Notes under the pieces: model-generated
Seen by the model: the letters and a program-made list of their open reading frames with translations, nothing else
Database searches by the model: none
What the model was told of the DNA's origin: nothing
In this document: positions 1-64,000 of the stretch, piece by piece
How the letters are laid out: every line of letters starts with the position of its first letter
Numbering within the stretch: the first letter of the stretch is position 1
DNA from: Rhizobium rhododendri
Lineage (GTDB): Bacteria > Pseudomonadota > Alphaproteobacteria > Rhizobiales > Rhizobiaceae
Length of the DNA: 64,000 nt
Reading direction: 5' to 3'
NCBI RefSeq assembly: GCF_007000325.2
Contig: NZ_CP117268.1
Coordinates: 1,426,001-1,490,000, forward strand
Translations under genes and position numbers: made by a program

Positions 1-495
1 CAGTGGGCGTCGGACTATTCCTACCAGTACCAGGTGGGCAAGGTGAACGTGAAGGGCATCGAGTTCGAGAGCAAGGTCGCGCTCACCGACCGGCTGAACC
101 TGACTGCCGGTTATTCGTACTGGGACGCGCGGATCAAGGACGACGCGACCACCGGGCTGATTGGCAATCGGCCGGAACTCGTTCCCAACCACATGGCAAC
201 GCTCTGGGCCGACTATACCATTCCCGGCAAAGGCGCGATCGGTGACATCAACGTCGGGATGGGCGCCCGCTTTGTCGGCAATACTTTCGGCGACAATGCC
301 AACACGCTGCCGCTTGCCTCAAGAACGGTCTTCGACGCGGCTTTCAATTACAAGTTCAAGAACGGCGTTGCCCTCGCCGTCAACGCCACCAACATCTTCG
401 ACAAGGAATATGTGGCCAGCATCGACGACTACAGTCTGGCCGCCTACTACGGCGACCGCCGCGCGGTGCGGGCGACCCTGCGCTACACCTGGTAG
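1..495 (+). CDS. TonB-dependent siderophore receptor, C-terminal part
   Basis: This is the last 164 codons of a gene that starts before the window; the reading frame is open from base 1 to the TAG at 493-495. The protein alternates short beta strands with polar turns. It contains a segment AVNATNIFDKEYVAS followed by YYGDRRAVRATLRYTW, which is the usual end of the barrel in FhuA/FoxA-like TonB-dependent receptors: a 'N(I/L)FDKxYV' strand, a 'Y(Y)GxxRxV' turn and a last strand ending in an aromatic residue that serves outer-membrane insertion. The role would be energised uptake of a ferric siderophore across the outer membrane. The iron ABC operon starts 43 bp downstream on the same strand, which supports the assignment. 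The substrate cannot be told from this fragment, and the plug domain and TonB box lie outside the window. Confidence 0.88.
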   Translation, partial: QWASDYSYQYQVGKVNVKGIEFESKVALTDRLNLTAGYSYWDARIKDDATTGLIGNRPELVPNHMATLWADYTIPGKGAIGDINVGMGARFVGNTFGDNANTLPLASRTVFDAAFNYKFKNGVALAVNATNIFDKEYVASIDDYSLAAYYGDRRAVRATLRYTW

Positions 496-537
496 CGCCT
501 GCGCGACGATCTCTCGGCGCAACCACAAAACACAGGA

Positions 538-1560
538 ATGGATGTCATGGCTCTCGTTACCCGTCGTCGCGACCTGCTGTGCGGGCTGGCAACCGCTCTC
601 TTGGCGCCGGAGCTGATGCACACACCCGCCATCGCTGCCGACGGGCCGCTGCAATTCGATCATGCCTTCGGCGTGACCGTCCTGCCGAAGCCCGCTACCC
701 GTGTCGTATCGCTGGGCTACCTCACCCAGGATCCCCTGCTCGCGCTCGATGTCATCCCGCTTGCGATACGCGACTGGTTCGGCGACCAGCCATTTGCCGT
801 CTGGCCATGGGCGCAGCCTTTTCTGAAGAACGCCCGCCCCGTTGTCATCAAGGGCAATGTCGGGTTGGAACTCGTCGCTACCTTGCAGCCGGATCTGATC
901 GTCGGCATCGGGTCAGGCATATCGGAAGCAGAGTACGCCGGGCTTTCCCGCATTGCGCCCGTGCTGATGCAGCCGAAGGCGTTTCCGGCCTATGGCATGC
1001 CTTGGGATGAGATGACACGGCTGATCGGTCGCGCCGTCGGCAAGGATCGCATAGCCGACGAACTGGTTGCCAAGACCCGCCAGGACTTTGCGGCAGCGCG
1101 CCTGCGACATCCGGATTGGGGCGGACTCACGGCTGTCGCCGCCTATCACTATGGCAGCGAGACCGGATTTTTCGCATCCTCGGACACGCGCGGCCATTTC
1201 CTGACCGAGCTCGGATTTGCCCGCACAGCCGCCAGCCGCCTGCTCGATGGGTCCAAAAGCTTCTATCAAAAACTTTCACCGGAAGACCTGTCCGCTCTCG
1301 AAGCTGATCTCGTCCTTTGGGTATCGTCCTCCGAAACCGCTACCGATCTCGCCGCCCTGCCGATGCGCCGTGTCCTGAAGGCCCATGCCGAGGGTCGCGA
1401 AGTCTTTGCGGGCGGTACGGTCGCAGCCGCGCTGTCTTTCGGCAGCGTCCTGTCGTTGCCCTTCGTGCTGTCTGCACTCGAGGCCGATATGGCAGCAGCA
1501 CTCGATGGCGACCCCAGGACATCGGTAGCCTCGGCGGTCCGTGCCGGACTTGCCCCGTGA
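538..1560 (+). CDS. Iron-siderophore ABC transporter, substrate-binding protein (FhuD/FecB-like)
   Basis: The 340-residue protein starts with a twin-arginine-like leader (TRRRDLL, then a hydrophobic stretch ending about residue 34), so it is exported and probably Tat-dependent. The mature part begins with PLQFDHAFGVTVLPKPATRV and the 'RVVSLGYLTQDPLLAL' type segment found in class III periplasmic binding proteins, with LVATLQPDLIVGIGSGIS in the N-lobe, as in FhuD, FecB and FepB. The length is normal for that family. ATG at 538 is taken as the start; an ATG at 547 is a possible alternative, with AACACAGGA upstream. It delivers the ferric siderophore to the two permeases that follow. Its stop overlaps the next start by one base (TGATG), so the operon is translationally coupled. 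Function is from family and context; the ligand is unknown. Confidence 0.87.
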   Translation: MDVMALVTRRRDLLCGLATALLAPELMHTPAIAADGPLQFDHAFGVTVLPKPATRVVSLGYLTQDPLLALDVIPLAIRDWFGDQPFAVWPWAQPFLKNARPVVIKGNVGLELVATLQPDLIVGIGSGISEAEYAGLSRIAPVLMQPKAFPAYGMPWDEMTRLIGRAVGKDRIADELVAKTRQDFAAARLRHPDWGGLTAVAAYHYGSETGFFASSDTRGHFLTELGFARTAASRLLDGSKSFYQKLSPEDLSALEADLVLWVSSSETATDLAALPMRRVLKAHAEGREVFAGGTVAAALSFGSVLSLPFVLSALEADMAAALDGDPRTSVASAVRAGLAP

Positions 1561-2603
1561 TGCCGTCTGCCACAGTCCCCTCGCAGCCCACAGCGGGAAA
1601 GCACCATACAGCACGGCAACGGCTGGCAGTTGCCGTTGCGGGCTTTCTGCTGCTGGTGGTCCTGTGCCTGGTCAGCCTGGCCGTCGGCGCGCGTTCTGTT
1701 TCTCTCTCCACCGTCTTCGATGCGTTGACGGCCTATGACGCTCGCCTGCCAGACCACATTGCGGTCCGGGACTATCGCTTGCCGCGCACGTTGCTGGGGC
1801 TTTTATGCGGAGCGGGTTTCGGTGTGTCCGGTGCCATCATCCAGGCGATCACGCGCAATGCGCTCGCCGATCCCGGTCTGCTCGGCGTCAATGCCGGCGC
1901 TGCCTTTTTCGTGACGATTGCTGCCGGCGTATTCGGCCTGCAGGCGGTGAGCACCTATCTCTGGTTTGCCTTTCTCGGCGCCATCGTTGTCACTGTGATC
2001 GTCTATGTGCTCGGCTCGCTCAGTCGCGCCGGAGCGACCCCGGTCCGGCTGCTGCTTGCAGGCGTCGCGATCAATGCGTTGCTTGGCGGCCTCGGATCAG
2101 CCATCGTACTGCTCGATCCGGTCGGCTTCGACAGCATGCGTCTCTGGTCGATCGGCGCTCTCGGCGGCCGCGACATGGCGGTGGTGTCTGCGGTGGCGCC
2201 GTTCATTATCGTCGGGCTTGGCATCGCGGGCCTCATCGCACCGGCGATGAATTCGATAGCGCTCGGCAATGACACCGCCCGGGCGCTGGGCACCCATGTT
2301 GTCCGCAGCCGCATCCTGGCGGCTGTGTCCTTGACCCTTCTTGCCGGTGGTGGCACGGCGGCGGTCGGACCGATCGGCTTCATCGGCCTGATGACGCCAC
2401 ATGTCGTGCGCTGGCTGTTCGGCCCCGATCAGCGGCTGATTTTCGCCGGCACGATGATCTTTGCCCCGATCCTGCTGCTGTCGGCCGACATTATCGGGCG
2501 TCTTCTCCTCCCGGGTGAACTGGAAGCCAGCATCGTCACCGCCTTCATCGGCGCGCCCGTCCTGATCCTCCTGGTGCAGCGGCAGAAAGTGCGCGGGCTG
2601 TGA
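1560..2603 (+). CDS. FecCD-family iron-siderophore permease (first subunit)
   Basis: Multi-pass inner membrane protein of 347 residues from the ATG at 1560, the length usual for FecC/FecD/BtuC permeases. Family hallmarks are visible: DYRLPRTLLGLLCGAGFGVSG near the N-terminus, AITRNALADPGLLGVNAGAA, and near the C-terminus GPIGFIGLMTPHVVRWLFG, which contains the coupling helix facing the ATPase. The open frame extends further upstream inside the preceding gene, but the ATG that overlaps that gene's stop is the sensible start. With the next gene it forms a heterodimeric permease, so this is a FecCD arrangement and not the long fused FhuB. The next gene overlaps by 4 bases. Confidence 0.88.
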   Translation: MPSATVPSQPTAGKHHTARQRLAVAVAGFLLLVVLCLVSLAVGARSVSLSTVFDALTAYDARLPDHIAVRDYRLPRTLLGLLCGAGFGVSGAIIQAITRNALADPGLLGVNAGAAFFVTIAAGVFGLQAVSTYLWFAFLGAIVVTVIVYVLGSLSRAGATPVRLLLAGVAINALLGGLGSAIVLLDPVGFDSMRLWSIGALGGRDMAVVSAVAPFIIVGLGIAGLIAPAMNSIALGNDTARALGTHVVRSRILAAVSLTLLAGGGTAAVGPIGFIGLMTPHVVRWLFGPDQRLIFAGTMIFAPILLLSADIIGRLLLPGELEASIVTAFIGAPVLILLVQRQKVRGL

Positions 2604-3643
2604 CGCGGGCGGCGGATCCAGGCGTCATCGTTCTGCGCTCGCCCCGTGGGCGGCTTTCGCTGCGGTTGCGCAGCCGGAGTGTTATCGCCTGCGCCTTCAT
2701 GCTGGCTGTCTGCCTCATGCTCGTGCTGCTGTCGCTGGTTTCCGGCGACTATGCGGTTTCAATGTCGGATGTCGCGCGGACCCTTTCGGGGCGGGGCGAC
2801 CAGATGCAGGAGATGATCGTTCTCGAATGGCGCCTGCCCCGCGCCCTGCTTGCGCTGCTGATCGGCGCCGCGCTCGGCATCAGCGGTGCTATTTTCCAGT
2901 CGCTGACGCGTAATCCGCTCGGTTCGCCGGATATCATCGGCTTTTCTGCCGGCGCCCACACCGGCGCGCTGGTGGCGATGCTGCTGTTGTCGGAGGGCTA
3001 TTTAGGGACAGCCACGGGCGCACTGATCGGCGGTCTGGCAACGGCGATCGCAGTCTACATGCTGACCTACCGAGGGGGTATCGACGGATTTCGGCTGATC
3101 GTCGTCGGCGTCGCCATCGCCGCCATGCTGTCTGCCGCCAATGTCTGGATGATCCGCAAGGCAGACCTGCAGGTCGCGATGTCGGCTGCCATGTGGGCGG
3201 CGGGCTCGCTGAACGGCCTCGGCCTTGATCGCCTGCTGGCGGTATCGGTGGCGCTGGCAGTGCTCGTCCCTATCGCCCTTGCCCTGGCAAGGCCGCTCCG
3301 TCAGCTCGAACTCGGCGACGAGGCGGCGCTTTCGTCTGGTGTGTCGCCGGATCGCGTCCGGCTGGCGCTGGCCGTCATCGGCGTGGCCCTGATCGCGGTG
3401 GCAACGGCCGCGGCAGGCCCCATCGCCTTCATCGCGCTAGCAGCGCCGCAGCTTGCGCGGCGCGTGACCAGGTCGGCCGGGGTTGCGCTGGTACCATCGG
3501 CGCTGATGGGCGGGGTATTGCTCGTCGCCTCGGATTGGGCAGCCCAGCACGCGCTCGGCCTCCAGCTGCCGGTCGGCGTGATGACGTTTAATATCGGCGG
3601 CCTGTATTTCATATGGGTGCTAGTCAGCGAGGGACGCAAATGA
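2600..3643 (+). CDS. FecCD-family iron-siderophore permease (second subunit)
   Basis: The second permease subunit has 347 residues and starts with GTG at 2600, giving a GTGA overlap with the previous stop. It repeats the family pattern: EWRLPRALLALLIGAALGIS, SLTRNPLGSPDIIGFSAGAH, and GPIAFIALAAPQLARRVTR before the last helices. It has about ten hydrophobic segments after a basic N-terminal tail of roughly 25 residues. It pairs with the permease upstream and is driven by the ATPase downstream. Its stop overlaps the ATPase start (ATGA at 3640-3643). The two permeases share motifs but diverge elsewhere, as expected of an old duplication in this family. Confidence 0.88.
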   Translation: MTRAADPGVIVLRSPRGRLSLRLRSRSVIACAFMLAVCLMLVLLSLVSGDYAVSMSDVARTLSGRGDQMQEMIVLEWRLPRALLALLIGAALGISGAIFQSLTRNPLGSPDIIGFSAGAHTGALVAMLLLSEGYLGTATGALIGGLATAIAVYMLTYRGGIDGFRLIVVGVAIAAMLSAANVWMIRKADLQVAMSAAMWAAGSLNGLGLDRLLAVSVALAVLVPIALALARPLRQLELGDEAALSSGVSPDRVRLALAVIGVALIAVATAAAGPIAFIALAAPQLARRVTRSAGVALVPSALMGGVLLVASDWAAQHALGLQLPVGVMTFNIGGLYFIWVLVSEGRK

Positions 3644-4491
3644 CGACGGCCAGACTGCGCGCTGAAGCAGTGACTTTGCGCTACCGGGAGTTGACGGTCG
3701 CCCGCGAGCTCTCGGTGACCATTCCGGATAACGCATTTACCGTTATCTTCGGCCCGAATGCCTGCGGCAAGTCGACATTGCTGCGGGCCTTGTCGCGCCT
3801 GCTTCGGCCGACGCAGGGGGAGATCATCCTCGACGGTGCCAGCATTGGAAGTCTGCCGGCCAGGGACGTGGCGCGCCGGCTCGGGCTTTTGCCGCAGAGT
3901 TCTATCGCACCTGACGCCATTACCGTCGAAGACCTCGTGTCGCGCGGCCGTTATCCGCACCAGTCGATCTTTCGCCAATGGTCGGCCGCCGATCAACAGG
4001 CCGTCGCGTCTGCGATGTCAGCCACAGGGGTCGCCGACCTTGCCACCCGGCTCGTCGACGAACTGTCCGGCGGGCAACGCCAGAGGGTCTGGCTTGCCAT
4101 GGTTCTGGCCCAGCAGACACCAATCCTGCTCCTCGACGAGCCAACCACCTTTCTCGACATCACCCACCAGATCGACCTGCTCGACCTGTTGGCCGATATC
4201 AACGCCGACGGACGCACCGTCGTTGCGGTGCTGCATGATCTCAACCATGCCTGCCGCTATGCCACGCACCTGATCGCGATGCGCGATGGCGCCATCGTTG
4301 CCGAAGGCACGCCGGCAGCGATCGTCACCGAACAACTGATCGAAAGCGTCTTCGGCCTTGCCTGCGTCATCGTTCCAGATCCGGTGACGGGAACCCCGAT
4401 GGTCGTGCCGCGCGGGCGCCACTCGGCAGCGCAAGCCCGGCCAGTAGCCGATATCCCCGGTTCTGCTGCAGACAAGGACGAGATCGTATGA
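3640..4491 (+). CDS. Iron-siderophore ABC transporter ATPase (FecE/FhuC-like)
   Basis: This is a cytoplasmic nucleotide-binding subunit of 283 residues. Walker A is GPNACGKST, the signature is LSGGQRQR, Walker B is ILLLDEPTTFLD, and the switch histidine lies in VLHDLNHA; all are intact. The FecE/FhuC/BtuD subfamily is indicated by LPQSSIAPDAITVEDLVSRGRYPH. I place the start at the ATG at 3640, which overlaps the previous stop and is preceded by GCGAGGGACG; an in-frame ATG at 3613 would lie inside the preceding gene. It powers the two FecCD subunits. The C-terminal tail past about residue 250 is longer than the core domain and rich in Pro and Ala. It overlaps the next gene by 4 bases. Confidence 0.9.
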   Translation: MTTARLRAEAVTLRYRELTVARELSVTIPDNAFTVIFGPNACGKSTLLRALSRLLRPTQGEIILDGASIGSLPARDVARRLGLLPQSSIAPDAITVEDLVSRGRYPHQSIFRQWSAADQQAVASAMSATGVADLATRLVDELSGGQRQRVWLAMVLAQQTPILLLDEPTTFLDITHQIDLLDLLADINADGRTVVAVLHDLNHACRYATHLIAMRDGAIVAEGTPAAIVTEQLIESVFGLACVIVPDPVTGTPMVVPRGRHSAAQARPVADIPGSAADKDEIV

Positions 4492-5570
4492 GCGAGGTGC
4501 AGGAATTCAAGTTGAGCGGCGTCGCAATTCCGCACGATGCCGCAGGCATGCTGGATGAGATCTGCGAGCATTTCGTCGAGCATTCGAGCGTCGAGCGGAC
4601 GGGCAATCTGGCGCTGCTGAGAAGCGAAACGGCACTTGTCGCCATCCGCCTAAAGGACAGCCGCCTGCTCATAGAACTCGCTTGCGCAACGGAACAGGCG
4701 CTGCAGCTGACCTGCAACAACATTGCCGAGCATCTGGTCTACTTCGCCGGCGAAGAACCTTTAGAGCTTAGCTGGTCGACGCCACCGGCGCCCGGCATCC
4801 TGCCCGATCTGCGCGAGGTAACCGTGGTGTCCGCCGCGGACGTCACGCCGCATATGCGAAGGGTCAAATTCAGTTGCGAGGATATCGCGCCGTTCATCGG
4901 TGGCGGCATGCATGTGCGTGTTCTGCTGCCGCCTGACGGACGCATACCGGTCTGGCCGACCCTGCTGCCGGACGGCAGGACGGGCTGGCCCGAGGGGGAA
5001 GACGAACTCGCGGTGAGGGTCTATACCATCCGCTCCGTCGATGTCGCACGCCGTGAATTATGGATCGATTTCCTGCAGCATGCCACGCACGGTGTCGCGG
5101 CGCCCGGTGCCGAATTTGCGCGCAAGGCGAGACCGGGACAAAAGCTGGCGTTTCTTGGGCCAGGCGGCGGCGGAGTTCCGCAGGCGTCGTCCATGCTCCT
5201 CGCAGGCGATGCGACGGCGCTTCCAGCCATCGCCCGGATCGCGGCAGAAGTGCCGGCCCATATCCGGATGCAGGCCATCATCTTGGTGGAGGATGCAGGC
5301 GAGGAGCAACCCTTGCCAACATCGGGAACTCTGGATGTGCGCTGGCTCCACCGGAAGGATGACAAGAGTGATACCGGTTATCGGTTCGGCGACGCGGTCA
5401 GGACCGCGATCAGCGCGGCGGATGCGCAGACCTATGTCTGGGTGGCCTGCGAAAGAGACGAGATGCGCCCCATTCGCGCGCTCCTGAAGCAAAAGGGCCA
5501 TGATCGCAAGCTGACTTATGCGGCGTGGTACTGGGAGAAGCCAAAGCCTGACGCGGTAAATCAGCCGTGA
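4488..5570 (+). CDS. Siderophore-interacting protein (FAD-dependent ferric reductase) with N-terminal DUF2218
   Basis: A two-part cytoplasmic protein of 360 residues. Residues 1-95 look like DUF2218, a small domain often found with iron-uptake genes. From about residue 105 it is a siderophore-interacting protein of the ViuB/YqjH type: TPHMRRVKFSCEDI begins the FAD-binding barrel, VRVYTIRSVD is the flavin-binding RxYT motif, LLAGDATALPAIARI is the NAD(P)H-binding segment, and the end AAWYWEKPKP matches the family's 'YWxxG' finish. It would reduce Fe(III) in the imported siderophore to release the metal. As the last gene of the iron operon (ATGA overlap with the ATPase gene), it completes receptor, transport and release. 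The substrate is unknown. Confidence 0.88.
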   Translation: MSEVQEFKLSGVAIPHDAAGMLDEICEHFVEHSSVERTGNLALLRSETALVAIRLKDSRLLIELACATEQALQLTCNNIAEHLVYFAGEEPLELSWSTPPAPGILPDLREVTVVSAADVTPHMRRVKFSCEDIAPFIGGGMHVRVLLPPDGRIPVWPTLLPDGRTGWPEGEDELAVRVYTIRSVDVARRELWIDFLQHATHGVAAPGAEFARKARPGQKLAFLGPGGGGVPQASSMLLAGDATALPAIARIAAEVPAHIRMQAIILVEDAGEEQPLPTSGTLDVRWLHRKDDKSDTGYRFGDAVRTAISAADAQTYVWVACERDEMRPIRALLKQKGHDRKLTYAAWYWEKPKPDAVNQP

Positions 5571-5624
5571 TGGATTTGCGCTCGGTTTCGTGTCCGTGAC
5601 GACAGATCGCCTTTGAGTTTTCTC

Positions 5625-5653
5625 TTTCATTGCGGTTAAGTTCGCTTTCGCGC
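5625..5653 (+). promoter_or_regulatory. Possible weak GlpR sites upstream of glpR
   Basis: The 111-bp gap between the iron operon and glpR holds two degenerate copies of the TTTCGTTT motif seen before glpD: TTTCATTG at 5625-5632 and TTTCGCGC at 5646-5653, 21 bp apart, with a weaker TTAAGTTC between them. They could mediate autoregulation. The match is poor, so this is a suggestion only. No terminator is visible for the iron operon here. Confidence 0.25.
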
Positions 5654-5681
5654 AAACGCGATGCCAGCGAAGGATGAATCG

Positions 5682-6452
5682 ATGTTTTTGACAGATCGCC
5701 AGACCGAGATCGTTGCTCTTGCCAAATCGACGGGCCGCGTTCTCGTCGACGATCTCGCGACGCGGTTCAATGTGACGCCGCAGACCATACGCAAGGATCT
5801 CAACGATCTCTGCGACGGGCAGATGCTGACCCGCATGCACGGCGGCGCCAGCCTACCCAGCGGCACTGCGAATGTGCGCTACGAGCAGCGCCGCCAGATA
5901 GCCTCCGCCGAGAAGCAGGCGATCGGCGCCGCAGCTGCCCAGCTCATCCCCAACAACGCATCGCTGTTCATCAATATCGGCACGACGACCGAGGCGGTGA
6001 GCGAGGCCCTGATCGCCCACCATGAGCTGATGGTGATCACCAACAACATCAATGTGGCCAATCGGTTGCGCCTTTATTCGGCAATCGAGGTCGTGGTTGC
6101 GGGTGGCGTCGTGCGCGCTTCGGACGGCGGCATCGTCGGCGAGGCGGCCGTCGATTTCATCCGGCAATTCAAGGTCGATTACGCAGTCATCGGCGCCTCC
6201 GCCATCGATTCCGACGGCGCCCTGCTCGACTACGATTTTCGCGAGGTGAAGGTGGCACAGGCGATCATCGCCAATGCCCGGCACGTCATTCTGGTGGCGG
6301 ATTCGACGAAATTCGAGCGCACGGCACCGGTGCGGATCGGACAGCTGTCGCAGGTCCAGACATTGATCACCGACCACTGTTCCGTCGAGGCCATCCGGAC
6401 GATCTGCCACGACAGCAACGTCGCGCTGATCGAGACATCGAAAGCGAGCTGA
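5682..6452 (+). CDS. glpR: DeoR-family glycerol regulon repressor GlpR
   Basis: DeoR/GlpR-type repressor of 256 residues. The N-terminal winged helix is RQTEIVALAKSTGRVLVDDL followed by VTPQTIRKDLNDLCD, and MLTRMHGGA is the family's wing. The C-terminal sugar-phosphate-sensing domain starts near residue 70, with INIGTTTEAVSEAL as the phosphate-binding loop. The start chosen is the ATG at 5682, which gives the usual family N-terminus (MFLTDRQTE) and has GAAGGA just upstream; an ATG at 5661 would add seven residues. It would sense glycerol 3-phosphate and repress the following genes. It is separated from glpD by a promoter with tandem operator-like repeats, its likely target. Confidence 0.9.
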   Translation: MFLTDRQTEIVALAKSTGRVLVDDLATRFNVTPQTIRKDLNDLCDGQMLTRMHGGASLPSGTANVRYEQRRQIASAEKQAIGAAAAQLIPNNASLFINIGTTTEAVSEALIAHHELMVITNNINVANRLRLYSAIEVVVAGGVVRASDGGIVGEAAVDFIRQFKVDYAVIGASAIDSDGALLDYDFREVKVAQAIIANARHVILVADSTKFERTAPVRIGQLSQVQTLITDHCSVEAIRTICHDSNVALIETSKAS

Positions 6453-6462
6453 CCCGCGAAAC

Positions 6463-6497
6463 TTTCGTTTGACATTCGTTATGGTTTCGTTTCAGAT
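6463..6497 (+). promoter_or_regulatory. glpD promoter overlapped by three tandem GlpR-like operators
   Basis: Three copies of a TTTCGTTT-like box start at 6463 (TTTCGTTT), 6474 (ATTCGTTA) and 6485 (TTTCGTTT), spaced exactly 11 bp, so they lie on nearly the same face of the helix. They overlap a housekeeping promoter with a perfect -35 TTGACA at 6469-6474 and a -10-like TCAGAT at 6492-6497, 17 bp apart. Repressor bound to the boxes would cover both elements. That GlpR binds here is inferred from position and from DeoR-family preference for repeated half-sites. Confidence 0.65.
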
Positions 6498-6574
6498 GTC
6501 TCCTATACCGCAAGCGCAATAAATTTGTGCATTGCGAAGGTCTGGCTCTTGGGGGAGAGGCAGTGGGGGATAGA

Positions 6575-8071
6575 ATGTTCGATCTTTTTGTCATTGGTGG
6601 CGGCATCAACGGTTGCGGTATTGCGCGCGACGCGGCCGGCCGTGGCTACAAGGTAGCGCTGGCCGAAATGAACGATTTCGCCTCCGGCACATCTTCCGGA
6701 TCGACCAAGCTTATCCATGGCGGCCTGCGCTATCTCGAGCATTACGAATTCCGGCTGGTTCGCGAATCGCTGATGGAGCGCGAGGTCCTATGGGCCATGG
6801 CGCCGCATATTATCTGGCCGATGCGCTTCGTCCTGCCCTACCAGAAGGGCGGCATCCGCCCGGCCTGGCTCATTCGCCTCGGGCTCTTCCTCTACGACCA
6901 TATCGGCGGCAGAAAGCTGCTTCCGGCGACGTCCGTTGTCGACATGCGCAAGGATCCGGCAGGCAAGCCATTGAAATCCCTGTTCACCAAGGCCTTTGAA
7001 TATTCCGACGGATGGGTCGACGATGCGCGGCTTGTCGTCCTCAACGCCCGGGATGCTGCCGATCGCGGAGCCCAGATCATGCCGCGGACCCGCGTGCGGT
7101 CGGCGCGTTGGGAAAAAAATGCCTGGTCTGTCGAGACGCAGGATATGGCAACAGGCAGGATCGACAGCTTTCAGGCGCGCATGCTTGTCAATGCGGCAGG
7201 CCCCTGGGTCGATCAGGTGCTGTCCAGTGCATTCGGCAAGAACCAGGTTCACAATGTACGGCTCGTCCAGGGCAGCCACATCGTCGTCAGGAAGAAGTTT
7301 GACGATCCACGCGCCTATTTCTTCCAGAACCCTGACAATCGCATCATCTTCGCTATCCCCTACGAGCAGGATTTTACCCTGATCGGCACGACCGACCAGG
7401 ATTTCGAGGGCGATCCGAAGGATATCCGAATCACGCAGCGCGAGGTCGACTATCTCTGCAGCGCCGCCAGCGAATATTTTGCCGAACCGGTAAAGCCTGA
7501 TGACATCGTCTGGTCCTATTCCGGCGTTCGTCCGCTGTTCGACGACGGCGCCTCGAAGGCGCAGGAAGCGACGCGGGACTATGTGCTGAAGCGCGAGGAA
7601 CTGCCCGGTGGCGGTGAACTGCTCAACATCTTCGGTGGCAAGCTGACCACCTACAGGCGCCTTGCAGAGCACGCGCTGGAGAAGATCGGCGATGCGATCG
7701 GTGTCAAGGGCAAGGTCTGGACGGCCGGCAGCAGCCTGCCCGGCGGTGCCTTTGCCGCGACGGGCTATGAGAGCGAAGTTGCCAAGCTCAAGGGCTCCTA
7801 CCCGTTTCTGGCCGACCGCCATGCCCGACGGCTTGTCCGGCTCTACGGCACGAACGCGGCGCTCCTGCTCGGCAAGGCAGCAAACGCGTCCGATCTCGGC
7901 CGTAATTTCGGCGACGACCTTTTCGAATGCGAGGTCCGGTGGCTGATCGACATGGAATGGGCAAGGCACGCGGAGGACGTGCTTTGGCGCCGGACCAAGA
8001 AGGGACTGTATCTGTCGAAGGATCAGGCCGCAGAACTTGAGACTTTTATCGCCGGGGTGATCACGCACTAG
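6575..8071 (+). CDS. glpD: Glycerol-3-phosphate dehydrogenase (FAD, aerobic type)
   Basis: Membrane-associated flavoenzyme oxidising sn-glycerol 3-phosphate to dihydroxyacetone phosphate, with electrons passed to quinone. The FAD Rossmann motif is DLFVIGGGINGCGIARDA, followed by SGTSSGSTKLIHGGLRYLE, typical of GlpD. IGTTDQDFEGDP and YSGVRPLFDDGASKAQ in the middle, and the C-terminal helical domain, also fit; about 498 residues is the normal length. The start is uncertain: ATG 6575 and GTG 6563 both have purine-rich sequence just before them, and GTG 6527 has none. I use 6575. It lies 122 bp after glpR behind a repressible promoter and is first of the glycerol catabolic run. Confidence 0.93.
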   Translation: MFDLFVIGGGINGCGIARDAAGRGYKVALAEMNDFASGTSSGSTKLIHGGLRYLEHYEFRLVRESLMEREVLWAMAPHIIWPMRFVLPYQKGGIRPAWLIRLGLFLYDHIGGRKLLPATSVVDMRKDPAGKPLKSLFTKAFEYSDGWVDDARLVVLNARDAADRGAQIMPRTRVRSARWEKNAWSVETQDMATGRIDSFQARMLVNAAGPWVDQVLSSAFGKNQVHNVRLVQGSHIVVRKKFDDPRAYFFQNPDNRIIFAIPYEQDFTLIGTTDQDFEGDPKDIRITQREVDYLCSAASEYFAEPVKPDDIVWSYSGVRPLFDDGASKAQEATRDYVLKREELPGGGELLNIFGGKLTTYRRLAEHALEKIGDAIGVKGKVWTAGSSLPGGAFAATGYESEVAKLKGSYPFLADRHARRLVRLYGTNAALLLGKAANASDLGRNFGDDLFECEVRWLIDMEWARHAEDVLWRRTKKGLYLSKDQAAELETFIAGVITH

Positions 8072-8129
8072 GAGCGTTTGCCGCTCGAGGACAATATCAC
8101 CGCTGGTTTGGAGGAGGCACGGGGATTTA

Positions 8130-9206
8130 ATGCTGGAATTGCGAAATGTGGCCAAGATGGCGGGCAGTGAATATCATATTCACCCCTCCAGCCTTGTCCT
8201 TCAGGGAGGAACACTGAACGTCCTGCTGGGTCCGACCTTGTCCGGCAAGACGTCTCTGATGCGGCTGATGGCCGGGCTGGACAAGCCAACCTCGGGAACG
8301 GTTCACTTCGATGGCGTCGATGTTACCGGCCTGCCGGTGCAGAAGCGCTCGGTCGCCATGGTCTATCAGCAGTTCATCAATTATCCGGCGATGACGGTAT
8401 ACGAGAATATCGCGTCGCCGATGCGGATTGCCGGCAAGGATAAGCAGACGGTGGACCGCGAAGTGCGCAAGGCCGCCGAGCTCATGAAGCTGACGCCCTA
8501 TCTCGACCGCCTGCCGCTCAACCTCTCCGGTGGCCAGCAGCAGCGCACGGCGCTGGCGCGTGCCATCGTCAAGAACGCCCGCCTCGTGCTGCTCGACGAG
8601 CCACTCGCCAATCTCGACTACAAACTGCGCGAGGAATTGCGCGAGGAACTGCCTCGCCTGTTTGCCGCCTCGGGATCGATCTTCGTTTATGCCACGACCG
8701 AACCGTCCGAGGCCCTGCTGCTTGGCGGCAACACCGCGTCGCTCAGCGAAGGGCGCATAAGCCAGTTCGGTCCAACCATCGACGTCTATCGCAACCCTGC
8801 CGACCTCGTCACCGCCCGGACCTTCGCCGATCCGCCACTGAATACGATCGCACTGGTGCGCGCCGGTAATGCGCTGCAGCGCGACGGAGAAACGATCCTG
8901 CAGCTGCCGGACCACCTCGCCGGCGTGCCGGAAGGTCCATGCGTCATAGCCTTCCAGCCTCACCATCTGTCTGTCGCGAGGCGGCATGAAACTTCGGCAG
9001 CCCTCAAGGCGCGGGTGATCATCTCCGAAATCGCCGGCTCCGAAAGCTTTATCCACGTGGAGGCGGCAGGCTCGCGCTGGGTGATGCTGGAACATGGCAT
9101 CCACGATATCGATCCCGACACCATCGTCGACCTGTTCGTCGATACCCGCCACCTGATGGCCTTCGATACCGCGGGGCACTCGATTGCCCGCGCGGCGAAC
9201 GGATAG
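8130..9206 (+). CDS. glpS: Glycerol ABC transporter ATPase GlpS (lacks the switch histidine)
   Basis: Nucleotide-binding subunit of the rhizobial glycerol importer, 358 residues, of the MalK/UgpC type with a C-terminal TOBE-like region. Walker A is GPTLSGKT (34-41), the Q-loop is VYQQ (78-81), the signature LSGGQ (132-136) is canonical, and Walker B is LVLLDE (152-157). The H-loop reads VYATTEPSEA where MalK has VYVTHDQxEA, so Thr190 replaces the switch histidine. The partner GlpT has the opposite defect. It starts 58 bp after glpD, with GGGGA four bases before the ATG, and is followed by glpT after 10 bases. The glp assignment rests on gene order and the family. Confidence 0.88.
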   Translation: MLELRNVAKMAGSEYHIHPSSLVLQGGTLNVLLGPTLSGKTSLMRLMAGLDKPTSGTVHFDGVDVTGLPVQKRSVAMVYQQFINYPAMTVYENIASPMRIAGKDKQTVDREVRKAAELMKLTPYLDRLPLNLSGGQQQRTALARAIVKNARLVLLDEPLANLDYKLREELREELPRLFAASGSIFVYATTEPSEALLLGGNTASLSEGRISQFGPTIDVYRNPADLVTARTFADPPLNTIALVRAGNALQRDGETILQLPDHLAGVPEGPCVIAFQPHHLSVARRHETSAALKARVIISEIAGSESFIHVEAAGSRWVMLEHGIHDIDPDTIVDLFVDTRHLMAFDTAGHSIARAANG

Positions 9207-9216
9207 GAGACCGGAA

Positions 9217-10289
9217 ATGGCACGCATCACGCTCGATCACATCCGCCATGCCTATGCGCCGAACCCGGCGACAGACAAGGATTATGCGCTGCGCGAAGTC
9301 CACCACGAGTGGCGGGACGGTGGCGCCTATGCGCTGCTGGGACCCTCCGGCTGCGGCAAGACGACCTTGCTCAACATCATTTCGGGCCTTCTGCGCCCGT
9401 CCCATGGCCGCATCCTGTTCGACGGCAGGGACGTCACCGATCTGCCGACGCAGGAGCGCAACATTGCCCAGGTTTTCCAGTTTCCGGTCGTCTACGACAC
9501 CATGACGGTCTACGACAACCTGGCATTTCCGCTGCGCAACAGGGGCGTGGCTGAAGCCGACGTCGATCTTCGGGTCCGCGAGACGCTCGACATGATCGAT
9601 CTATCGAGCTGGGCGAACCGCAAGGCCAGCGGCCTCACCGCCGACCAGAAGCAGAAGATTTCGCTCGGACGTGGCCTTGTGCGCAACGATGTCAGCGCGA
9701 TCCTGTTCGACGAGCCGCTGACTGTCATCGACCCGCACATGAAATGGCAGCTCCGCTCGCAACTGAAACTGCTGCACAAGCAGTTCGGCTACACCATGGT
9801 CTATGTGACCCACGACCAGACGGAGGCGCTCACCTTCGCAGACAAGGTCGTGGTCATGTACGACGGACAGATCGTTCAGATCGGTACGCCGGCCGAGCTG
9901 TTCGAGCGACCAAGTCACACCTTCGTCGGCTATTTCATCGGCTCGCCCGGCATGAACGTCATGGCGGCGCGCGTCGAAGGCAGCTTAGTGCATGTCGGCG
10001 ACCAGACCCTGGCGCTCGGCTATGCGCCGGACACCGGAAAGGCGGCCAAGACCGAGCTTGGCATTCGCCCCGAATTCATCCGCATCGACCGCGACGGCAT
10101 GCCGGTGACGATCAGCAAGGTCGAGGATATCGGCCGTCAGAAAATCGTCCGCGCCGAGTTTGCGGGCCAGCCAATTGCCATCATCGTTCCCGAAGACGGC
10201 GAGATCCCATCGGAGCCACGGATCACCTTTGATCCCACCGCCATCAGTATCTACGCCGATTCCTGGCGTGTCGGCCGGGAGGATCGGGC

Positions 10290-10293
<4 letters not shown>
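9217..10293 (+). CDS. glpT: Glycerol ABC transporter ATPase GlpT (degenerate ABC signature)
   Basis: Second, non-identical nucleotide-binding subunit, 358 residues, UgpC/MalK-like. Walker A GPSGCGKT (42-49), Walker B ILFDEP (162-167) and the switch region VYVTHDQTEA (His199) are intact, but the signature is LTADQ (140-144) in place of LSGGQ. The C-terminal regulatory TOBE domain begins near residue 240. The ATG at 9217 is chosen because AGGAG sits at the right distance (9206-9210) and it gives MARITLDHIRHAY; an in-frame ATG at 9184 would overlap glpS. This GlpT is an ATPase, not the E. coli glycerol-phosphate antiporter of the same name. The next gene overlaps by 4 bases. Confidence 0.88.
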
Positions 10294-11156
<863 letters not shown>

Positions 11157-11157
11157 T

Positions 11158-12008
<851 letters not shown>

Positions 12009-12012
<4 letters not shown>

Positions 12013-12302
12013 TCATGAATCTCGATTTCAGCTGGATGGCATGGACGCCGCCGACGATCATTTTCTTCGTGGTGATACTCGTCCTGCTGCTGGGCATGGG
12101 GCTTTGGGAATATGTCTCGCCGGGCGGAAATCCGCGCGTCGGCATTCTTCATTTCGAAACCACCCGCGGCGACCGGTTCTTCGTGTCGCTGCTCGGTTCC
12201 GCATTCATTCATCTCGCATGGCTGGGTCTTGTCGGACCCAACCTGTGGTGGGCTCTTGCTCTCTCCGTTGCCTACGCCGTCGGCGTATTCCGCTTCGTCT
12301 GA
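12009..12302 (+). CDS. glpU: Small membrane protein GlpU (DUF2160-like)
   Basis: A 97-residue protein with two strongly hydrophobic stretches near the N-terminus (about 11-35) and C-terminus (about 60-97), joined by a polar linker containing WEYVSPGGNPRVGILHFET. It matches the small DUF2160 protein found between the permease and binding-protein genes of rhizobial glycerol operons. Its biochemical role is not known; position and membrane character suggest an accessory subunit of the permease complex. The start overlaps the glpQ stop (ATGA); a second ATG at 12015 is possible. It is short but maintained in a tightly packed operon, so I treat it as real. Confidence 0.82.
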
Positions 12303-12377
12303 GGCAAGTCGATACGGGTCGCCGATATCCGGCGCTCCGGGACTGACACAACTGCAATCGCAATTCGGGAGGATATC

Positions 12378-14102
12378 ATGCGAACGCATCTACTGACGAC
12401 AACGGCAGCCTTGTTGCTGGCCGTAACTGGGACTGCCTATGCGGGAATGGAGGAGGCAAAGACCTTTCTCGGCAAGGAAATCGGCGACATGTCGACGCTG
12501 TCGCCGGCAGAGCAGGAAAAGGAAATGCAGTGGTTCATCGACGCCGCCAAGCCCTTCAAAGGCATGGAAATTAAGGTCGTCTCGGAATCCCTGACCACCC
12601 ACCAGTATGAATCGCAGGTGCTGGCACCGGCCTTTACCGCCATCACCGGCATCAAGGTCACCCACGACGTCATCCAGGAAGGCGACGTCGTCGAGAAGAT
12701 CCAGACGCAGATGCAGACCGGCCAGAACCTTTATGACGGCTGGGTAAACGACTCCGACCTGATCGGCACCCACTGGCGCTACCAGCAGGTCCGCAACCTG
12801 ACCGACTGGATGGCCGGCGAAGGAAAGGACGTGACCAATCCCGGTCTCGACCTCAAGGACTTCATCGGTACATCCTTCACCACCGCTCCTGACAAGAAGC
12901 TCTACCAGCTTCCCGACCAGCAGTTCGCCAACCTCTATTGGTTCCGCTACGATTGGTTCAACGATCCGAAGAACAAGGCCGATTTCAAGGCCAAGTACGG
13001 CTACGAGCTCGGGGTGCCCGTCAACTGGTCTGCCTATGAGGATATTGCCGAATTCTTCACCGGCCGCGATGTCGGTGGCAAGAAGGTCTTCGGCCATATG
13101 GACTACGGCAAGAAGGACCCGTCGCTCGGCTGGCGCTTCACCGACGCGTGGCTTTCCATGGCCGGCAACGGCGACAAGGGATTGCCGAACGGCCTTCCCG
13201 TCGACGAGTGGGGCATCAAGGTCGACGAGAAGTCCCGTCCGGTCGGCTCCTGCGTCGCGCGCGGTGGCGACACCAATGGTCCTGCCGCCGTCTACTCGAT
13301 CCAGAAATATCTCGACTGGATCAAGGCCTATGCCCCGCAGGAATCGCAAGGCATGACCTTCTCCGAATCCGGACCCGTGCCGGCACAGGGCAATATCGCC
13401 CAGCAGATCTTCTGGTACACGGCGTTCACAGCCGACATGGTCAAACCCGGCCTGCCGGTCATGAACGACGACGGCACGCCGAAATGGCGCATGGCTCCAA
13501 GCCCGCATGGCGTCTACTGGAAGAACGGCATGAAGCTCGGCTACCAGGACGTCGGATCTTGGACGCTGATGAAATCGACACCGACCGACCGCGCCAAGGC
13601 TGCCTGGCTCTACGCGCAGTTCGTCACTTCGAAGACGGTCGACGTCAAGAAAAGCCATGTCGGCCTGACCTTCATCCGCGAGTCGACCATCCGCGACAAG
13701 AGCTTCACCGAGCGCGCTCCCAAGCTTGGCGGCCTGATCGAGTTCTATCGCTCGCCGGCCCGCGTGCAATGGTCGCCAACAGGCACCAACGTTCCGGACT
13801 ATCCGAAACTTGCCCAGCTCTGGTGGCAGGCAGTCGGCGATGCCGCATCCGGTGCCAAGACGGCCCAGGCAGCGATGGATTCGCTTTGCGAAGCCCAGGA
13901 AAAGGTCATGGAGCGCATCGAGCGGTCCAAGGTCCAGGGCGATATTGGCCCCAAACTCGCCGAAGAGCATGATCTGGCCTACTGGAACAAGGATGCCGTC
14001 TCCAAGGGCAACCTTGCGCCTCAGCTGAAGATTGCCGAGGAGAAGGAAAAGCCGCAGACCGTCAACTACGACGAACTGGTGAAGAGCTGGCAGTCCAAGT
14101 AG
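12378..14102 (+). CDS. glpV: Glycerol ABC transporter substrate-binding protein GlpV
   Basis: Periplasmic binding protein of 574 residues, unusually large but normal for this family. A Sec signal peptide (about residues 1-22, cleavage near TAYA) is followed by a solute-binding fold with IKVVSESLTTHQYESQVLAP and ITGIKVTHDVIQEGDVVEKI, the usual start of extracellular solute-binding proteins of the MalE class. The C-terminal half is long and polar and ends in a charged tail. GGGAGGAT lies just before the ATG. As the only binding protein in the operon it should capture glycerol for GlpPQST. A GC-rich hairpin follows 42 bp after the stop, before glpK. Confidence 0.9.
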   Translation: MRTHLLTTTAALLLAVTGTAYAGMEEAKTFLGKEIGDMSTLSPAEQEKEMQWFIDAAKPFKGMEIKVVSESLTTHQYESQVLAPAFTAITGIKVTHDVIQEGDVVEKIQTQMQTGQNLYDGWVNDSDLIGTHWRYQQVRNLTDWMAGEGKDVTNPGLDLKDFIGTSFTTAPDKKLYQLPDQQFANLYWFRYDWFNDPKNKADFKAKYGYELGVPVNWSAYEDIAEFFTGRDVGGKKVFGHMDYGKKDPSLGWRFTDAWLSMAGNGDKGLPNGLPVDEWGIKVDEKSRPVGSCVARGGDTNGPAAVYSIQKYLDWIKAYAPQESQGMTFSESGPVPAQGNIAQQIFWYTAFTADMVKPGLPVMNDDGTPKWRMAPSPHGVYWKNGMKLGYQDVGSWTLMKSTPTDRAKAAWLYAQFVTSKTVDVKKSHVGLTFIRESTIRDKSFTERAPKLGGLIEFYRSPARVQWSPTGTNVPDYPKLAQLWWQAVGDAASGAKTAQAAMDSLCEAQEKVMERIERSKVQGDIGPKLAEEHDLAYWNKDAVSKGNLAPQLKIAEEKEKPQTVNYDELVKSWQSK

Positions 14103-14144
14103 CCGGATCTACAGGCTCGGGCCCGATGGCCTGAGCCACCCCTT

Positions 14145-14170
14145 GGCCGCCGGTTCACCCGGCGGCCTTT
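14145..14170 (+). terminator. GC-rich hairpin between glpV and glpK (attenuator or partial terminator)
   Basis: A perfect 9-bp stem GGCCGCCGG (14145-14153) / CCGGCGGCC (14159-14167) with a 5-base loop, followed by only TTT. The short T-run suggests partial termination or protection of the upstream mRNA 3' end more than full termination. It would let glpV mRNA accumulate above glpK. Confidence 0.55.
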
Positions 14171-14242
14171 GCCGCAAAACCATCCCACAAACAGCCTGCC
14201 GACCGGCGGGATCGCAGCTTACTGCCTTATCGGAGCGCATGA

Positions 14243-15736
14243 ATGAGTAGCTATGTTCTCGCAATCGACCAGGGAACGACATCGTCTCGGGCTATCGTTT
14301 TCGATGGAGAGATGAAAATGGTCGCCTCGGCGCAGCGGGAAATTACCCAGTCTTATCCGCAGCCGCGCTGGGTCGAACACGATCCGCAGGAGATCTGGCA
14401 AACCGTGGTCGACGTTGTTCGCGAGGCTTTGGAGAAGGCGAAGCTTGGAGCCGCCGACATCGCCGCCATCGGTATCACCAACCAGCGCGAGACGACGGTC
14501 GTCTGGGACCGCGACACGGGTGCACCACTGCACCCGGCCATTGTCTGGCAGGACCGTCGCACGGCCGAGATCTGCGAAAGCCTCAGGGCGGACGGGTACG
14601 AGAAGTTGTTTTCCGCCAAGACCGGACTTCTGCTCGATCCCTATTTTTCCGGCACGAAGTTGCGCTGGCTGCTCGAGAATGTCGATGGGTTAAGAGACAA
14701 GGCGGAGGCCGGCTCTGTCTGCTTCGGCACCATCGATACATGGCTGATCTATAAACTGACCGGCGGCAAGAGGCATTTGACCGATGCGACCAACGCATGC
14801 CGGACGTTGCTTTACAATATTACCGATAATCGTTGGGACGAAGAACTTCTCGCCATCCTGGGGATACCCCCTTCTCTGCTGCCGGACGTCAGGGATTGCG
14901 CCGACGATTTCGGTGAAACGACGCCAGATCTGTTCGGCGCAGCGATCCCGATCCTTGGCGTTGCCGGCGACCAGCAGGCGGCGACCATCGGCAACGCGTG
15001 TTTTGTACCGGGCATGATGAAATCGACCTATGGCACCGGCTGTTTCGCGCTGTTGAATACAGGCGTGGAAAGGGTCAATTCGTCCCACCGCATGCTGACG
15101 ACGATCGCCTATCGTCTCGACGGCGTGACCACCTATGCCCTTGAAGGCTCGATCTTCATCGCCGGCGCTGCCGTGCAGTGGTTGAGGGACGGGTTGGGGA
15201 TCATCGGCAAGGCATCCGAGGCTGGCGAGCTTGCCGATGCTGCCGATGAAGAGCAGCAAGTCTACATCGTGCCGGCCTTCACCGGTCTTGGCGCGCCCTA
15301 CTGGGATGCCGAGGCGCGCGGCGCGATCTTCGGCCTTACACGCAACAGCGGCCCCGCCGAAATCGCCCGCGCCGTGCTGGAAGCGGTTGCCTACCAGACG
15401 ATGGACCTGCTTTTCGCGATGAAACGCGACTGGGGCAGCCACGATGTCGAGACAGTGCTGCGCGTCGATGGGGGCATGGCAGCCTCCGACTGGACGATGC
15501 AGCGCCTTGCCGACATCATTTCGACGTCAGTCGACCGCGCCGCCATACTGGAAACAACCGCACTCGGTGCCGCCTGGCTTGCCGGCCACGGGGCCAAGGT
15601 CTGGCCAGACCAGAAGGAGTTCGCCGAACGCTGGAATTGCGACCGGCGTTTCGAGCCATCGATGAGCGAAAGCAATCGCCAGGCAAAGATCGCCGGCTGG
15701 CGCGATGCGGTGTCACGCACGCTAACGGGTGGGTAG
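14243..15736 (+). CDS. glpK: Glycerol kinase
   Basis: FGGY-family carbohydrate kinase of 497 residues, the standard length for GlpK. The N-terminal phosphate-binding motif is [27 protein letters not shown] and [17 protein letters not shown] are glycerol kinase hallmarks; [11 protein letters not shown] and [18 protein letters not shown] form the C-terminal ATPase domain. It phosphorylates imported glycerol to the GlpD substrate and GlpR effector. CGGAG lies 8 bases before the ATG. It sits 140 bp after glpV, beyond a hairpin, so it may be read through from the glp operon or have its own start. No plus-strand terminator is obvious after it. Confidence 0.95.
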
Positions 15737-15772
15737 ACTTCACATAGAGCCCAGTCTCAGTGCGGTACGCCC

Positions 15773-15803
15773 AAAAAAATACACCGGCCGCGACGGGCCG
15801 GTG
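15773..15803 (-). terminator. Rho-independent terminator of the host-attachment-like gene
   Basis: Read on the minus strand, an 8-bp stem CACCGGCC / GGCCGGTG (15796-15803 with 15782-15789, 6-base loop) is followed after TA by seven T (plus-strand A run at 15773-15779). It lies 26 bp after the stop of the gene at 15830-16234. The plus-strand side has no T-run, so it acts on the minus strand only. Confidence 0.85.
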
Positions 15804-15829
15804 CAACTCAAACATTCGTTTTGCTCCAG

Positions 15830-16234
15830 TTAAGCTGCAGCCAAGGCCTTTTCGATGTCCTGCATCGAATGACCCGTAAGGTCCTTGGCGAGTTCGCCGA
15901 TCAGCACGTCGGATACCGTCTTGTGGTAGCCCTTGCGCAGTTCGCCGAGCGTACGAGGCGCTGCAATCACGACGAGGTTCTTGATCTTGCCCGCCAGCAC
16001 CTTTCTGTTGAGAAGATCGGCGACACCGGCTCCAAAACCGTCTTCGTCCTGCTGGCTGTCGTCGGGGTTGGCAGAGCTGCTCGAGTGGCGGCTGCCGGAG
16101 CCTATCTTAGAGCTGTCGACGGCCTCGTCAGGCATTGCCTTCAGCTTGACGTTGGCCGCGTCGCCTTCATTCTGGAAGAGGTTGAGCTTTTCGCCGTCGG
16201 CGACGGCAATGACGGTGTGCTGAGGAATTTGCAT
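15830..16234 (-). CDS. Host attachment family protein
   Basis: A 134-residue cytoplasmic-looking protein. It opens with IPQHTVIAVADGEKLNLFQN, has a central acidic, Ser- and Asp-rich linker, and ends with AGKIKNLVVIAAPRTLGELR and a C-terminal segment rich in Leu and Ala. This arrangement fits the 'host attachment protein' family of alphaproteobacteria, named from an Agrobacterium locus and structurally like an eRF1/pelota-type fold; the molecular role is unknown. The ATG at 16234 is chosen because it gives the conserved start; an in-frame ATG at 16261 would add nine unrelated residues. It is monocistronic with its own terminator. Confidence 0.72.
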   Translation of the reverse strand: MQIPQHTVIAVADGEKLNLFQNEGDAANVKLKAMPDEAVDSSKIGSGSRHSSSSANPDDSQQDEDGFGAGVADLLNRKVLAGKIKNLVVIAAPRTLGELRKGYHKTVSDVLIGELAKDLTGHSMQDIEKALAAA

Positions 16235-16396
16235 ATCTGATTTCCATTCACAAAGTGGCATTTCGCCGGTTTGGCCGACTGATATCAGCCGCTCTAATAA
16301 CCCCTCGAGCGCTTATCTGTTCCGCCCGGGCGTGGCTTCGGATGGTGCTTGTCTCGGTGTTTTCAATGCGCCGGACTGTCGGCGCCGGCCCGCAGC

Positions 16397-17146
16397 TCAG
16401 GTCTTCCGGCCAAATGCCATCATGACCAGCATTGCCAGCCATGTGAGCACGAAGCTGATCATCGAAAGGGCGGCGGCCTGGGTCGGCGAGCTTTTGCCGA
16501 CCTCATTGATCGCCACCGGAAAGGTTGGAAACAGCAGTATGTTGGCGACCGTGAATTCTCCGATGACGACTGTGAATGTCAGCAGCGCACAGTTGACGAT
16601 TGCCGCGCCTATGCCGGGAACCACGACCAGCCGGATCGTCGTCAGCCCGCCGGCCCCAAGGCTTTCCGCAGCTTCCTTCAAGGTCCGGATATCGAGCGCC
16701 GCAAGGCCGACATCGAGCGCACGGAATGCGAAAGGCAACGCCAGGAAGAAGTAGGGAATGACAAGATAGAACGGCGAGCCGATTAGCCACATCGGCCCCG
16801 TAACCAGCATCGAAAGACCGCCGACAAGAGCAATGGCCGGCACCACGAAGGGTAGGATCGCCACGAACTCTATAACCCCGCGCATGCGCGGCATGTAGAG
16901 ATGTGCGGCGATGACTGCGGGTGCAAGGATGATGTAGATCGCTGCTATCGTTGCCACCCCCAGTTCCAGCGACAGGATCAACGGTTGCAGCAGGGCCTTG
17001 TGGCTGAAGACGGCGGCATAGGCGGATACACCATAGGCGGTGCCGCCTTCCCAAAGGCTGAAGATCGCAGTCATCGCCAACGGCAGCACGAAATATGTCG
17101 CCGCGAGAACGAGGATAAGCCGACGCAGCATCTTACCGGCGCTCAT
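16397..17146 (-). CDS. ABC transporter permease (PotC/AfuB-like second subunit)
   Basis: Inner membrane permease of 249 residues with about six hydrophobic segments. The coupling loop is LDIRTLKEAAESLGAGGLTT, followed by IRLVVVPGIGAAIVN, as in PotC-like permeases for iron(III), spermidine or small organic anions. It is the last gene of a three-gene minus operon and follows the other permease after one base. The operon has no ATPase gene here. Its stop is followed leftward by 162 bp without a gene. Confidence 0.82.
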   Translation of the reverse strand: MSAGKMLRRLILVLAATYFVLPLAMTAIFSLWEGGTAYGVSAYAAVFSHKALLQPLILSLELGVATIAAIYIILAPAVIAAHLYMPRMRGVIEFVAILPFVVPAIALVGGLSMLVTGPMWLIGSPFYLVIPYFFLALPFAFRALDVGLAALDIRTLKEAAESLGAGGLTTIRLVVVPGIGAAIVNCALLTFTVVIGEFTVANILLFPTFPVAINEVGKSSPTQAAALSMISFVLTWLAMLVMMAFGRKT

Positions 17147-17147
17147 C

Positions 17148-18053
17148 TCACATTCCCCGGCGCCGGGCGCGGCGCATCAGCAGGTTACTCGTCGCAACGA
17201 CGACCGCCATCGTCACGATCATGGCGACGGAGAGCGCCGCTCCGGTCTGGGGCGAATTCATGACATCGCCGGACAGCACATTACCGATTTCCGTGGTCAG
17301 CAGCACGAGATTGCCGGAGGTCAGAGCATAGGCGGTGGCATAGCCGGAGAAGGCTGATCCAAACAGCAGGATAAATGCCGATATCAGCGACGGGGCGAGG
17401 ATTGGCAGGACGACCAGGCGCCCATATTGCCAAGGCGTTGCGCCAAGGCTTTCTGCCGCCTCCGCCCATTCGCGGCGAAGGGCTTGCAAGGCCGGCATGA
17501 TGATGATGATCATAAGAGGGATCTGGAAATAGGCATAGACGATCGTCAATCCGGTCAACGAGAACAGGCTAAAGCCGGCGGCATAGATATCGATGCCTAA
17601 GACCTTCAGCGCCCGGGTGAGAAGGCCGAACATGCCAAGGCTGGAAATGAATGCGAAGGCGAGCGGGACGCCGGCGAAGTTTGCCGCAACTGCGCTGAAA
17701 CTCGAGGCGATGGCACCGAGCGCCGGGTGGGCATCGCGATGAATGACGGTCGCCGCAATGGCGCCGCCACAAGTGACGCCAACCGCTGCTGACGCAACGG
17801 AGAGCACAATCGAATTATAGGTGGCGAGACGAAATGTCTCGCCACCCAAAGCAACGATGTATTCCAGCGTGAAGCCGGTGCGGGTGCTGACTGACTGGAC
17901 GACAAGCATGAGCGTGGGCGCCACCATGAATGCCAGTGAGAACAGCAGGAATGGTGCCACCAGCAGGACCGGTAGGCCCCACTGCCTGAGCATCGCACCG
18001 ACGCCGTGCCCGGAGCGTGACCGTCTCTTGGCGGGGTCAAAGGGCTGCACCAT
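17148..18053 (-). CDS. ABC transporter permease (PotB/AfuB-like first subunit)
   Basis: Inner membrane permease of 301 residues. A basic N-terminal tail (about 25 residues) precedes the first helix LPVLLVAPFLLFSLAFMVAP. The coupling loop is REWAEAAESLGATPWQYGRL, with VVLPILAPSLISAFI after it. The C-terminus ends in a run of arginines, consistent with the positive-inside rule. It lies 7 bp after the binding-protein gene and directly before the second permease, so the two should form a heterodimer. Confidence 0.82.
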   Translation of the reverse strand: MVQPFDPAKRRSRSGHGVGAMLRQWGLPVLLVAPFLLFSLAFMVAPTLMLVVQSVSTRTGFTLEYIVALGGETFRLATYNSIVLSVASAAVGVTCGGAIAATVIHRDAHPALGAIASSFSAVAANFAGVPLAFAFISSLGMFGLLTRALKVLGIDIYAAGFSLFSLTGLTIVYAYFQIPLMIIIIMPALQALRREWAEAAESLGATPWQYGRLVVLPILAPSLISAFILLFGSAFSGYATAYALTSGNLVLLTTEIGNVLSGDVMNSPQTGAALSVAMIVTMAVVVATSNLLMRRARRRGM

Positions 18054-18060
18054 GCCTGGC

Positions 18061-19173
18061 TTAATTGGTCTTCACGGTCTTGGGCCACATGTCGGCGACA
18101 ACCTTCTTTGCGGCATCGATCTGCGCCTGGCTCGCAAAACGCACGCTCTTGTAGGCTTCCGGAGATGGCAGCTTGGCCAGCAGCGCGGCGGGCAGCACTC
18201 CGGCGTCGAGCATCTTGGCAAAGCGGATCGGATGGGCGTAGCCCGCAAGAAAGCCCAGTTGGCCTTCATCGCTGTACAGATATTCCTGCCACAGTTTGGC
18301 GGCGTTCGGGTGCGGCGCATAGGCGCTGATCGCCTCGCAATAATAGTTGCCGAACGGCGCGCCATCATTGGGAACGACGACTTCGAAATCGACCTTGCCG
18401 GCTTCGTCGTCGCGAATCGTCAGGTTGAGGTAGTCCCAGCGCAGCGCGATCGGCGTCTGGCCGCTCATCATGGTGCCCTTGTCGCTCTGTATCGGATTGT
18501 AGTTGCCGGCAGCGGCAAGCTTGCCAAAAAACTCCACGCCGGGCGCGATATCGTCGAAGCTGCCACCGTTGGCAAGAGCCGCCGCCATCACGGCCGCGAA
18601 GGAATCGCCAGCCCGGACGGGGCTGCCGCCCATGGACACCATGCCCTTGTATTCCGGCTTCAGGAGGTCAGCCCAGCTACGCGGCACGGTCTTGACGACG
18701 CTCTTGTTCACGGCAAAGGAGATGATGCCGTAGTAGCAGCCCTGCCAGAGGCCATCGGGGTTTTTAACCTCCGAGGGAATATCGTTCCAGGTGGCGACCT
18801 TGTAGGGCTGCAGCAGATTGTCGGTGACGGCTTGCAGCGCGAAGGACGGCGCCAGATCGAGCGTGTCCGGCCCGCGATCCTGGCCTTTCAGGCTGCGAAC
18901 GGCCTGCAGTTCCTCGGCCGACGAACCCTCCGGGTTGGCGGCATTCACCTCGATCCCGTAGAGCTTTGAGAAGTCGGTCATCATCTTGCCGAAGACCCAG
19001 TTCGGCGACAGGGCTACGACGTTCAGCGCGCCTTCTTTCTTGGCGGCAGCAACGAGGCCGTCCGGCATGGTCGCAGCTTCGGCACGCAGCGGGCCGAGGT
19101 TGAGCAGCGATGCGCCGAGCGCCGCCGAGCCCGCCCGCAATAAAGTCCTGCGATTGATGTGAAACGAATTCAT
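18061..19173 (-). CDS. Periplasmic substrate-binding protein (FbpA/PotD-like)
   Basis: Binding protein of 370 residues with a Tat-type leader (NRRTLLRAGSAALGASLL, ending about residue 34). The mature protein contains LVAAAKKEGALNVVALSPNW and FSKLYGIEVNAANPEGSSAE, a start shared by the group of iron(III), thiamine and phosphonate-type binding proteins related to FbpA. SWADLLKPEYKGMVSMG and YLYSDEGQLGFLAGYAHPIR are also typical of that group. The start at 19173 has AAGGA seven bases upstream. The ligand is unknown; the neighbouring phosphoesterase hints at a phosphorylated organic compound, which is inference. The operon runs into two permeases. Confidence 0.82.
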   Translation of the reverse strand: MNSFHINRRTLLRAGSAALGASLLNLGPLRAEAATMPDGLVAAAKKEGALNVVALSPNWVFGKMMTDFSKLYGIEVNAANPEGSSAEELQAVRSLKGQDRGPDTLDLAPSFALQAVTDNLLQPYKVATWNDIPSEVKNPDGLWQGCYYGIISFAVNKSVVKTVPRSWADLLKPEYKGMVSMGGSPVRAGDSFAAVMAAALANGGSFDDIAPGVEFFGKLAAAGNYNPIQSDKGTMMSGQTPIALRWDYLNLTIRDDEAGKVDFEVVVPNDGAPFGNYYCEAISAYAPHPNAAKLWQEYLYSDEGQLGFLAGYAHPIRFAKMLDAGVLPAALLAKLPSPEAYKSVRFASQAQIDAAKKVVADMWPKTVKTN

Positions 19174-19467
19174 CGAAAAATCCTTCGGGTTGCGTATCGC
19201 CTGATGGCCGTTTGGATAGCCGTCGAAAGCTTGTGGCGATTTGCCAATAGGCATCGTCAGTGACAGGCAATTGACAGATTTAAGAAGTTTCAAAAGCGTG
19301 ACGGGCGATATCGCGCCTTGGTATCCGATTGAAATATATTCGCTTTCTGCGTGCGCCTTCTGGCGGGCAGCTGTCACCGGACTGTCGCGTCGATCCGTTA
19401 CGGGAATGCGGCCCTTGCGTCGGAGGGCCGACAAACCGCGCCCCCGGACAGAACCAGAGAGGCCATC

Positions 19468-20292
19468 ATGCAGATTGCGATCATCGCAGATCCCCATATC
19501 GGCGCGAAGACCGATGATTTCGTTGCCAACTGGAATGCGGCGGTGGCGCACGTCAACGATCTCGATGTGGCATTCACGATTGTGCTCGGAGACCTGACGC
19601 TCGATGGCGCCAATCTGGAAGCGGATCTTGCTTTCGCGCGGCAATCTCTCGACACACTCCGCCGGCCGGTTCTCGTGCTGCCCGGCAACCACGACGTGGG
19701 CGATATCTCGCGCGCCAGCCGTCAGCCGGCAAGCCGCGAAAGACTGGAGCGCTGGAACCGGCATCTCGGCGCGGACCGCTGGATTTGCGACGATATTCCG
19801 GGATGGCGGCTGATCGGCATCGACAGCCAGGTTCTTGCGACCGGATTGGCTGAAGAAGCCGAGCAGTGGCATTGGCTTGACGAGGCGTTTGGCGGACGGG
19901 GCGAGCGCGCCCCTGTCCTGCTCACCCACATGCCGCTGTTTCTAGAGAACTGGGACGAAGCCGATCGACCCTACTGGGCCATCCCGACTGCGGCGCGGCA
20001 ACGGTTGCGGATGCTGGTGGAGAGCACCGGAACGGCTGCCATCGTCAGCGCCCATATCCACCGGACCCTCGATCTTCCAGGCGCCGATGGTCCCCGCCAG
20101 ATCTGGGCAGCGGCGACGAGCTTCCTGTCGCGCGATGCGTCGATGCCGTCACAGCCGGGCGCGGCAAACCTCGGTATCACGATACTCGACTTTACCGACG
20201 GCGCGCTCAAGGTCCGCTTCGACAGTGTTGCGGGCATCTCGGAGACCTACATCGAGGATTCTAACGGCTCGATTTATCCGAAACCGGAATAG
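19468..20292 (+). CDS. Metallophosphoesterase (cyclic nucleotide phosphodiesterase-like)
   Basis: Calcineurin-like phosphoesterase of 274 residues. The five metal-binding blocks are all present: IIADPHIG (Asp8, His10), VLGDLTLDG, LPGNHDVGD, LLTHMPLF and SAHIHRTLD. The last block has Ala where most members have Gly (GHxH). No signal peptide is seen, so it acts in the cytoplasm, hydrolysing a phosphodiester or monoester. The start at 19468 has AGAGAGG six bases upstream; the frame is open further upstream, but that sequence looks non-coding. It is divergent from the ATPase-less ABC operon across 294 bp, so the two may share a substrate and regulation. Confidence 0.83.
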   Translation: MQIAIIADPHIGAKTDDFVANWNAAVAHVNDLDVAFTIVLGDLTLDGANLEADLAFARQSLDTLRRPVLVLPGNHDVGDISRASRQPASRERLERWNRHLGADRWICDDIPGWRLIGIDSQVLATGLAEEAEQWHWLDEAFGGRGERAPVLLTHMPLFLENWDEADRPYWAIPTAARQRLRMLVESTGTAAIVSAHIHRTLDLPGADGPRQIWAAATSFLSRDASMPSQPGAANLGITILDFTDGALKVRFDSVAGISETYIEDSNGSIYPKPE

Positions 20293-20413
20293 CGGTCCTC
20301 GTTGCGGGCATAGCAGTTGCCGATTTTGATCGTGGCTGGCTAACGATGTCGTTTTATGGCAAACGTGGGGGCATCAGTTCAATGCAGTCAACGACGTCAA
20401 TCGGAACGCGAGA

Positions 20414-20680
20414 ATGATCGAAAGTCAAACCAGGCAGGCAGATTGGCGCCGCGCCAACCCGATGAAGTACAATGCTCATCTCGCGGTGCAGCGTGCCATC
20501 GTCGCCGGCGATCTCGAAAAGCTCGGCTGTGAAGTCTGTGGTCACGATGCCGTCGACGCCCATCACGACGAGTATGACGAACCCCTGAGGGTTCGCTGGC
20601 TTTGCCGCAGACATCACACGCGTCTTCATCGCTACGGCGAAGACATGTTTCCACTGCGGTCGAATACAGACCAGCGCTGA
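20414..20680 (+). CDS. Small HNH-like zinc-finger protein
   Basis: An 88-residue protein with a CxxC at 39-42 (CEVCG), AHHDEYDEPL around residues 49-58 and a second metal pair CRRHH at 64-68. This is the treble-clef arrangement of small HNH-like proteins common in phages and bacterial genomes, with the histidine-histidine-aspartate at the expected active-site position. Whether it cuts DNA is unknown; the domain is minimal and has no partner gene here. It is followed by a good plus-strand terminator. It might be a phage relic, but base composition is like its neighbours. Confidence 0.62.
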   Translation: MIESQTRQADWRRANPMKYNAHLAVQRAIVAGDLEKLGCEVCGHDAVDAHHDEYDEPLRVRWLCRRHHTRLHRYGEDMFPLRSNTDQR

Positions 20681-20723
20681 TCGGTTTGGGATTTTGCCGT
20701 CCTGTCGTCTCTGACAGTTTTGG

Positions 20724-20763
20724 GGCCACCGGCAGTGTCGTTTGCCGGCGGCCTTTTCGTTTT
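20724..20763 (+). terminator. Rho-independent terminator of the HNH-like gene
   Basis: Stem GGCCACCGGCA (20724-20734) / TGCCGGCGGCC (20743-20753) with one A-C mismatch and an 8-base loop, followed by TTTTCGTTTT. It lies between the convergent HNH-like and protease genes and functions on the plus strand; the minus strand has no T-run. Confidence 0.8.
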
Positions 20764-22846
20764 ACTTCGAGTTCGCCGCCTTTATGCCGGCGTCGTCGGC
20801 CATGATGGATGCCGCCTCGTTCAAGAGGACATCCTTGGCGTTCTTGCGGGCGGTTTCGATGGCGATATCGGCACTCAGGCTGCGTTCGTTTGCCTGCAGG
20901 CCATCGTCTTCCCCGGGGTCGACGCCATCGTTTATCTTCTCGCGTGATTTGTCACGGGTCGCCTGAGCTGCCAGTTCCTTGCGACGCTCTGCCTCGTTGA
21001 GAGAAACGATGCCCTTCTCGCGCTGCGCCTTCAACTCGGCGATGTCTTCGACCAGACGCTTGAAATCCGGATCGTTGGCAACGCGTGCGTCGTGGCGGCT
21101 CTGCAGCTGCGGTATCTTTGCCGCCACATCGCCTTCCGGCTTGTAGTTGGCCGGCTTGATCTGCGTCCATGGAAGAGCATTGTCGTAGCTGGCCTCGCCG
21201 AAGGTCTTCGGGTCCGACAGGCTCGGCAGCCCGATGTCCGGCGTCACGCCGCGCAACTGGGTAGTGCCCCCATTGATGCGGAAGAACTGCGCTATCGTCA
21301 TTTTCAGTTCGCCGAATTTCGGTTTGGCGTTGTGCGCGACCTGATCGAGATTGACCACTGTCTGCACGGTACCCTTGCCGAAGCTGGGTTCACCGATGAT
21401 CACGCCGCGGCTGTAGTCCTGGATTGCGGCCGCGAAAATCTCCGAGGCGGATGCGGAACCGCGGTTAATGAGCACGCCGACCGGACCTGTCCAGGCAGCA
21501 GGCGAGCGGTCGTCGCCCTCAATGGCAACCTTGCCGCCAGCATCGCGCTGCTGGACGACGGGACCCTTGCCCGTAAACAGACCGGTGAGATCAATCGCTT
21601 CGGCCAGCGACCCGCCGCCATTGTTGCGCAGGTCGATAAGAACGCCGTCTGCCTTGTCCTGTTTCAATTCGTCGATGAGCTTGGCCACATCACGGCTGGC
21701 GCTACGGTAATCCTTGTCGCCCTTGCGGCGAGCGTCGAAGTCTTCGTAGAAGGCCGGCAGGGTAATCACGCCAATCTTGCGCGTCGCATCGCCGTCCTTG
21801 ATGGAGAGCAGCGTTTTCTTGGCGGCCTGCTTTTCGAGGCTGATCTTGTCGCGCGTCAGGCTGACGATGTGATGGGCGCCATCGGCACCTGCTTCCGCTG
21901 GCAAGATATCGAGGCGAACAATGGAGTCCTTGGCGCCGCGGATCATCTGGACGATCTCGTCGAGGCGAGTGCCGACCACTTCCTTCACCGGACCATCGGC
22001 GCCCTGGCCAACGCCGATAATACGATCGCCGACGGCAAGCTTGCCCGACACCTGCGCCGGGCCGCCGGGAACAAGCTCGCGGATCGTGGTGTAATCGTCG
22101 CGTTCTTGCAGCACTGCGCCGATGCCGACCAGCGACAGCTTCATCGAGATATCGAATTCAGCCGAAGCGGTGGCGCCGAAATAGTCCGTGTGCGGGTCTA
22201 TGGATGTGGTGTAGGCATCCATGAACGATTGGAACACGTCTTCGCTCTTGTATTTGTAGGCCCGCTCCAGCGAATTTTCATAGCGCTTGTCGAGCGTATC
22301 GCGAATGGCTGCGTCGTCCTTGCCTGCAAGTTTGAGGCGGAGCCAGTCACCTTTGACGCGCTTGCGCCAGAGATCGTCGATCTCGGCTTCCGACTTCGGC
22401 CAAGGCGCATCTTCGCGCAGGAAGGAATAGCTCTCGTCCTTGCTGAAATCGAAACTCGTCTTCAGCAAGTCGCGCGCATAATTCATACGGTCGACGACAC
22501 GCTGCTCATAGAGATTGAACATTGAGAACGGAATCTGCAGGTCTTCCTTGTTGACAGCATCGTCCAGCTTGGTGTCCTGAGCCTTGAACTTGTCGATATC
22601 GGCCTGCAGGAACAGCATCCTGTCCGGATCCAGCGACTTGATGAACCTGTCCATTATCTTCACCGACAACGCATCGTCGAGCGGAACCGGCTTGTAGCTG
22701 AAGCGGGTGAGAAACTGGGCGCTGAGATGTGCAGCCTGTCCCTGTTGCGGTAGCGGCGCCAATACGGGCAGCGGTCCCATTTCCAGAGCATAAGCCGAAG
22801 ATGAAAGCGCCAGAAAGATGCCGAGGAAACCAGAAAGTCTACGCAT
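20762..22846 (-). CDS. prc: Carboxy-terminal (tail-specific) processing protease
   Basis: Periplasmic serine protease of 694 residues, the long Prc/Tsp form. A signal peptide covers about residues 1-20. A helical N-terminal domain follows, with LDPDRMLFLQADID and SIDPHTDYFGA, then a PDZ domain from about 237 to 320 (GIGAVLQERDDYTTIRELVP). The S41 catalytic domain carries the Ser-Lys dyad: Ser466 in NRGSASASEIF, Asp477, and Lys491 in EPSFGKGTVQ, matching E. coli spacing of 11 and 25 residues. The C-terminal part is rich in charged residues (DUF3340-like). It trims C-termini of envelope proteins. It is convergent with the upstream small gene and appears monocistronic. Confidence 0.93.
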   Translation of the reverse strand: MRRLSGFLGIFLALSSSAYALEMGPLPVLAPLPQQGQAAHLSAQFLTRFSYKPVPLDDALSVKIMDRFIKSLDPDRMLFLQADIDKFKAQDTKLDDAVNKEDLQIPFSMFNLYEQRVVDRMNYARDLLKTSFDFSKDESYSFLREDAPWPKSEAEIDDLWRKRVKGDWLRLKLAGKDDAAIRDTLDKRYENSLERAYKYKSEDVFQSFMDAYTTSIDPHTDYFGATASAEFDISMKLSLVGIGAVLQERDDYTTIRELVPGGPAQVSGKLAVGDRIIGVGQGADGPVKEVVGTRLDEIVQMIRGAKDSIVRLDILPAEAGADGAHHIVSLTRDKISLEKQAAKKTLLSIKDGDATRKIGVITLPAFYEDFDARRKGDKDYRSASRDVAKLIDELKQDKADGVLIDLRNNGGGSLAEAIDLTGLFTGKGPVVQQRDAGGKVAIEGDDRSPAAWTGPVGVLINRGSASASEIFAAAIQDYSRGVIIGEPSFGKGTVQTVVNLDQVAHNAKPKFGELKMTIAQFFRINGGTTQLRGVTPDIGLPSLSDPKTFGEASYDNALPWTQIKPANYKPEGDVAAKIPQLQSRHDARVANDPDFKRLVEDIAELKAQREKGIVSLNEAERRKELAAQATRDKSREKINDGVDPGEDDGLQANERSLSADIAIETARKNAKDVLLNEAASIMADDAGIKAANSK

Positions 22847-23066
22847 TCAGCTTTGATCCAATTCGTAATGCCGAGTCTCGATGCTTAGCGTTGGTGGAAC
22901 AATTTTAGACTTTTGGCAACCAAGGGGATGAGCAAAGCGTATGGCGTTTCTCAAACGTCGTTACCCCTATCTTCTGAAGGCGGGCCTGGAATTCGGCTAA
23001 AGATGCCACTCGAGCGCGGCCTTGTGCGCATTTCAGCGAATTTATAACGGGAATTCCGGCATGAAA

Positions 23067-23087
23067 GCGGCAGCCGGTGGCTGCCGC
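23067..23087 (-). terminator. Hairpin after the DUF533 gene
   Basis: A perfect 9-bp stem GCGGCAGCC (23067-23075) / GGCTGCCGC (23079-23087) with a 3-base loop, 36 bp past the stop of the minus-strand gene at 23124. Only TTTC follows on the minus strand, so termination strength is uncertain. Confidence 0.5.
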
Positions 23088-23123
23088 CGTCACCAAAGCG
23101 TGAATGCCAATTTTGCGCGATTG

Positions 23124-23843
23124 TTATTGTGGGGCAGCGTTCTTCGTCTGCACCACCATTGCCTCGATATGATCGACGAGACCATCGGCAAGGCCGAGGC
23201 GTCCTGCGAGAAGATCCAGATAGCCTCGCTCTGCGCGAGTATCCGGCTCGATCGTCAGCCTCGAGGCTGTGTAGAGTTCGACCTTCTGTTCCTCACTGAC
23301 GGCCGCTGCGATCAGGGCGTCGAGGTCCGTTGGCACGGTCAATTCTCGCTGGATGAAATTCGCAGCCTCACCCGTCACGTCGGCCGCTGCAATCTTGTCC
23401 ATGATCAGCGCCCGCTCGGCATCGTCGACATGGCCGTCGGCCTTGGCAGCGGCAATCATGGCGCGGATAAGCACCAGCACGAACTCGTTGCTGTTGGCAG
23501 GCGAAGACGGTGCGAAGGGGGAATTATCCGGCGGCGGCAGCACAGGCTGTTGTCCCTGCGAAGAAACCTGCGGCGATGTCACCGGCGCGGAGCCCGACTG
23601 GTAATTCTTGTAGGCCTGGTAGCCAAGCCCTGCGATGGCGGCAAGGCCGCCGACGGCAAGCGTATTTCCAGCGATGCTGCGCCCGGTCTTGGTGCCAAGC
23701 AACACGCCGAGGATCGCGCTTGTTGCCAACGGGTTTTCCCGGGCTTTGCCGATCGCATCTCCCGCCCGGTCCCGCACTGTCCCTCCGAGCCCGGGAACCT
23801 GCGACGTCAGGAACTGGTCGAGAAGTTTCTTCGCATCGAACAT
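23124..23843 (-). CDS. DUF533 / YebE-like membrane-anchored protein
   Basis: A 239-residue protein. The N-terminal 35 residues are amphipathic, then a Gly- and Ala-rich hydrophobic region (about 40-75) can span or enter the inner membrane. A Pro-, Ser- and Gln-rich linker (about 83-113) leads to a helical C-terminal domain with IRAMIAAAKADGHVDDAER, which resembles TerB-like domains. This layout is that of the DUF533 family (E. coli YebE). The function is not known; some members respond to envelope stress. The ATG at 23843 is used because AGGAGG lies eight bases before it; an in-frame ATG at 23891 would add 16 residues. Confidence 0.8.
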   Translation of the reverse strand: MFDAKKLLDQFLTSQVPGLGGTVRDRAGDAIGKARENPLATSAILGVLLGTKTGRSIAGNTLAVGGLAAIAGLGYQAYKNYQSGSAPVTSPQVSSQGQQPVLPPPDNSPFAPSSPANSNEFVLVLIRAMIAAAKADGHVDDAERALIMDKIAAADVTGEAANFIQRELTVPTDLDALIAAAVSEEQKVELYTASRLTIEPDTRAERGYLDLLAGRLGLADGLVDHIEAMVVQTKNAAPQ

Positions 23844-23973
23844 AGTCAACTGCCTCCTTGATGATGATTGATAGATAGGAGCAGTCCGCACGAATACAAA
23901 TTTCGCCAGATCGGAAAGGACCGGGATGGGAGGGTGATGGCCCTATCAGCGGTCGTGAGGCGAGGTGGCCTCA

Positions 23974-24010
23974 TTGTATGTAGATAGAAAGATGTATAAA
24001 GATGTATATC
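23974..24010 (+). promoter_or_regulatory. Probable vapB promoter with direct-repeat operator
   Basis: An AT-rich island in GC-rich surroundings holds two copies of GATGTATA at 23991-23998 and 24001-24008, 10 bp apart, preceded by TTGTAT (23974-23979), with TATAAA at 23995-24000. The repeats could be the VapB or VapBC operator for autorepression. The promoter elements have only 15-bp spacing, so they are tentative. Confidence 0.4.
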
Positions 24011-24041
24011 TTCTGGTGTGAGGATCTACAAGGAGATACCG

Positions 24042-24287
24042 ATGGCCATCAACGTCAACAACCCGCAGGCCGATGCTCTGACCCGCAAGTTTGCAAGCGT
24101 CGCCGGTGTGAGCATAACCGATGCTATCGTCATCGCCATGAAGGAGGCGCTGGAGCGACGTCTTAATCTGGAGAGCGCAACGGAAACGGCTGCGCGGCTG
24201 CGCGCCAAGCACGGCCTCGTCTTGTCCGCCCGGGGCAAGGAGCCTCTTCCCAGGTCGGTTTTTGACGAGATGTGGGACGGGAAATAA
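24042..24287 (+). CDS. vapB: VapB-type antitoxin
   Basis: An 81-residue protein of the Rv0623-like antitoxin family. Residues 2-45 (AINVNNPQADALTRKFASVA then ITDAIVIAMKEALERR) form a ribbon-helix-helix-like DNA-binding part. The C-terminus, LPRSVFDEMWDGK, is the toxin-wrapping tail. AAGGAGA five bases before the ATG at 24042 decides the start over an ATG at 24018. The last base of its stop codon is the first base of the vapC start (TAATG), so toxin and antitoxin are coupled. It would neutralise VapC and repress the pair. Confidence 0.85.
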   Translation: MAINVNNPQADALTRKFASVAGVSITDAIVIAMKEALERRLNLESATETAARLRAKHGLVLSARGKEPLPRSVFDEMWDGK

Positions 24288-24691
24288 TGTACGTTGACGC
24301 GTGCGCCATCATTGCTCTTGCATCTGACGAACCTGAAGCCAAGCGTGTTGCAGATGCCCTTTTGTCCGCAAAGACGCGGATCACATCCGCCGTCGCTGTC
24401 CTCGAAGCAGCAATGGCCTTGGCAAGGCCCGATAAGTTCGACCGGTCGATTGCTGACATCGAGCCATTCTTGATGGAATTCCTGGAGGCGCGCGGCATCG
24501 AATTATACGACCTGCCGCCCGGCAAGAGCGCCACGACCCTATCACTGATGGCGGCCGACAAATACGGTAGCGGTCGCAACAGACTAAACCTTGGCGATTG
24601 CCTCCATTATGCATGCGCCAAATATTACCAAGTGCCGATGCTCGCAACGCATGACGAGTTTCGTCAAACCGATCTCCAGACAATTCCCTGA
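24287..24691 (+). CDS. vapC: VapC-type PIN-domain ribonuclease toxin
   Basis: PIN-domain protein of 134 residues. The acidic active site is visible: Asp in MYVDACAIIALA, Glu in AVLEAAMALAR, and Asp in LNLGDCLHYACAK, with THDEFRQTDL as the usual C-terminal block. All residues needed for Mg-dependent RNA cleavage appear present, so the toxin is probably active. It is directly coupled to vapB. A GC-rich inverted repeat without a T-run lies just after the stop (24699-24719). The pair is chromosomal with no mobile element nearby. Confidence 0.87.
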   Translation: MYVDACAIIALASDEPEAKRVADALLSAKTRITSAVAVLEAAMALARPDKFDRSIADIEPFLMEFLEARGIELYDLPPGKSATTLSLMAADKYGSGRNRLNLGDCLHYACAKYYQVPMLATHDEFRQTDLQTIP

Positions 24692-24844
24692 CGCCTCCGC
24701 GCGCCTATGACACGCGCGCGAGCAGCTGGGCGGCAAATCGCGCGTTGGCTACAGTCAAAAAGCAGCCGTGTTTCATTCGCAAAATGCTGCAACGCACACT
24801 ATCTGATTTGACGTCGCTTCGATTTTCACAACGGGAACCGCTGC

Positions 24845-25744
24845 ATGGTTTTGCCCCAGTCAGCTCGTCTACACCGGATGCTCGGCTATATCGGCTGGCC
24901 TCTTGCCCTGCTCTTCCTCTGGGATATCGCCATCACTCTGGCCTATGTCTATCTTCCCCACCCTTGGCTGGATCTGCCAGCGCTGCCGATGAGCCTGCTC
25001 GGATCGGCACTGGCCCTGTTTCTGGGTTTCCGGAACAACAACGCCTATAATCGTTGGTGGGAGGCGCGGACGCTTTGGGGGGCGATGGTGAACGCGTCGC
25101 GCTCCTATGGGCGAGAGGTGTTCCACCTGATCGACAAAAACGGCGAAAGCTTCGATCTGCGCCACGACCTCGTTCGACGCCAGATCGCCTACGTGAACGC
25201 CCTGCGCTGTCATCTGCGTCGGCAGCCGAACGAGGACGAGATCCGAGCCTTCCTCTGCGACAACGAACTCGAGTCGTTGAAGGGGGTGACAAATGTGCCG
25301 AACGCAATCCTCAACGAGACTGCCGCGCTACTGGCCGACGCACGCCAGCAAGGCTGGATCGATTCGATGCGCAGTATCCAGATCGAAAGCGTCCTTGTCG
25401 ACATGAGCAATGCCCAGGGCGGAATGGAGCGGATCAAGAATACGCCTCTGCCGCGTGAATATGGCTACTACCCGACGCTGTTCGTTCACATTTTCTGCAT
25501 TCTGCTGCCAATCGGTCTTGTCGATAGCCTAACGATCTATACACCGCTTGCATCGACCATCGTCGGTTTCATGCTGCTGGCCATGGATCGCATCGGCTCC
25601 GATCTGCAGGATCCGTTCGAAAATCGTGCCCACGACGTGCCCCTGACCTCGCTTTGCCGGACAATACAGATCGACCTCGAGCAACTGGTCGGCGGAGGCA
25701 ATGCCACGAAGCCGATCCGACCAGTCGAAAATGTCCTCTGGTAG
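24845..25744 (+). CDS. Bestrophin-like membrane protein
   Basis: A 299-residue inner membrane protein of the bestrophin/UPF0187 (YneE) family. Helices near residues 14-35 (IGWPLALLFLWDIAITLAYV) and 47-62 precede GFRNNNAYNRWWEARTLWGA, the most conserved block of the family. The C-terminal half has two further helices and PFENRAHDVPLTSLCRTIQI. Bacterial members form pentameric ion channels; the ion here is not known. It stands alone between vapC and the convergent amino acid ABC operon, 19 bp from the end of the latter. Confidence 0.87.
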   Translation: MVLPQSARLHRMLGYIGWPLALLFLWDIAITLAYVYLPHPWLDLPALPMSLLGSALALFLGFRNNNAYNRWWEARTLWGAMVNASRSYGREVFHLIDKNGESFDLRHDLVRRQIAYVNALRCHLRRQPNEDEIRAFLCDNELESLKGVTNVPNAILNETAALLADARQQGWIDSMRSIQIESVLVDMSNAQGGMERIKNTPLPREYGYYPTLFVHIFCILLPIGLVDSLTIYTPLASTIVGFMLLAMDRIGSDLQDPFENRAHDVPLTSLCRTIQIDLEQLVGGGNATKPIRPVENVLW

Positions 25745-25763
25745 ACCGCCAGACGGCCGCGCC

Positions 25764-26525
25764 TCAAATATCGTAGGTGTTGGCGGCGTTGATGGTCGAG
25801 ATGAACTGCCTGGTGCGCTCGCGCTGTGGCGCAGTGAACAGGAGCCTTGCATCGCCGGTCTCGACGACGCTGCCTGCCTCCAGAAACACCACGTTGTTGG
25901 CGATCTTCGACGCCAGCCGGAGGTCGTGCGTCGCCATCACCATGGTCGTCCCCTCAGACGCAAGCTTGCTTAAGACATCGACAACCTCGGCGGCAAGTTC
26001 AGGATCGAGCGCCGATGTCGGTTCGTCGCAAAGCAGGACGCGGGGCGACGGAGCGAGCGCACGGGCGATTGCTATCCGCTGCTGCTGGCCGCCGGACAGG
26101 GTCGCGGGCCACGCATCTGCCTTGTGCTCCATACCGACCTTCTTCAGAAGATCCATAGCGCTGGCACGCGCTTTGTCACGCGGCCATTTCAGCACGGTGA
26201 CCAGGCTTTCCATGACGTTTTCAATGGCGGTCTGGTGCGGAAAGAGCTGGAAATTCTGGAAGACCATGCCGGTCTGCCGGCGGATTTTCTGGATCGCCTG
26301 CCAGCTGGTTTTTTTGCCCGGTGCGAAGGTCAGCGTCTCCCCGCCGAGGCGGATCGCGCCGGAGGTCGGGATTTCCAGCAGGTTGATGCACCGCAGCAGC
26401 GTGCTCTTGCCGCCCCCGGAAGGGCCGACAAGCGCAGTCACGCTGCCTTCCGGGATGGTGATGTTGATATCCTTGAGGACGACTATGTCGCCGAAACGCT
26501 TTTCGATGTTTGTAAGCTCGATCAT
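25764..26525 (-). CDS. Polar amino acid ABC transporter ATPase
   Basis: Nucleotide-binding subunit of 253 residues in the GlnQ/HisP group. Walker A GPSGGGKST, FQNFQLFPHQTAIENV after the Q-loop, signature LSGGQQQRIAIARAL, Walker B VLLCDEPTSALDPEL and switch ATHDLRLA are all present. I take the ATG at 26525, which overlaps the permease stop (ATGA); the frame extends upstream through the permease gene, but that part is not protein-like. It is the last gene of a minus-strand operon of binding protein, permease and ATPase. The permease appears to be a homodimer since only one gene is present. Confidence 0.9.
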   Translation of the reverse strand: MIELTNIEKRFGDIVVLKDINITIPEGSVTALVGPSGGGKSTLLRCINLLEIPTSGAIRLGGETLTFAPGKKTSWQAIQKIRRQTGMVFQNFQLFPHQTAIENVMESLVTVLKWPRDKARASAMDLLKKVGMEHKADAWPATLSGGQQQRIAIARALAPSPRVLLCDEPTSALDPELAAEVVDVLSKLASEGTTMVMATHDLRLASKIANNVVFLEAGSVVETGDARLLFTAPQRERTRQFISTINAANTYDI

Positions 26526-27244
26526 GCGTTGGCCTCCATCATGCCACCATACCGGGCGAAGCGTCGCTCCAGTCGCACTTGCAGCGTCGACAAGACCGAG
26601 CTCAGTGCAAGGTAGATCAGGGCAGCCTCGATATAGAGAATGAGCGGCTCGTAGGTGGTGGCGACGACACGCTGTGCGGCCTGGAACAGTTCCGGCACCG
26701 TGATCGCTGCGGCGAGCGACGTGTCTTTCACCAACGAGATGAAGGTATTCGACAAGGGCGGGACCGCGACGCGGGCAGCCTGGGGCAGGATCGTCCGGAT
26801 CATCGCCTGGCGCCAGCTCATGCCGATCGAATAGGCCGCCTCCCACTGTCCCTTCGGAACCGATGAAATGACGGCACGGATGATCTCGGAGCTGTAGGCG
26901 CCGATGTTCAGCGTGAAGCCGATCAGGGCTGCCGGAAACGCATCGAGCAGGATCCCGACGCTCGGCAGGCCGTAGAAGATCACGAAGAGCTGCACCAATA
27001 GTGGCGTCCCACGGATGATCCAGACGTAGAAGCGGGCGATCGCTGCCACAGGAGCCGGGCCGAACAGGCGCGCTATTGCCGTGACAAGTCCGAGAATAAG
27101 CCCAAAGGCAAAGGACATCAGGGTCAGCGGTATCGTAAAGATTAGCCCTGCCCAGAGCAGAGGCGCGAGCGAATCCGCCATCAATTGAAGCCAGTGCGGC
27201 AAGGGTATCTCCCTTAAAAAGCGATGCGCCCAGCGAAAGATCAC
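26522..27244 (-). CDS. Polar amino acid ABC transporter permease
   Basis: Inner membrane permease of 240 residues, HisM/GlnP family. FTIPLTLMSFAFGLILG is the first helix. FYVWIIRGTPLLVQLFVIFY is the diagnostic amino acid permease block. QWEAAYSIGMSWRQAMIRTI is the coupling loop, followed by LPQAARVAVPPLSNTFISL. The single permease gene implies a homodimer. It is 60 bp downstream of the binding-protein gene, with a small hairpin between, and overlaps the ATPase gene by 4 bases. Confidence 0.9.
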   Translation of the reverse strand: MIFRWAHRFLREIPLPHWLQLMADSLAPLLWAGLIFTIPLTLMSFAFGLILGLVTAIARLFGPAPVAAIARFYVWIIRGTPLLVQLFVIFYGLPSVGILLDAFPAALIGFTLNIGAYSSEIIRAVISSVPKGQWEAAYSIGMSWRQAMIRTILPQAARVAVPPLSNTFISLVKDTSLAAAITVPELFQAAQRVVATTYEPLILYIEAALIYLALSSVLSTLQVRLERRFARYGGMMEANA

Positions 27245-27283
27245 TGAGCGCCCGTTCGTTCACTATCGTGGTTTTCAGGATTT

Positions 27284-27303
27284 GGAAACGGCTTTCGCCT
27301 TCC
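27284..27303 (-). other. Small hairpin directly after the amino acid binding-protein gene
   Basis: On the minus strand GGAAGGC and GCC-GT-TTCC flank a GAAA tetraloop (27284-27303), with a two-base bulge. It starts right after the stop codon of the binding-protein gene and lies before the permease gene. It may stabilise the upstream message, as do stronger hairpins after other binding-protein genes in this window. Confidence 0.35.
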
Positions 27304-27304
27304 G

Positions 27305-28078
27305 TTACTTGGAGACGTCCTGGCCAAAATATTTTTCGGAGATCGTCTTGTAGGTACCGTCGGCCTTGATCTCGGCCAACGCCTTGTTGATGGCAGCCAG
27401 CAACTCGGGCTCCTGCTTGCGGATGATGACGCCCGAATAGTTGGCGTCGGCCTCCTCTGCGACGACCTTCACAGGCGCGTCCGGCTTGTGCTTCTTGAAG
27501 TCGAGGAAGGACAGGCTGTCATTGATCGTCGCATCGGCGCGGCGGGTGAGGACCAGCTGGATAGACTGGTCGAAGCCATCCGTGCCAACGAGCTCGGCAC
27601 CGGATTGCTCGGCCAGCTTGCCATAATTGCTCGTCAAAGACTGCGCTGCCTTCTTTCCCTTCAGATCGGCAAAGCCCTTGATGCTGTCGTCGTTGTCACG
27701 GACGATGAGTGCGGCTTTCGATGCGATGTATGGGTCCGAGAAATCATATTTCTGCTTGCGAGCATCGGTGATGCCGACTTCGTTGATGACGCTGTCATAG
27801 CGCTTGGCATCGAGGCCGGCGATCAGCCCATCCCACTTGCCTTCGACGAATTCGGCTTTGACACCCAGCTTGGCGGCGATCGCCTCGGCAATCTCGACAT
27901 CGAAGCCGGCGAGCTTGCCGCTGGCATCATGAAAGGTGAAAGGCGCGTAGGTGCCTTCGGTCCCGACCTTGAAGACACCGGCGGATTTGATGGCAGCGAG
28001 GTTTTCGCCAGCATGGGCCGGCAACAGCAATGCGGCCTGAACGAGTGCGATGGCGGCGATGGATTTCAGCAGTGTCAT
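27305..28078 (-). CDS. Polar amino acid ABC transporter, substrate-binding protein
   Basis: Family 3 solute-binding protein of 257 residues with a Sec signal peptide of about 23 residues (cleavage after PAHA). The family blocks are visible: VGTEGTYAPFTFHDASGKLA, GFDVEIAEAIAAKLGV, KWDGLIAGLDAKRYDSVI and DFSDPYIASKAALIVR. The order resembles cystine-binding proteins (FliY/TcyJ-like), although KYDFSDPY and similar strings also occur in other amino acid binders, so the ligand is left open. The ATG at 28078 gives a proper leader. It is first of a minus operon divergent from the ThiXYZ-like operon across 409 bp. Confidence 0.87.
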   Translation of the reverse strand: MTLLKSIAAIALVQAALLLPAHAGENLAAIKSAGVFKVGTEGTYAPFTFHDASGKLAGFDVEIAEAIAAKLGVKAEFVEGKWDGLIAGLDAKRYDSVINEVGITDARKQKYDFSDPYIASKAALIVRDNDDSIKGFADLKGKKAAQSLTSNYGKLAEQSGAELVGTDGFDQSIQLVLTRRADATINDSLSFLDFKKHKPDAPVKVVAEEADANYSGVIIRKQEPELLAAINKALAEIKADGTYKTISEKYFGQDVSK

Positions 28079-28487
28079 GTCGGTACCGATCCCGGTGTTG
28101 ATGTTCGAGTGCGAAAGATCGCAGAAACTGTCTCTCAAATATGCACAGGAAACTGCGAAGGAAATGAGCAATTGCAAATAATTTTCTCAATTCCGCGTCA
28201 TTCAGTGATGATCTGTCTCCAAGAGCCCGCATCACCCTCCAGGGGCCAAGAGCGTGGGTGTTTCCGGGCGCATCATTGGGGGCGACGCCCTGCAGCCCGT
28301 TGGCATTTCCGGCAAGGCGCATCGTTGTCTTCAAAACCGTCCGCGACCCTTCGAAATTCCTGTTTACGTTCATATGTTTGCGATCTAATGCTTTAAGCGT
28401 GTCATGCAAAGGCGCTATCAAGATCCAAGGCGGGGCTGCAAGCCTCGACCCGATTTCAATCCAGTGTGTCACCCGTAGATAAGATCG
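28079..28487. other. Divergent intergenic region between two ABC operons
   Basis: A 409-bp stretch without a convincing gene. It must hold the promoters for the amino acid operon (minus) and the ThiXYZ-like operon (plus). A weak plus-strand candidate is GTTTAC (28362-28367) with TCTAAT (28384-28389), 16 bp apart. I searched for the conserved core of a TPP riboswitch (CUGAGA and ACCUGAUC-like blocks) and did not find it. Confidence 0.4.
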
Positions 28488-29285
28488 ATGAACAACCTGC
28501 CTGCGCTGCTGCCGGTCATTCGCGCCTTCACAAGAAGCTGGCCGGCCTTGGCGTTAATGACGGGTCTGCTCGTCGCCTGGGAACTCTACGCCCGCTATTC
28601 AGGCATCCGGGCGACGACCCTGCCTCCGCCGTCGCGGGTGTTCGAGCAGATCGTCGTCAACTGGCAGGTGCTTCTCGAAAATGCCATCCCGACCGTTGCG
28701 GCCACGTTTACCGGCTTTGGCTTCTCGCTGACCGTGGCATTCCTGATGTCTGTCGTGGTCGATTTCTTCCAGCCGGCGCGCCGCGCGCTGGTCCCGGTCT
28801 TCATCGTCAGCCAGACGTTGCCGCTGGTCGCCATTGCGCCGCTGGTGGTGCTGTGGTTCGGTTTCGGGCTGCTGCCGAAAATACTGCTGGTGGCGCTCGT
28901 GACATTTTTCCCGATGATGGTGGCCCTCGTTCAGGGGTATGAGTCCACCGACCGCGAAATGGAATGGCTGTTGTCGTCCATGGGTGCCTCCCGATGGCGG
29001 GTCTTCGTTCTGGCGCGCCTGCCGTCGGCCATTCCCTACTTCTTTACCGGGTTGCGAATTTCCATCACCTATGCCGTCGTCGGCGCCATCTTTGCGGAAT
29101 ATGCCGGCGCGGCAAAAGGGCTCGGCATCTACATGCTATCGGCGAAGAACAATTTTCGGCCGGACCTGGTGCTGGCGGCGGTGACTGTCAGTTCCTGCCT
29201 GACACTATTGCTTTTCGCATTGGCGGTTGGCGCGGAGCGTCTCGCCACACCCTGGAATACGGATCGCAAGGATCGCCAGCCATGA
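28488..29285 (+). CDS. ABC transporter permease (ThiX/SsuC-like)
   Basis: Inner membrane permease of 265 residues. LVAWELYARYSGIRATTLPP with PPPSRVFEQI is the normal start of SsuC/TauC/ThiX permeases. PLVAIAPLVVLWFGFGLLPK is the conserved central segment, and REMEWLLSSMGASRWRVFVL is the coupling loop. It is the first gene of a plus-strand operon with the ATPase (4-base overlap) and a ThiY-like binding protein. The ATG at 28488 has only GATAAGAT before it, a weak ribosome binding site. Confidence 0.85.
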   Translation: MNNLPALLPVIRAFTRSWPALALMTGLLVAWELYARYSGIRATTLPPPSRVFEQIVVNWQVLLENAIPTVAATFTGFGFSLTVAFLMSVVVDFFQPARRALVPVFIVSQTLPLVAIAPLVVLWFGFGLLPKILLVALVTFFPMMVALVQGYESTDREMEWLLSSMGASRWRVFVLARLPSAIPYFFTGLRISITYAVVGAIFAEYAGAAKGLGIYMLSAKNNFRPDLVLAAVTVSSCLTLLLFALAVGAERLATPWNTDRKDRQP

Positions 29286-30070
29286 GCCAACCGGCCCGCC
29301 TGTCGCTTGCCGGCATCCGCAAATCTTTCGGTCCGCTCGACGTGCTCGCGGACGTGACGCTGCATGTCGGGCACGGCGAATTCGTGTCGATGCTCGGGCC
29401 CTCCGGCGCCGGCAAATCCACGCTGTTCCAGGTGCTGACCGGGGCCATTGTCGCCGATGCCGGCCAAATCGTCTTCGACGGCGCGCCGTTGGACCAGGCG
29501 AGCGACACGTTCGCCTTCATGCCGCAGCGCGATGCCCTGATGCCGTGGCGCCGGATCATCGACAACGCGACGCTCGGACTGGAGGTGCAGGGACTATCGA
29601 AAAGGATGGCCCGTGCGCAGGTCGAGCCTCTGCTGGAAACCTTCGGGCTTGCGGGATTCGAGCGGCATTACCCCAACCAGTTATCCGGCGGCATGCGACA
29701 GCGCGTGGCGCTGCTTCGCACCGTCGTCCAGCAACGAAAGATGCTACTGCTCGACGAACCCTTCGGCGCGCTCGACGCGCTCACGCGGATTTCCATGCAG
29801 CGTTGGCTCGAGCAGATGTGGGACCAGAACCGGTGGACCGCGCTGCTGATCACCCATGACATCAGGGAGGCGATTTTCCTCTCTGACCGGATCTACGTCC
29901 TCTCGGCCCGACCCGCCCGGGTGCTTGCCGAAATCGAGGTGCCGCTGCCGCGTCCGAGGACCTTGGCGGACCTCGCCTCCCCCGTTGCCTCCCGTATCGA
30001 GGCAGCGCTGCTGGAGGCGCTGATCGGTCCGGAAAATGCGCCCTTTTTGCCACCCAATCCCATCTCTTAA
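29282..30070 (+). CDS. ABC transporter ATPase (ThiZ/SsuB-like)
   Basis: Nucleotide-binding subunit of 262 residues. Walker A GPSGAGKST, AFMPQRDALMPWRRIIDN around the Q-loop, signature LSGGMRQRVALLRT, Walker B MLLLDEPFGALDAL and switch ITHDIREAIFLSDR follow the SsuB/TauB/ThiZ pattern. The ATG at 29282 overlaps the permease stop. A longer open frame upstream lies inside the permease gene and was not used. The C-terminal tail is rich in Pro and Leu. It would drive the permease upstream for the ligand of the next gene product. Confidence 0.88.
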   Translation: MSQPARLSLAGIRKSFGPLDVLADVTLHVGHGEFVSMLGPSGAGKSTLFQVLTGAIVADAGQIVFDGAPLDQASDTFAFMPQRDALMPWRRIIDNATLGLEVQGLSKRMARAQVEPLLETFGLAGFERHYPNQLSGGMRQRVALLRTVVQQRKMLLLDEPFGALDALTRISMQRWLEQMWDQNRWTALLITHDIREAIFLSDRIYVLSARPARVLAEIEVPLPRPRTLADLASPVASRIEAALLEALIGPENAPFLPPNPIS

Positions 30071-30089
30071 TATCACATCAGGAGTTCCC

Positions 30090-31109
30090 ATGCCCTCGTT
30101 CCCTCGCCGCAGCGCCTTCGGGCTTGCGCTGTCCGTTTTCACCGCCCTCGCCTCGATTGGCCCCGTTGCGGCGGCGGATCTGAAAACCGTCAATATCGCG
30201 CTGGACTGGACGCCGAACACCAACCATGTCGGGTTGTTCGTGGCCGAGCAAAAAGGCTACTTCCGGGATGCCGGGCTCGACGTCAAGATCCTGCCCTACA
30301 CCGATACGGCGGCTGGCACGCTGGTCAGCAACCACGTTGCGGATTTCGGCATTGCGGGCATCGGCTTCTATTCGCAGAGGGCCGCCGGAGCCGACCTCAA
30401 GGGGGTCTATGCTGTCGTCCAGAAGGAAACCGGTCGGCTGATCGTCGATGCCAAGCGCACCGACATCCAGTCGCCGAAAAATCTCGACGGCCTCACCTAT
30501 GGCGGTTTCGGCAGTGCCTGGGAAAATGCGCTGATCACCGACATCATCAAGCATGATGGTGGCAAGGGCGATATCAAGACGGTGACGCTGGGCACATCGG
30601 CCTATGAGGCGCTCGCCAACGGTTCCGTCGACTTCACCCTGGAAGTGGCCACCTGGGAAGGCGTCGAGGCCGAACTGCGCGGTGCCAAGCTCAAGGAATT
30701 CACCTACAGCGATTATGGCGTGCCTGACGAGTACACCACCTTCATCGTCTCCAGCGACGGCTACCTGAAGGCCAATGGCGACACCGCCAAGGGGTTTCTT
30801 GCCGCCGTTCAGAAAGGATACGCCTTTGCCGCAGATCATCCCGAGGAAGCCGGGGACATCCTGATCGCCGCCAATCCGGACACGCTCACCAACCACGCCC
30901 TTGTGGCGCAGTCGATGAAGGCACTGGTGTCCGGCCATTACCTGCGCAGCGCCGATGGTGTCATCGGCAATATGGATCTCGCCAAGATCGATGCTTTTGG
31001 CCAATATCTGGTGAAGGCCAAGATCCTCGTCGATGGCGACGGCAAGGTCCTGACCTCGGGGCCGGACTTTTCGACCTTCGTCACCAACGATTATCTTCCG
31101 AAGAAGTGA
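30090..31109 (+). CDS. ThiY/NMT1-like substrate-binding protein
   Basis: Periplasmic binding protein of 339 residues with a signal peptide (about 1-28, FGLALSVFTALASIGPVAAA). The mature start, KTVNIALDWTPNTNHVGLFV followed by AEQKGYFRDAGLDVKILPY, is the signature of the NMT1/THI5-like group that includes ThiY, which binds a pyrimidine precursor of thiamine. FGIAGIGFYSQRAAGADLKG and TYGGFGSAWENAL also fit ThiY. CAGGAG lies before the ATG at 30090. The likely ligand is a pyrimidine, but with no TPP riboswitch and a catabolic neighbourhood, thiamine salvage is not certain. It is the last gene of its operon and is convergent with the aldehyde dehydrogenase gene. Confidence 0.83.
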   Translation: MPSFPRRSAFGLALSVFTALASIGPVAAADLKTVNIALDWTPNTNHVGLFVAEQKGYFRDAGLDVKILPYTDTAAGTLVSNHVADFGIAGIGFYSQRAAGADLKGVYAVVQKETGRLIVDAKRTDIQSPKNLDGLTYGGFGSAWENALITDIIKHDGGKGDIKTVTLGTSAYEALANGSVDFTLEVATWEGVEAELRGAKLKEFTYSDYGVPDEYTTFIVSSDGYLKANGDTAKGFLAAVQKGYAFAADHPEEAGDILIAANPDTLTNHALVAQSMKALVSGHYLRSADGVIGNMDLAKIDAFGQYLVKAKILVDGDGKVLTSGPDFSTFVTNDYLPKK

Positions 31110-31123
31110 GCACCGCGTCGCCG

Positions 31124-31149
31124 GCCGGAGAGACGCCCGACACTCCGGC
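31124..31149. other. Inverted repeat between convergent operons
   Basis: GCCGGAG (31124-31130) and CTCCGGC (31143-31149) form a 7-bp stem with a 12-base loop in the 50-bp gap between the ThiY-like gene and the aldehyde dehydrogenase gene. There is no T-run on either side, so termination would have to be weak or Rho-assisted. Confidence 0.35.
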
Positions 31150-31159
31150 TGACGCGCGC

Positions 31160-32674
31160 TCAGACCACGGCGCAGACCGTCTTGGTTTCGAGATAGTTCT
31201 CGAGGCCCGGCGCTCCGTTTTCATATCCCCAGCCGGATTGCTTGTGGCCGCCCTTCGGCAATTCGGGTGAGAAATACGAATGGCAGTTGATCCAGACGGT
31301 GCCTGAACGAATACGGGCGGAAAGCCGATGGGCAGAACTAAGGTCCTGTGTCCAGACGCTGGCCGCAAGCCCATAGGGCGAATCATTGGCAAACAAAATG
31401 GCCTCGTCGGCATCATCGAACGGTGTGACAGCCACCACGGGGCCGAAGATCTCCTCCCGCATCATTCGCATGTCCTGACGGAGGCCGGTCATGACTGTTG
31501 GCCGATAGAAGGTCTTTAGCTCCCCGTCCTGCGCGCCACCTGTGACGATCTCGGCGCCTTCTTTGGCGCCCTCTGCCACGTAGCGCGCGACATGATCGGC
31601 CTGCCGGCGATCGACGAGGGGGCCGAGGTCCACATCCGGATCGAGCCCATGGCCGAGCCGCAGCTTGGCCGCCTCTTGCGCCAGTCCTTCGACCAGCCGC
31701 TGATAGATCGACCGATGGGCATAGACACGCGACCCGGCGACGCAGACCTGGCCGCCATTGGCAAAGATGCCGCGCGCGATGCCGGGGATGGCAAGCATCA
31801 TGTCGGCATCCGGCATGACAATGGCCGGCGACTTGCCGCCGAGCTCCAGCGTCAGCTTCTTGAGGTTGCCGCGTGCAGCGCCGACGATCAGCTTGCCCAC
31901 CTCGGTCGAGCCCGTAAAGGCGACCTTGTCGACCCCGGGATGGGCGGTCAAGGCCGCACCGACGGTCTCGCCCATCCCGGTGACGATATTGACGACACCG
32001 CGCGGAAGCCCGGCCTCGAGCATCAGTTCTGCAAGCCGCAGTGTCGTCAGCGACGTCTCCTCGGCTGGCTTCAACACGACCGTGCAGCCAGCCGCCAGCG
32101 CCGGCGCCAGCTTCATGGCTGCCATTAGCATCGGCGAGTTCCACGGCGTGATGGCAGCGACGACCCCGATCGGCTCGCGCGTCGTGTAGGCGAATATCTT
32201 CTTGCCCGGCGGCTGGTAGCCGATGGAGGTCGGGATCGTCGTGCCGAGGATCTTGGTGGTAAAGCCGGCGTAATAGCGAAACTGCTCGGCCGAGGCGGGG
32301 ATCTCGCCGAAGCGTCCGGTCTTGAGAGATTTTCCCTGGTCGAGAGTCTCGAGTTCGGCAAGTTCATCGACATGGGCATCGATGAGATCGGCGATGCGCC
32401 ACAGCAATTTGCCCCGCGCCGAAGGCGTCATGCCGCGCCAGGCATCTCCCTCGAATGCTTGCCGTGCCGACGAGACGGCGGCATCGATATCCGCTGCTCC
32501 TGCCGCCGCCAGTTCGGCGAGAGACTTGCCGGTGGCTGGGTCGAACGTCGTGAACGTGGCGCCGGAGGCGGCCGCGACCCACGCGCCATCGATCAGCAGT
32601 TTCTTGTCTGTTTGTGCCAGAAAGCGTCGCGCGCCTTCGCTGGCGGGCTCGAAGATGCGGATTGGGATGGTCAT
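31160..32674 (-). CDS. NAD(P)-dependent aldehyde dehydrogenase
   Basis: Aldehyde dehydrogenase of 504 residues, the normal length of the superfamily. Catalytic Cys311 is in GGQVCVAGSR, the general base Glu277 in LTLELGGKSP, and cofactor-binding AITPWNSPMLMAAMKLAPAL with LKPAEETSLT and FTGSTEVG are present. It oxidises an aldehyde to the acid in the cytoplasm. It is the last gene of the long minus operon, and its start overlaps the stop of the iron-sulfur subunit gene (ATGA). Context points to oxidation of an aldehyde formed during ring breakdown or by the GMC oxidoreductase upstream; the substrate is not known. Confidence 0.92.
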   Translation of the reverse strand: MTIPIRIFEPASEGARRFLAQTDKKLLIDGAWVAAASGATFTTFDPATGKSLAELAAAGAADIDAAVSSARQAFEGDAWRGMTPSARGKLLWRIADLIDAHVDELAELETLDQGKSLKTGRFGEIPASAEQFRYYAGFTTKILGTTIPTSIGYQPPGKKIFAYTTREPIGVVAAITPWNSPMLMAAMKLAPALAAGCTVVLKPAEETSLTTLRLAELMLEAGLPRGVVNIVTGMGETVGAALTAHPGVDKVAFTGSTEVGKLIVGAARGNLKKLTLELGGKSPAIVMPDADMMLAIPGIARGIFANGGQVCVAGSRVYAHRSIYQRLVEGLAQEAAKLRLGHGLDPDVDLGPLVDRRQADHVARYVAEGAKEGAEIVTGGAQDGELKTFYRPTVMTGLRQDMRMMREEIFGPVVAVTPFDDADEAILFANDSPYGLAASVWTQDLSSAHRLSARIRSGTVWINCHSYFSPELPKGGHKQSGWGYENGAPGLENYLETKTVCAVV

Positions 32675-33189
32675 GGGTTTGGATCTCCCGGCCCGCAGGC
32701 CAATTGAGCAGCTTCAAGCCGCGCCGATGCGTTGAGCGCACCGCGAATGATCGAATGATAGCCGGTGCAGCGGCAAATATTGCCTTCGAGCGCAGAAAGA
32801 ATCTCCGCTTCGCCAGCGGCCGGCAGGTCGATGAACAGCGCCGTCAGGGCCATCAGGAAGCCGGGCGCGCAGTAGCCGCACTGGAAGGCGTTTTCTTCGG
32901 CCAGCGCTGCCTTCACGACCCGCGCGATCTCGAAGGCATCGATCCCCTCCGGCGTGACGATGTCTGCATCCGGCAACTGCCATGCCATGACCAAGCAACC
33001 ATTGACGGCAAGGCCGTTCATCAAAACGGTGCAGGCGCCACATCGGCCGATGCCGCAGGCGATCTTGGTGGCGGTGAGACCGAGTTCGTCGCGCAACAGT
33101 TCGGCCAGCCGCATATCCGGCGGCACTTCGAGGGCGACCGTTTCGCCGTTGAGGCGGAAGTTGACGTGCGTCGTCGCCACGGTGCTCAT
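32671..33189 (-). CDS. Xanthine dehydrogenase-family iron-sulfur subunit (two 2Fe-2S clusters)
   Basis: Small subunit of 172 residues, like CoxS, XdhA or NdhS. The plant-type 2Fe-2S cluster ligands are Cys45, Cys50, Cys53 and Cys65 (KIACGIGRCGACTVLMNG, then NGC). The second cluster uses Cys104, Cys107, Cys139 and Cys141 (FQCGYCAPGFLM and NICRCTGYHSI). All eight are in place, so electron transfer from the Mo site to FAD should work. It overlaps both neighbours by 4 bases, which makes it one unit with the fused FAD-Mo protein encoded upstream. Confidence 0.93.
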   Translation of the reverse strand: MSTVATTHVNFRLNGETVALEVPPDMRLAELLRDELGLTATKIACGIGRCGACTVLMNGLAVNGCLVMAWQLPDADIVTPEGIDAFEIARVVKAALAEENAFQCGYCAPGFLMALTALFIDLPAAGEAEILSALEGNICRCTGYHSIIRGALNASARLEAAQLACGPGDPNP

Positions 33190-36100
33190 GCCCGCCCCGC
33201 CATCGCATCGAGGATTGCCTCCGGGGAAAGCGGCAGGCTGAGCGGCCGGTGGCCGATGGCACCGGCAACGGCATTGGCAATCGCCGGCGCGATGGCGCCG
33301 ATGCCGAGTTCGCCGGCCCCGCGCGGCCCAAGCTCGTCGCCCGCGTCCAGATCTTCCAGGGCATAGACCGACATTGCTGAAGCACTGTCCCTGATGCCGG
33401 GCATCATGTAGCTGTCAAAATTGCCGTTCATGTTGGTGGCGTCGTGCATCATGGCGTCTTCCGTCAGCGTAAACCCGAGCCCCTGGATGGCGCCACCCTC
33501 CATCTGACCGAGATAGGCGGCGACGTCGATGACCGGGCCTGCCGCCGTGTGCTGCCTGATGTCCATGACGCGCACGCTGCCGGTCACGCGGTTGACGGCA
33601 ACCCGCACCAGACATGCCCCGAAGGCGAAGATGTAGCGGGCGTTGCCTGCCTCATAGTCCGTCTTCGGAAAGTCGAAGGCGACCGTCGCGCTGGGCAGCG
33701 CGTCCGGCCCCAGCGAGCGGGCCAGCTCACGGTAGGTGAGGAGAAGGTCCCCGCTGTTGCTGCCGGCGTCGGCAAAGCCACCGGGTGCAAGCCGCAAACT
33801 CATTGCCGGACGTCCGATTTTTAGTCCGGCGGCCTCGAGCAACTGTGGCGCCAGCAGCGCGCCGGCGGACTTGGCCACCTGCCAGACGACATAGCCGCCG
33901 CGCGATGCCGTGGTCGAGCCGGAATCGGGCGCAAGGTGGGTATCCCCCGTCACCGGCAGGACATCGTCACGCCCGCAGCCAAGCCGGTCGGCAACGGCTG
34001 CCTTGATCGATGTCAGCAGGCCCTGCCCCATTTCATCGAGGCCATAGGCCGCTTCGATAAAGCCGTCTTTGGAGAGAGCAAGCCTGCCGCCGGCCGGGTC
34101 GGGAACCAGCGAGCCGAGACCATTGCCCTGATAGTTCAACGCCATGCCGACCCCAACGATCTCCTCGGGCCCTGTCCCGTCCGCCTCCTGCCACAGAGAA
34201 CTTGCGGCAGCGGCATCCAGCATCTCGGACAACCGCTCTGAGGTAGACACAATCTGCCCGAGATAGCCGGGCGCGCCGGGCTGGCGCAGATTGCGGCGAC
34301 GAATCTCGACCGGCGTCAGGCCGCAGAGGTCTGCCAGCAGATCCATCTGGCATTCGATCGCATAGGTCATCTGGTTGGCGCCAAAACCTCGGAATGCGCC
34401 GCAGACACCATTGTTCGTATAGGCAAGGCGACCCCGGGTCTCGACGTTCTCTAAGATGTAGGGTCCGGCCACATGTTCGAGCGCGGTCTCAAGAACGCCG
34501 GGACCGAGCGATGCGTAGGCACCGGCGTCGGAGAGGACATCGACCTCCTGGGCGAGCAGCCGGCCATCGGCATCACAGGCGGTGCGCATGCGGATCGTCA
34601 TCGGATTGCGCTTGATGCCGGCAACGACCGATTCTGCGCGCGACAGCTGGATGCGAACCGGCTTCCCTGTTTTCTCGGCAAGAAGCGCCAGTGCCGGCTG
34701 CACCGTCAGTTCGTCCTTGCCACCGAACGCGCCGCCCGTCGGGCTGGTGACGACGCGGATCGTCTCCTCCGGCCGCCCCAGAATTCGCGCAAGTTGCTGC
34801 CGGTCGCGGGCACCGTGCTGGCCGCCGGCGAAGATCGACAGAACGCCGCCCGCCTCCACCTGCGCATAGCCGCCTTCTGTTTCCATGAATCCATGCATCT
34901 GCCGTGGCGTCGTATAGACGCGCTCGACGATGTGGGCCGCAGTGGCAAAGCCTTGCACCACGTTGCCGCGTGAAAAATGCAAGCTTCGCTGGAGATTGCC
35001 GCCCTCGTGCACGGCGGCCGCATCATCGGCTAGAGCCTGCAGCGGATCGGTGACGAGTGGAAGTGCGGCATATTCGACCTTGATGAGATCGAGCGCTGCC
35101 TGTGCCGTCCTTTCGTCGACGGCGGCGACAGCCGCGACCGCATCGCCCTTGTACCGCACCTTGTCGAAACATAGTGCCGGTTGATCCTGCACGACGATAC
35201 CGAAGGCGTTGACACCATTGATGTCGCGATGGGTGACGACGGCAGCAACCCCCGGCAGAGCCTGCGCATCGCGCGTGTCGATCGAGACGATCCGGGCGTG
35301 GCCGACGCCAGCGCGCAAGATCCGCCCGACCAGCATGCCGGACATTCTTCGGTCGGTAAGGTAGGCCAGCTGGCCAGCGATCTTGGCCTCCACGTCCGGG
35401 CGCGTGTGCCAGCGCTGCCGCTGGTCCCTCCGGCTCAGCCGAATTTCTGCTGCGAGCGGCGGCGCTTCCAGCCGGCACCTGCGGGATCGTGCGGGCAATT
35501 CGGGCAGCCCGGCCAGGCCATGGACCAAGGCATTGGCAGCGACGTGGCGGCGGTAGCGGCCAGATCGAAACATATCATCGGGAGCAGATATTTCGTCTAT
35601 CAACCGGGCGTGCAGCGCGTCCCAGTCGACATCGGCCCAAGCGAGACCCCCGAGGCTCGCCTCTGTTGCAACCAGGCGTGTCGCTGCCACGATGCCACCG
35701 CCGACAGCAAGCCGCACGGTTTCGATCCTGCCATCCGTTAGTCCGATGAGGCCGGAAATGCCGATGACACTCGGAGTGAAGGCGGCGCGCAATCCGATTT
35801 TTCGCGTGGTCCAGCGAAAGACAGGGAACGTCTTGGGAAGGATGACAGCCTTGATTACTTCATGCGGAGTGGCGGGCTGCGATAGCCAATGGCGGAGGCT
35901 TTCGCGCCCGGTGCCGCCTGTGCGGGCGATTTCCAGGCAAGCATCAAGCGCCAGCAGGGCCGGCAGCAGGCAGCCACTGCGGCCGGCGATATTGCCACCG
36001 ATTGTGCCGATATTGCGCACTGCGGGGCCCGCCACCGATGCTGCCGATACCGCGAGCATCGCCAATCGCTCGGCAACCAGCGGATCCCTCAAGAGCGCCG

Positions 36101-36332
36101 ACAGCGGCGTAAGGGCTCCGATGCGGATGATCTTGTCGTCGAGCGAGATACCGGTCATCTCGCCTATGCCCCCGAGATCGATCAGTCTTACCGGTTTCGC
36201 CGCACCTTTTGCCCACTCGAGTTGCAGGGCCGTTCCGCCGGCGACGAGACGCGCATCCTCGATATCCCGCATCATGCCGAGGGCATTCCCGACGGACGAC
36301 GGATGGAGCACGGTGAAGGCGGCGCGGGTCAT
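33186..36332 (-). CDS. Xanthine dehydrogenase-family protein, FAD and molybdopterin subunits fused
   Basis: A fusion of 1048 residues. Residues 1-290 are the FAD subunit: LHPSSVGNALGMMRDIEDAR, VAGGTALQLEWAKG and VRNIGTIGGNIAGRSG are flavin-binding blocks. From about 330 the Mo subunit follows, with VGHARIVSIDTRDAQALPGV, SPTGGAFGGKDELTVQPALA, CGAFRGFGANQMTYAIECQ and the catalytic glutamate near 1008 in GPRGAGELGIG. With the separate 2Fe-2S subunit it makes a complete molybdenum hydroxylase. Such enzymes insert water-derived oxygen at C-H next to N in N-heterocycles such as purines and pterins. Three-gene or fully fused forms are usual, so this FAD-Mo order is uncommon. It lies directly after the Rieske-less oxygenase gene. 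Confidence 0.92.
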   Translation of the reverse strand: MTRAAFTVLHPSSVGNALGMMRDIEDARLVAGGTALQLEWAKGAAKPVRLIDLGGIGEMTGISLDDKIIRIGALTPLSALLRDPLVAERLAMLAVSAASVAGPAVRNIGTIGGNIAGRSGCLLPALLALDACLEIARTGGTGRESLRHWLSQPATPHEVIKAVILPKTFPVFRWTTRKIGLRAAFTPSVIGISGLIGLTDGRIETVRLAVGGGIVAATRLVATEASLGGLAWADVDWDALHARLIDEISAPDDMFRSGRYRRHVAANALVHGLAGLPELPARSRRCRLEAPPLAAEIRLSRRDQRQRWHTRPDVEAKIAGQLAYLTDRRMSGMLVGRILRAGVGHARIVSIDTRDAQALPGVAAVVTHRDINGVNAFGIVVQDQPALCFDKVRYKGDAVAAVAAVDERTAQAALDLIKVEYAALPLVTDPLQALADDAAAVHEGGNLQRSLHFSRGNVVQGFATAAHIVERVYTTPRQMHGFMETEGGYAQVEAGGVLSIFAGGQHGARDRQQLARILGRPEETIRVVTSPTGGAFGGKDELTVQPALALLAEKTGKPVRIQLSRAESVVAGIKRNPMTIRMRTACDADGRLLAQEVDVLSDAGAYASLGPGVLETALEHVAGPYILENVETRGRLAYTNNGVCGAFRGFGANQMTYAIECQMDLLADLCGLTPVEIRRRNLRQPGAPGYLGQIVSTSERLSEMLDAAAASSLWQEADGTGPEEIVGVGMALNYQGNGLGSLVPDPAGGRLALSKDGFIEAAYGLDEMGQGLLTSIKAAVADRLGCGRDDVLPVTGDTHLAPDSGSTTASRGGYVVWQVAKSAGALLAPQLLEAAGLKIGRPAMSLRLAPGGFADAGSNSGDLLLTYRELARSLGPDALPSATVAFDFPKTDYEAGNARYIFAFGACLVRVAVNRVTGSVRVMDIRQHTAAGPVIDVAAYLGQMEGGAIQGLGFTLTEDAMMHDATNMNGNFDSYMMPGIRDSASAMSVYALEDLDAGDELGPRGAGELGIGAIAPAIANAVAGAIGHRPLSLPLSPEAILDAMAGRA

Positions 36333-36334
36333 CG

Positions 36335-37204
36335 TCAGCCGGCCTCCATCGTTGTGCCGAAACGGATACCCTTTTCCTTTAGCCAGCGGCGGTAGGCGAC
36401 GGAGGAGCTGTCTGCGCGGGTCGGGATTTCCTGGCGCGGTTCCAGTGGCAACAGAAGCGGCCGCTGGTTCTCGACGACGATGCGGTCCTGCAGGAAAATG
36501 ATCTGCTCGAAGTGTAGCAGCGAGGTATGCGTCGAGGCGTTGTCGACCAGATACATGACGGGCTGTGCCCGACAGAGACCCTCTTCTATCGGCTGGATGA
36601 ACAGCGCAATGGCGTCGAGCCGATCCGGCGCTGTCGGGCAGACGCGATAGAGCATGACGCAGAAAGGCGTGGGCACGCGGTAGGTCAGTTGTACGAAGGC
36701 GCCTTCGCTCTCGGTGGCAGCAATGCGCGGCTGGAAGAAGGTACAGTTGGTCGCCCAGACCTCGTCGACATCGCGGCGGACCTCACTCAGATAGCCCGGC
36801 ACTTCGGTGTGCGGCTCCGAGCCGAGGATGTCCGTGTGAACGAACGGGAAATGTGCCATGTCGAGGAAATTTTCGACGACGCGAAGGCCTGATGCCCGCA
36901 TCCTCACCCAGCCGCAGGGTACAAACCGGCGATCGGTCTCCGAGGCTTGCGAGATGTTGAAGATGCCCCTGTTCGGATGGCCGAGCGTCGTCCAGACGCA
37001 ACCGTATTTCTCCTGCGCAGGCAAGGGTGCGCCAGACGCCACGCCGGAATGCACTTCGCAAATGACAATCCGCCCGCCTTGCTGGCGCACGATCTCGATG
37101 TCCTGTCCGAGCAACCGTGTCCGCACGGGCACTCCGGTGACGTCCGCTGCGGTCTCGACAGCGTACCATTCGTCCAGTGCAGCCCTGTCGGATGTCTTTG
37201 CCAT
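36335..37204 (-). CDS. Ring-hydroxylating oxygenase catalytic subunit lacking its Rieske cluster (copy A)
   Basis: A 289-residue relative of Rieske oxygenase alpha subunits. The start, EWYAVETAADV, and RTRLLGQDIEIVR are the first strands of a Rieske domain, and KYGCVWTTLGHP is the strand that normally follows it. The segment with CxH and CxxH between them is missing: the gap from IVICE (46-50) to YGCVW (67-71) is about 21 residues, against 65 in the Rieske protein encoded in the same operon. The mononuclear iron site is intact: NFLDMAHFPFVH gives Asp115, His118 and His123, and Asp240 in FLQDRIVVEN is a candidate third ligand. Without its own Rieske centre it needs an external electron donor. 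The alternative, a non-oxygenase use of the fold, cannot be excluded. Confidence 0.85.
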   Translation of the reverse strand: MAKTSDRAALDEWYAVETAADVTGVPVRTRLLGQDIEIVRQQGGRIVICEVHSGVASGAPLPAQEKYGCVWTTLGHPNRGIFNISQASETDRRFVPCGWVRMRASGLRVVENFLDMAHFPFVHTDILGSEPHTEVPGYLSEVRRDVDEVWATNCTFFQPRIAATESEGAFVQLTYRVPTPFCVMLYRVCPTAPDRLDAIALFIQPIEEGLCRAQPVMYLVDNASTHTSLLHFEQIIFLQDRIVVENQRPLLLPLEPRQEIPTRADSSSVAYRRWLKEKGIRFGTTMEAG

Positions 37205-37212
37205 GGAGGCTC

Positions 37213-38595
37213 CTATTCAGCCTTCGTCCACTGCGCCGTGCCGCCGGCGTTCTCTGCCAGCCATGCCGCACGGCGAGCAAAATGCGGCGGTGCGATGCGG
37301 TGGATCTCGGCGATGATTGCCTTCATGTCGCCGGTCTTCAGCATGCCGTCCTCGACTAGGATCTTCCCGTCGACCATCGTCATGCTGACATCGCCGCCGC
37401 GAACGGCGTGGACGAGGTTGTGCTGGAGGTTGAAATAGGGGCCCTCGCCGAAAACCGGCGTCATGCGCGGCGTATCGGTGCGCACGGCGATCAGATCCGC
37501 CCGCTTGCCCGCTTCCAGCGAGCCGATCTCGTGATCGAGCCCGATGGCGCTTGCACCTGATATCGTCGCCATGCGCAGGACGTCCCAGCTATCCATCGCG
37601 GCCGCATCGAGATCCTTCAGCTTGCCGAGCAGGGAGGCGACCTTCATTTCCTCGAACATGTCGAAGTTGTTGTTTTCCTTCTCGCCATCCGTGCCGATCC
37701 CCACCGGTACGCCGGCTGCCAGCATCTCGCCAACGAGGGCGATGCCGCTTGCAAGCTTCATGTTGCTGACCGGGTTATGGGCGATGGAGACATTGTACCT
37801 CGAGATGAGCTCGATCTCTGCCGAATCGAGCCAGACCCCGTGGGCGATCATGGTGTGCGGTGCTTCGAAGAAACCGAGCTCTTCGAGCGCAAACATCGGC
37901 CGCTTGCCATAGCGCTTGCCGAACTCCGCCAGCTCGATCTCTGCTTCGCTGCAATGGGTGTGAAAGCCGGTGTCATATTTTTTGGCAAGGGCGATGGCGC
38001 GTTGCTGGCCTGCCTCGTCGGCATAAAAGAGGTGTTCAAGCCCGACCCAGACGTTGATGCGGCCATCCGCCTTGCGATGCCAGGTCTCGATCATCGCCTC
38101 GTTCATGTCGAGCGTGTCGAAATAATTATATTCCGGGTGCTCGCCAACATAGGGCACGGCCACCAGCCGGTTGCCGATGGCGGCCGCAGCCTTTGCGCTG
38201 CCGTCCATGTATCGCCACATGTCGACGACAGTCGTCGTGCCGCCGAGGACAGATTCCGCGTAACAGAGCCAAGACGCCGCCTCCGCCTCGTGCGGCTGCA
38301 GCATGCGGTGCATCGGGTTGATATGCAGGGTCAGCCAGTCCCAGACGGGCAGGTGCTCCGCTGTGCCGCGCAGGAAACCGGAATGGGCGTGGGCATTGAT
38401 GAGCCCGGGCATCAGGACGGAATTCTCGATCTTTCTGACGGACACCTCCGGATGTTCGGCCACGAGTTCGGCAAGCGGCGCCACCGCCTCGATGCGTCCG
38501 CCGTCGATCAGTACGGCACCACCCGTCACGACGCGATTTGCCGGATCCATGGTCAGGAGATGGTCGCCGGCGATGATCTGTCTTGCACTTGCCAT
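37213..38595 (-). CDS. Amidohydrolase-family aminohydrolase (ATZ/TRZ group; 8-oxoguanine or pterin deaminase-like)
   Basis: A zinc-type amidohydrolase of 460 residues. The metal motif is LMPGLINAHAHSG (His69, His71); further ligands are in GFHTHCSEAEIE, MIAHGVWL and VGIGTDGEKENNN. The composite beta-sandwich at both ends is normal for this group, which includes guanine, 8-oxoguanine, isoxanthopterin and S-adenosylhomocysteine deaminases. It should hydrolyse an exocyclic amino group of a purine- or pterin-like ring. The ATG at 38595 is used; a TTG 12 bases earlier is in frame. It is 8 bp from the Rieske-less oxygenase gene, a pairing that recurs at 49193-51425. The exact substrate is inferred only to class. 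Confidence 0.87.
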   Translation of the reverse strand: MASARQIIAGDHLLTMDPANRVVTGGAVLIDGGRIEAVAPLAELVAEHPEVSVRKIENSVLMPGLINAHAHSGFLRGTAEHLPVWDWLTLHINPMHRMLQPHEAEAASWLCYAESVLGGTTTVVDMWRYMDGSAKAAAAIGNRLVAVPYVGEHPEYNYFDTLDMNEAMIETWHRKADGRINVWVGLEHLFYADEAGQQRAIALAKKYDTGFHTHCSEAEIELAEFGKRYGKRPMFALEELGFFEAPHTMIAHGVWLDSAEIELISRYNVSIAHNPVSNMKLASGIALVGEMLAAGVPVGIGTDGEKENNNFDMFEEMKVASLLGKLKDLDAAAMDSWDVLRMATISGASAIGLDHEIGSLEAGKRADLIAVRTDTPRMTPVFGEGPYFNLQHNLVHAVRGGDVSMTMVDGKILVEDGMLKTGDMKAIIAEIHRIAPPHFARRAAWLAENAGGTAQWTKAE

Positions 38596-38636
38596 GATGG
38601 GTTCCAATTTCGTTTATCCGGTCCCGCGCCGAGGGC

Positions 38637-40205
38637 TCAGGTCCCGGTTGCGGTGAGCAGGAAGTCGGCCGCCCGCTCGCCGATCATCGTTACCGGCGCG
38701 TGGGTATTGCATGTCGGAATGATCGGGATCACGGAGGCGTCGGCAATCGTCAGCCCGGCGACGCCCATGACCCTCAGCCTGCTGTCGACCACAGCCATTT
38801 CCCCGCTGCCCATCGCGCAGGTTCCGCAGACATGGAAAAAGGTCGAGCAGGCGTTGCGGATGTAGGCGATGATGTCCTTTCGGCCGAGCATCGCCGGCGG
38901 GGCTGCGTATCCGCCGAACCAGTCCGCATAGGCGGGCGTTGCCGCGAGCGCCATTATCATTTCCACCGAGGTGACGAGGGCGTCGAGATCGCTCGGTTCA
39001 GCAAGGTAATTGGGCTGGATTTCCAGCGCGCCGCCCGGCTCCGGGCTCAGCAGCCTCAAATAGCCGACGCTCTTCGAGCGCATCAGCCCGCAGCCGATCG
39101 AAAAGACGTCACTGGGAAGATCATAGAGTTCACGAATGCGCGGCTCGGCGCTGTTGCCCTGGACGGGAAAGGCATGCAGGTCGGCTTGCGGCAGATGAGT
39201 GCTCGACTTCCAGTTCATCATCGTGCCGCCGCCATTGCCGATCGTCGGCCCAAGCGGCTGCCTGGCGCGAAAGACGCAGGCCTGCACCAGCGGATGATCC
39301 TGGAGATTGCGGCCGACGCCTGCAAGTGCGGCACGGACGTCTATCCCAAGCCGCCTCAACTCGGCGGGATCGCCGATGCCGGACATCATCAGCAGGCGCG
39401 GCGTGTCGATCGCTCCAAGGGCGAGAACGATGCCGGTCGTTGCTTCGGTCTCGTGCGGACGGCCGTCGACCAGATGGGTAACGGAAACGCACTGGCCGTT
39501 TGCGATCCCGAGGCGGATCGCGAGCGAATTTGGCACCACCGTCAGCCGCTCGTTGTCGAGCACCGGCTCGAGATAGCCTTTCGCCGAACTCCAACGCTTG
39601 CCACCGGATATGTTGAAATTGGAAACGGCAGCACCCTCGTTGTCGGGGCCGTTGGGATCGTCGATGACGGGAATGCCGAGCGCCCGGGCGCCGTCGAGCA
39701 TCGCCGCGGCTGTCGGGTGCAGTGTCGCACATCGCTCGATGCGCAAGGGGCCGCCTGCACCGCGCAGGTCCGATGCGCCGTCCTGCCAGTCTTCCGAGCG
39801 CTTGAAGAACGGGAGCACATCCTTGAAAGACCAGCCCTTTGCGCCGGCAGTTTCCCAGGCATCGTAGTCCATCGGATGGCCGCGATACCACATCATCGCA
39901 TTGATGCTGCTGGAGCCGCCGAGCACCTTGCCGCGCGGAATGCCGATGACGCAATTGTTGACGGCAGGCGTCGGCGCATAGTCGTAGCCCCAGTCGTAGC
40001 GGCTGCGGCCGAGCGGCACCCAGGCCGCCGGGTCTTCGATTTCGGGAATGCCGAAGCCCGAGCTTCCGGCTTCGATCAAGAGCACGCTCGCGTCGCTGCC
40101 GTCGATCAGACGCCGTGCCACCGCGCAGCCGCCCGACCCCGATCCGACGACGATATAGTCGTAGGCCCTGGAAAGCGGCTTCTGGGGAATGGCGACGGCG
40201 GACAT
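38637..40205 (-). CDS. GMC-family FAD-dependent oxidoreductase (choline dehydrogenase-like)
   Basis: A flavoprotein of 522 residues. The Rossmann motif is YIVVGSGSGGCAVARRL. GKVLGGSSSINAMMWYRGHP is the GMC signature 1, and GALDTPRLLMMSGIG-like text (read here as GAIDTPRLLMMSGIG) is signature 2. The C-terminal active-site region is VCGTCAMGSGEMAVVD and NTHAPVTMIGERAADFLL. It oxidises an alcohol to an aldehyde or ketone. The ATG at 40205 is used; upstream open frame belongs to other genes. Together with the aldehyde dehydrogenase of the operon it could oxidise an alcohol to an acid. The alcohol is unknown. Confidence 0.88.
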   Translation of the reverse strand: MSAVAIPQKPLSRAYDYIVVGSGSGGCAVARRLIDGSDASVLLIEAGSSGFGIPEIEDPAAWVPLGRSRYDWGYDYAPTPAVNNCVIGIPRGKVLGGSSSINAMMWYRGHPMDYDAWETAGAKGWSFKDVLPFFKRSEDWQDGASDLRGAGGPLRIERCATLHPTAAAMLDGARALGIPVIDDPNGPDNEGAAVSNFNISGGKRWSSAKGYLEPVLDNERLTVVPNSLAIRLGIANGQCVSVTHLVDGRPHETEATTGIVLALGAIDTPRLLMMSGIGDPAELRRLGIDVRAALAGVGRNLQDHPLVQACVFRARQPLGPTIGNGGGTMMNWKSSTHLPQADLHAFPVQGNSAEPRIRELYDLPSDVFSIGCGLMRSKSVGYLRLLSPEPGGALEIQPNYLAEPSDLDALVTSVEMIMALAATPAYADWFGGYAAPPAMLGRKDIIAYIRNACSTFFHVCGTCAMGSGEMAVVDSRLRVMGVAGLTIADASVIPIIPTCNTHAPVTMIGERAADFLLTATGT

Positions 40206-40222
40206 CGAACGATAGTTCCTGT

Positions 40223-40831
40223 TCAGTTGTGCTCGCTGGGGCCCATGATGACGATGCCTTCGCTCGCCTCGACATGGCGGACGAAGATGTATTTGTCTTC
40301 CCGGCCATCGCTGTGCTTGCGTTTGATGTCCGGCTGCACCGTGCCGGCAACCTTGGCGACGATGACATAGGGGACGTCGGCTGCAAGCCCTGCGGCGCAA
40401 TGGGCGTCGAACTCTTCCACGTTGCGTGCCGTGAAGGCATTTTCGATGCCGCAGCCGCGCGCGATGGCAGCGATATCGACACGTCCGAAGGCCGTATGCG
40501 TCGGCGGGCCGCCGATCGACTGGTAGATCTCGTTGTCCCAGACGACGACAAGGAGGTTCTTCGGTTGCTCGTTGCCGAGCGTCGCGAGAATGCCGAGGTT
40601 GAACATCATGCCGCCGTCCGTATCCAGCGAGACGATGCGCCTGTGTGGCAGGCCGGCGGCAAGTCCGAAGGCCTGGGGGGTGACGCAGCCGAGTTGCTGC
40701 TGGAAAAGGCTCGCTTCCCGCATATGCGGCGCCGCGTTGTACCATTCGTCGACGCTGCCACCGAGGGAGAGGATGACGAGCTCATCCTTCAGCCGGGCCG
40801 AAAGGGCTTTCATGCAATCGAAGCGTTTCAT
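40223..40831 (-). CDS. TPP-dependent decarboxylase, pyrophosphate-binding subunit (ComE-like)
   Basis: A 202-residue protein equivalent to the C-terminal third of thiamine-diphosphate enzymes. The TPP/Mg motif is SLDTDGGMMFNLGILATLG followed by VVWDNEIYQS. The start, ELVILSLGGSVDEWY, and LGCVTPQAFGLAAGLPHRRI match beta subunits of sulfopyruvate or phosphonopyruvate decarboxylases. It needs the alpha subunit encoded just upstream (4-base overlap). The substrate is probably a 2-oxo acid; the sulfopyruvate name is only a family label, since no sulfonate gene is nearby. Confidence 0.85.
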   Translation of the reverse strand: MKRFDCMKALSARLKDELVILSLGGSVDEWYNAAPHMREASLFQQQLGCVTPQAFGLAAGLPHRRIVSLDTDGGMMFNLGILATLGNEQPKNLLVVVWDNEIYQSIGGPPTHTAFGRVDIAAIARGCGIENAFTARNVEEFDAHCAAGLAADVPYVIVAKVAGTVQPDIKRKHSDGREDKYIFVRHVEASEGIVIMGPSEHN

Positions 40832-41328
40832 CGGACGATCTCCCCGCCAAGCGCGATTGCCGAATGGTAATAGGCCGCATAGGACCACTTGAAGGCGTCG
40901 GTGATGGCCCGCTCGATCGCCTCTTCCTCGCGCACGATCCGGTACGGAATGCGCAGCGCGTCGAGCACCGGCTCCATGGTTATGCCATGGGGGATCGCCC
41001 ACCAGTTGTTCTCGCCGAGCTCGCCGCGATAGCTCATCAGCATGACGACCGGGATGCCGGCACCAAGGCCCATGCGCGCCAGGGGTTCGACAGACGCCCT
41101 GAGCCCGGAATTTTCCATCACCAATGCTGCCCGTTTGCCGGACAAAAAAACCCCGCCACAGATCGCGGCGCCCTCTCCCTCGTTCGTGACGCGGATCGTG
41201 CGGATATCGGGATCGGCATCAAGCGCCGGGTAGAGCTCCTTGAACAGCGAGTCCGGCAGGTAGCAAACGACGCTCACGCCGGCCTTTTTCAGGCCACGGA
41301 TGACAGCGTCAACAGCAGATTTTTTCAT
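40828..41328 (-). CDS. TPP-dependent decarboxylase, N-terminal subunit (ComD-like)
   Basis: A 166-residue protein corresponding to the PYR domain of TPP enzymes. VIRGLKKAGVSVVCYLPDSL starts the fold, and RVTNEGEGAAICGGVFLSGK contains the conserved catalytic glutamate that activates TPP. LVMENSGLRASVEPLARMGL is the next conserved block. It forms an alpha-beta complex with the product of the following gene. AGAGGA six bases before the ATG at 41328 sets the start; an in-frame ATG at 41403 lies in the gap after the LysR gene. The role of a 2-oxo-acid decarboxylase in this operon is unexplained, although ring opening can give a 2-oxo acid. Confidence 0.85.
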   Translation of the reverse strand: MKKSAVDAVIRGLKKAGVSVVCYLPDSLFKELYPALDADPDIRTIRVTNEGEGAAICGGVFLSGKRAALVMENSGLRASVEPLARMGLGAGIPVVMLMSYRGELGENNWWAIPHGITMEPVLDALRIPYRIVREEEAIERAITDAFKWSYAAYYHSAIALGGEIVR

Positions 41329-41424
41329 CGGGCATCCTCTCTTCCCGGTCAGGGTGACAAATGCCGGATGTTCCGAATAGGGTCTTATTTTCGATCCATG
41401 CAATGCGCCAAAAGCAACATGTCA

Positions 41425-42354
41425 TCATGTTCGATCTTCCGATCCATCAAGCGACTGCGCCAGAAGCCTGCCCATCGCCGAGGCGGCGTCCGACATTTCC
41501 TTCTCCGAGCGCGAGAGAAGCATCAGCTTGCGCGGATTGACCTTGGCGTCGTGCAAGGGGACGAACGTCAGCGTCCCATCGGCAATCTCCTGTTCGATGC
41601 CGACACGGGTCTGCAGCACCGTGCCGAGGTCGCGCTTGGCAAGATCGATCATGAGCCCGATGGAGTTGGTGCGCGCGCGGGGCGTCAGGTCGACGAAAGA
41701 TCGGCTGAAGGCATCCTCGACCCAGGCGCCGAGCGTCAGGCTGGCGTCAGACAGGATGACCCGTTCGCCGGCAAGGTCGAACAGCTTCAGTTCCTTCTTC
41801 TGCGCATGACGGCTATCCGGGAGCGCCAGTACGCCGAGCGGCAACAGCACAGTCGAAATGCGCCGCACATTGCGCGCCACTTTGACGTCGAACACGACAG
41901 CAAGATCGCATTCGCCAGCGGCCACGGCATCGGCGGCCTGCTGCGATCCCATCACCCTGACATCGACGGAGATCTCCGGGTGCCGCTTCCAGAATTCCTG
42001 CAGGGCGTCCGGCATCAATCCCCGCGAGACGCTTTCGATGATGGCGACGGAGACGGTACCGCGATGCAGTCCGTTGAGATCGTTGATCTCGGTGCAGGCG
42101 CGCTTCAGTTCCGACAGGCTGAGACGGGCGTGATAGAGCATCAGTTCACCGGCGCTGGTGAGCTTCAGCCGCTGGCGGACACGCTCGAAGAGAGGCGTGC
42201 CGAGCTCTTCCTCGAGCTGCTTCAGGATACGGCTGATCGAGGACGGTGCGACGTTCAGGGCCTGGGCTGCCTGGCGAATGGAGCCAAGACGCGCCACGAG
42301 CTGAAAGTAGTGGAGACGGGTGGCCACAAGCCCGAGCCGAAACGGATCCATCAT
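41425..42354 (-). CDS. LysR-family transcriptional regulator
   Basis: A 309-residue LysR-type regulator. The winged helix is residues 13-72: LHYFQLVARLGSIRQAAQAL with NVAPSSISRILKQLEEELG and PLFERVRQRLKLTSAG. The C-terminal effector domain (about 95-300) has GTVSVAIIESVSRGLMPDAL as its first strand. The protein is encoded inside the catabolic minus operon between the GST and decarboxylase genes and so would be co-expressed with its likely targets. Its binding site may lie in the 43936-44320 divergent region, which has several inverted repeats, but I could not pick a single T-N11-A site with confidence. Confidence 0.9.
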   Translation of the reverse strand: MMDPFRLGLVATRLHYFQLVARLGSIRQAAQALNVAPSSISRILKQLEEELGTPLFERVRQRLKLTSAGELMLYHARLSLSELKRACTEINDLNGLHRGTVSVAIIESVSRGLMPDALQEFWKRHPEISVDVRVMGSQQAADAVAAGECDLAVVFDVKVARNVRRISTVLLPLGVLALPDSRHAQKKELKLFDLAGERVILSDASLTLGAWVEDAFSRSFVDLTPRARTNSIGLMIDLAKRDLGTVLQTRVGIEQEIADGTLTFVPLHDAKVNPRKLMLLSRSEKEMSDAASAMGRLLAQSLDGSEDRT

Positions 42355-42387
42355 GCCAACATGCCCATAAGCCGCGCCTTTCCGCTC

Positions 42388-43020
42388 TCAGTGATAATCG
42401 GGAATGCCGGGCATGGTCAGGAAGCCCTTGAGCGAGCGGAAATGCCGGATCCAGCGTCGCAGCGCCGGGAACTCCGCGTGATCGATGCCGAAATCGCGGC
42501 TGAGGGCGAAGGATGGGAAAAGCATGAGGTCGCCAAGCGTCGGACCGCTGCCGCAAAACCACTCCAGCCCATCGAAATGGCGGATTGTCATGTGGTCGTC
42601 CATGATCCGGAAGGCTTTGCGGGCCGAGGCGCGAAGCGTTGTTTCGTCACCGGGCGTATCGAACAGCGCCTGCAGCCGGGCCGCCACCGCCGGGCCAAGG
42701 GCAGTGTCGCCAAAGCCGACCCATCGGACGACGTCGGCGAAGGCCTTCGGGTCGTGCGGCAGCCACTGTTGCGCCGCGTCGTGCGCCCGGGCAAGATAAA
42801 GAAGAACGGGCGCCATGCCGTAAACGACGAGATCGCCATCCTTGACGACGGGAAGCGTCCCGAGCGGATTGAGAGCCAGCATGGCCGGCTTCCCGTGCTC
42901 CTGCCCCGGAAACATGTCGATGGCCACGGTCTGCCAATCCAGCCCGAGCATGGATAGCAAAAGGCGAGCGCGGTAGCTGTTTTCGTCGAGTTCGTAGCCG
43001 TAGAGGGTGATTTCCGGCAT
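42388..43020 (-). CDS. Glutathione S-transferase family protein
   Basis: A 210-residue protein with the GST layout. The N-terminal thioredoxin-like domain is ITLYGYELDENSYRARLLLS, and NPLGTLPVVKDGDLVVYGMA carries the cis-proline after the glutathione-binding region. A helical C-terminal domain follows, with SGPTLGDLMLFPSFALSRDF near its end, the usual 'PTxAD' equivalent. Family members can act as isomerases, dehalogenases or thiol-transferases in catabolic operons. Its start overlaps the stop of the Rieske protein gene by one base (TGATG), so the two are coupled. A direct role in processing the oxygenase product is possible but not shown. Confidence 0.85.
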   Translation of the reverse strand: MPEITLYGYELDENSYRARLLLSMLGLDWQTVAIDMFPGQEHGKPAMLALNPLGTLPVVKDGDLVVYGMAPVLLYLARAHDAAQQWLPHDPKAFADVVRWVGFGDTALGPAVAARLQALFDTPGDETTLRASARKAFRIMDDHMTIRHFDGLEWFCGSGPTLGDLMLFPSFALSRDFGIDHAEFPALRRWIRHFRSLKGFLTMPGIPDYH

Positions 43021-43682
43021 CAGGCCATCTCCGCCGTTTGCTCGAGTTCGAACCGCATCTTTTCCATCAGGCGGGCGTGGTGCGCCTGCCTGCCGCTTGC
43101 CTGCGGGGAATGAGGGCCGAGAATGACACCGTGAATGGCGGTCTTGTCGGGGGAGACTTGCTGGACGGCCATGAGCAGCCGGTCGCCATCCGCCGCCAGC
43201 AGTCCGGTGTTGGCATCCAGATGTTTCATTCCTGCCTGATCGAGCGCCGCGAGCACATCGCTGATCGGACAATCGACATAGAGGCTGCGGACGGGCGCGA
43301 ATTCTGCGGCACCCACGGCATCTGGCAAAACGGCCTCGCTGGATGCCGTCGCCCAGATGATCCCGTAGTCCTCCCGCGCAAGATATGTCGGCACCTTGAT
43401 CGTCGAAGGCACGTCCAGCGCAGGATGGGCCGGGATGTAGCGGCACTGACCGGCAGCATCATACTGCCAGCCGTGGTAGAGGCAGGCAATATGGTCGCCG
43501 CGCACGAAGCCGAAGCTCATCCGCATGCCGCGATGCGGACAGCGATCCTCCCAGACATGGACGATGCCGCTGCTGTCGCGCCAGACGACGATCTCCTGCT
43601 CGTCGACGACGGCACCCGCCGAGGTTCCGGGCTCGATCGAGGACGAAAGCCCGACCGGCACCCACCCTGCTTCCAGTCTCAT
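43020..43682 (-). CDS. Rieske 2Fe-2S protein without an oxygenase catalytic domain
   Basis: A 220-residue protein. Residues 5-112 form a complete Rieske domain of the oxygenase type: GWVPVGLSSSIEPG, the cluster ligands Cys48 and His50 in EDRCPHRGMRMS and Cys67 and His70 in ACLYHGWQYD, then DYGIIWATAS. In ring-hydroxylating oxygenases a catalytic domain of over 200 residues with NxxDxxHxxxxH should follow. Here only about 105 residues follow and no such motif is present. The protein looks like the missing half of the Rieske-less oxygenases in the same cluster, and would serve as their electron-transfer partner. The start at 43682 is the first good ATG after the small upstream gene. A stand-alone ferredoxin role is the alternative. 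Confidence 0.88.
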   Translation of the reverse strand: MRLEAGWVPVGLSSSIEPGTSAGAVVDEQEIVVWRDSSGIVHVWEDRCPHRGMRMSFGFVRGDHIACLYHGWQYDAAGQCRYIPAHPALDVPSTIKVPTYLAREDYGIIWATASSEAVLPDAVGAAEFAPVRSLYVDCPISDVLAALDQAGMKHLDANTGLLAADGDRLLMAVQQVSPDKTAIHGVILGPHSPQASGRQAHHARLMEKMRFELEQTAEMA

Positions 43683-43695
43683 GATCCGCTCCTCT

Positions 43696-43935
43696 TCATG
43701 CCGCAGCACGCCGCTCGATATCCAGGATGATACAATCGTAAGGGCCCAGGCTGCAGGCCATCTCGAACGCATCGACGAGATCGCCATGACCGCGCACCGA
43801 AAGGCTGGCAGCTGCACTGTCGCAGGCGCCGAAGTCGATTTGCAGATCCAGCTTGCGGGCGCGATGCGTGGCAAACTCCGTGAAGCTGTCGCAGATCATC
43901 TGACCGCGAAAGGTAAAGCTAGCCGCTTCGATCAT
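43696..43935 (-). CDS. Small acylphosphatase-like protein
   Basis: A 79-residue protein and the first gene of the minus operon. VRGHGDLVDAFEMACSLGPY followed by DCIILDIE resembles the second half of acylphosphatase-like ferredoxin folds (GxxxxVxxFxxxxxxGP then a final strand). The catalytic arginine loop and asparagine of true acylphosphatases are not evident in FTFRGQMICDSFTEFA or after it, so hydrolase activity is doubtful. It is 13 bp before the Rieske protein gene and could be a small binding or assembly factor for it. The family assignment is tentative. Confidence 0.55.
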   Translation of the reverse strand: MIEAASFTFRGQMICDSFTEFATHRARKLDLQIDFGACDSAAASLSVRGHGDLVDAFEMACSLGPYDCIILDIERRAAA

Positions 43936-44320
43936 CGCTCAACCTCGCTCGGGCAAGTGCCGTTCTGCGGTCTCCCAGTAGCCTTGACCTGCATGAAAAT
44001 GACCCGTTTTGCATAAATTTTAATCGCGCCTTAGTTTTGTGCATCCTATCCGGTTTTTGCCGGAGAGTTCAAGCCAGTTTGGTGACGGAGTTGTTGCCTT
44101 TTGCGCCTGAGTGCCTTCGAAAAATTGGCACTATTCCGAACAAATGCCGTCTGACACTGTGATTGCCGATAGCTTCTTGCAAGCTTGAGATGGACGAAAC
44201 CGCGCAGATCTACGCCGCTCCAGAGCCGTTTTCGACCGGGAAATTGGTCCTCGTCATCTGGCACAGTTGTTGCGTCGCATAAATCAACGCTGGCCGAAGC
44301 CGGCTATAAAGGGGGATACC
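43936..44320. promoter_or_regulatory. Divergent promoter region of the catabolic cluster
   Basis: A 385-bp region, the longest gene-free stretch in the catabolic cluster, with lower GC than its surroundings. It serves the minus operon (start at 43935) and the bmpA operon. It holds the sigma-54 promoter at 44259-44273, an imperfect inverted repeat around 43993-44013 (TGCATGAAAA and TTTTGCATAA halves), and an AGTGCC / GGCACT pair near 44110-44136. These are candidate sites for the LysR protein or an enhancer-binding activator. No minus-strand sigma-54 match was seen. Confidence 0.6.
44259..44273 (+). promoter_or_regulatory. Sigma-54 (RpoN) promoter of the bmpA operon
   Basis: TGGCAC-AGTTG-TTGC matches the -24/-12 consensus TGGCAC-N5-TTGC exactly, with GG at 44260-44261 and GC at 44272-44273, 12 bp apart as required. 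Predicted transcription starts near 44285, leaving a 36-base leader before the ATG at 44321. Confidence 0.85.
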
Positions 44321-45442
44321 ATGCTGGACTTGCGTACGCTTTCAAGGCGCGGATTTTTGAACATGAGTGCCGCTGGCGCCGCCTCGCTGATGCTGCCGAC
44401 AGGCTTTGCCCGCCAGGCATTGGCCGCCTCGGCATTTCCCCCGATCAAGGAAGAAGACGCTGTCGTCGGTTTCGGCCATGTCGGCCCGATCTCCGACGAG
44501 GGATGGACCTGGTCCCACCATCAGGGTCTGCTGGCCGTCAAGAAGGCCTATCCCAAACTCAAGAAGGTTCTCGAGGTCGAGAACATTCCCTACTCGGCCG
44601 ACGCCACACGCACCTATCGCCAGTTCGTCAGCGAGGGCGCCAACATCATCTTCGATACGTCGTCCAACGGCGATTTCCTGCATGAGGTGGTCAAGCGCGC
44701 CACCGACGTCGCCTTCATGGAATGCGACGGCCGCGTGACGATGGACAATCTCGGCTGGTATTACCTCGCTCACTGGTATCCGACTTATGTGATCGGTGTG
44801 GCCGCCGGCCATCTGTCTAAAACCGGCAAGCTCGGCTACATCGCCTCTTTCCCGGTCGCTTCCGTCTATGCATCGACCAACGCGTTCCTGATGGGCGCTC
44901 GCAGCGTCAACCCGAACGCCGTGTTGCAGACGATCGTCATCAACTCGTGGTTCGACCCGCAGGCAGCGACGCAGGCCGGCACGGCATTGATCGACAACGG
45001 CTGCGACTTCCTCTTCGGCATCATGGACGAAGCCGGATATCTCCAGGTCGCGGAAAAGCGTGGCGTCTGGGCGGCGATGTGGAACACCGACATCCGCCGC
45101 TACGGCCCGAACTCCTATGTCTCGTCCGTGCTGATCGACTTCACCAAATTCTATGTCGACCAGGTCGGCAAGCGTCTCGCCGGCACCTGGACGCCGACCG
45201 AGCAGCTGTTTGCTATGGGTGCTGGCGTCGATCGCGACAAATGGGGCGAAAAGGTTCCGACCGACGTCGCGGCGGCGGCCGACGCAGTCCGCCAGAAGAT
45301 GGTTGGCGGCTGGTCGCCGTTTACCGGAGAGATCAAGGATGCAAGCGGAAAGGTACGGGTTGCTGCCGGCCAGACGATGACCGACCTGGAACTCTACAAC
45401 TGGGACTGGTCGGTCGAGGGCGTCTCGGGCCTTTCCGGCTGA
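44321..45442 (+). CDS. BmpA/Med-family substrate-binding protein (purine nucleoside type)
   Basis: Periplasmic binding protein of 373 residues with a twin-arginine leader (SRRGFLNMSAAGAASLMLP, ending about residue 35). VGFGHVGPISDEGWTWSHHQ is the diagnostic BmpA-family start (xGxxxDxxxN-like), with GANIIFDTSSNGDFLHEV and GKLGYIASFPVASVYASTNA as further blocks. Members bind purine nucleosides or bases. AAGGGGGA precedes the ATG at 44321. It is first of an operon with an ATPase, two permeases, a Rieske-less oxygenase and guanine deaminase, so a purine- or pterin-like ligand is likely. A stable hairpin follows its stop. Confidence 0.9.
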   Translation: MLDLRTLSRRGFLNMSAAGAASLMLPTGFARQALAASAFPPIKEEDAVVGFGHVGPISDEGWTWSHHQGLLAVKKAYPKLKKVLEVENIPYSADATRTYRQFVSEGANIIFDTSSNGDFLHEVVKRATDVAFMECDGRVTMDNLGWYYLAHWYPTYVIGVAAGHLSKTGKLGYIASFPVASVYASTNAFLMGARSVNPNAVLQTIVINSWFDPQAATQAGTALIDNGCDFLFGIMDEAGYLQVAEKRGVWAAMWNTDIRRYGPNSYVSSVLIDFTKFYVDQVGKRLAGTWTPTEQLFAMGAGVDRDKWGEKVPTDVAAAADAVRQKMVGGWSPFTGEIKDASGKVRVAAGQTMTDLELYNWDWSVEGVSGLSG

Positions 45443-45468
45443 TCCCGGTCGACGACCGCCAATCCGGG

Positions 45469-45488
45469 ACCCGGCCTTGCGGCCGGGT
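45469..45488 (+). other. Hairpin between the bmpA-like gene and its ATPase gene
   Basis: A perfect 8-bp stem ACCCGGCC (45469-45476) / GGCCGGGT (45481-45488) with a TTGC tetraloop, 26 bp after the stop. There is no T-run, so it more likely protects the 3' end of the binding-protein message than terminates transcription. Confidence 0.6.
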
Positions 45489-45516
45489 TCGCTGCTTCCC
45501 TTCCGGTGCATAATTG

Positions 45517-47091
45517 ATGACTGAAAACGCGATCCGTTTCAAAGCTCCTGCCGGTGCGCCGCCTTTGGTCCAGCTGAAGGGTATCGCCAAGTATTTTCCA
45601 GGCGTCGTCGCCAACGAGAATGTCGACCTCGATGTCATGCCCGGTGAGATCCACGCCCTCTTGGGCGAAAACGGCGCCGGCAAGTCGACCCTGATGAACA
45701 TCCTGACCGGTATCTACCAGCCAGACGCGGGCGAAATTATTATCGACGGCTACGCCAAGCAGTTCGCCACCCCGCTGCAGGCCATCGCTGCGGGCATCGG
45801 CATGGTGCATCAGCATTTCAAGCTCGTGCAGGCGTTCACTGTTGCCGAAAACATCCATCTCGGCTGGTCTGAGACACCCCGCCGTGCCTCGGCGCCTGTT
45901 CTGGAAGCCCGGACTGAGGCGCTTGCCGAAAAATTCAATCTCCAGACCCGACCGGGCGCGCGGGTGAGCGACCTGTCGACGGGTGAGCAGCAGCGCGTCG
46001 AAATCCTGCGCGTGCTTGCCCGCCAGGCGCGCGTGCTGATCCTCGACGAGCCGACGGCAGTGCTGACTCCTGCCGAAGCCCGCGAGCTCTTCAAGGCCTT
46101 GCGCAACTTCGTCGCCAGCGGCAATGCCGTCATCTTCATCAGCCATAAGCTCGACGAGGTGCTGGAAATCTCCGATCGCATCAGCATCCTGCGCGGCGGC
46201 CGCAAGATGGCGACGGTCGAGGCGGCCGAGTGCAATCCGCGCATGCTTGCAAAGCTCATGGTCGGTCGCGATATCGTGCTTGCCGACATGCGCCAGCGCT
46301 CGCCGACCGCGGCTGCCATGTCGGCGACACCGGCGCTCAGCCTTGAGCACGTCTCGGCTTCGGGCGACAACGGCAATCAGGCATTGTTCGATGTCTCGCT
46401 CGACGTCCGGGCCGGCGAGATCGTCGGCATTGCGGGCGTCGCTGGCAATGGGCAGCGCGAGTTTAGCCAGGTGCTGACAGGCATTCGCCCGCTCAGCGCA
46501 GGCCGCATCCTGATCGATGGCAGCACGGTGGAGAATGGCAATGCGGCATTTTTTGCAGATAGTGGCATCGGCCACATTCCGGAAGACCGACTGCACAGCG
46601 GCCTGGCGCCGGCGCTGAGCATCACCGTCAATGCTGTCATGCGCGAATACAAGACACCGCGGATCTCGGCAGGAGGCATCTACCGCCTGGCCTCGGCAGC
46701 GGCGCTGGCCAAGGAAATTGCCGCCGCTGCCGAGGTGGCCATTCCGGATTTCGCCATGCCGGTCCGCAACCTGTCGGGCGGCAACCAGCAGCGGCTGGTG
46801 GCGCGTCGCGAAATGCGGATCGCCCACCGCGTGCTAGTGGCCGCCTATCCCAGCCGCGGCCTCGACGTCGGCGCCATCAACACGATGCTGCGCTATATCG
46901 TCGAGCTGCGCGACGCCGGCGCCGGTATCATCCTCATTTCCGAAGAACTTGAGGAACTGTTGAACGTCTCAGACCGGATCGCCGTTCTCTATGAAGGCCG
47001 GATCATGGGCATCGTCGATACCGACAACGCCGACCTCGACGAGATCGGCCTGCTCATGGGCGGCCGCGCACCAACCCACGAGGCCGCCTGA
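45517..47091 (+). CDS. BmpA-system ABC transporter ATPase, two ABC domains
   Basis: A 524-residue ATPase of the NupA/YufO/RbsA type. Domain 1 has Walker A GENGAGKST, signature LSTGEQQRVEIL and Walker B VLILDEPTAVL. Domain 2, from about residue 275, lacks a P-loop (VAGNGQREFSQVL) and has LSGGNQQRLVARRE followed by VLVAAYPSRGLDVGA, where Ala-Tyr takes the place of the Walker B acidic pair. One degenerate half is usual for nucleoside-type members of this family. The ATG at 45517 is used (TTG at 45514 is also in frame). The next gene starts one base after the stop. Confidence 0.9.
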   Translation: MTENAIRFKAPAGAPPLVQLKGIAKYFPGVVANENVDLDVMPGEIHALLGENGAGKSTLMNILTGIYQPDAGEIIIDGYAKQFATPLQAIAAGIGMVHQHFKLVQAFTVAENIHLGWSETPRRASAPVLEARTEALAEKFNLQTRPGARVSDLSTGEQQRVEILRVLARQARVLILDEPTAVLTPAEARELFKALRNFVASGNAVIFISHKLDEVLEISDRISILRGGRKMATVEAAECNPRMLAKLMVGRDIVLADMRQRSPTAAAMSATPALSLEHVSASGDNGNQALFDVSLDVRAGEIVGIAGVAGNGQREFSQVLTGIRPLSAGRILIDGSTVENGNAAFFADSGIGHIPEDRLHSGLAPALSITVNAVMREYKTPRISAGGIYRLASAAALAKEIAAAAEVAIPDFAMPVRNLSGGNQQRLVARREMRIAHRVLVAAYPSRGLDVGAINTMLRYIVELRDAGAGIILISEELEELLNVSDRIAVLYEGRIMGIVDTDNADLDEIGLLMGGRAPTHEAA

Positions 47092-47092
47092 G

Positions 47093-48136
47093 ATGGCTGC
47101 ATCACTTCGCCTTCAGCGTCTGCCGTCCGCGTCGCCCGTCATAGCCCTTGCGGCGCGCGCCGCAGCCATTGTCATTGCCCTCGTCTTTGCCGGTATCGTC
47201 CTGTCGCTCACCGGGGCCGATCCTCTCAATCTCGGCCTGCAGGTGCTGAGCGCCAGCTTCGGATCGAGTTTTGGATTGGAGGATCTGGCGCTGCTGCTCA
47301 TTCCCCTGATCCTCACCGGGCTGTCGGTCGCTGTCGCTCAGCAGATCGGCGCCTGGAATATCGGGGCGGAAGGCCAGTTCTACGCGGGGGCCTTCGGTGC
47401 CGCCGCTGTCGGTCTCTTCGTGCCAGGACCGCCGGTCATCATCCTGCCGATGATGTTCGTCGCCGGACTTGTCGGCGGCGCCGCCTGGATCCTCGTGCCG
47501 ACGCTTGCGCGCGCCTATGCCGGTGTCAACGAGCTGATCACGACGCTACTGCTCAATTTCGTCGCGATCCTGCTCGTCTACTATGTCTCGACGAACGCCT
47601 GGCGCGACAAGATGGCGAATTCCGCCACCAAACGACTTTCCGCTGAAATCCCGGACTTCTGGGGCTCAGTCCACTGGGGCCTGCCGATTGCCGTGATCGT
47701 CGCGCTGGCCGTCGCGGCCTTGCTGGCGTTCTCGCGCTGGGGCTATGAAGTGCGCCTCGTCGGCTCGAACCCATCGGCGGCGCGCTATGCGGGCATGCCG
47801 GTCCGCAGGCACCTGATTACCGTCATGCTGCTCTCCGGTGCCATCGCCGGTCTCGCCGGCATGTTGGAGATCGCTGGCACGGTTCATCGCCTGCAAGGCG
47901 GCATCTCCAACAATTACGGCTATCTCGGTATCATGGTCGCGGTTCTCGCCCGCAGTTCGGCCATCGGCGTCATTTTTTCCGCAGCGCTGATGGCCTTCAT
48001 CCTCAATTCCGGAATCATCCTGCAGACGCAGGGGCTGACGACGTCGACCGTGCTGGCAATCACCGGATTGATCCTGTTTCTGACCGCGATCGGCGACGAA
48101 CTCGCCCATTACCGCATCGCCCGCGACAAGGCTTGA
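47093..48136 (+). CDS. BmpA-system ABC transporter permease 1
   Basis: Inner membrane permease of 347 residues, NupB/YufP type (BPD_transp_2 fold). About eight to ten hydrophobic segments. AQQIGAWNIGAEGQFYAGAF is the family block, NELITTLLLNFVAILLVYYV follows, and GSNPSAARYAGMPVRRHLIT is a conserved cytoplasmic loop. It starts at the ATG at 47093, just after the ATPase stop. It pairs with the next gene product to form a heterodimeric channel for the BmpA ligand. Confidence 0.9.
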   Translation: MAASLRLQRLPSASPVIALAARAAAIVIALVFAGIVLSLTGADPLNLGLQVLSASFGSSFGLEDLALLLIPLILTGLSVAVAQQIGAWNIGAEGQFYAGAFGAAAVGLFVPGPPVIILPMMFVAGLVGGAAWILVPTLARAYAGVNELITTLLLNFVAILLVYYVSTNAWRDKMANSATKRLSAEIPDFWGSVHWGLPIAVIVALAVAALLAFSRWGYEVRLVGSNPSAARYAGMPVRRHLITVMLLSGAIAGLAGMLEIAGTVHRLQGGISNNYGYLGIMVAVLARSSAIGVIFSAALMAFILNSGIILQTQGLTTSTVLAITGLILFLTAIGDELAHYRIARDKA

Positions 48137-48147
48137 GGAGACAGAGC

Positions 48148-49083
48148 ATGGACCTTCTGACCGGGCTTTTCACCACGGCGTTTCTTGCCGGCGGCGTGCT
48201 GGCGCTAGCCGCCCTCGGCGAGGTGCTGGCGGAACGCGTCGGCGTCGTCAATCTCGGTGTCGAAGGCCTGATGGCCATGGGGGCGCTGACGGCAATTGCC
48301 ACCGTCGCGTCATTCCCGTCGCCAACGGTCGGTTTTCTCGCGGCGCTCGGCGTCGGCGCTGTCTTCGGCATGATGTTCGCGTTTGCCACTGTGATCCTCA
48401 GGGCAAATCAGGTGCTCTGCGGCCTTGCCTTGACACTGATGGGCAATGGTCTCGCCTCCACGATCGGCCGCGCCTATTCCGGCATGCCCGCCCGTGCGGT
48501 GTTTGCCGGTATCGAGGTACCGCTTCTCAGTAGCATCCCGATCTTCGGGAAGGCCTTCTTTTCGCAGAACATCCTCGTCTATCTCATCTATATCATCCTG
48601 CCGGTCGGGCTCAGCTACCTTATGTTCCGGACCCGCCACGGCCTCAACATGCGGGCTGTCGGCGAAAATCCGGCTGCGGCAGATGCTGCGGGCATTTCCG
48701 TCAATCTCATCCGCTTCGTCTACGTGACGGCCGGCTCTGCACTGGCGGCCGGTTCCGGTGCCTATCTGACGCTGACCTTCGTGCCCTCGTGGTCAGATGG
48801 CGTCGTCGCCGGTCGCGGCTGGATTGCCGTCGCACTGGTAATCTTTGCCGGCTACCGGCCGATCCCAGCCGTCCTGTCCGGGCTCCTGTTCGGCTTCATC
48901 ACGGCACTCGGCTTCGTCGGCCAGGCGCGTGGCTGGCCGATTGCGCCGGCCTTTCTGTCGATGCTGCCCTATCTCGGCACCATGGCCTTCATCATCGTGC
49001 CGGTGCTCACCTGGCAGCGGATGCGCCGGATCATGGCGGCACCGGCGGCTATCGGCGTGCCCTATTACAGGGATGTGCGCTGA
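48148..49083 (+). CDS. BmpA-system ABC transporter permease 2
   Basis: Inner membrane permease of 311 residues, NupC/YufQ type. AALGEVLAERVGVVNLGVEG followed by LMAMGALTAI is the family block. VLCGLALTLMGNGLASTIGR and AVGENPAAADAAGISVNLIR are other conserved loops. The ATG at 48148 has GAGGAG at 48135-48140; a TTG at 48133 would overlap permease 1. The operon continues after 109 bp into the Rieske-less oxygenase gene, with no terminator visible between. Confidence 0.9.
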   Translation: MDLLTGLFTTAFLAGGVLALAALGEVLAERVGVVNLGVEGLMAMGALTAIATVASFPSPTVGFLAALGVGAVFGMMFAFATVILRANQVLCGLALTLMGNGLASTIGRAYSGMPARAVFAGIEVPLLSSIPIFGKAFFSQNILVYLIYIILPVGLSYLMFRTRHGLNMRAVGENPAAADAAGISVNLIRFVYVTAGSALAAGSGAYLTLTFVPSWSDGVVAGRGWIAVALVIFAGYRPIPAVLSGLLFGFITALGFVGQARGWPIAPAFLSMLPYLGTMAFIIVPVLTWQRMRRIMAAPAAIGVPYYRDVR

Positions 49084-49192
49084 TGCAGGAGGCATGCGCC
49101 ACGCGGGTATTTGTCGATTTAGCGATGGACCAATGGCACGGAGATCATCAAGATGAGGCGGCAGGCAGTCGATCGAGAAACGGGAGCGCTCC

Positions 49193-50044
49193 ATGAGCAG
49201 ATGTTCGGACCAGGCAGCCCTTGATCAATGGTATCCGCTCGATACGGAGACGGAGATTCCCTTCGGGTCATCGTCGAGCCGCCTGCTTGGCAGCGATCTT
49301 GTGGTAACGAGAGAGACGGACGGTTCAATCGCGGTTACGGCAGAAGAGGGTGCTCTTCAGATCATCAAACGCTTCGGCCTTGTCTGGACGACGTTGGGGC
49401 AACCGGCCGGCGGCCTCTTTGCGCTGCCGGAGGCTGACGAGGAAGACCGTCGTGTCGTCAACTGCGGTTCCGTGATGGTTCGCGCATCCGGGCTACGGAT
49501 TGTCGAGAACTTTCTCGACATGGCGCATTTTCCGTTCGTGCACACCGACATTCTGGGCGCCGAGCCCCACACCGAAGTCATGCACTACAATGCCGAGATC
49601 CGCCGGGATGTCGACGAGGTCTGGGCAACGAACTGCCAATTCTTCCAGCCGCAGGCCGCCCTATCCGCTACTGGCGGCATCATGACCGACTATATCTACC
49701 GCGTCATGACCCCGTTTGCGACGCTGCTCTACAAGACATGCCCGAACGCGGCCAACCGATGGGATGTCATATGCCTGTTTGTCCAGCCGCTCGATCCCGG
49801 CCGCTGCCGCGCCCATCCCGTCATGTTCCTGATCGACGATGTCTCGACGACCACCGAGCTGGTGCATTTCCAGCAGCTGATCTTCCTGCAGGACCGCATC
49901 ATTCTCGAAAACCAGCGCCCGGTGCTGTTGCCGATGGAGGCGCGCTCGGAGATCCCGACGCGGGCCGATGCCAGCTCCATCGCCTATCGTCGCTGGCTGA
50001 AGGAGAAGGGCATCACCTACGGCACTTCCGCGATGGCAGCGTAG
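49193..50044 (+). CDS. Ring-hydroxylating oxygenase catalytic subunit lacking its Rieske cluster (copy B)
   Basis: A 283-residue paralogue of the protein at 36335-37204. The Rieske scaffold is cut even shorter: IAVTA (46-50) to FGLVW (61-65) spans 15 residues and no CxH or CxxH is present. The catalytic part is nearly the same as copy A: NFLDMAHFPFVH (Asp109, His112, His117), GAEPHTEVMHYNAEIRRDVD, and FLQDRIILENQRP with Asp234 as a candidate third ligand. The C-terminus PTRADASSIAYRRWLKEKGI is also shared with copy A. Both copies share the deletion, so it is not a sequencing error. GGGAGC precedes the ATG. It is followed after 10 bp by guanine deaminase. Confidence 0.86.
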   Translation: MSRCSDQAALDQWYPLDTETEIPFGSSSSRLLGSDLVVTRETDGSIAVTAEEGALQIIKRFGLVWTTLGQPAGGLFALPEADEEDRRVVNCGSVMVRASGLRIVENFLDMAHFPFVHTDILGAEPHTEVMHYNAEIRRDVDEVWATNCQFFQPQAALSATGGIMTDYIYRVMTPFATLLYKTCPNAANRWDVICLFVQPLDPGRCRAHPVMFLIDDVSTTTELVHFQQLIFLQDRIILENQRPVLLPMEARSEIPTRADASSIAYRRWLKEKGITYGTSAMAA

Positions 50045-50054
50045 CGGATACCCC

Positions 50055-51425
50055 ATGGATCTTTGCAACCGGACACTGAGCGCCAGCGGCTTTCACACGC
50101 CGGAACGCGGCACCATCGATATCCTGCAGGACGTCTTGATCGACATCGACGGTGACGGCCGGATCGAAGCCATAGTCCGGCCAGGCGAACCCAGTTATGA
50201 CGAAATTCGCCGGGTCCGCGAGACCGACGGGCGGCTCGTCACCCTTTCCCGCACCGCCTACCTCCTGCCGGGCTTCGTCGACCTGCACGTACATGCGCCG
50301 CAATACCCGCAACTGGGAAGCGCGCTCGACGTGCCGCTCGAGGTCTGGTTGCAGACCTATACCTTCCCGCTCGAGGCCCGCTACCAGAACCTGGCCTTTG
50401 CAAGGCGTAGCTACGGACTGCTGGTCGACGACCTGCTGGCGAACGGCACGACCACCGCCCTCTATTTCGCGACAGTCCACCAGGAGGCGACGCGCCTGCT
50501 GGTGGATCTCTGCCTCGAGAAAGGCCAGCGGGCATTGATCGGCAAAGTCGCAATGGACAATGCCGACGAGTGCCCGGACTATTATCGCGACGCATCGACC
50601 GAGGCGGCTTTGGAGGGCACGCGGGCGCTGGTGGACCATATCCGCAGCCATCCGGACAATGGCGCCGATCGCGTTCTGCCGGTGGTGACGCCACGCTTCA
50701 TTCCGTCCTGCACGGATGCGACGCTCGAGGGGCTCGGTGCCATCGCCAGTGAATGCGGTTGCCATGTCCAGACCCATTGTTCGGAGAGCGACTGGGCGCA
50801 TGGCTACGTGCTCGACCGCTACGGGTCTACCGACACCGACATGCTCGACCGGTTCGGACTGCTCGGGCGCAAGACGGTTCTCGCCCATGCCAATTTCCTG
50901 ACGGCCGACGACATCGAAACAATCCGCGTCCGCAAGGCCGCCATCGCCCATTGCCCTCTGTCCAACGCCTATTTCGCCAACGCCGTCTTCCCACTCCTGG
51001 CAGCGCTCGAAAAAGGCGTTCATGTTGGCTTGGGCACCGATATTTCCGGCGGTCCGAGCGCGTCGATGCTTGAAAATTGCCGAGGCGCCGTCCTTGCCTC
51101 GCGCATGTTGCAGAGCGGTGTGGATCCGACACTGGCTGCGGGTGTCCGATCGACCTTCGGTCCCGCACAGATCGATTTTCGCGATGCATTCTACATCGCG
51201 ACCACAGGGGGTGGGGTGGCCCTCGACCTGCCCATCGGCCAGTTCACGCCCGGCTACAAATTCGACGCCGTCGTCATCGATGTCGAGGCCGAAGGCGGGA
51301 CGGTGCGCCTTTGGGACGAGTTCGACCACGGTGAGCAGATCCTCCAGAAGATCATCTACACGGCCTCACGGGCAAACGTCTCGGCCGTGTGGGTCGACGG
51401 GTTGGACAGGCTGACCGCTGGGTGA
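50055..51425 (+). CDS. guaD: Guanine deaminase
   Basis: Zinc amidohydrolase of 456 residues that converts guanine to xanthine plus ammonia. The guanine deaminase signature PGFVDLHVHAPQYPQLG carries His78 and His80. His241 and Glu244 are in THCSESDW, His278 in LAHANFLTADD, and Asp329 in GLGTDISGGPS. The length is normal for GuaD. It ends the sigma-54-driven bmpA operon, 10 bp after the oxygenase gene, which supports a purine-like substrate for the whole operon. A related deaminase acting on a pterin or 8-oxopurine is the alternative. It is convergent with the gluconolactonase-like gene. Confidence 0.88.
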   Translation: MDLCNRTLSASGFHTPERGTIDILQDVLIDIDGDGRIEAIVRPGEPSYDEIRRVRETDGRLVTLSRTAYLLPGFVDLHVHAPQYPQLGSALDVPLEVWLQTYTFPLEARYQNLAFARRSYGLLVDDLLANGTTTALYFATVHQEATRLLVDLCLEKGQRALIGKVAMDNADECPDYYRDASTEAALEGTRALVDHIRSHPDNGADRVLPVVTPRFIPSCTDATLEGLGAIASECGCHVQTHCSESDWAHGYVLDRYGSTDTDMLDRFGLLGRKTVLAHANFLTADDIETIRVRKAAIAHCPLSNAYFANAVFPLLAALEKGVHVGLGTDISGGPSASMLENCRGAVLASRMLQSGVDPTLAAGVRSTFGPAQIDFRDAFYIATTGGGVALDLPIGQFTPGYKFDAVVIDVEAEGGTVRLWDEFDHGEQILQKIIYTASRANVSAVWVDGLDRLTAG

Positions 51426-51442
51426 TCAGCCAGCGGCTCGCC

Positions 51443-52357
51443 CTACGGGCGCTGCGCGCCGTTTGTCGTGAGATAGACGGCGTAGACAGAGGTCGTCGCT
51501 GTTATGAAGAGGCGGTTGCGGCGTGGTCCGCCGAAGGTGAGGTTGGCAACGGTTTGCGGCACCTTGATCTTGCCGAACAAGACACCCTCTGGCGAGAAGC
51601 AATGCACACCGTCCGCAGCACTCGACCAAAGGTTGCCCTGGTTATCGAACCGGATGCCATCCGGTATGCCTGCATCGATGTGGCAGAACACCTTCGGGTT
51701 CGCAAGGCTGCGGCCGTCGACGACGTCGAAGACCCGGATGTGGCGTGGCGCTGACGGCTCGTGGCTGGCCCCGCTATCGGCAATGTAGAGCTTTGTCTCA
51801 TCCGGCGAAAAGGCGAGCCCATTTGGCTGCAGGAAGTCGCTGACCACAGCGGTGAGATCGCCGGTTTCGGGATCCAGCCGAAAGACGTTGCGCTGGCCCT
51901 GCTCTGGATCGGACTTGTAGCCCTCGTAGTCCGACAGGATCCCGTAGGTCGGGTCGGTGAACCAGATCGTCCCGTCCGAGCGGACGATCACATCGTTGGG
52001 GGAGTTCAGGCGTCTGCCTTCGAAGCTGTGGGCAAGAACAGTGATGCTGCCATCCACCTCCGTGCGAGTGACGCGGCGTGTGCCGTGCTCGCAGGAGATC
52101 AGCCGGCCCTCTCGGTCGCGCGTATTTCCGTTGCTGAAGTTCGAAGCGTGACGGAAAACCGAGACGCCGCCATCCGGCACCCAGCGCATCATCTTCTGGT
52201 TCGGAATATCGCTCCACAGAAGATGTTGCGCATCGTCGAACCAGACCGGGCCTTCCGCCCAGCGGCAACCACTGTAGAGCTCTTCCAGCCGGGCACTGCC
52301 GACAAACAGCGCCGTAAAGCGTGGGTCGTGAACTTCGAATGGGGATGCGTCGGTCAT
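51443..52357 (-). CDS. SMP-30/gluconolactonase-like protein
   Basis: A six-bladed beta-propeller of 304 residues. EGPVWFDDAQHLLWSDIPNQ, RLNSPNDVIVRSDGTIWFTD and GLAFSPDETKLYIADSG are characteristic SMP-30 blocks, with the metal-binding Glu, Asn and Asp residues expected at those positions. It should hydrolyse a sugar lactone in the cytoplasm, since no signal peptide is present. It is the last gene of the minus sugar-type ABC operon, 15 bp after a permease gene, and probably processes a product of the imported sugar. The sugar is unknown. Confidence 0.88.
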   Translation of the reverse strand: MTDASPFEVHDPRFTALFVGSARLEELYSGCRWAEGPVWFDDAQHLLWSDIPNQKMMRWVPDGGVSVFRHASNFSNGNTRDREGRLISCEHGTRRVTRTEVDGSITVLAHSFEGRRLNSPNDVIVRSDGTIWFTDPTYGILSDYEGYKSDPEQGQRNVFRLDPETGDLTAVVSDFLQPNGLAFSPDETKLYIADSGASHEPSAPRHIRVFDVVDGRSLANPKVFCHIDAGIPDGIRFDNQGNLWSSAADGVHCFSPEGVLFGKIKVPQTVANLTFGGPRRNRLFITATTSVYAVYLTTNGAQRP

Positions 52358-52372
52358 GAGGATATTCCGCGT

Positions 52373-53323
52373 TCAGTGATTTCGAAGACTGCGTCCACCG
52401 GCGACGACGATGACGCCGATGATGATGAGACCGGTCATGACGAGGCGGATGCCCGCGCCAAAGCCGTAGGTGTTGAGCATGGAGACGACGAGGAACATGA
52501 ACAGCGACGCGCCCCATATGCCGGCGACATTGCTGTCCCCACCGGCAACCGCCGTGCCGCCGATGACGACGACGGCAATCGACATCAAAAGATATTCCTG
52601 GCCCATGTTGAGCGCGGCACCGCCGGAGAAGCTCGCCAGCAGATAGCCGCAGACGGCGGCGAGCACGGCACAGAGCACGTAGGTTGTCAGCCGGACGCCA
52701 TCGACCGGTATGCCGGCCATGCGCGCAGCATTGATGCTCTGGCCGATTGCGGCGGCCCAGCGCCCATAGACGGTTCTTTGCAGCAGCACATAAGCGAGGA
52801 GCGATAGAACGAGCGCCAGGAGCGCGACGTTCGGCAGGCCCAGCGTCGTTCCTGTCGAAAAGCTTGCCAGCGCCTCCGGCGGTTTGATCCGCAGGCCGCG
52901 GTTCGTCCAGATGGCGGTCGACTGCACGATGAAGCTCATTGACAGGGTGGCGATGATTGGCGGGATCCTTAGGAGCTTGATCAGCGCGTAATTGCCGAGC
53001 CCCACTGCTAGGCCGACGGCGACAGCCACCAGCAGGCCCATGGCGATCAGCGCGTTTTCGCCCGCCATGAATTTCAGCGCGACTGTGCCCGACAGCGTCA
53101 TCGTTGCGGGCACGCACAGATCGATATTGCCCGGGCCGAGGGTGATGACGAACATCTGACCGACGCCGACCACGATCGAGAACGCGGCGAAGGTCAGCGC
53201 TGCCTGGCTGAGACCCAATGTGCTGGCGCCGCCGGTAAACAGGATGGTGACGAACCAGACGACGAAGGCAGCGACGAAGGACCAGATCCATGGCTTGCGC
53301 ATGAGCGAGGTGAGGATTGTCAT
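52373..53323 (-). CDS. Ribose-type ABC transporter permease 2
   Basis: Inner membrane permease of 316 residues, RbsC-like. GVGQMFVITLGPGNIDLCVP is the family block, PPIIATLSMSFIVQSTAIW and GQSINAARMAGIPVDGVRLT are further conserved segments, and SIAVVVIGGTAVAGGDSNVA is near the end. The ATG at 53323 overlaps the stop of permease 1 by 4 bases; an in-frame upstream ATG lies inside that gene. It should pair with permease 1 and the double ATPase. Confidence 0.9.
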   Translation of the reverse strand: MTILTSLMRKPWIWSFVAAFVVWFVTILFTGGASTLGLSQAALTFAAFSIVVGVGQMFVITLGPGNIDLCVPATMTLSGTVALKFMAGENALIAMGLLVAVAVGLAVGLGNYALIKLLRIPPIIATLSMSFIVQSTAIWTNRGLRIKPPEALASFSTGTTLGLPNVALLALVLSLLAYVLLQRTVYGRWAAAIGQSINAARMAGIPVDGVRLTTYVLCAVLAAVCGYLLASFSGGAALNMGQEYLLMSIAVVVIGGTAVAGGDSNVAGIWGASLFMFLVVSMLNTYGFGAGIRLVMTGLIIIGVIVVAGGRSLRNH

Positions 53324-54267
53324 GCGCGCTTCTCCCTTTTTTCCATGCGGTTGAGCAGCAGTCGCAGCCCGAGCACGACGATAAGGATCGCCCCCTGCGC
53401 GCCGATCTGCCAATCCGACGAAATGCGCAGGAACGACAGGAACGAGCCCGCAAGTGTCAAGGTCAGCGCGCCGATGACTGCACCGATGGGCGAAACGCGG
53501 CCGCCGACGAACTCGCCGCCGCCGAGAATGACACCGGCAATCGACAACAGCGTGTAGCGCAACGCAATGTTGGCATCGGCCGACGTCGTCAGGCCGACAA
53601 GGGCAATTCCGGCCAGAATGGCGAAAAAGGCGGCCAGCGCATAGGTCGCTGCCCTTGCCGCTAGGATCGACCAGCCGGCGCGCTCGACAGAACGTGCGTT
53701 GCCGCCGACGCCGCGCAGGATGACGCCGAACGAGGAGCGCATAATGAGGAAATGCGAGAACAGCGCGATGATGACGCTGGCGACGATGGCCATCGGCACC
53801 AGCGGCGGCTTTGACGTCATAACCGCCCTCGCCCAGTCCGGCGCATGCCCTCCCGGTGCCGGCAGCAGCAGGATGGCCAGTCCGCTCCAGACGAAGCTCA
53901 TGCCGAGCGTGACGACGATGGATGGCAGGTCGCGGATGTGGATGAGCACGCCGAGACCGGCATAGACAGCGACGGCGGCCAGCAGAATGGCGATGCCCAG
54001 TGCCGGATCGGATTGCAGGAAGGTCGCCGTGACGCAGGCGATGAAGCTGACGAACGAGCCCATGGAGAGATCGAGATCGTTGACGGTCATGACCAGCATC
54101 TGGGCGATTGTCGCGAGTGCAATCGGAACCGCCAGATTGAACAGCAGGTTCAGGCCGATGTAGCTCATCGCACGTGGCTGCAGATAGAAGACTGAAATGA
54201 GCAGGATTGTCAGCGACAGGGCGGGAATGACGAGGCGGATGGTATCCGAAGACAGGCGAAGCTTCAT
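53320..54267 (-). CDS. Ribose-type ABC transporter permease 1
   Basis: Inner membrane permease of 315 residues, RbsC-like, with about nine hydrophobic segments. ATIAQMLVMTVNDLDLSMGS matches the family's 'GGIDLSVGS' block, with Asn-Asp-Leu in place of Gly-Gly-Ile. IVVTLGMSFVWSGLAIL and GVGGNARSVERAGWSILAAR follow, and GGGEFVGGRVSPIGAVIGAL is the conserved loop near the end. It overlaps the ATPase gene by 4 bases and permease 2 by 4 bases. Confidence 0.9.
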   Translation of the reverse strand: MKLRLSSDTIRLVIPALSLTILLISVFYLQPRAMSYIGLNLLFNLAVPIALATIAQMLVMTVNDLDLSMGSFVSFIACVTATFLQSDPALGIAILLAAVAVYAGLGVLIHIRDLPSIVVTLGMSFVWSGLAILLLPAPGGHAPDWARAVMTSKPPLVPMAIVASVIIALFSHFLIMRSSFGVILRGVGGNARSVERAGWSILAARAATYALAAFFAILAGIALVGLTTSADANIALRYTLLSIAGVILGGGEFVGGRVSPIGAVIGALTLTLAGSFLSFLRISSDWQIGAQGAILIVVLGLRLLLNRMEKREKRA

Positions 54268-55730
54268 GCCGCCACTCCCGTGAAGGACGCTGACAGAATG
54301 TTTTCCTCGGTCACTTCGGGGCCGACGAGTTCGCGGACGATGACGCCTTCGTTAAAAACGAAAACGCGGTCGCAAAGACTGACCTCTTCCATCTCCGTCG
54401 AATACCACACGAAGGTCCGTCCCTTGGCCGCTTCAGCCCTGATGATGGCGTAGACTTCCTGCTTGGTGCCGACATCGACACCGCGCATCGGATCGTCCAT
54501 GAGCACGACGGGCGCAGTCGTTGCCAGCGCGCGGGCGAAAAGCACCTTCTGCTGGTTGCCGCCTGAGAGCGACAGAATGCGATTGTCCATGTCCTTGGTG
54601 CGGATCTCGATCCTTTCCTTCCACGACATGCCGAGCGTCTCTTCCTTAGCGTCTCGCAGCATTCCGCCCGGAGACAGGTCGTTGAGATTGGCAATGGTGA
54701 GGTTCTTCAGAATGCTCCATAGCGGAAAGACACCGTTGAGAGCGCGGTCGCCGGCAACGAAGGTCACCTCGGCATCGCGCCGCCGCATCCAGTTGCCGGT
54801 GCGCGCCAGATAAAGCTCGAGGAGGATATCCGTCTGTCCATGGCCCCCGAGCCCTGCCAGTCCGACGAGTTCGCCCGGGAACGCGCTGAACGGCAATCCC
54901 TTGCCTTTGCGTGGGGGAGCTGACAGCAGAGGCGGGGCTTGGTGTGCCCGGGCGCGCGCCGGCGCGGCGTCGCGTGCCTTGACGACACTGCCCATGACGG
55001 CCACCAGGCTGTGATGATCGAATGCAGCGGACGGTTTCTCGGCGACGACCTTGCCGTCCTTCATGACGATGACCCGGTCGGTTGCCGACAGGATTTCACC
55101 GAGGATATGGGAGATCAGGATGATCGACCCGCCGTTTTTCACGAAGACACGCACATAGGCGAGCAATTGCGCCGCAAGGCTTGCGTCCAGTGACGAGGTG
55201 GGCTCATCGAGGATCACCAGCTTGACCGGAGTGGAGATAGTGGAGAATGCCGTGGCGATCTCGACCATCTGCCGTTCGGCAATCGAGAGGTCGCCGATGG
55301 TGGCTTCCGGCTTGATGCCATGGCCTGGGAAAATCGCATCCAGAGACTGGCCGATGATGGCGGCGGCACGCCTGCGCCAACCCCAGCCGGTCAAGCCGCG
55401 ATGCATGACGCGGGTGTTCTCGATGACGGTCAGGTTGGGACAAAGCGACAATTCCTGGAAAACGCATCGCACGCCGTGGCTTCGCGCGGCAGCGATACCG
55501 TAGCGCTCGATCTTCTCGCCACCGCAACTGACGCTACCGGAATGCAGTGTCAGCCCGCCGTTGATGATGTTGACGATTGTCGATTTCCCCGCGCCGTTGT
55601 GACCGACGAGGCCGACGCATTCGCCGGCGGCAATACGGATGGTTACGCCGTCCAGCGCCTTGACTGCGCCGAAATGCACCTTGGCGTCGCTCACCTCAAC
55701 GACGGCCGGGCCGTGCGTTTTCACGTCCAT
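54264..55730 (-). CDS. Ribose-type ABC transporter ATPase, two ABC domains
   Basis: A 488-residue double ATPase of the RbsA/XylG type. Domain 1: Walker A GHNGAGKST, signature LSIAERQMVEIA, Walker B KLVILDEPTSSLD, switch LISHILGEIL. Domain 2 from about residue 265: the P-loop region is degenerate (AGLGGHGQTD), with LSGGNQQKVLFARAL and VVLMDDPMRGVDVG. This pattern is normal in the family. It follows the binding-protein gene after 72 bp, with a hairpin between, and overlaps the permease gene. Confidence 0.9.
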   Translation of the reverse strand: MDVKTHGPAVVEVSDAKVHFGAVKALDGVTIRIAAGECVGLVGHNGAGKSTIVNIINGGLTLHSGSVSCGGEKIERYGIAAARSHGVRCVFQELSLCPNLTVIENTRVMHRGLTGWGWRRRAAAIIGQSLDAIFPGHGIKPEATIGDLSIAERQMVEIATAFSTISTPVKLVILDEPTSSLDASLAAQLLAYVRVFVKNGGSIILISHILGEILSATDRVIVMKDGKVVAEKPSAAFDHHSLVAVMGSVVKARDAAPARARAHQAPPLLSAPPRKGKGLPFSAFPGELVGLAGLGGHGQTDILLELYLARTGNWMRRRDAEVTFVAGDRALNGVFPLWSILKNLTIANLNDLSPGGMLRDAKEETLGMSWKERIEIRTKDMDNRILSLSGGNQQKVLFARALATTAPVVLMDDPMRGVDVGTKQEVYAIIRAEAAKGRTFVWYSTEMEEVSLCDRVFVFNEGVIVRELVGPEVTEENILSASFTGVAA

Positions 55731-55756
55731 GACTGGATCTCCCTCTGAAGGACCGA

Positions 55757-55778
55757 CCGCCCGAGGCCAATCGGGCGG
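55757..55778 (-). other. Hairpin between the ribose-type binding-protein and ATPase genes
   Basis: A perfect 8-bp stem CCGCCCGA (55757-55764) / TCGGGCGG (55771-55778) with a 6-base loop, 24 bp after the binding-protein stop on the minus strand. No T-run follows, so an mRNA-stabilising role is more likely than termination. Confidence 0.6.
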
Positions 55779-55802
55779 CGCAAGGCGGTGGGAGGATGGG
55801 TT

Positions 55803-56819
55803 TTACTTGCTGTCAGCGATGACTTTCTGCGTATCGGCCAGCGAGTACTCGACATTGGCGACACCCCCCGAGGGGGTGGTCGCAAGGTTGGCCTCGAGAT
55901 TGTCCTGGTTGATTGTCAGGAACGGCACCACCAGGTCCTTCTTCACGGTCTTTCCGTCGAGGATCTGTTGCGCGACCCAGAAGGCCAGCGTCGAAACGCC
56001 GGGAGCGATGGACACCGACATGGTTTCGTACTTGGTGGCGTCCTTCTGCTTCTTCCACCAGAGGAGTTCATCCTGGCGATTGCCCATGACGATGGTCGGG
56101 ATGGGACGTTTTGCCGCCTCGAAGGCCTGGGCCGCGCCATAACCGTCGCCACCCTGGGTCACGACGGCTGCCACTTCCGGCAGGCTCGGCAGGATGCCGG
56201 CAACGGCCTTCTGCGCAACATCCTGCGCCCAGTCACCGTGAACGGAGCCGACGATCTTGAACTGCGGAAATTTGGCGACGCCCGCATGGATACCGGCGGA
56301 GATTTCATCGTCGACGGAGACGCCGGCGAGGCCGCGGATCTCAAGCAGGTTACCACCGGCGGGGATCTTCTTGGCGAGGTAGTCGACCTGGCTTTCGCCC
56401 ATGCCCTTGAAGTCGACGGCGATGCGCCAGGCACAGGGTTCGGTCACGATGCCGTCGAACGAGACGACGACGATGCCGGCATCGCAGGCCTCTTTGATGG
56501 CGCCATTCAGCGCCGTCGGCGACGCCGCATCGATGACGATGGCGTTGTAACCCTGAAGGATCATGTTCTGGATCTGGGCTGCCTGCTCGGTCGCCTGGTT
56601 TTCAGACGTGGTGAATGGGTCTGCGGCAGCGACGACGCCGGACTTGACGGCTTCGCCGGTGACCTTTTCCCAGCTGGTCAGCATGGCCTGGCGCCACGAG
56701 TTTCCGGCGTAGTTGTTGGACAGCGCAATCTTCTTGGCGGACGTGTCGGCCATGGCAGCTGCGGGCAGCGCCACGCAGGCAAGCGTCACCGACGTCAGAA
56801 GCAGATTTCTGAAATTCAT
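55803..56819 (-). CDS. Ribose-type ABC transporter substrate-binding protein
   Basis: Periplasmic binding protein of 338 residues, Peripla_BP_4 type, with a Sec signal peptide (about 1-25, ending AAAMADT). KKIALSNNYAGNSWRQAML is the first strand and ligand loop, IQNMILQGYNAIVIDAASPT the second, and VVSFDGIVTEPCAW the third, as in RbsB and AI-2-type binders. The start at 56819 has GGGAGAGAG upstream. It is first of the minus operon that ends with the gluconolactonase-like gene. The ligand is probably a sugar or polyol, inferred from the family and neighbour. Confidence 0.88.
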   Translation of the reverse strand: MNFRNLLLTSVTLACVALPAAAMADTSAKKIALSNNYAGNSWRQAMLTSWEKVTGEAVKSGVVAAADPFTTSENQATEQAAQIQNMILQGYNAIVIDAASPTALNGAIKEACDAGIVVVSFDGIVTEPCAWRIAVDFKGMGESQVDYLAKKIPAGGNLLEIRGLAGVSVDDEISAGIHAGVAKFPQFKIVGSVHGDWAQDVAQKAVAGILPSLPEVAAVVTQGGDGYGAAQAFEAAKRPIPTIVMGNRQDELLWWKKQKDATKYETMSVSIAPGVSTLAFWVAQQILDGKTVKKDLVVPFLTINQDNLEANLATTPSGGVANVEYSLADTQKVIADSK

Positions 56820-56939
56820 TGTCTCTCTCCCTGTTGACCCGAAATCCCCTCCCGGGCGGATAGTTTGTGTCAAACGTCGAGTTCCTCCTCTCGACCCCAT
56901 CAGGATGTTATAGATTGGCGGGGTTGTATAGTAACAATG

Positions 56940-56954
56940 CGGCATTGCATTTGC
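56940..56954 (+). promoter_or_regulatory. Weak sigma-54-like element upstream of the two-component genes
   Basis: CGGCAT-TGCAT-TTGC keeps the essential GG (56941-56942) and GC (56953-56954) at 12-bp spacing but departs from TGGCAC at two positions. It lies 114 bp before the kinase start. It may be real given two strong sigma-54 sites in the same window, or chance. Confidence 0.3.
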
Positions 56955-57067
56955 GGCAATTCCTGTAATTGCTGCGGGATCCTGCAGGACGGGGTGCCAC
57001 CACCTGGCGCTTACTGGGCAGAACGGACTGAGCCGCGACCTGGGAGGGAACGGCTGGAGGAGGAACC

Positions 57068-58321
57068 ATGCTCAAGTTGGCGCCCTCGGCGCTTCTCGAC
57101 CATTATCTCGGAATTTCCCGCGTGCTGGCGGGACAGCTGGAGTTCCGCTCTGCCATTCGCGCGGTGGCAGCGGAGATCTCCCATATCATTCCCCACGATC
57201 ATCTGGACGTCTGCATCATCATGCATGGCGGCAAGTATCACACCGCCTACGAGACCGGCATTGAAACCGCATGGGGCAACAACCCGCCGGCGCTGGTGTC
57301 GGGAAGCCCCATCCGCAGCCTTCTCTGGGGCGAGGTCGGCTACCTCCTGACCGACGATGCCTGCGTCGATCCGCGCTTCAACTTCGACGGTGCCTTCGTG
57401 CGCCCAATCTTCGACCAAGCCCTGCGCAGCCGCCTGCATGTTCCGCTCAAGGTCGAAGGTGACGTGATCGGCGCGCTCAGCTGCTCGGCGCACGCCGTTG
57501 CACTTTATGGCCTCGACGACGTGGCCAATGCGCGGTCGATCGCAGACCTGCTGTCGCCCTATTTCTTCGCCTTGCGCGCCGCCGAGCAGGCCCAGCAATG
57601 GGCGATCGTCGAGGCGGAAGCGCGAGCCCGCGAAGAGGGCCTGCGGCTCGGCGCGCTCAAGTTGACCGAGGCGCTGGAACTGGAGCGCCAGCGGATCGGC
57701 ATGGATCTTCACGACCAGACATTGGCGGACCTGACCCGACTGTCGCGGCGCCTGGAGAGGTTGACCCACGAGCAGAAGATCTCCGGCGAGGCGCTGGAGC
57801 CGCTGGCCCGCAGTCTGCAGCATTGCATGCAGGACCTTCGCCAGATCATCGAGGAGGCCAAGCCCTCCGTGCTGCAGCTGTTCGGTTTTGCGCAGGCAGT
57901 CGAAAACGAGCTGGATCGTTCGATCCGGGATAGCGGGTTGTCAATAGCCCAAAAGCTCGTCGACAACACCGGCGGGGTAATCGACAGACTGGAGCCGACG
58001 GTTAGCATAGCGCTGTTCAGGATCGTGCAGGAAGCCATCAACAATGCTGTGCGTCACGCGCAGGCCGACCACATCACCGTAACGCTGACGGGCCGGGCGG
58101 ACGGCATTTCCATCGAGGTACGCGATGACGGCATCGGTATCGACAGGCCGGGCCGCCGCCGTGGCGCCGGCATCGACAATATGCAGACGCGCGCGCAGCT
58201 GATTTCCGCTGGATTTTCCGTCGGCGACGGGCGCCAAGCCCGCGGCTCCGTCGTGTCCATCCACCTGCCCATCGCAGAACAGCCGTCCCCTCGTGACGGC
58301 AAATCGAGGCTGCACGCATGA
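57068..58321 (+). CDS. Soluble sensor histidine kinase (GAF domain, HisKA_3 type)
   Basis: A 417-residue kinase without membrane segments. Residues 15-170 look like a GAF sensor domain (SRLHVPLKVEGDVIGALSCS). The dimerisation and phosphoacceptor domain has His215 in ERQRIGMDLHDQTLADLTRL. The ATPase domain carries the N-box EAINNAVRHAQAD and VRDDGIGID. This is the NarX/DegS class, which pairs with LuxR-type regulators. GGAGGAGG before the ATG at 57068 is a strong ribosome binding site. The response regulator gene overlaps by 4 bases. The signal is cytoplasmic and unknown; the context suggests a nitrogen compound or metal status. Confidence 0.9.
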   Translation: MLKLAPSALLDHYLGISRVLAGQLEFRSAIRAVAAEISHIIPHDHLDVCIIMHGGKYHTAYETGIETAWGNNPPALVSGSPIRSLLWGEVGYLLTDDACVDPRFNFDGAFVRPIFDQALRSRLHVPLKVEGDVIGALSCSAHAVALYGLDDVANARSIADLLSPYFFALRAAEQAQQWAIVEAEARAREEGLRLGALKLTEALELERQRIGMDLHDQTLADLTRLSRRLERLTHEQKISGEALEPLARSLQHCMQDLRQIIEEAKPSVLQLFGFAQAVENELDRSIRDSGLSIAQKLVDNTGGVIDRLEPTVSIALFRIVQEAINNAVRHAQADHITVTLTGRADGISIEVRDDGIGIDRPGRRRGAGIDNMQTRAQLISAGFSVGDGRQARGSVVSIHLPIAEQPSPRDGKSRLHA

Positions 58322-59040
58322 AAGTTCTGATTGTCGAGGACGATCCCCTGCATCGCTCCTATCTCCACGAGGCAATCGGCGCCTCCCTGCCGGAATGCGA
58401 AACAATCCTGGAGGCGCAGAACGGCAAGGAGGGCGAGAAGCTGGCGCGGGAAAACAAATCCGCCCATGTCGTCATGGATTTGCAAATGAACAACCGCAAC
58501 GGCATCGAAGCCGCGCGAACGATCTGGAACGAGCGACCGGACACGCGCATCCTCTTTTGGTCGAACTATTCCGACGAGGCCTATGTGCGCGGCGTATCGC
58601 GTATCGTGCCGGATGGAGCCGCCTATGGCTACGTTCTCAAGTCGGCCTCCGACGAACGTCTGAGGCTGGCGTTGCGCAGCATCTTCATCGAGGCGCAATG
58701 CGTCATCGACCGCGAGGTTCGCGGCATGCAGCAGAAGAGCCTCGGCCAAGCAAAGGGGTTCAGCGATACGGAATACGAGATCCTGGTGGACATAGCTTTG
58801 GGGCTGACCGACCGCACGATCGCCCGCCGGCGAAACCTATCGCTGCGCAGCGTCCAGAACAGGCTGCAGCAACTCTACGAAAAGCTTGAGGTTTACCAAA
58901 ATTCCGCCGAGGATCATGAGGACGGTCGCTTCAATCTGAGGGCCAGGGCGGTGACCGTCGCAATGTTGCGCAAATTGTTGAACTACAGTGCCCTGGAGCG
59001 CGCAGAGACGGAACTCTCCGAATGGCTTGCCTCCCTGTGA
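58318..59040 (+). CDS. LuxR-family response regulator
   Basis: A 240-residue response regulator. The receiver domain has EDD at 7-9, the phosphoacceptor Asp54 in [16 protein letters not shown], Ser82 at the Thr/Ser switch and Lys108 in [10 protein letters not shown]. The C-terminal LuxR-type helix-turn-helix is [20 protein letters not shown] with [20 protein letters not shown]. It is the partner of the kinase just upstream. It has no AAA+ domain, so it cannot itself activate the sigma-54 promoters in this window. A tail of about 35 residues after the HTH is longer than usual. Confidence 0.9.
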
Positions 59041-59122
59041 GCCGCGCCGGAGTGAACATCTGAGCGACTGGCAATTCCCGATGGCCTCGCGCCGTAAAAG
59101 TCTGAAGACAAGGAGTTATAAA

Positions 59123-60004
59123 ATGGCAAAGGAAATTTTCTGCAGCTTCGGCATCGATGTCGATGCGGTCGCCGGCTGGCTCGGCTCCTACGGGGGCGAG
59201 GATTCGCCGGACGATATTTCGCGCGGGCTTTTCGCCGGTGAAGTTGGCAGCCCACGGCTTGTGAAGCTGTTCGACCGGTTCGGCATCAAGACGACCTGGT
59301 TCATTCCCGGCCATTCCATCGAAACCTTTCCAGAGCAGATGAAGGCCGTCGCGGATGCCGGCCACGAGATCGGCATCCACGGCTACACCCATGAAAATCC
59401 GATCGCCATGACGCGCGAGCAGGAGGTCGAGGTGCTCGACCACTGCATCGATCTCGTTACCAAGCTCTCCGGCAAGCGACCGACCGGCTATGTCGCACCA
59501 TGGTGGGAATTCTCCAACGTCACCAACGAATTGCTGCTGGAGCGCGGTATCAAGTATGACCACTCCCTGATGCACAACGACTTTACACCCTATCGCGTCC
59601 GCGTCGGCGACAGCTGGACGAAGATCGATTACTCGAAGAAGCCGTCGGAGTGGATGGTACCATTGAAGCGCGGCCAGGAAACCGACCTCATCGAGATCCC
59701 CGCCTCCTGGTATCTCGACGACCTGCCGCCGATGATGTTCATCAAGAAGTCGCCCAACAGCCACGGCTTCGTCAACCCGCACGACATCGAGCAAATGTGG
59801 CGCGACCAGTTCGACTGGGTCTACCGCGAGATGGACTATGCGGTCTTTCCGATCACCATTCACCCCGATGTCGCCGGGCGCCCTCAGGTGCTGATGATGC
59901 TGGAGCGCCTGTTTGCCCATATGAGCAAGCACCCCGGCGTCAAATTCGTCACCATGAACGAGATCGCCGACGATTTCGCGGCCCGCTTTCCGCGCAAATC
60001 CTAG
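59123..60004 (+). CDS. Polysaccharide deacetylase-family enzyme, HpPgdA-type
   Basis: A 293-residue NodB-fold hydrolase, full length, no signal peptide. It closely matches the Helicobacter pylori PgdA type: [51 protein letters not shown] and [14 protein letters not shown]. The metal triad Asp14, His86 and His90 ([15 protein letters not shown]) is in place. HpPgdA was described as a peptidoglycan deacetylase, but this cytoplasmic protein in a catabolic setting more likely hydrolyses a small amide or imide, as PuuE allantoinase of the same superfamily does. AAGGAG lies seven bases before the ATG at 59123. It sits between a two-component pair and a CobW-type GTPase. Confidence 0.88.
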
Positions 60005-60019
60005 AAGGCGGACAGATCG

Positions 60020-60352
60020 ATGTGCTCGCTTTGCGGCATTCTCGGGGGCAACGAGCATTGGGCCGATGCCATTGCCCGTCCCGGCGTCTACACGCGCAAC
60101 ACCGAGCGCATCGATCGGCGGCGGGAAAGGGCGGCGCGCGTGCGCATCGCCAACCGCGTGCTGGCGGCCTTCGGCCTTTCCCTCTCGGACTGGCAGGGCA
60201 CATCGTTTCTGCTGTCCACCCGGACCGGCAAAACCGAGATCATCGAGGATCTCGGCCATTTGTGGCCGGCAGCCGAGACGCTGGCGGGCAGGCCGCTCGA
60301 TCCGCTGGCGCTACCGTTGCTCGACAGGCTGGAGGCGGAGGCGAATGGCTGA
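60020..60352 (+). CDS. Small CxxC protein of unknown function (MCSLCG type)
   Basis: A 110-residue cytoplasmic protein. The N-terminus MCSLCGILGGNEHW has Cys2, Cys5 and His13, a likely metal-binding knuckle exposed at the very start of the chain. The rest is mainly helical and basic, with ANRVLAAFGLSLSDWQGTSF and STRTGKTEIIEDLGHLWPAA in the middle. I do not recognise a characterised family. It starts 15 bp after the deacetylase-like gene and overlaps the CobW gene by 8 bases, so it is probably a partner or client of that GTPase. It is a plausible metal-dependent factor, which is inference. Confidence 0.75.
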   Translation: MCSLCGILGGNEHWADAIARPGVYTRNTERIDRRRERAARVRIANRVLAAFGLSLSDWQGTSFLLSTRTGKTEIIEDLGHLWPAAETLAGRPLDPLALPLLDRLEAEANG

Positions 60353-61331
60353 TGATTACCCCGCCTTCACGCCGGTCAATCTCCTGACCGGCTTTCTGGG
60401 CTCGGGCAAGACCACACTGCTTCGCCGTATGCTGGGGGATCCGGCCATGGCCAACACCGCCGTTTTGATCAACGAATTCGGCGAAATCGGCCTTGATCAT
60501 CACCTGCTCGAGCGGATCGACGAGACCATGGTGCTGCTGCAATCGGGCTGTCTCTGCTGCACCGTGCGCGGCGAACTGGCCGAGGCACTGCGCGACCTCC
60601 ACGCCAAGCGAGACGAGGGCCTCGTGCCCGCCTTCGACCGCGTCGTCATCGAAAGCACCGGCCTTGCCGATCCCTTTCCCGTATTGTCGACTCTGAAGGC
60701 CGACCCGGTTCTGCGCCATCACTTCAAGGCAGCGACCACCATCGCAACGGTCGATGCCGTTAACGCGATTGTGCAGCGCAGCCGTGCGGAATTCGCGCGC
60801 CAAGTGTCGGTTGCCGACCGTATCGTGCTCACCAAGACCGACCTTTCATCACTGTCACAGGAAGACAGTGCGGTTGCGGCCATCCGCGCGCTCAATCCGG
60901 ATGCGACGATCCTGCGCGGCGCTGGTGACGATCTCGATCTACGACGTCTGCTGGTCGATGATGCCAGCGGAGAGATGAGCCTGTTCCGCTGCGACGAGCC
61001 GCTGGTCGGCGATGGTTCGATCCACACGGGAAAGATCCAATCCTTCGTTCTTAAGGCAGAGACCGCAGTCGATTGGACCGCCTTCGGCATATGGCTGACG
61101 ATGCTGCTCAATCGCCATGGGGACAGGATCCTCCGGGTAAAAGGAATCCTCAATGTCGCCGGCGAGCCCCGGCCCGTCGCCATCCACGGCGTCCAGTATC
61201 TCGTGCATCCGCCAACACATATGCAGGCCTGGCCCTCGCAGGACCGTCATTCGGCCGTTGTCTTCATCGTCGACGGCATCGACCCTTCTCTGATCGTTCG
61301 ATCCTTCCAAGCTTTCAATGCACTCGGCTGA
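60345..61331 (+). CDS. CobW/COG0523-family GTPase (metal chaperone-like)
   Basis: A G3E-family GTPase of 328 residues. The P-loop is TGFLGSGKTTLL (16-23 GFLGSGKT), NEFGEIGLDHHLLE is switch I, Cys69, Cys71 and Cys72 form the metal-binding CLCC motif (QSGCLCCTVRGELA), ESTGLADPFPVL is switch II and LTKTDL is the base-recognition motif (Thr in place of Asn). The C-terminal CobW domain begins near residue 225. Members deliver metals such as Zn, Co or Fe to client enzymes. Candidate clients nearby are the deaminases and the deacetylase-like enzyme. It overlaps the small CxxC gene and ends the operon before a sigma-54 promoter. Confidence 0.9.
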   Translation: MADDYPAFTPVNLLTGFLGSGKTTLLRRMLGDPAMANTAVLINEFGEIGLDHHLLERIDETMVLLQSGCLCCTVRGELAEALRDLHAKRDEGLVPAFDRVVIESTGLADPFPVLSTLKADPVLRHHFKAATTIATVDAVNAIVQRSRAEFARQVSVADRIVLTKTDLSSLSQEDSAVAAIRALNPDATILRGAGDDLDLRRLLVDDASGEMSLFRCDEPLVGDGSIHTGKIQSFVLKAETAVDWTAFGIWLTMLLNRHGDRILRVKGILNVAGEPRPVAIHGVQYLVHPPTHMQAWPSQDRHSAVVFIVDGIDPSLIVRSFQAFNALG

Positions 61332-61435
61332 CGCCTGATCGTCTCGCCTGCCCATATAATCGTCATCTGCCACCGAAACTGTGTGCAGTTTTGAGTGCTG
61401 ATCCAAATAACCCTGAGATTTCAACTCCAGAGAAC

Positions 61436-61450
61436 TGGCACGGAGTTTGC
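61436..61450 (+). promoter_or_regulatory. Sigma-54 (RpoN) promoter upstream of the guanidine riboswitch
   Basis: TGGCAC-GGAGT-TTGC followed by TT is an exact match to TGGCACG-N4-TTGCW, with GG at 61437-61438 and GC at 61449-61450. Predicted start near 61462, just before the riboswitch aptamer. Transcription would depend on RpoN and an NtrC-like activator not found in this window. Confidence 0.88.
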
Positions 61451-61470
61451 TTGTCTTATTTCAGAGTTGG

Positions 61471-61583
61471 TGGCTAGGGTTCCGGCGCTTTCATGGCGTG
61501 CTGGTCCGAGAGCTACCACCGGTCGGGAGAGAAATCCCGCCGGGTGCACGGCGGGAGAAAAGCCCGGGAGACCTCGTTAGCCA
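61471..61583 (+). ncRNA. Guanidine-I riboswitch (ykkC-yxkD leader)
   Basis: The conserved core of the ykkC RNA is present in order: CTAGGGTTCCGG (61474-61485), GGTCCGAGAG (61503-61512) and a run ending GCGGGAGAAAAGCCCGGGAG, finishing at about 61571. A closing P1 helix TGGCTA (61471-61476) / TAGCCA (61578-61583) encloses them. The RNA binds guanidinium. It lies about 10 bases after the predicted sigma-54 start and is followed at once by a strong terminator, so guanidine probably permits read-through into the ABC transporter genes. Extra hairpin bases between the second and third blocks (about 61520-61548) are variable in this class. Confidence 0.95.
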
Positions 61584-61620
61584 AGGGATTGGCTGCGTGA
61601 GTCTGTGCCAATCCCTTTTT
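61583..61620 (+). terminator. Riboswitch-controlled intrinsic terminator
   Basis: A perfect 11-bp stem AAGGGATTGGC (61583-61593) / GCCAATCCCTT (61607-61617) with a 13-base loop, ending in TTTTT (61616-61620). It abuts the last base of riboswitch helix P1, so ligand binding could affect its formation. The start codon of the next gene is 26 bases further on. Confidence 0.9.
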
Positions 61621-61645
61621 GAGTTACAGCAAAAGGGGAATTGTC

Positions 61646-62719
61646 ATGCAGAGCATTTCGAAAGCATTTTCCGTCGCGGCCTTGGCTGCCTCTCTGGCCA
61701 TCGGCCTTGCACAGGGTGCGGCTGCCGCTCCGAAAACAGAATTCAAGGTCGCCTGGTCGATCTATGTCGGCTGGATGCCGTGGGGCTATGCGGCAGATCA
61801 CGGCATTGTCAAGAAATGGGCCGACAAATACCGCATCAAGATCGATGTCACGCAGTTCAACGACTATGTCGAATCGATGAACCAGTACACCGCAGGCGCC
61901 TTCGATGCGGTCACCCTCACCAATATGGACGGCCTGTCGATCCCGGCCGCCGGCGGCGTGGACACTACGGCTGTCATCGTCGGCGACTTCTCCAACGGCA
62001 ATGACGCGGTTATCCTCAAAGGCAAGGACAAGCTCGCCGACATCAAGGGGCAGCCCGTCAATCTCGTCCAGTACTCGGTCTCCGAATATCTGCTGGCTCG
62101 CGCATTGCAGAGCCTCAACCTGACGGAAGCGGACATCAAGGTCGTCAACACCTCCGACGCCGATATGGTTGCCGCCTACAAGACAGCCGACGTCTCGGCA
62201 GTTGTCACCTGGAACCCACTGGTCTCGACCATTCTCGAAGACCCGACGGCCAAGAAGGTTTTCGACAGCTCGCAGATCCCGGGCGAGATCATGGATCTCA
62301 TGGTCGCCAACTCCACCGTGCTGAAGGAAAACCCGAATTTCGGCAAGGCTCTTGCTGGCATCTGGTACGAAACGGCAGCCTTGATGACGGCCGAAAGCGA
62401 CGAAGGAAAGGCAGCCCGTCTCGCGATGGGAACAGCGTCCGGCACCGATCTCAAGGGCTTCGAATCGCAACTTTCCGCCACCAAGCTCTTTTCCAAGCCT
62501 TCCGACGCGGTGACCTTTACGGCTTCGGCCACCCTGCCGAAGACCATGGATCTCGTCCGCAACTTCCTCTTCACCAAGGGCCTGCTGGGCAGCGGTGCGG
62601 CATCCGCCGATGTTATCGGCATTGAAATGCCGGACGGCAAGGTGCTCGGCGACAAGGGCAACGTCAAGCTCCGCTTCACCGAAACCTACATGAAGGCCGC
62701 GGCCGACGGCGCGCTCTGA
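61646..62719 (+). CDS. ABC transporter substrate-binding protein, guanidine/urea-carboxylase-region type
   Basis: A 357-residue NitT/TauT-like binding protein with a Sec signal peptide (about 1-29, ending GAAAAP). VAWSIYVGWMPWGYAADHGI is typical of the group found beside urea or guanidine carboxylase genes, as are GAFDAVTLTNMDGLSIPAAG and QYSVSEYLLARALQSLNLTE. Control by a guanidine-I riboswitch makes guanidine or a derivative the probable ligand. AAAAGGGGA six bases before the ATG at 61646 fixes the start. It is first of an operon with a permease and an ATPase that runs out of the window, where guanidine carboxylase or hydrolase genes might follow. Confidence 0.9.
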   Translation: MQSISKAFSVAALAASLAIGLAQGAAAAPKTEFKVAWSIYVGWMPWGYAADHGIVKKWADKYRIKIDVTQFNDYVESMNQYTAGAFDAVTLTNMDGLSIPAAGGVDTTAVIVGDFSNGNDAVILKGKDKLADIKGQPVNLVQYSVSEYLLARALQSLNLTEADIKVVNTSDADMVAAYKTADVSAVVTWNPLVSTILEDPTAKKVFDSSQIPGEIMDLMVANSTVLKENPNFGKALAGIWYETAALMTAESDEGKAARLAMGTASGTDLKGFESQLSATKLFSKPSDAVTFTASATLPKTMDLVRNFLFTKGLLGSGAASADVIGIEMPDGKVLGDKGNVKLRFTETYMKAAADGAL

Positions 62720-62724
62720 CCGCC

Positions 62725-63600
62725 ATGCAGGAGCGGCGCGCCCGTGCCGCTCCCGTCCACTCGAAATGCGGAGCCAACGCCTTGCGATGGATCAACACCA
62801 AGCCCAGCCCGGGTGCCCGGCTGGCATTGACACTGCTGCCATTCGCCCTGCTTGCGGTCGCCTATACCGTAGGGTCGGTTGCGCGGCTCGCCGAGAATGC
62901 CAATGACAAGCTCTTGCCCGGCCTTACGCAATTTGCCGATGCGATAAACCGGATCGCCTTTCTGCCGGATACGCGCACCGGCGACTATCTCTTCTGGGGC
63001 GATACCGCCGCAAGCCTTGAGCGTCTTCTGGCCGGCCTGGGGATTGCGACGGCGATTGAGCTAGCAATCGGCATGGCGATCGGCATGCTGCCTTATCTCC
63101 GCGCATTGCTTTCGCCCTTCGTCGCCGTCATCTCCATGGTGCCGCCATTGGCGCTGCTTCCGATCCTGTTTATTGTGCTGGGGCTTGGCGAAACGTCGAA
63201 GATTGCCCTCATCGTGATCGGGATCGCGCCGACGATGATCCGTGACCTCGCCCTCCATGCGCTCGAGCTGCCCCGCGAGCAGATCGTCAAGGCGGAGACG
63301 CTTGGGGGCTCGTCCTGGCAGATCGCCCTGCGCGTCGTGCTGCCGCAGATCCTGCCACGCCTGATCATCAGCATCAGGCTGCAGCTCGGCCCGGCCTGGC
63401 TGTTCCTCATCGCTGCCGAGGCGATTTCGTCCGATGCCGGGCTCGGCTACCGGATATTTCTGGTGCGCCGTTATCTCTCGATGGACGTGATCTTTCCCTA
63501 TGTCGTCTGGATCACGCTTTTGGCCGTCATCGCCAATGTCCTGCTCGATCAGATCCGCATCGCCGTCTTTCCCTGGTCCGCACTGGAGAAACAGGGATGA
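62725..63600 (+). CDS. ABC transporter permease of the riboswitch-controlled system
   Basis: Inner membrane permease of 291 residues, TauC/SsuC/NrtB type. After a basic N-terminus the first helix is LALTLLPFALLAVAYTVGSV. A periplasmic segment follows, then PYLRALLSPFVAVISMVPPL and PLALLPILFIVLGLGETSK. The coupling loop is REQIVKAETLGGSSWQIALR, with VVLPQILPRLIISIRL after it. The ATG at 62725 is used, 5 bp after the binding-protein stop; a TTG at 62782 is a possible later start. It overlaps the ATPase gene by 4 bases. Confidence 0.88.
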   Translation: MQERRARAAPVHSKCGANALRWINTKPSPGARLALTLLPFALLAVAYTVGSVARLAENANDKLLPGLTQFADAINRIAFLPDTRTGDYLFWGDTAASLERLLAGLGIATAIELAIGMAIGMLPYLRALLSPFVAVISMVPPLALLPILFIVLGLGETSKIALIVIGIAPTMIRDLALHALELPREQIVKAETLGGSSWQIALRVVLPQILPRLIISIRLQLGPAWLFLIAAEAISSDAGLGYRIFLVRRYLSMDVIFPYVVWITLLAVIANVLLDQIRIAVFPWSALEKQG

Positions 63601-64000
63601 GCGCACTGGTCATCGAAAACGTCTGGAAAGAATACGGCGATCAGATCGTCCTGGAGAACGTCTCGCTGACGGTCGAGCCGCGCGCCTTCGTGGCCCTTGT
63701 CGGCCCGTCCGGCTGCGGCAAGAGCACGTTCCTGCGCATGCTGCTCGGACAGGAGCAGCCGACGCGCGGACGCATCTTGCTGGATGGAACGCCGCTGCCG
63801 TCTGAACCCGGACGCGATCGCGGCGTCGTCTTCCAGCGCTATTCGGTCTTCCCGCATCTAACCGTGCTCGGAAACGTGCTCCTCGGCAAGGAAATGACCG
63901 CCTCGCCGCTCACGGCAAAGCTCAGGGGCGCCTCGCGCCGGCGGGCGATAGAGGAGGCACGGGCGCTGATCGCGGAAGTCGGGCTTTCCACATCGGAAAC
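63597..64000 (+). CDS. ABC transporter ATPase of the riboswitch-controlled system, N-terminal part
   Basis: The first 134 codons of a gene cut by the window end. Walker A GPSGCGKST and the Q-loop GVVFQRYSVFPHLTVLGNVL identify a TauB/SsuB/NrtD-type ATPase. The signature and Walker B lie beyond the window. It starts with an ATGA overlap with the permease stop. It completes the guanidine-type importer of the riboswitch-controlled operon. Confidence 0.9.
   Translation, partial: MSALVIENVWKEYGDQIVLENVSLTVEPRAFVALVGPSGCGKSTFLRMLLGQEQPTRGRILLDGTPLPSEPGRDRGVVFQRYSVFPHLTVLGNVLLGKEMTASPLTAKLRGASRRRAIEEARALIAEVGLSTSE

Follow-up and report, generated by a model that had tools for sequence, protein, structure and literature searches.

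A probable unfused relative of the NdmCDE N-demethylase in Rhizobium rhododendri, with one Rieske protein and two Rieske-less catalytic paralogues

The window analyzed here is a stretch of 64,000 nucleotides from Rhizobium rhododendri (contig NZ_CP117268.1, positions 1,426,001 to 1,490,000). It encodes two catalytic proteins without a Rieske cluster (C1 and C2), a stand-alone Rieske protein (R), and a GST-like protein (E), among the following features, given in window coordinates. A first-pass annotation had the coordinates and translations of the C1, C2 and R open reading frames right and overlooked the E gene.

31160..32674, minus strand: aldehyde dehydrogenase family protein
32671..33189, minus strand: xanthine-dehydrogenase-like 2Fe-2S subunit
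33186..36332, minus strand: xanthine-dehydrogenase-like FAD and molybdopterin protein, 2 bp downstream of C1
36335..37204, minus strand: C1, Rieske-less catalytic protein, 289 aa, with conserved D115, H118, H123 and D240
37213..38607, minus strand: amidohydrolase of the deaminase/chlorohydrolase group, adjoining C1
38637..40220, minus strand: GMC oxidoreductase, start approximate
40223..40858, minus strand: TPP enzyme, C-terminal-domain subunit, start approximate
40828..41334, minus strand: TPP enzyme, N-terminal-domain subunit, start approximate
41425..42354, minus strand: LysR-type regulator
42388..43020, minus strand: E, GST-like protein and NdmE homologue, 210 aa, GST domains, one-base overlap with R
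43020..43682, minus strand: R, stand-alone Rieske protein, 220 aa, with C48, H50, C67 and H70 and a tail of about 100 aa
44267..45442, plus strand: BMP/PnrA-type substrate-binding protein, nearest solved relative the atrazine-binding protein (6pi5)
45514..47091, plus strand: ABC transporter ATPase of the same importer
47093..48136, plus strand: importer permease, start set by the length of the annotated R. tumorigenes orthologue
48148..49083, plus strand: importer permease, start set in the same way
49193..50044, plus strand: C2, Rieske-less catalytic protein, 283 aa, with D109, H112, H117 and D234
50055..51425, plus strand: guanine-deaminase-family protein, adjoining C2 (419 bits, NCBIfam cut-off 375)

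The minus-strand genes, from R through E, LysR, the TPP pair, GMC, amidohydrolase, C1 and the xanthine-dehydrogenase-like pair to the aldehyde dehydrogenase, are closely spaced in this order between 43682 and 31160, an arrangement consistent with one predicted operon. The divergent plus-strand group comprises the BMP-type importer, C2, and the guanine-deaminase-family gene. Rhizobium tumorigenes 1078 has an identical gene order, with the proteins annotated separately, and its C1 and R are 97.6% and 98.2% identical to those of the window.

The paralogues C1 and C2 share 58% identity. In the motif scan, both contain DMAHFPFVH (from residue 115 in C1 and 109 in C2) and lack CxH, and VanA_C is the sole Pfam family above the cut-off in either protein (E 2.2e-16 in C1 and 1.6e-20 in C2), the KshA_C match to both being below it; motif scan and Pfam thus agree with the first-pass description of two proteins that keep the mononuclear-iron motif without a Rieske segment. 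The interval between a Trp anchor and a Gly anchor is 54 residues in C1 and 48 in C2, compared to 99 in R and 97-104 in five full-length oxygenases. Therefore, about 45-50 residues, including the cluster ligands, are missing from C1 and C2, in line with the 44-50 reported earlier. For the relatives, we compiled 66 loci (60 genome stretches, some of them shortened by contig ends, the window, and five plasmid loci). CxH was found in none of the 100 related C proteins of these loci and DxxHx4-5H in every one, a count that leaves out five C matches of less than 33% identity located in frames of full-length oxygenases. VanA_C (PF19112) was alone in all 120 C1 matches listed out of 5320, C1 itself among them. 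Because these listed and compiled relatives are all Rieske-less too, the loss is not a local deletion or an assembly error. The Asp/His positions D115, H118, H123 and D240 are the same in every one of the 98 aligned C proteins; the alignment omits two of the 100, the truncated G067_C1 and the chimeric G185_C1. D240, which by comparison with known structures would be the third iron ligand, aligns with an Asp of the five full-length oxygenases. The C1 model (m5fa92dfe9769) has the overall alpha-subunit fold, with GxtA and SxtT as best structural matches and with pLDDT below 50 in the active-site stretches 120-131 and 241-246. The two centres that a canonical alpha subunit combines in one chain are not combined in C1, C2 or R.

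R carries CPH at position 48 and CLYH at position 67 (ligands C48, H50, C67 and H70) and has no DxxHx4H in the motif scan, so the intact Rieske site without a catalytic motif that had been noted at first pass was recovered. Rieske is the sole Pfam family above the cut-off (E 1.7e-23), with Rieske_2 below it. R is homologous to the N-terminal part of NdmD-type proteins. GxtA and SxtT, which are the best PDB sequence matches for C1, are also the best for R, which matches oxygenase alpha subunits at E 9.5e-23 and Rieske ferredoxins weakly, at E 4.2e-5 at best. The R model resembles alpha subunits over nearly its whole length, again with GxtA and SxtT as best structural matches; its confidence over residues 51-70 averages 53 and 59. 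The modelled tail has strands and a long helix, and it is matched to the catalytic part of GxtA when the models are compared. In profile comparisons of the tail to the C proteins together with the five full-length oxygenases, we obtained 18% for stand-alone R, 84.5% for NdmD-type proteins, and 57% for the pooled set; comparison to the five full-length oxygenases alone, a thin profile of five sequences, gave 0.1%, 0.2% and 0.1%, respectively. With the profile link this weak, the case for a degenerate catalytic domain comes mainly from predicted structure, and the models suggest R to be an oxygenase subunit whose catalytic domain is shrunken and lacks iron, the converse of C. The genome of the window has three PF00355 matches, namely, R, a full-length oxygenase beside a reductase gene, and a protein beside a cytochrome-b-like gene (neighbours named by eye). 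Because the other two proteins have contexts of their own, C1 and C2 have no plausible partner other than R.

Co-occurrence of the Rieske-less and Rieske-only families had been set beforehand, in the first-pass annotation, as the test that could refute the proposal. Among 247 genomes of the family, a C1 homologue (E<=1e-40) was found in 58 and an R homologue (E<=1e-20) in 58, both thresholds being our choice. The two genome sets are identical: both proteins occur in 58 genomes, neither in 189, and one alone in none. The proposal thus survived that test. It should be noted that the 58 genomes are related and, therefore, not independent; for this reason, and given the self-chosen thresholds, the Fisher value of the overlap is not to be taken as a probability. 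The E query matches 168 of the 247 genomes at E<=1e-10 and, given the large size of the GST superfamily, the mere presence of an E homologue is uninformative. In all 66 loci, nevertheless, C, R and the GST-like gene E lie in one cluster, with E no more than 1.7 kb away from R; in Rhizobium johnstonii and R. etli, C and R are overlapping neighbours. The shared set of 58 genomes, the common cluster and the overlaps support the view that C1, C2 and R, together with E, behave as components of one system.

Searches at the class and phylum levels gave matches in 8 of 385 genomes (own genome counted) and in 21 of 398 genomes (own genome and seven other family members counted), respectively. Twenty regions from these searches were examined, a set that excludes three low-scoring phylum matches (G830, G926 and G949). 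A Rieske-less C is present in 17 of them, including 15 outside the family (14 genomes), and R and E are close by in all 17; the remaining three (G694, G796 and G845) are ordinary full-length oxygenases. A contig end cuts the E gene in G439 and the C gene in G345, and the C match in G415 has one internal stop. Two apparent fusions were set aside. P0124 (302 aa) reads from R into E, with an out-of-frame stretch within R and an early end in E, and is probably a reading-frame error. G185 has C without its end and E without its start in one frame of 415 codons and looks chimeric; its C row was excluded from the alignments and trees.

The layout of the window, layout I, occurs in 18 of the 66 loci. 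R-C-E and near variants without a reductase account for 22, R-C-E with a separate VanB-type reductase for 4 (a comparable set is present in Komagataeibacter, one locus), and the NdmD-type fusion for 21. Of the 18 layout-I loci, 15 have two C genes, as do 18 of the 21 fused loci. The module of C1 (amidohydrolase, GMC, both TPP genes and LysR) accompanies 16 of the 18 layout-I loci, and also G968, outside the family; it is absent from the G009 and G237 stretches, the contig of G237 ending on the side of the module. Classified by open-frame length, R is only stand-alone in 39 of the 58 genomes, only an NdmD-type fusion in 16, and both in 3. The R-type matches number 71: 45 stand-alone, 21 fused, 4 within full-length oxygenases, and one, from Komagataeibacter, without an intact Rieske motif. 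The R trees take in 66 rows, the 45 stand-alone and the 21 fused. In a quick tree, the fused rows form a single clade (SH-aLRT 99), such that one change between the stand-alone and fused states suffices; when the tree is rooted on the five full-length oxygenases, this clade sits among the stand-alone rows. As its deep branches are long and have little support, the tree does no more than suggest a direction for the change. In a quick C tree, the C1 and C2 genes of layout I group with the R-C-E-reductase loci and two single loci in a clade (SH-aLRT 96) that does not contain the C genes of the fused layout. This points to separate duplications of C in layout I and in the fused layout.

Within the stretches analyzed, no locus of the two reductase-less layouts (40 in total, the window among them) gave an NdmD-reductase-like match of at least 60 bits; such a match occurs in 4 of 4 R-C-E-reductase loci, the one Komagataeibacter locus, and 21 of 21 fused loci. 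Genome-wide, an NdmD-reductase-like match at E<=1e-8 is present in 33 of 34 genomes that have only a reductase-less layout; this search covered 34 of the 37 such genomes, leaving out G185, G191 and G243. G019, which has the same layout and is 99% complete, gave zero NdmD-reductase-like matches genome-wide at E<=1e-8. The own genome encodes two NAD_binding_1 reductases, which were considered as a dedicated donor and rejected, as both adjoin other oxygenases: one is next to a full-length Rieske oxygenase and the other is in a gene set with a haem N-demethylase-like and a DmmA-like gene.

Taken together, the motifs, the joint occurrence of C and R, their synteny with E, the relationship of R to the N-terminal part of NdmD-type proteins, and the alpha-subunit-like models of both chains argue for a heteromeric Rieske oxygenase, composed of C1, C2, R and E, that is an unfused relative of the NdmCDE N-demethylase. 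We hold this reading with high confidence; from it we infer a complex, iron binding, an electron path, a reductase and a substrate, as follows. C1 and C2 would be alternative catalytic subunits, each binding a single non-haem iron through two His and one Asp, and R would be the electron-delivery subunit common to both. By analogy with alpha3 oxygenases and NdmCDE, E would serve as a GST-like assembly subunit. R, reduced by a reductase encoded elsewhere, would pass electrons from its cluster through the conserved Asp (115 in C1, 109 in C2) to the iron of a neighbouring C chain, the route again being modelled on alpha3 oxygenases and NdmCDE. The iron of C would then activate O2 and hydroxylate an alkyl group on the imported N-heterocycle.

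As to the substrate, a purine-like or another N-heterocyclic compound would be compatible with the gene content, namely, the importer, the guanine-deaminase-family protein and the xanthine-dehydrogenase-like proteins. In riboflavin breakdown (PMC12746152), heterocycles are likewise acted on by a TPP enzyme of two subunits and an enzyme resembling xanthine oxidase. The genes of the C1 module would be employed if a carbon-bound alkyl group were oxidized, the resulting alcohol and aldehyde oxidized in turn, and the product decarboxylated. A cytokinin substrate is speculation and was not used; the word Rieske is absent among the literature matches listed for it.

A closer equivalence, in which the system is NdmCDE in function, that is, a methylxanthine N7-demethylase using an unlinked reductase, is in our estimate rather unlikely. 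The homologous C, Rieske and GST parts, the BMP importer and the guanine-deaminase- and xanthine-dehydrogenase-like neighbours all agree with it, but C1 is 43% identical to the NdmC-type protein of KF715, itself assigned by layout and homology. Moreover, the GMC oxidoreductase, the aldehyde dehydrogenase and the two-subunit TPP enzyme of the C1 module should not be needed for simple N-demethylation, which suggests another substrate. We regard it as highly improbable that R is an ordinary Rieske-type ferredoxin for other enzymes, with C1 and C2 as stand-alone non-haem iron enzymes fed from another electron source: against the weak ferredoxin matches stand the far closer relationship of R to oxygenase alpha subunits, the alpha-subunit likeness of nearly the full-length model, and the finding of R only alongside C in the 247 family genomes at the threshold used. 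It is hardly credible that C1 and C2 are non-functional remnants or serve a different purpose, for example in binding or regulation, even though they have lost a segment needed by ordinary Rieske oxygenases, because the four Asp/His positions do not vary among the aligned C proteins and NdmC, of the same architecture, is reported to be an active demethylase.

Returning to the unfused heteromeric oxygenase, we put forward, with about even expectation for and against, a more specific origin and use: R would be an exchangeable subunit derived from an oxygenase duplication, in which R lost the iron site and its sister C lost the Rieske cluster (complementary degeneration), and one R/E pair would power both C1, in a pathway of amidohydrolase, GMC, TPP enzyme and Mo hydroxylase, and C2, in a guanine-deaminase-family pathway, via an unlinked, non-dedicated donor. 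If this is true, three-part Rieske oxygenases make up a larger family, within which the reductase fusion of NdmD is one derived branch. The split system also lends itself to testing whether duplicated subunits degenerate in complementary ways. Rieske oxygenases normally have both centres in one protein, and it is central to how they work that the Rieske cluster of one subunit supplies electrons to the iron of the next. With separate chains, each centre can be altered, titrated or swapped alone, which makes inter-subunit electron transfer and its gating directly testable.

Among known systems, the full-length oxygenases SxtT, GxtA (SxtDIOX), NdmA and NdmB have both centres in one chain, whereas the window splits them. 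R resembles the Rieske ferredoxins of oxygenase systems, such as CarAc and the naphthalene dioxygenase ferredoxin, in being a stand-alone, electron-carrying Rieske protein. These ferredoxins, however, are small single domains (PDB chains of 103-115 aa) without the catalytic-like tail that R has, and the oxygenases that they serve keep a Rieske cluster of their own. The first-pass annotation knew of no described example of the split layout; this did not hold, as NdmCDE of Pseudomonas putida CBB5 is one. According to PMC4408171, PMC10380055 and PMC13237722, NdmCDE is a 7-methylxanthine N7-demethylase in which NdmC is Rieske-less, NdmD is a Rieske domain fused to an FMN/NADH/2Fe-2S reductase, and NdmE is GST-like; NdmC is reported as an active demethylase, insoluble without its partners, and the complex as 3:3:3. 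A 2025 review (PMC12445004) does not mention NdmC, and we recognized no published stand-alone Rieske partner of a Rieske-less oxygenase in the accessible open-licence literature. The window shares with NdmCDE a catalytic chain without a Rieske cluster, a Rieske domain on another chain of the cluster, and an adjoining GST-like gene; it differs in that R is an unfused protein of 220 aa with no reductase found nearby, whereas the Rieske domain of NdmCDE is fused in NdmD, and in that two catalytic paralogues accompany one R and one E. The KF715 plasmid cluster, homologous to NdmCDE, sits among purine-type genes. Sinorhizobium meliloti pSymA, too, has two Rieske-less paralogues, one Rieske chain and one GST-like chain, but its Rieske chain is fused to a reductase (an NdmD-type gene) and its C duplication appears separate from that of the window. 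These comparisons suggest that the NdmCDE of caffeine breakdown represents one arrangement among several in a broader family of plant-associated bacteria. The window system is a real, conserved, unfused relative of NdmCDE and not the first split Rieske oxygenase; the split itself was already known, and what differs here is the unfused Rieske chain and the single R/E pair with two catalytic proteins.

A genome-wide search of G019 (locus L040), a 99% complete genome that shares the window's gene arrangement, with a stand-alone Rieske protein R, the GST-like protein E and no reductase match of 60 bits or more in the locus, returned no NdmD-reductase-like matches at E<=1e-8. The electron donor in this genome is probably of another kind than an NdmD-type reductase. 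In the window's own genome, a VanB-type reductase (genome coordinates C1:3456488-3457333, minus strand; loci L009/L105) adjoins haem-dependent N-demethylase-like (HODM) and DmmA-like genes.

The Komagataeibacter gene set L012:7990-10923 comprises C (the Rieske-less catalytic protein), R, a GST and a separate reductase; its R protein keeps CPH, but by eye its second Rieske motif has no Cys. In locus L113 (genome G961), the open frame that carries the R-type Rieske match is 627 codons long and gives no reductase match at 60 bits or above; the Rieske part is possibly fused to something other than a reductase.

By eye, from the ORF list only, window positions 538-5570 (plus strand) hold iron-siderophore importer-like genes, followed by a siderophore-interacting-type protein. 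The row of genes containing C1 includes:

31160-36332, minus: Mo hydroxylase and aldehyde dehydrogenase
38637-40220, minus: GMC oxidoreductase
40223-41334, minus: TPP enzyme made up of two subunits, with 9u8q/9u8r and 9iz3 as relatives in the PDB

This set resembles the heterocycle-breaking chemistry of riboflavin catabolism (PMC12746152).
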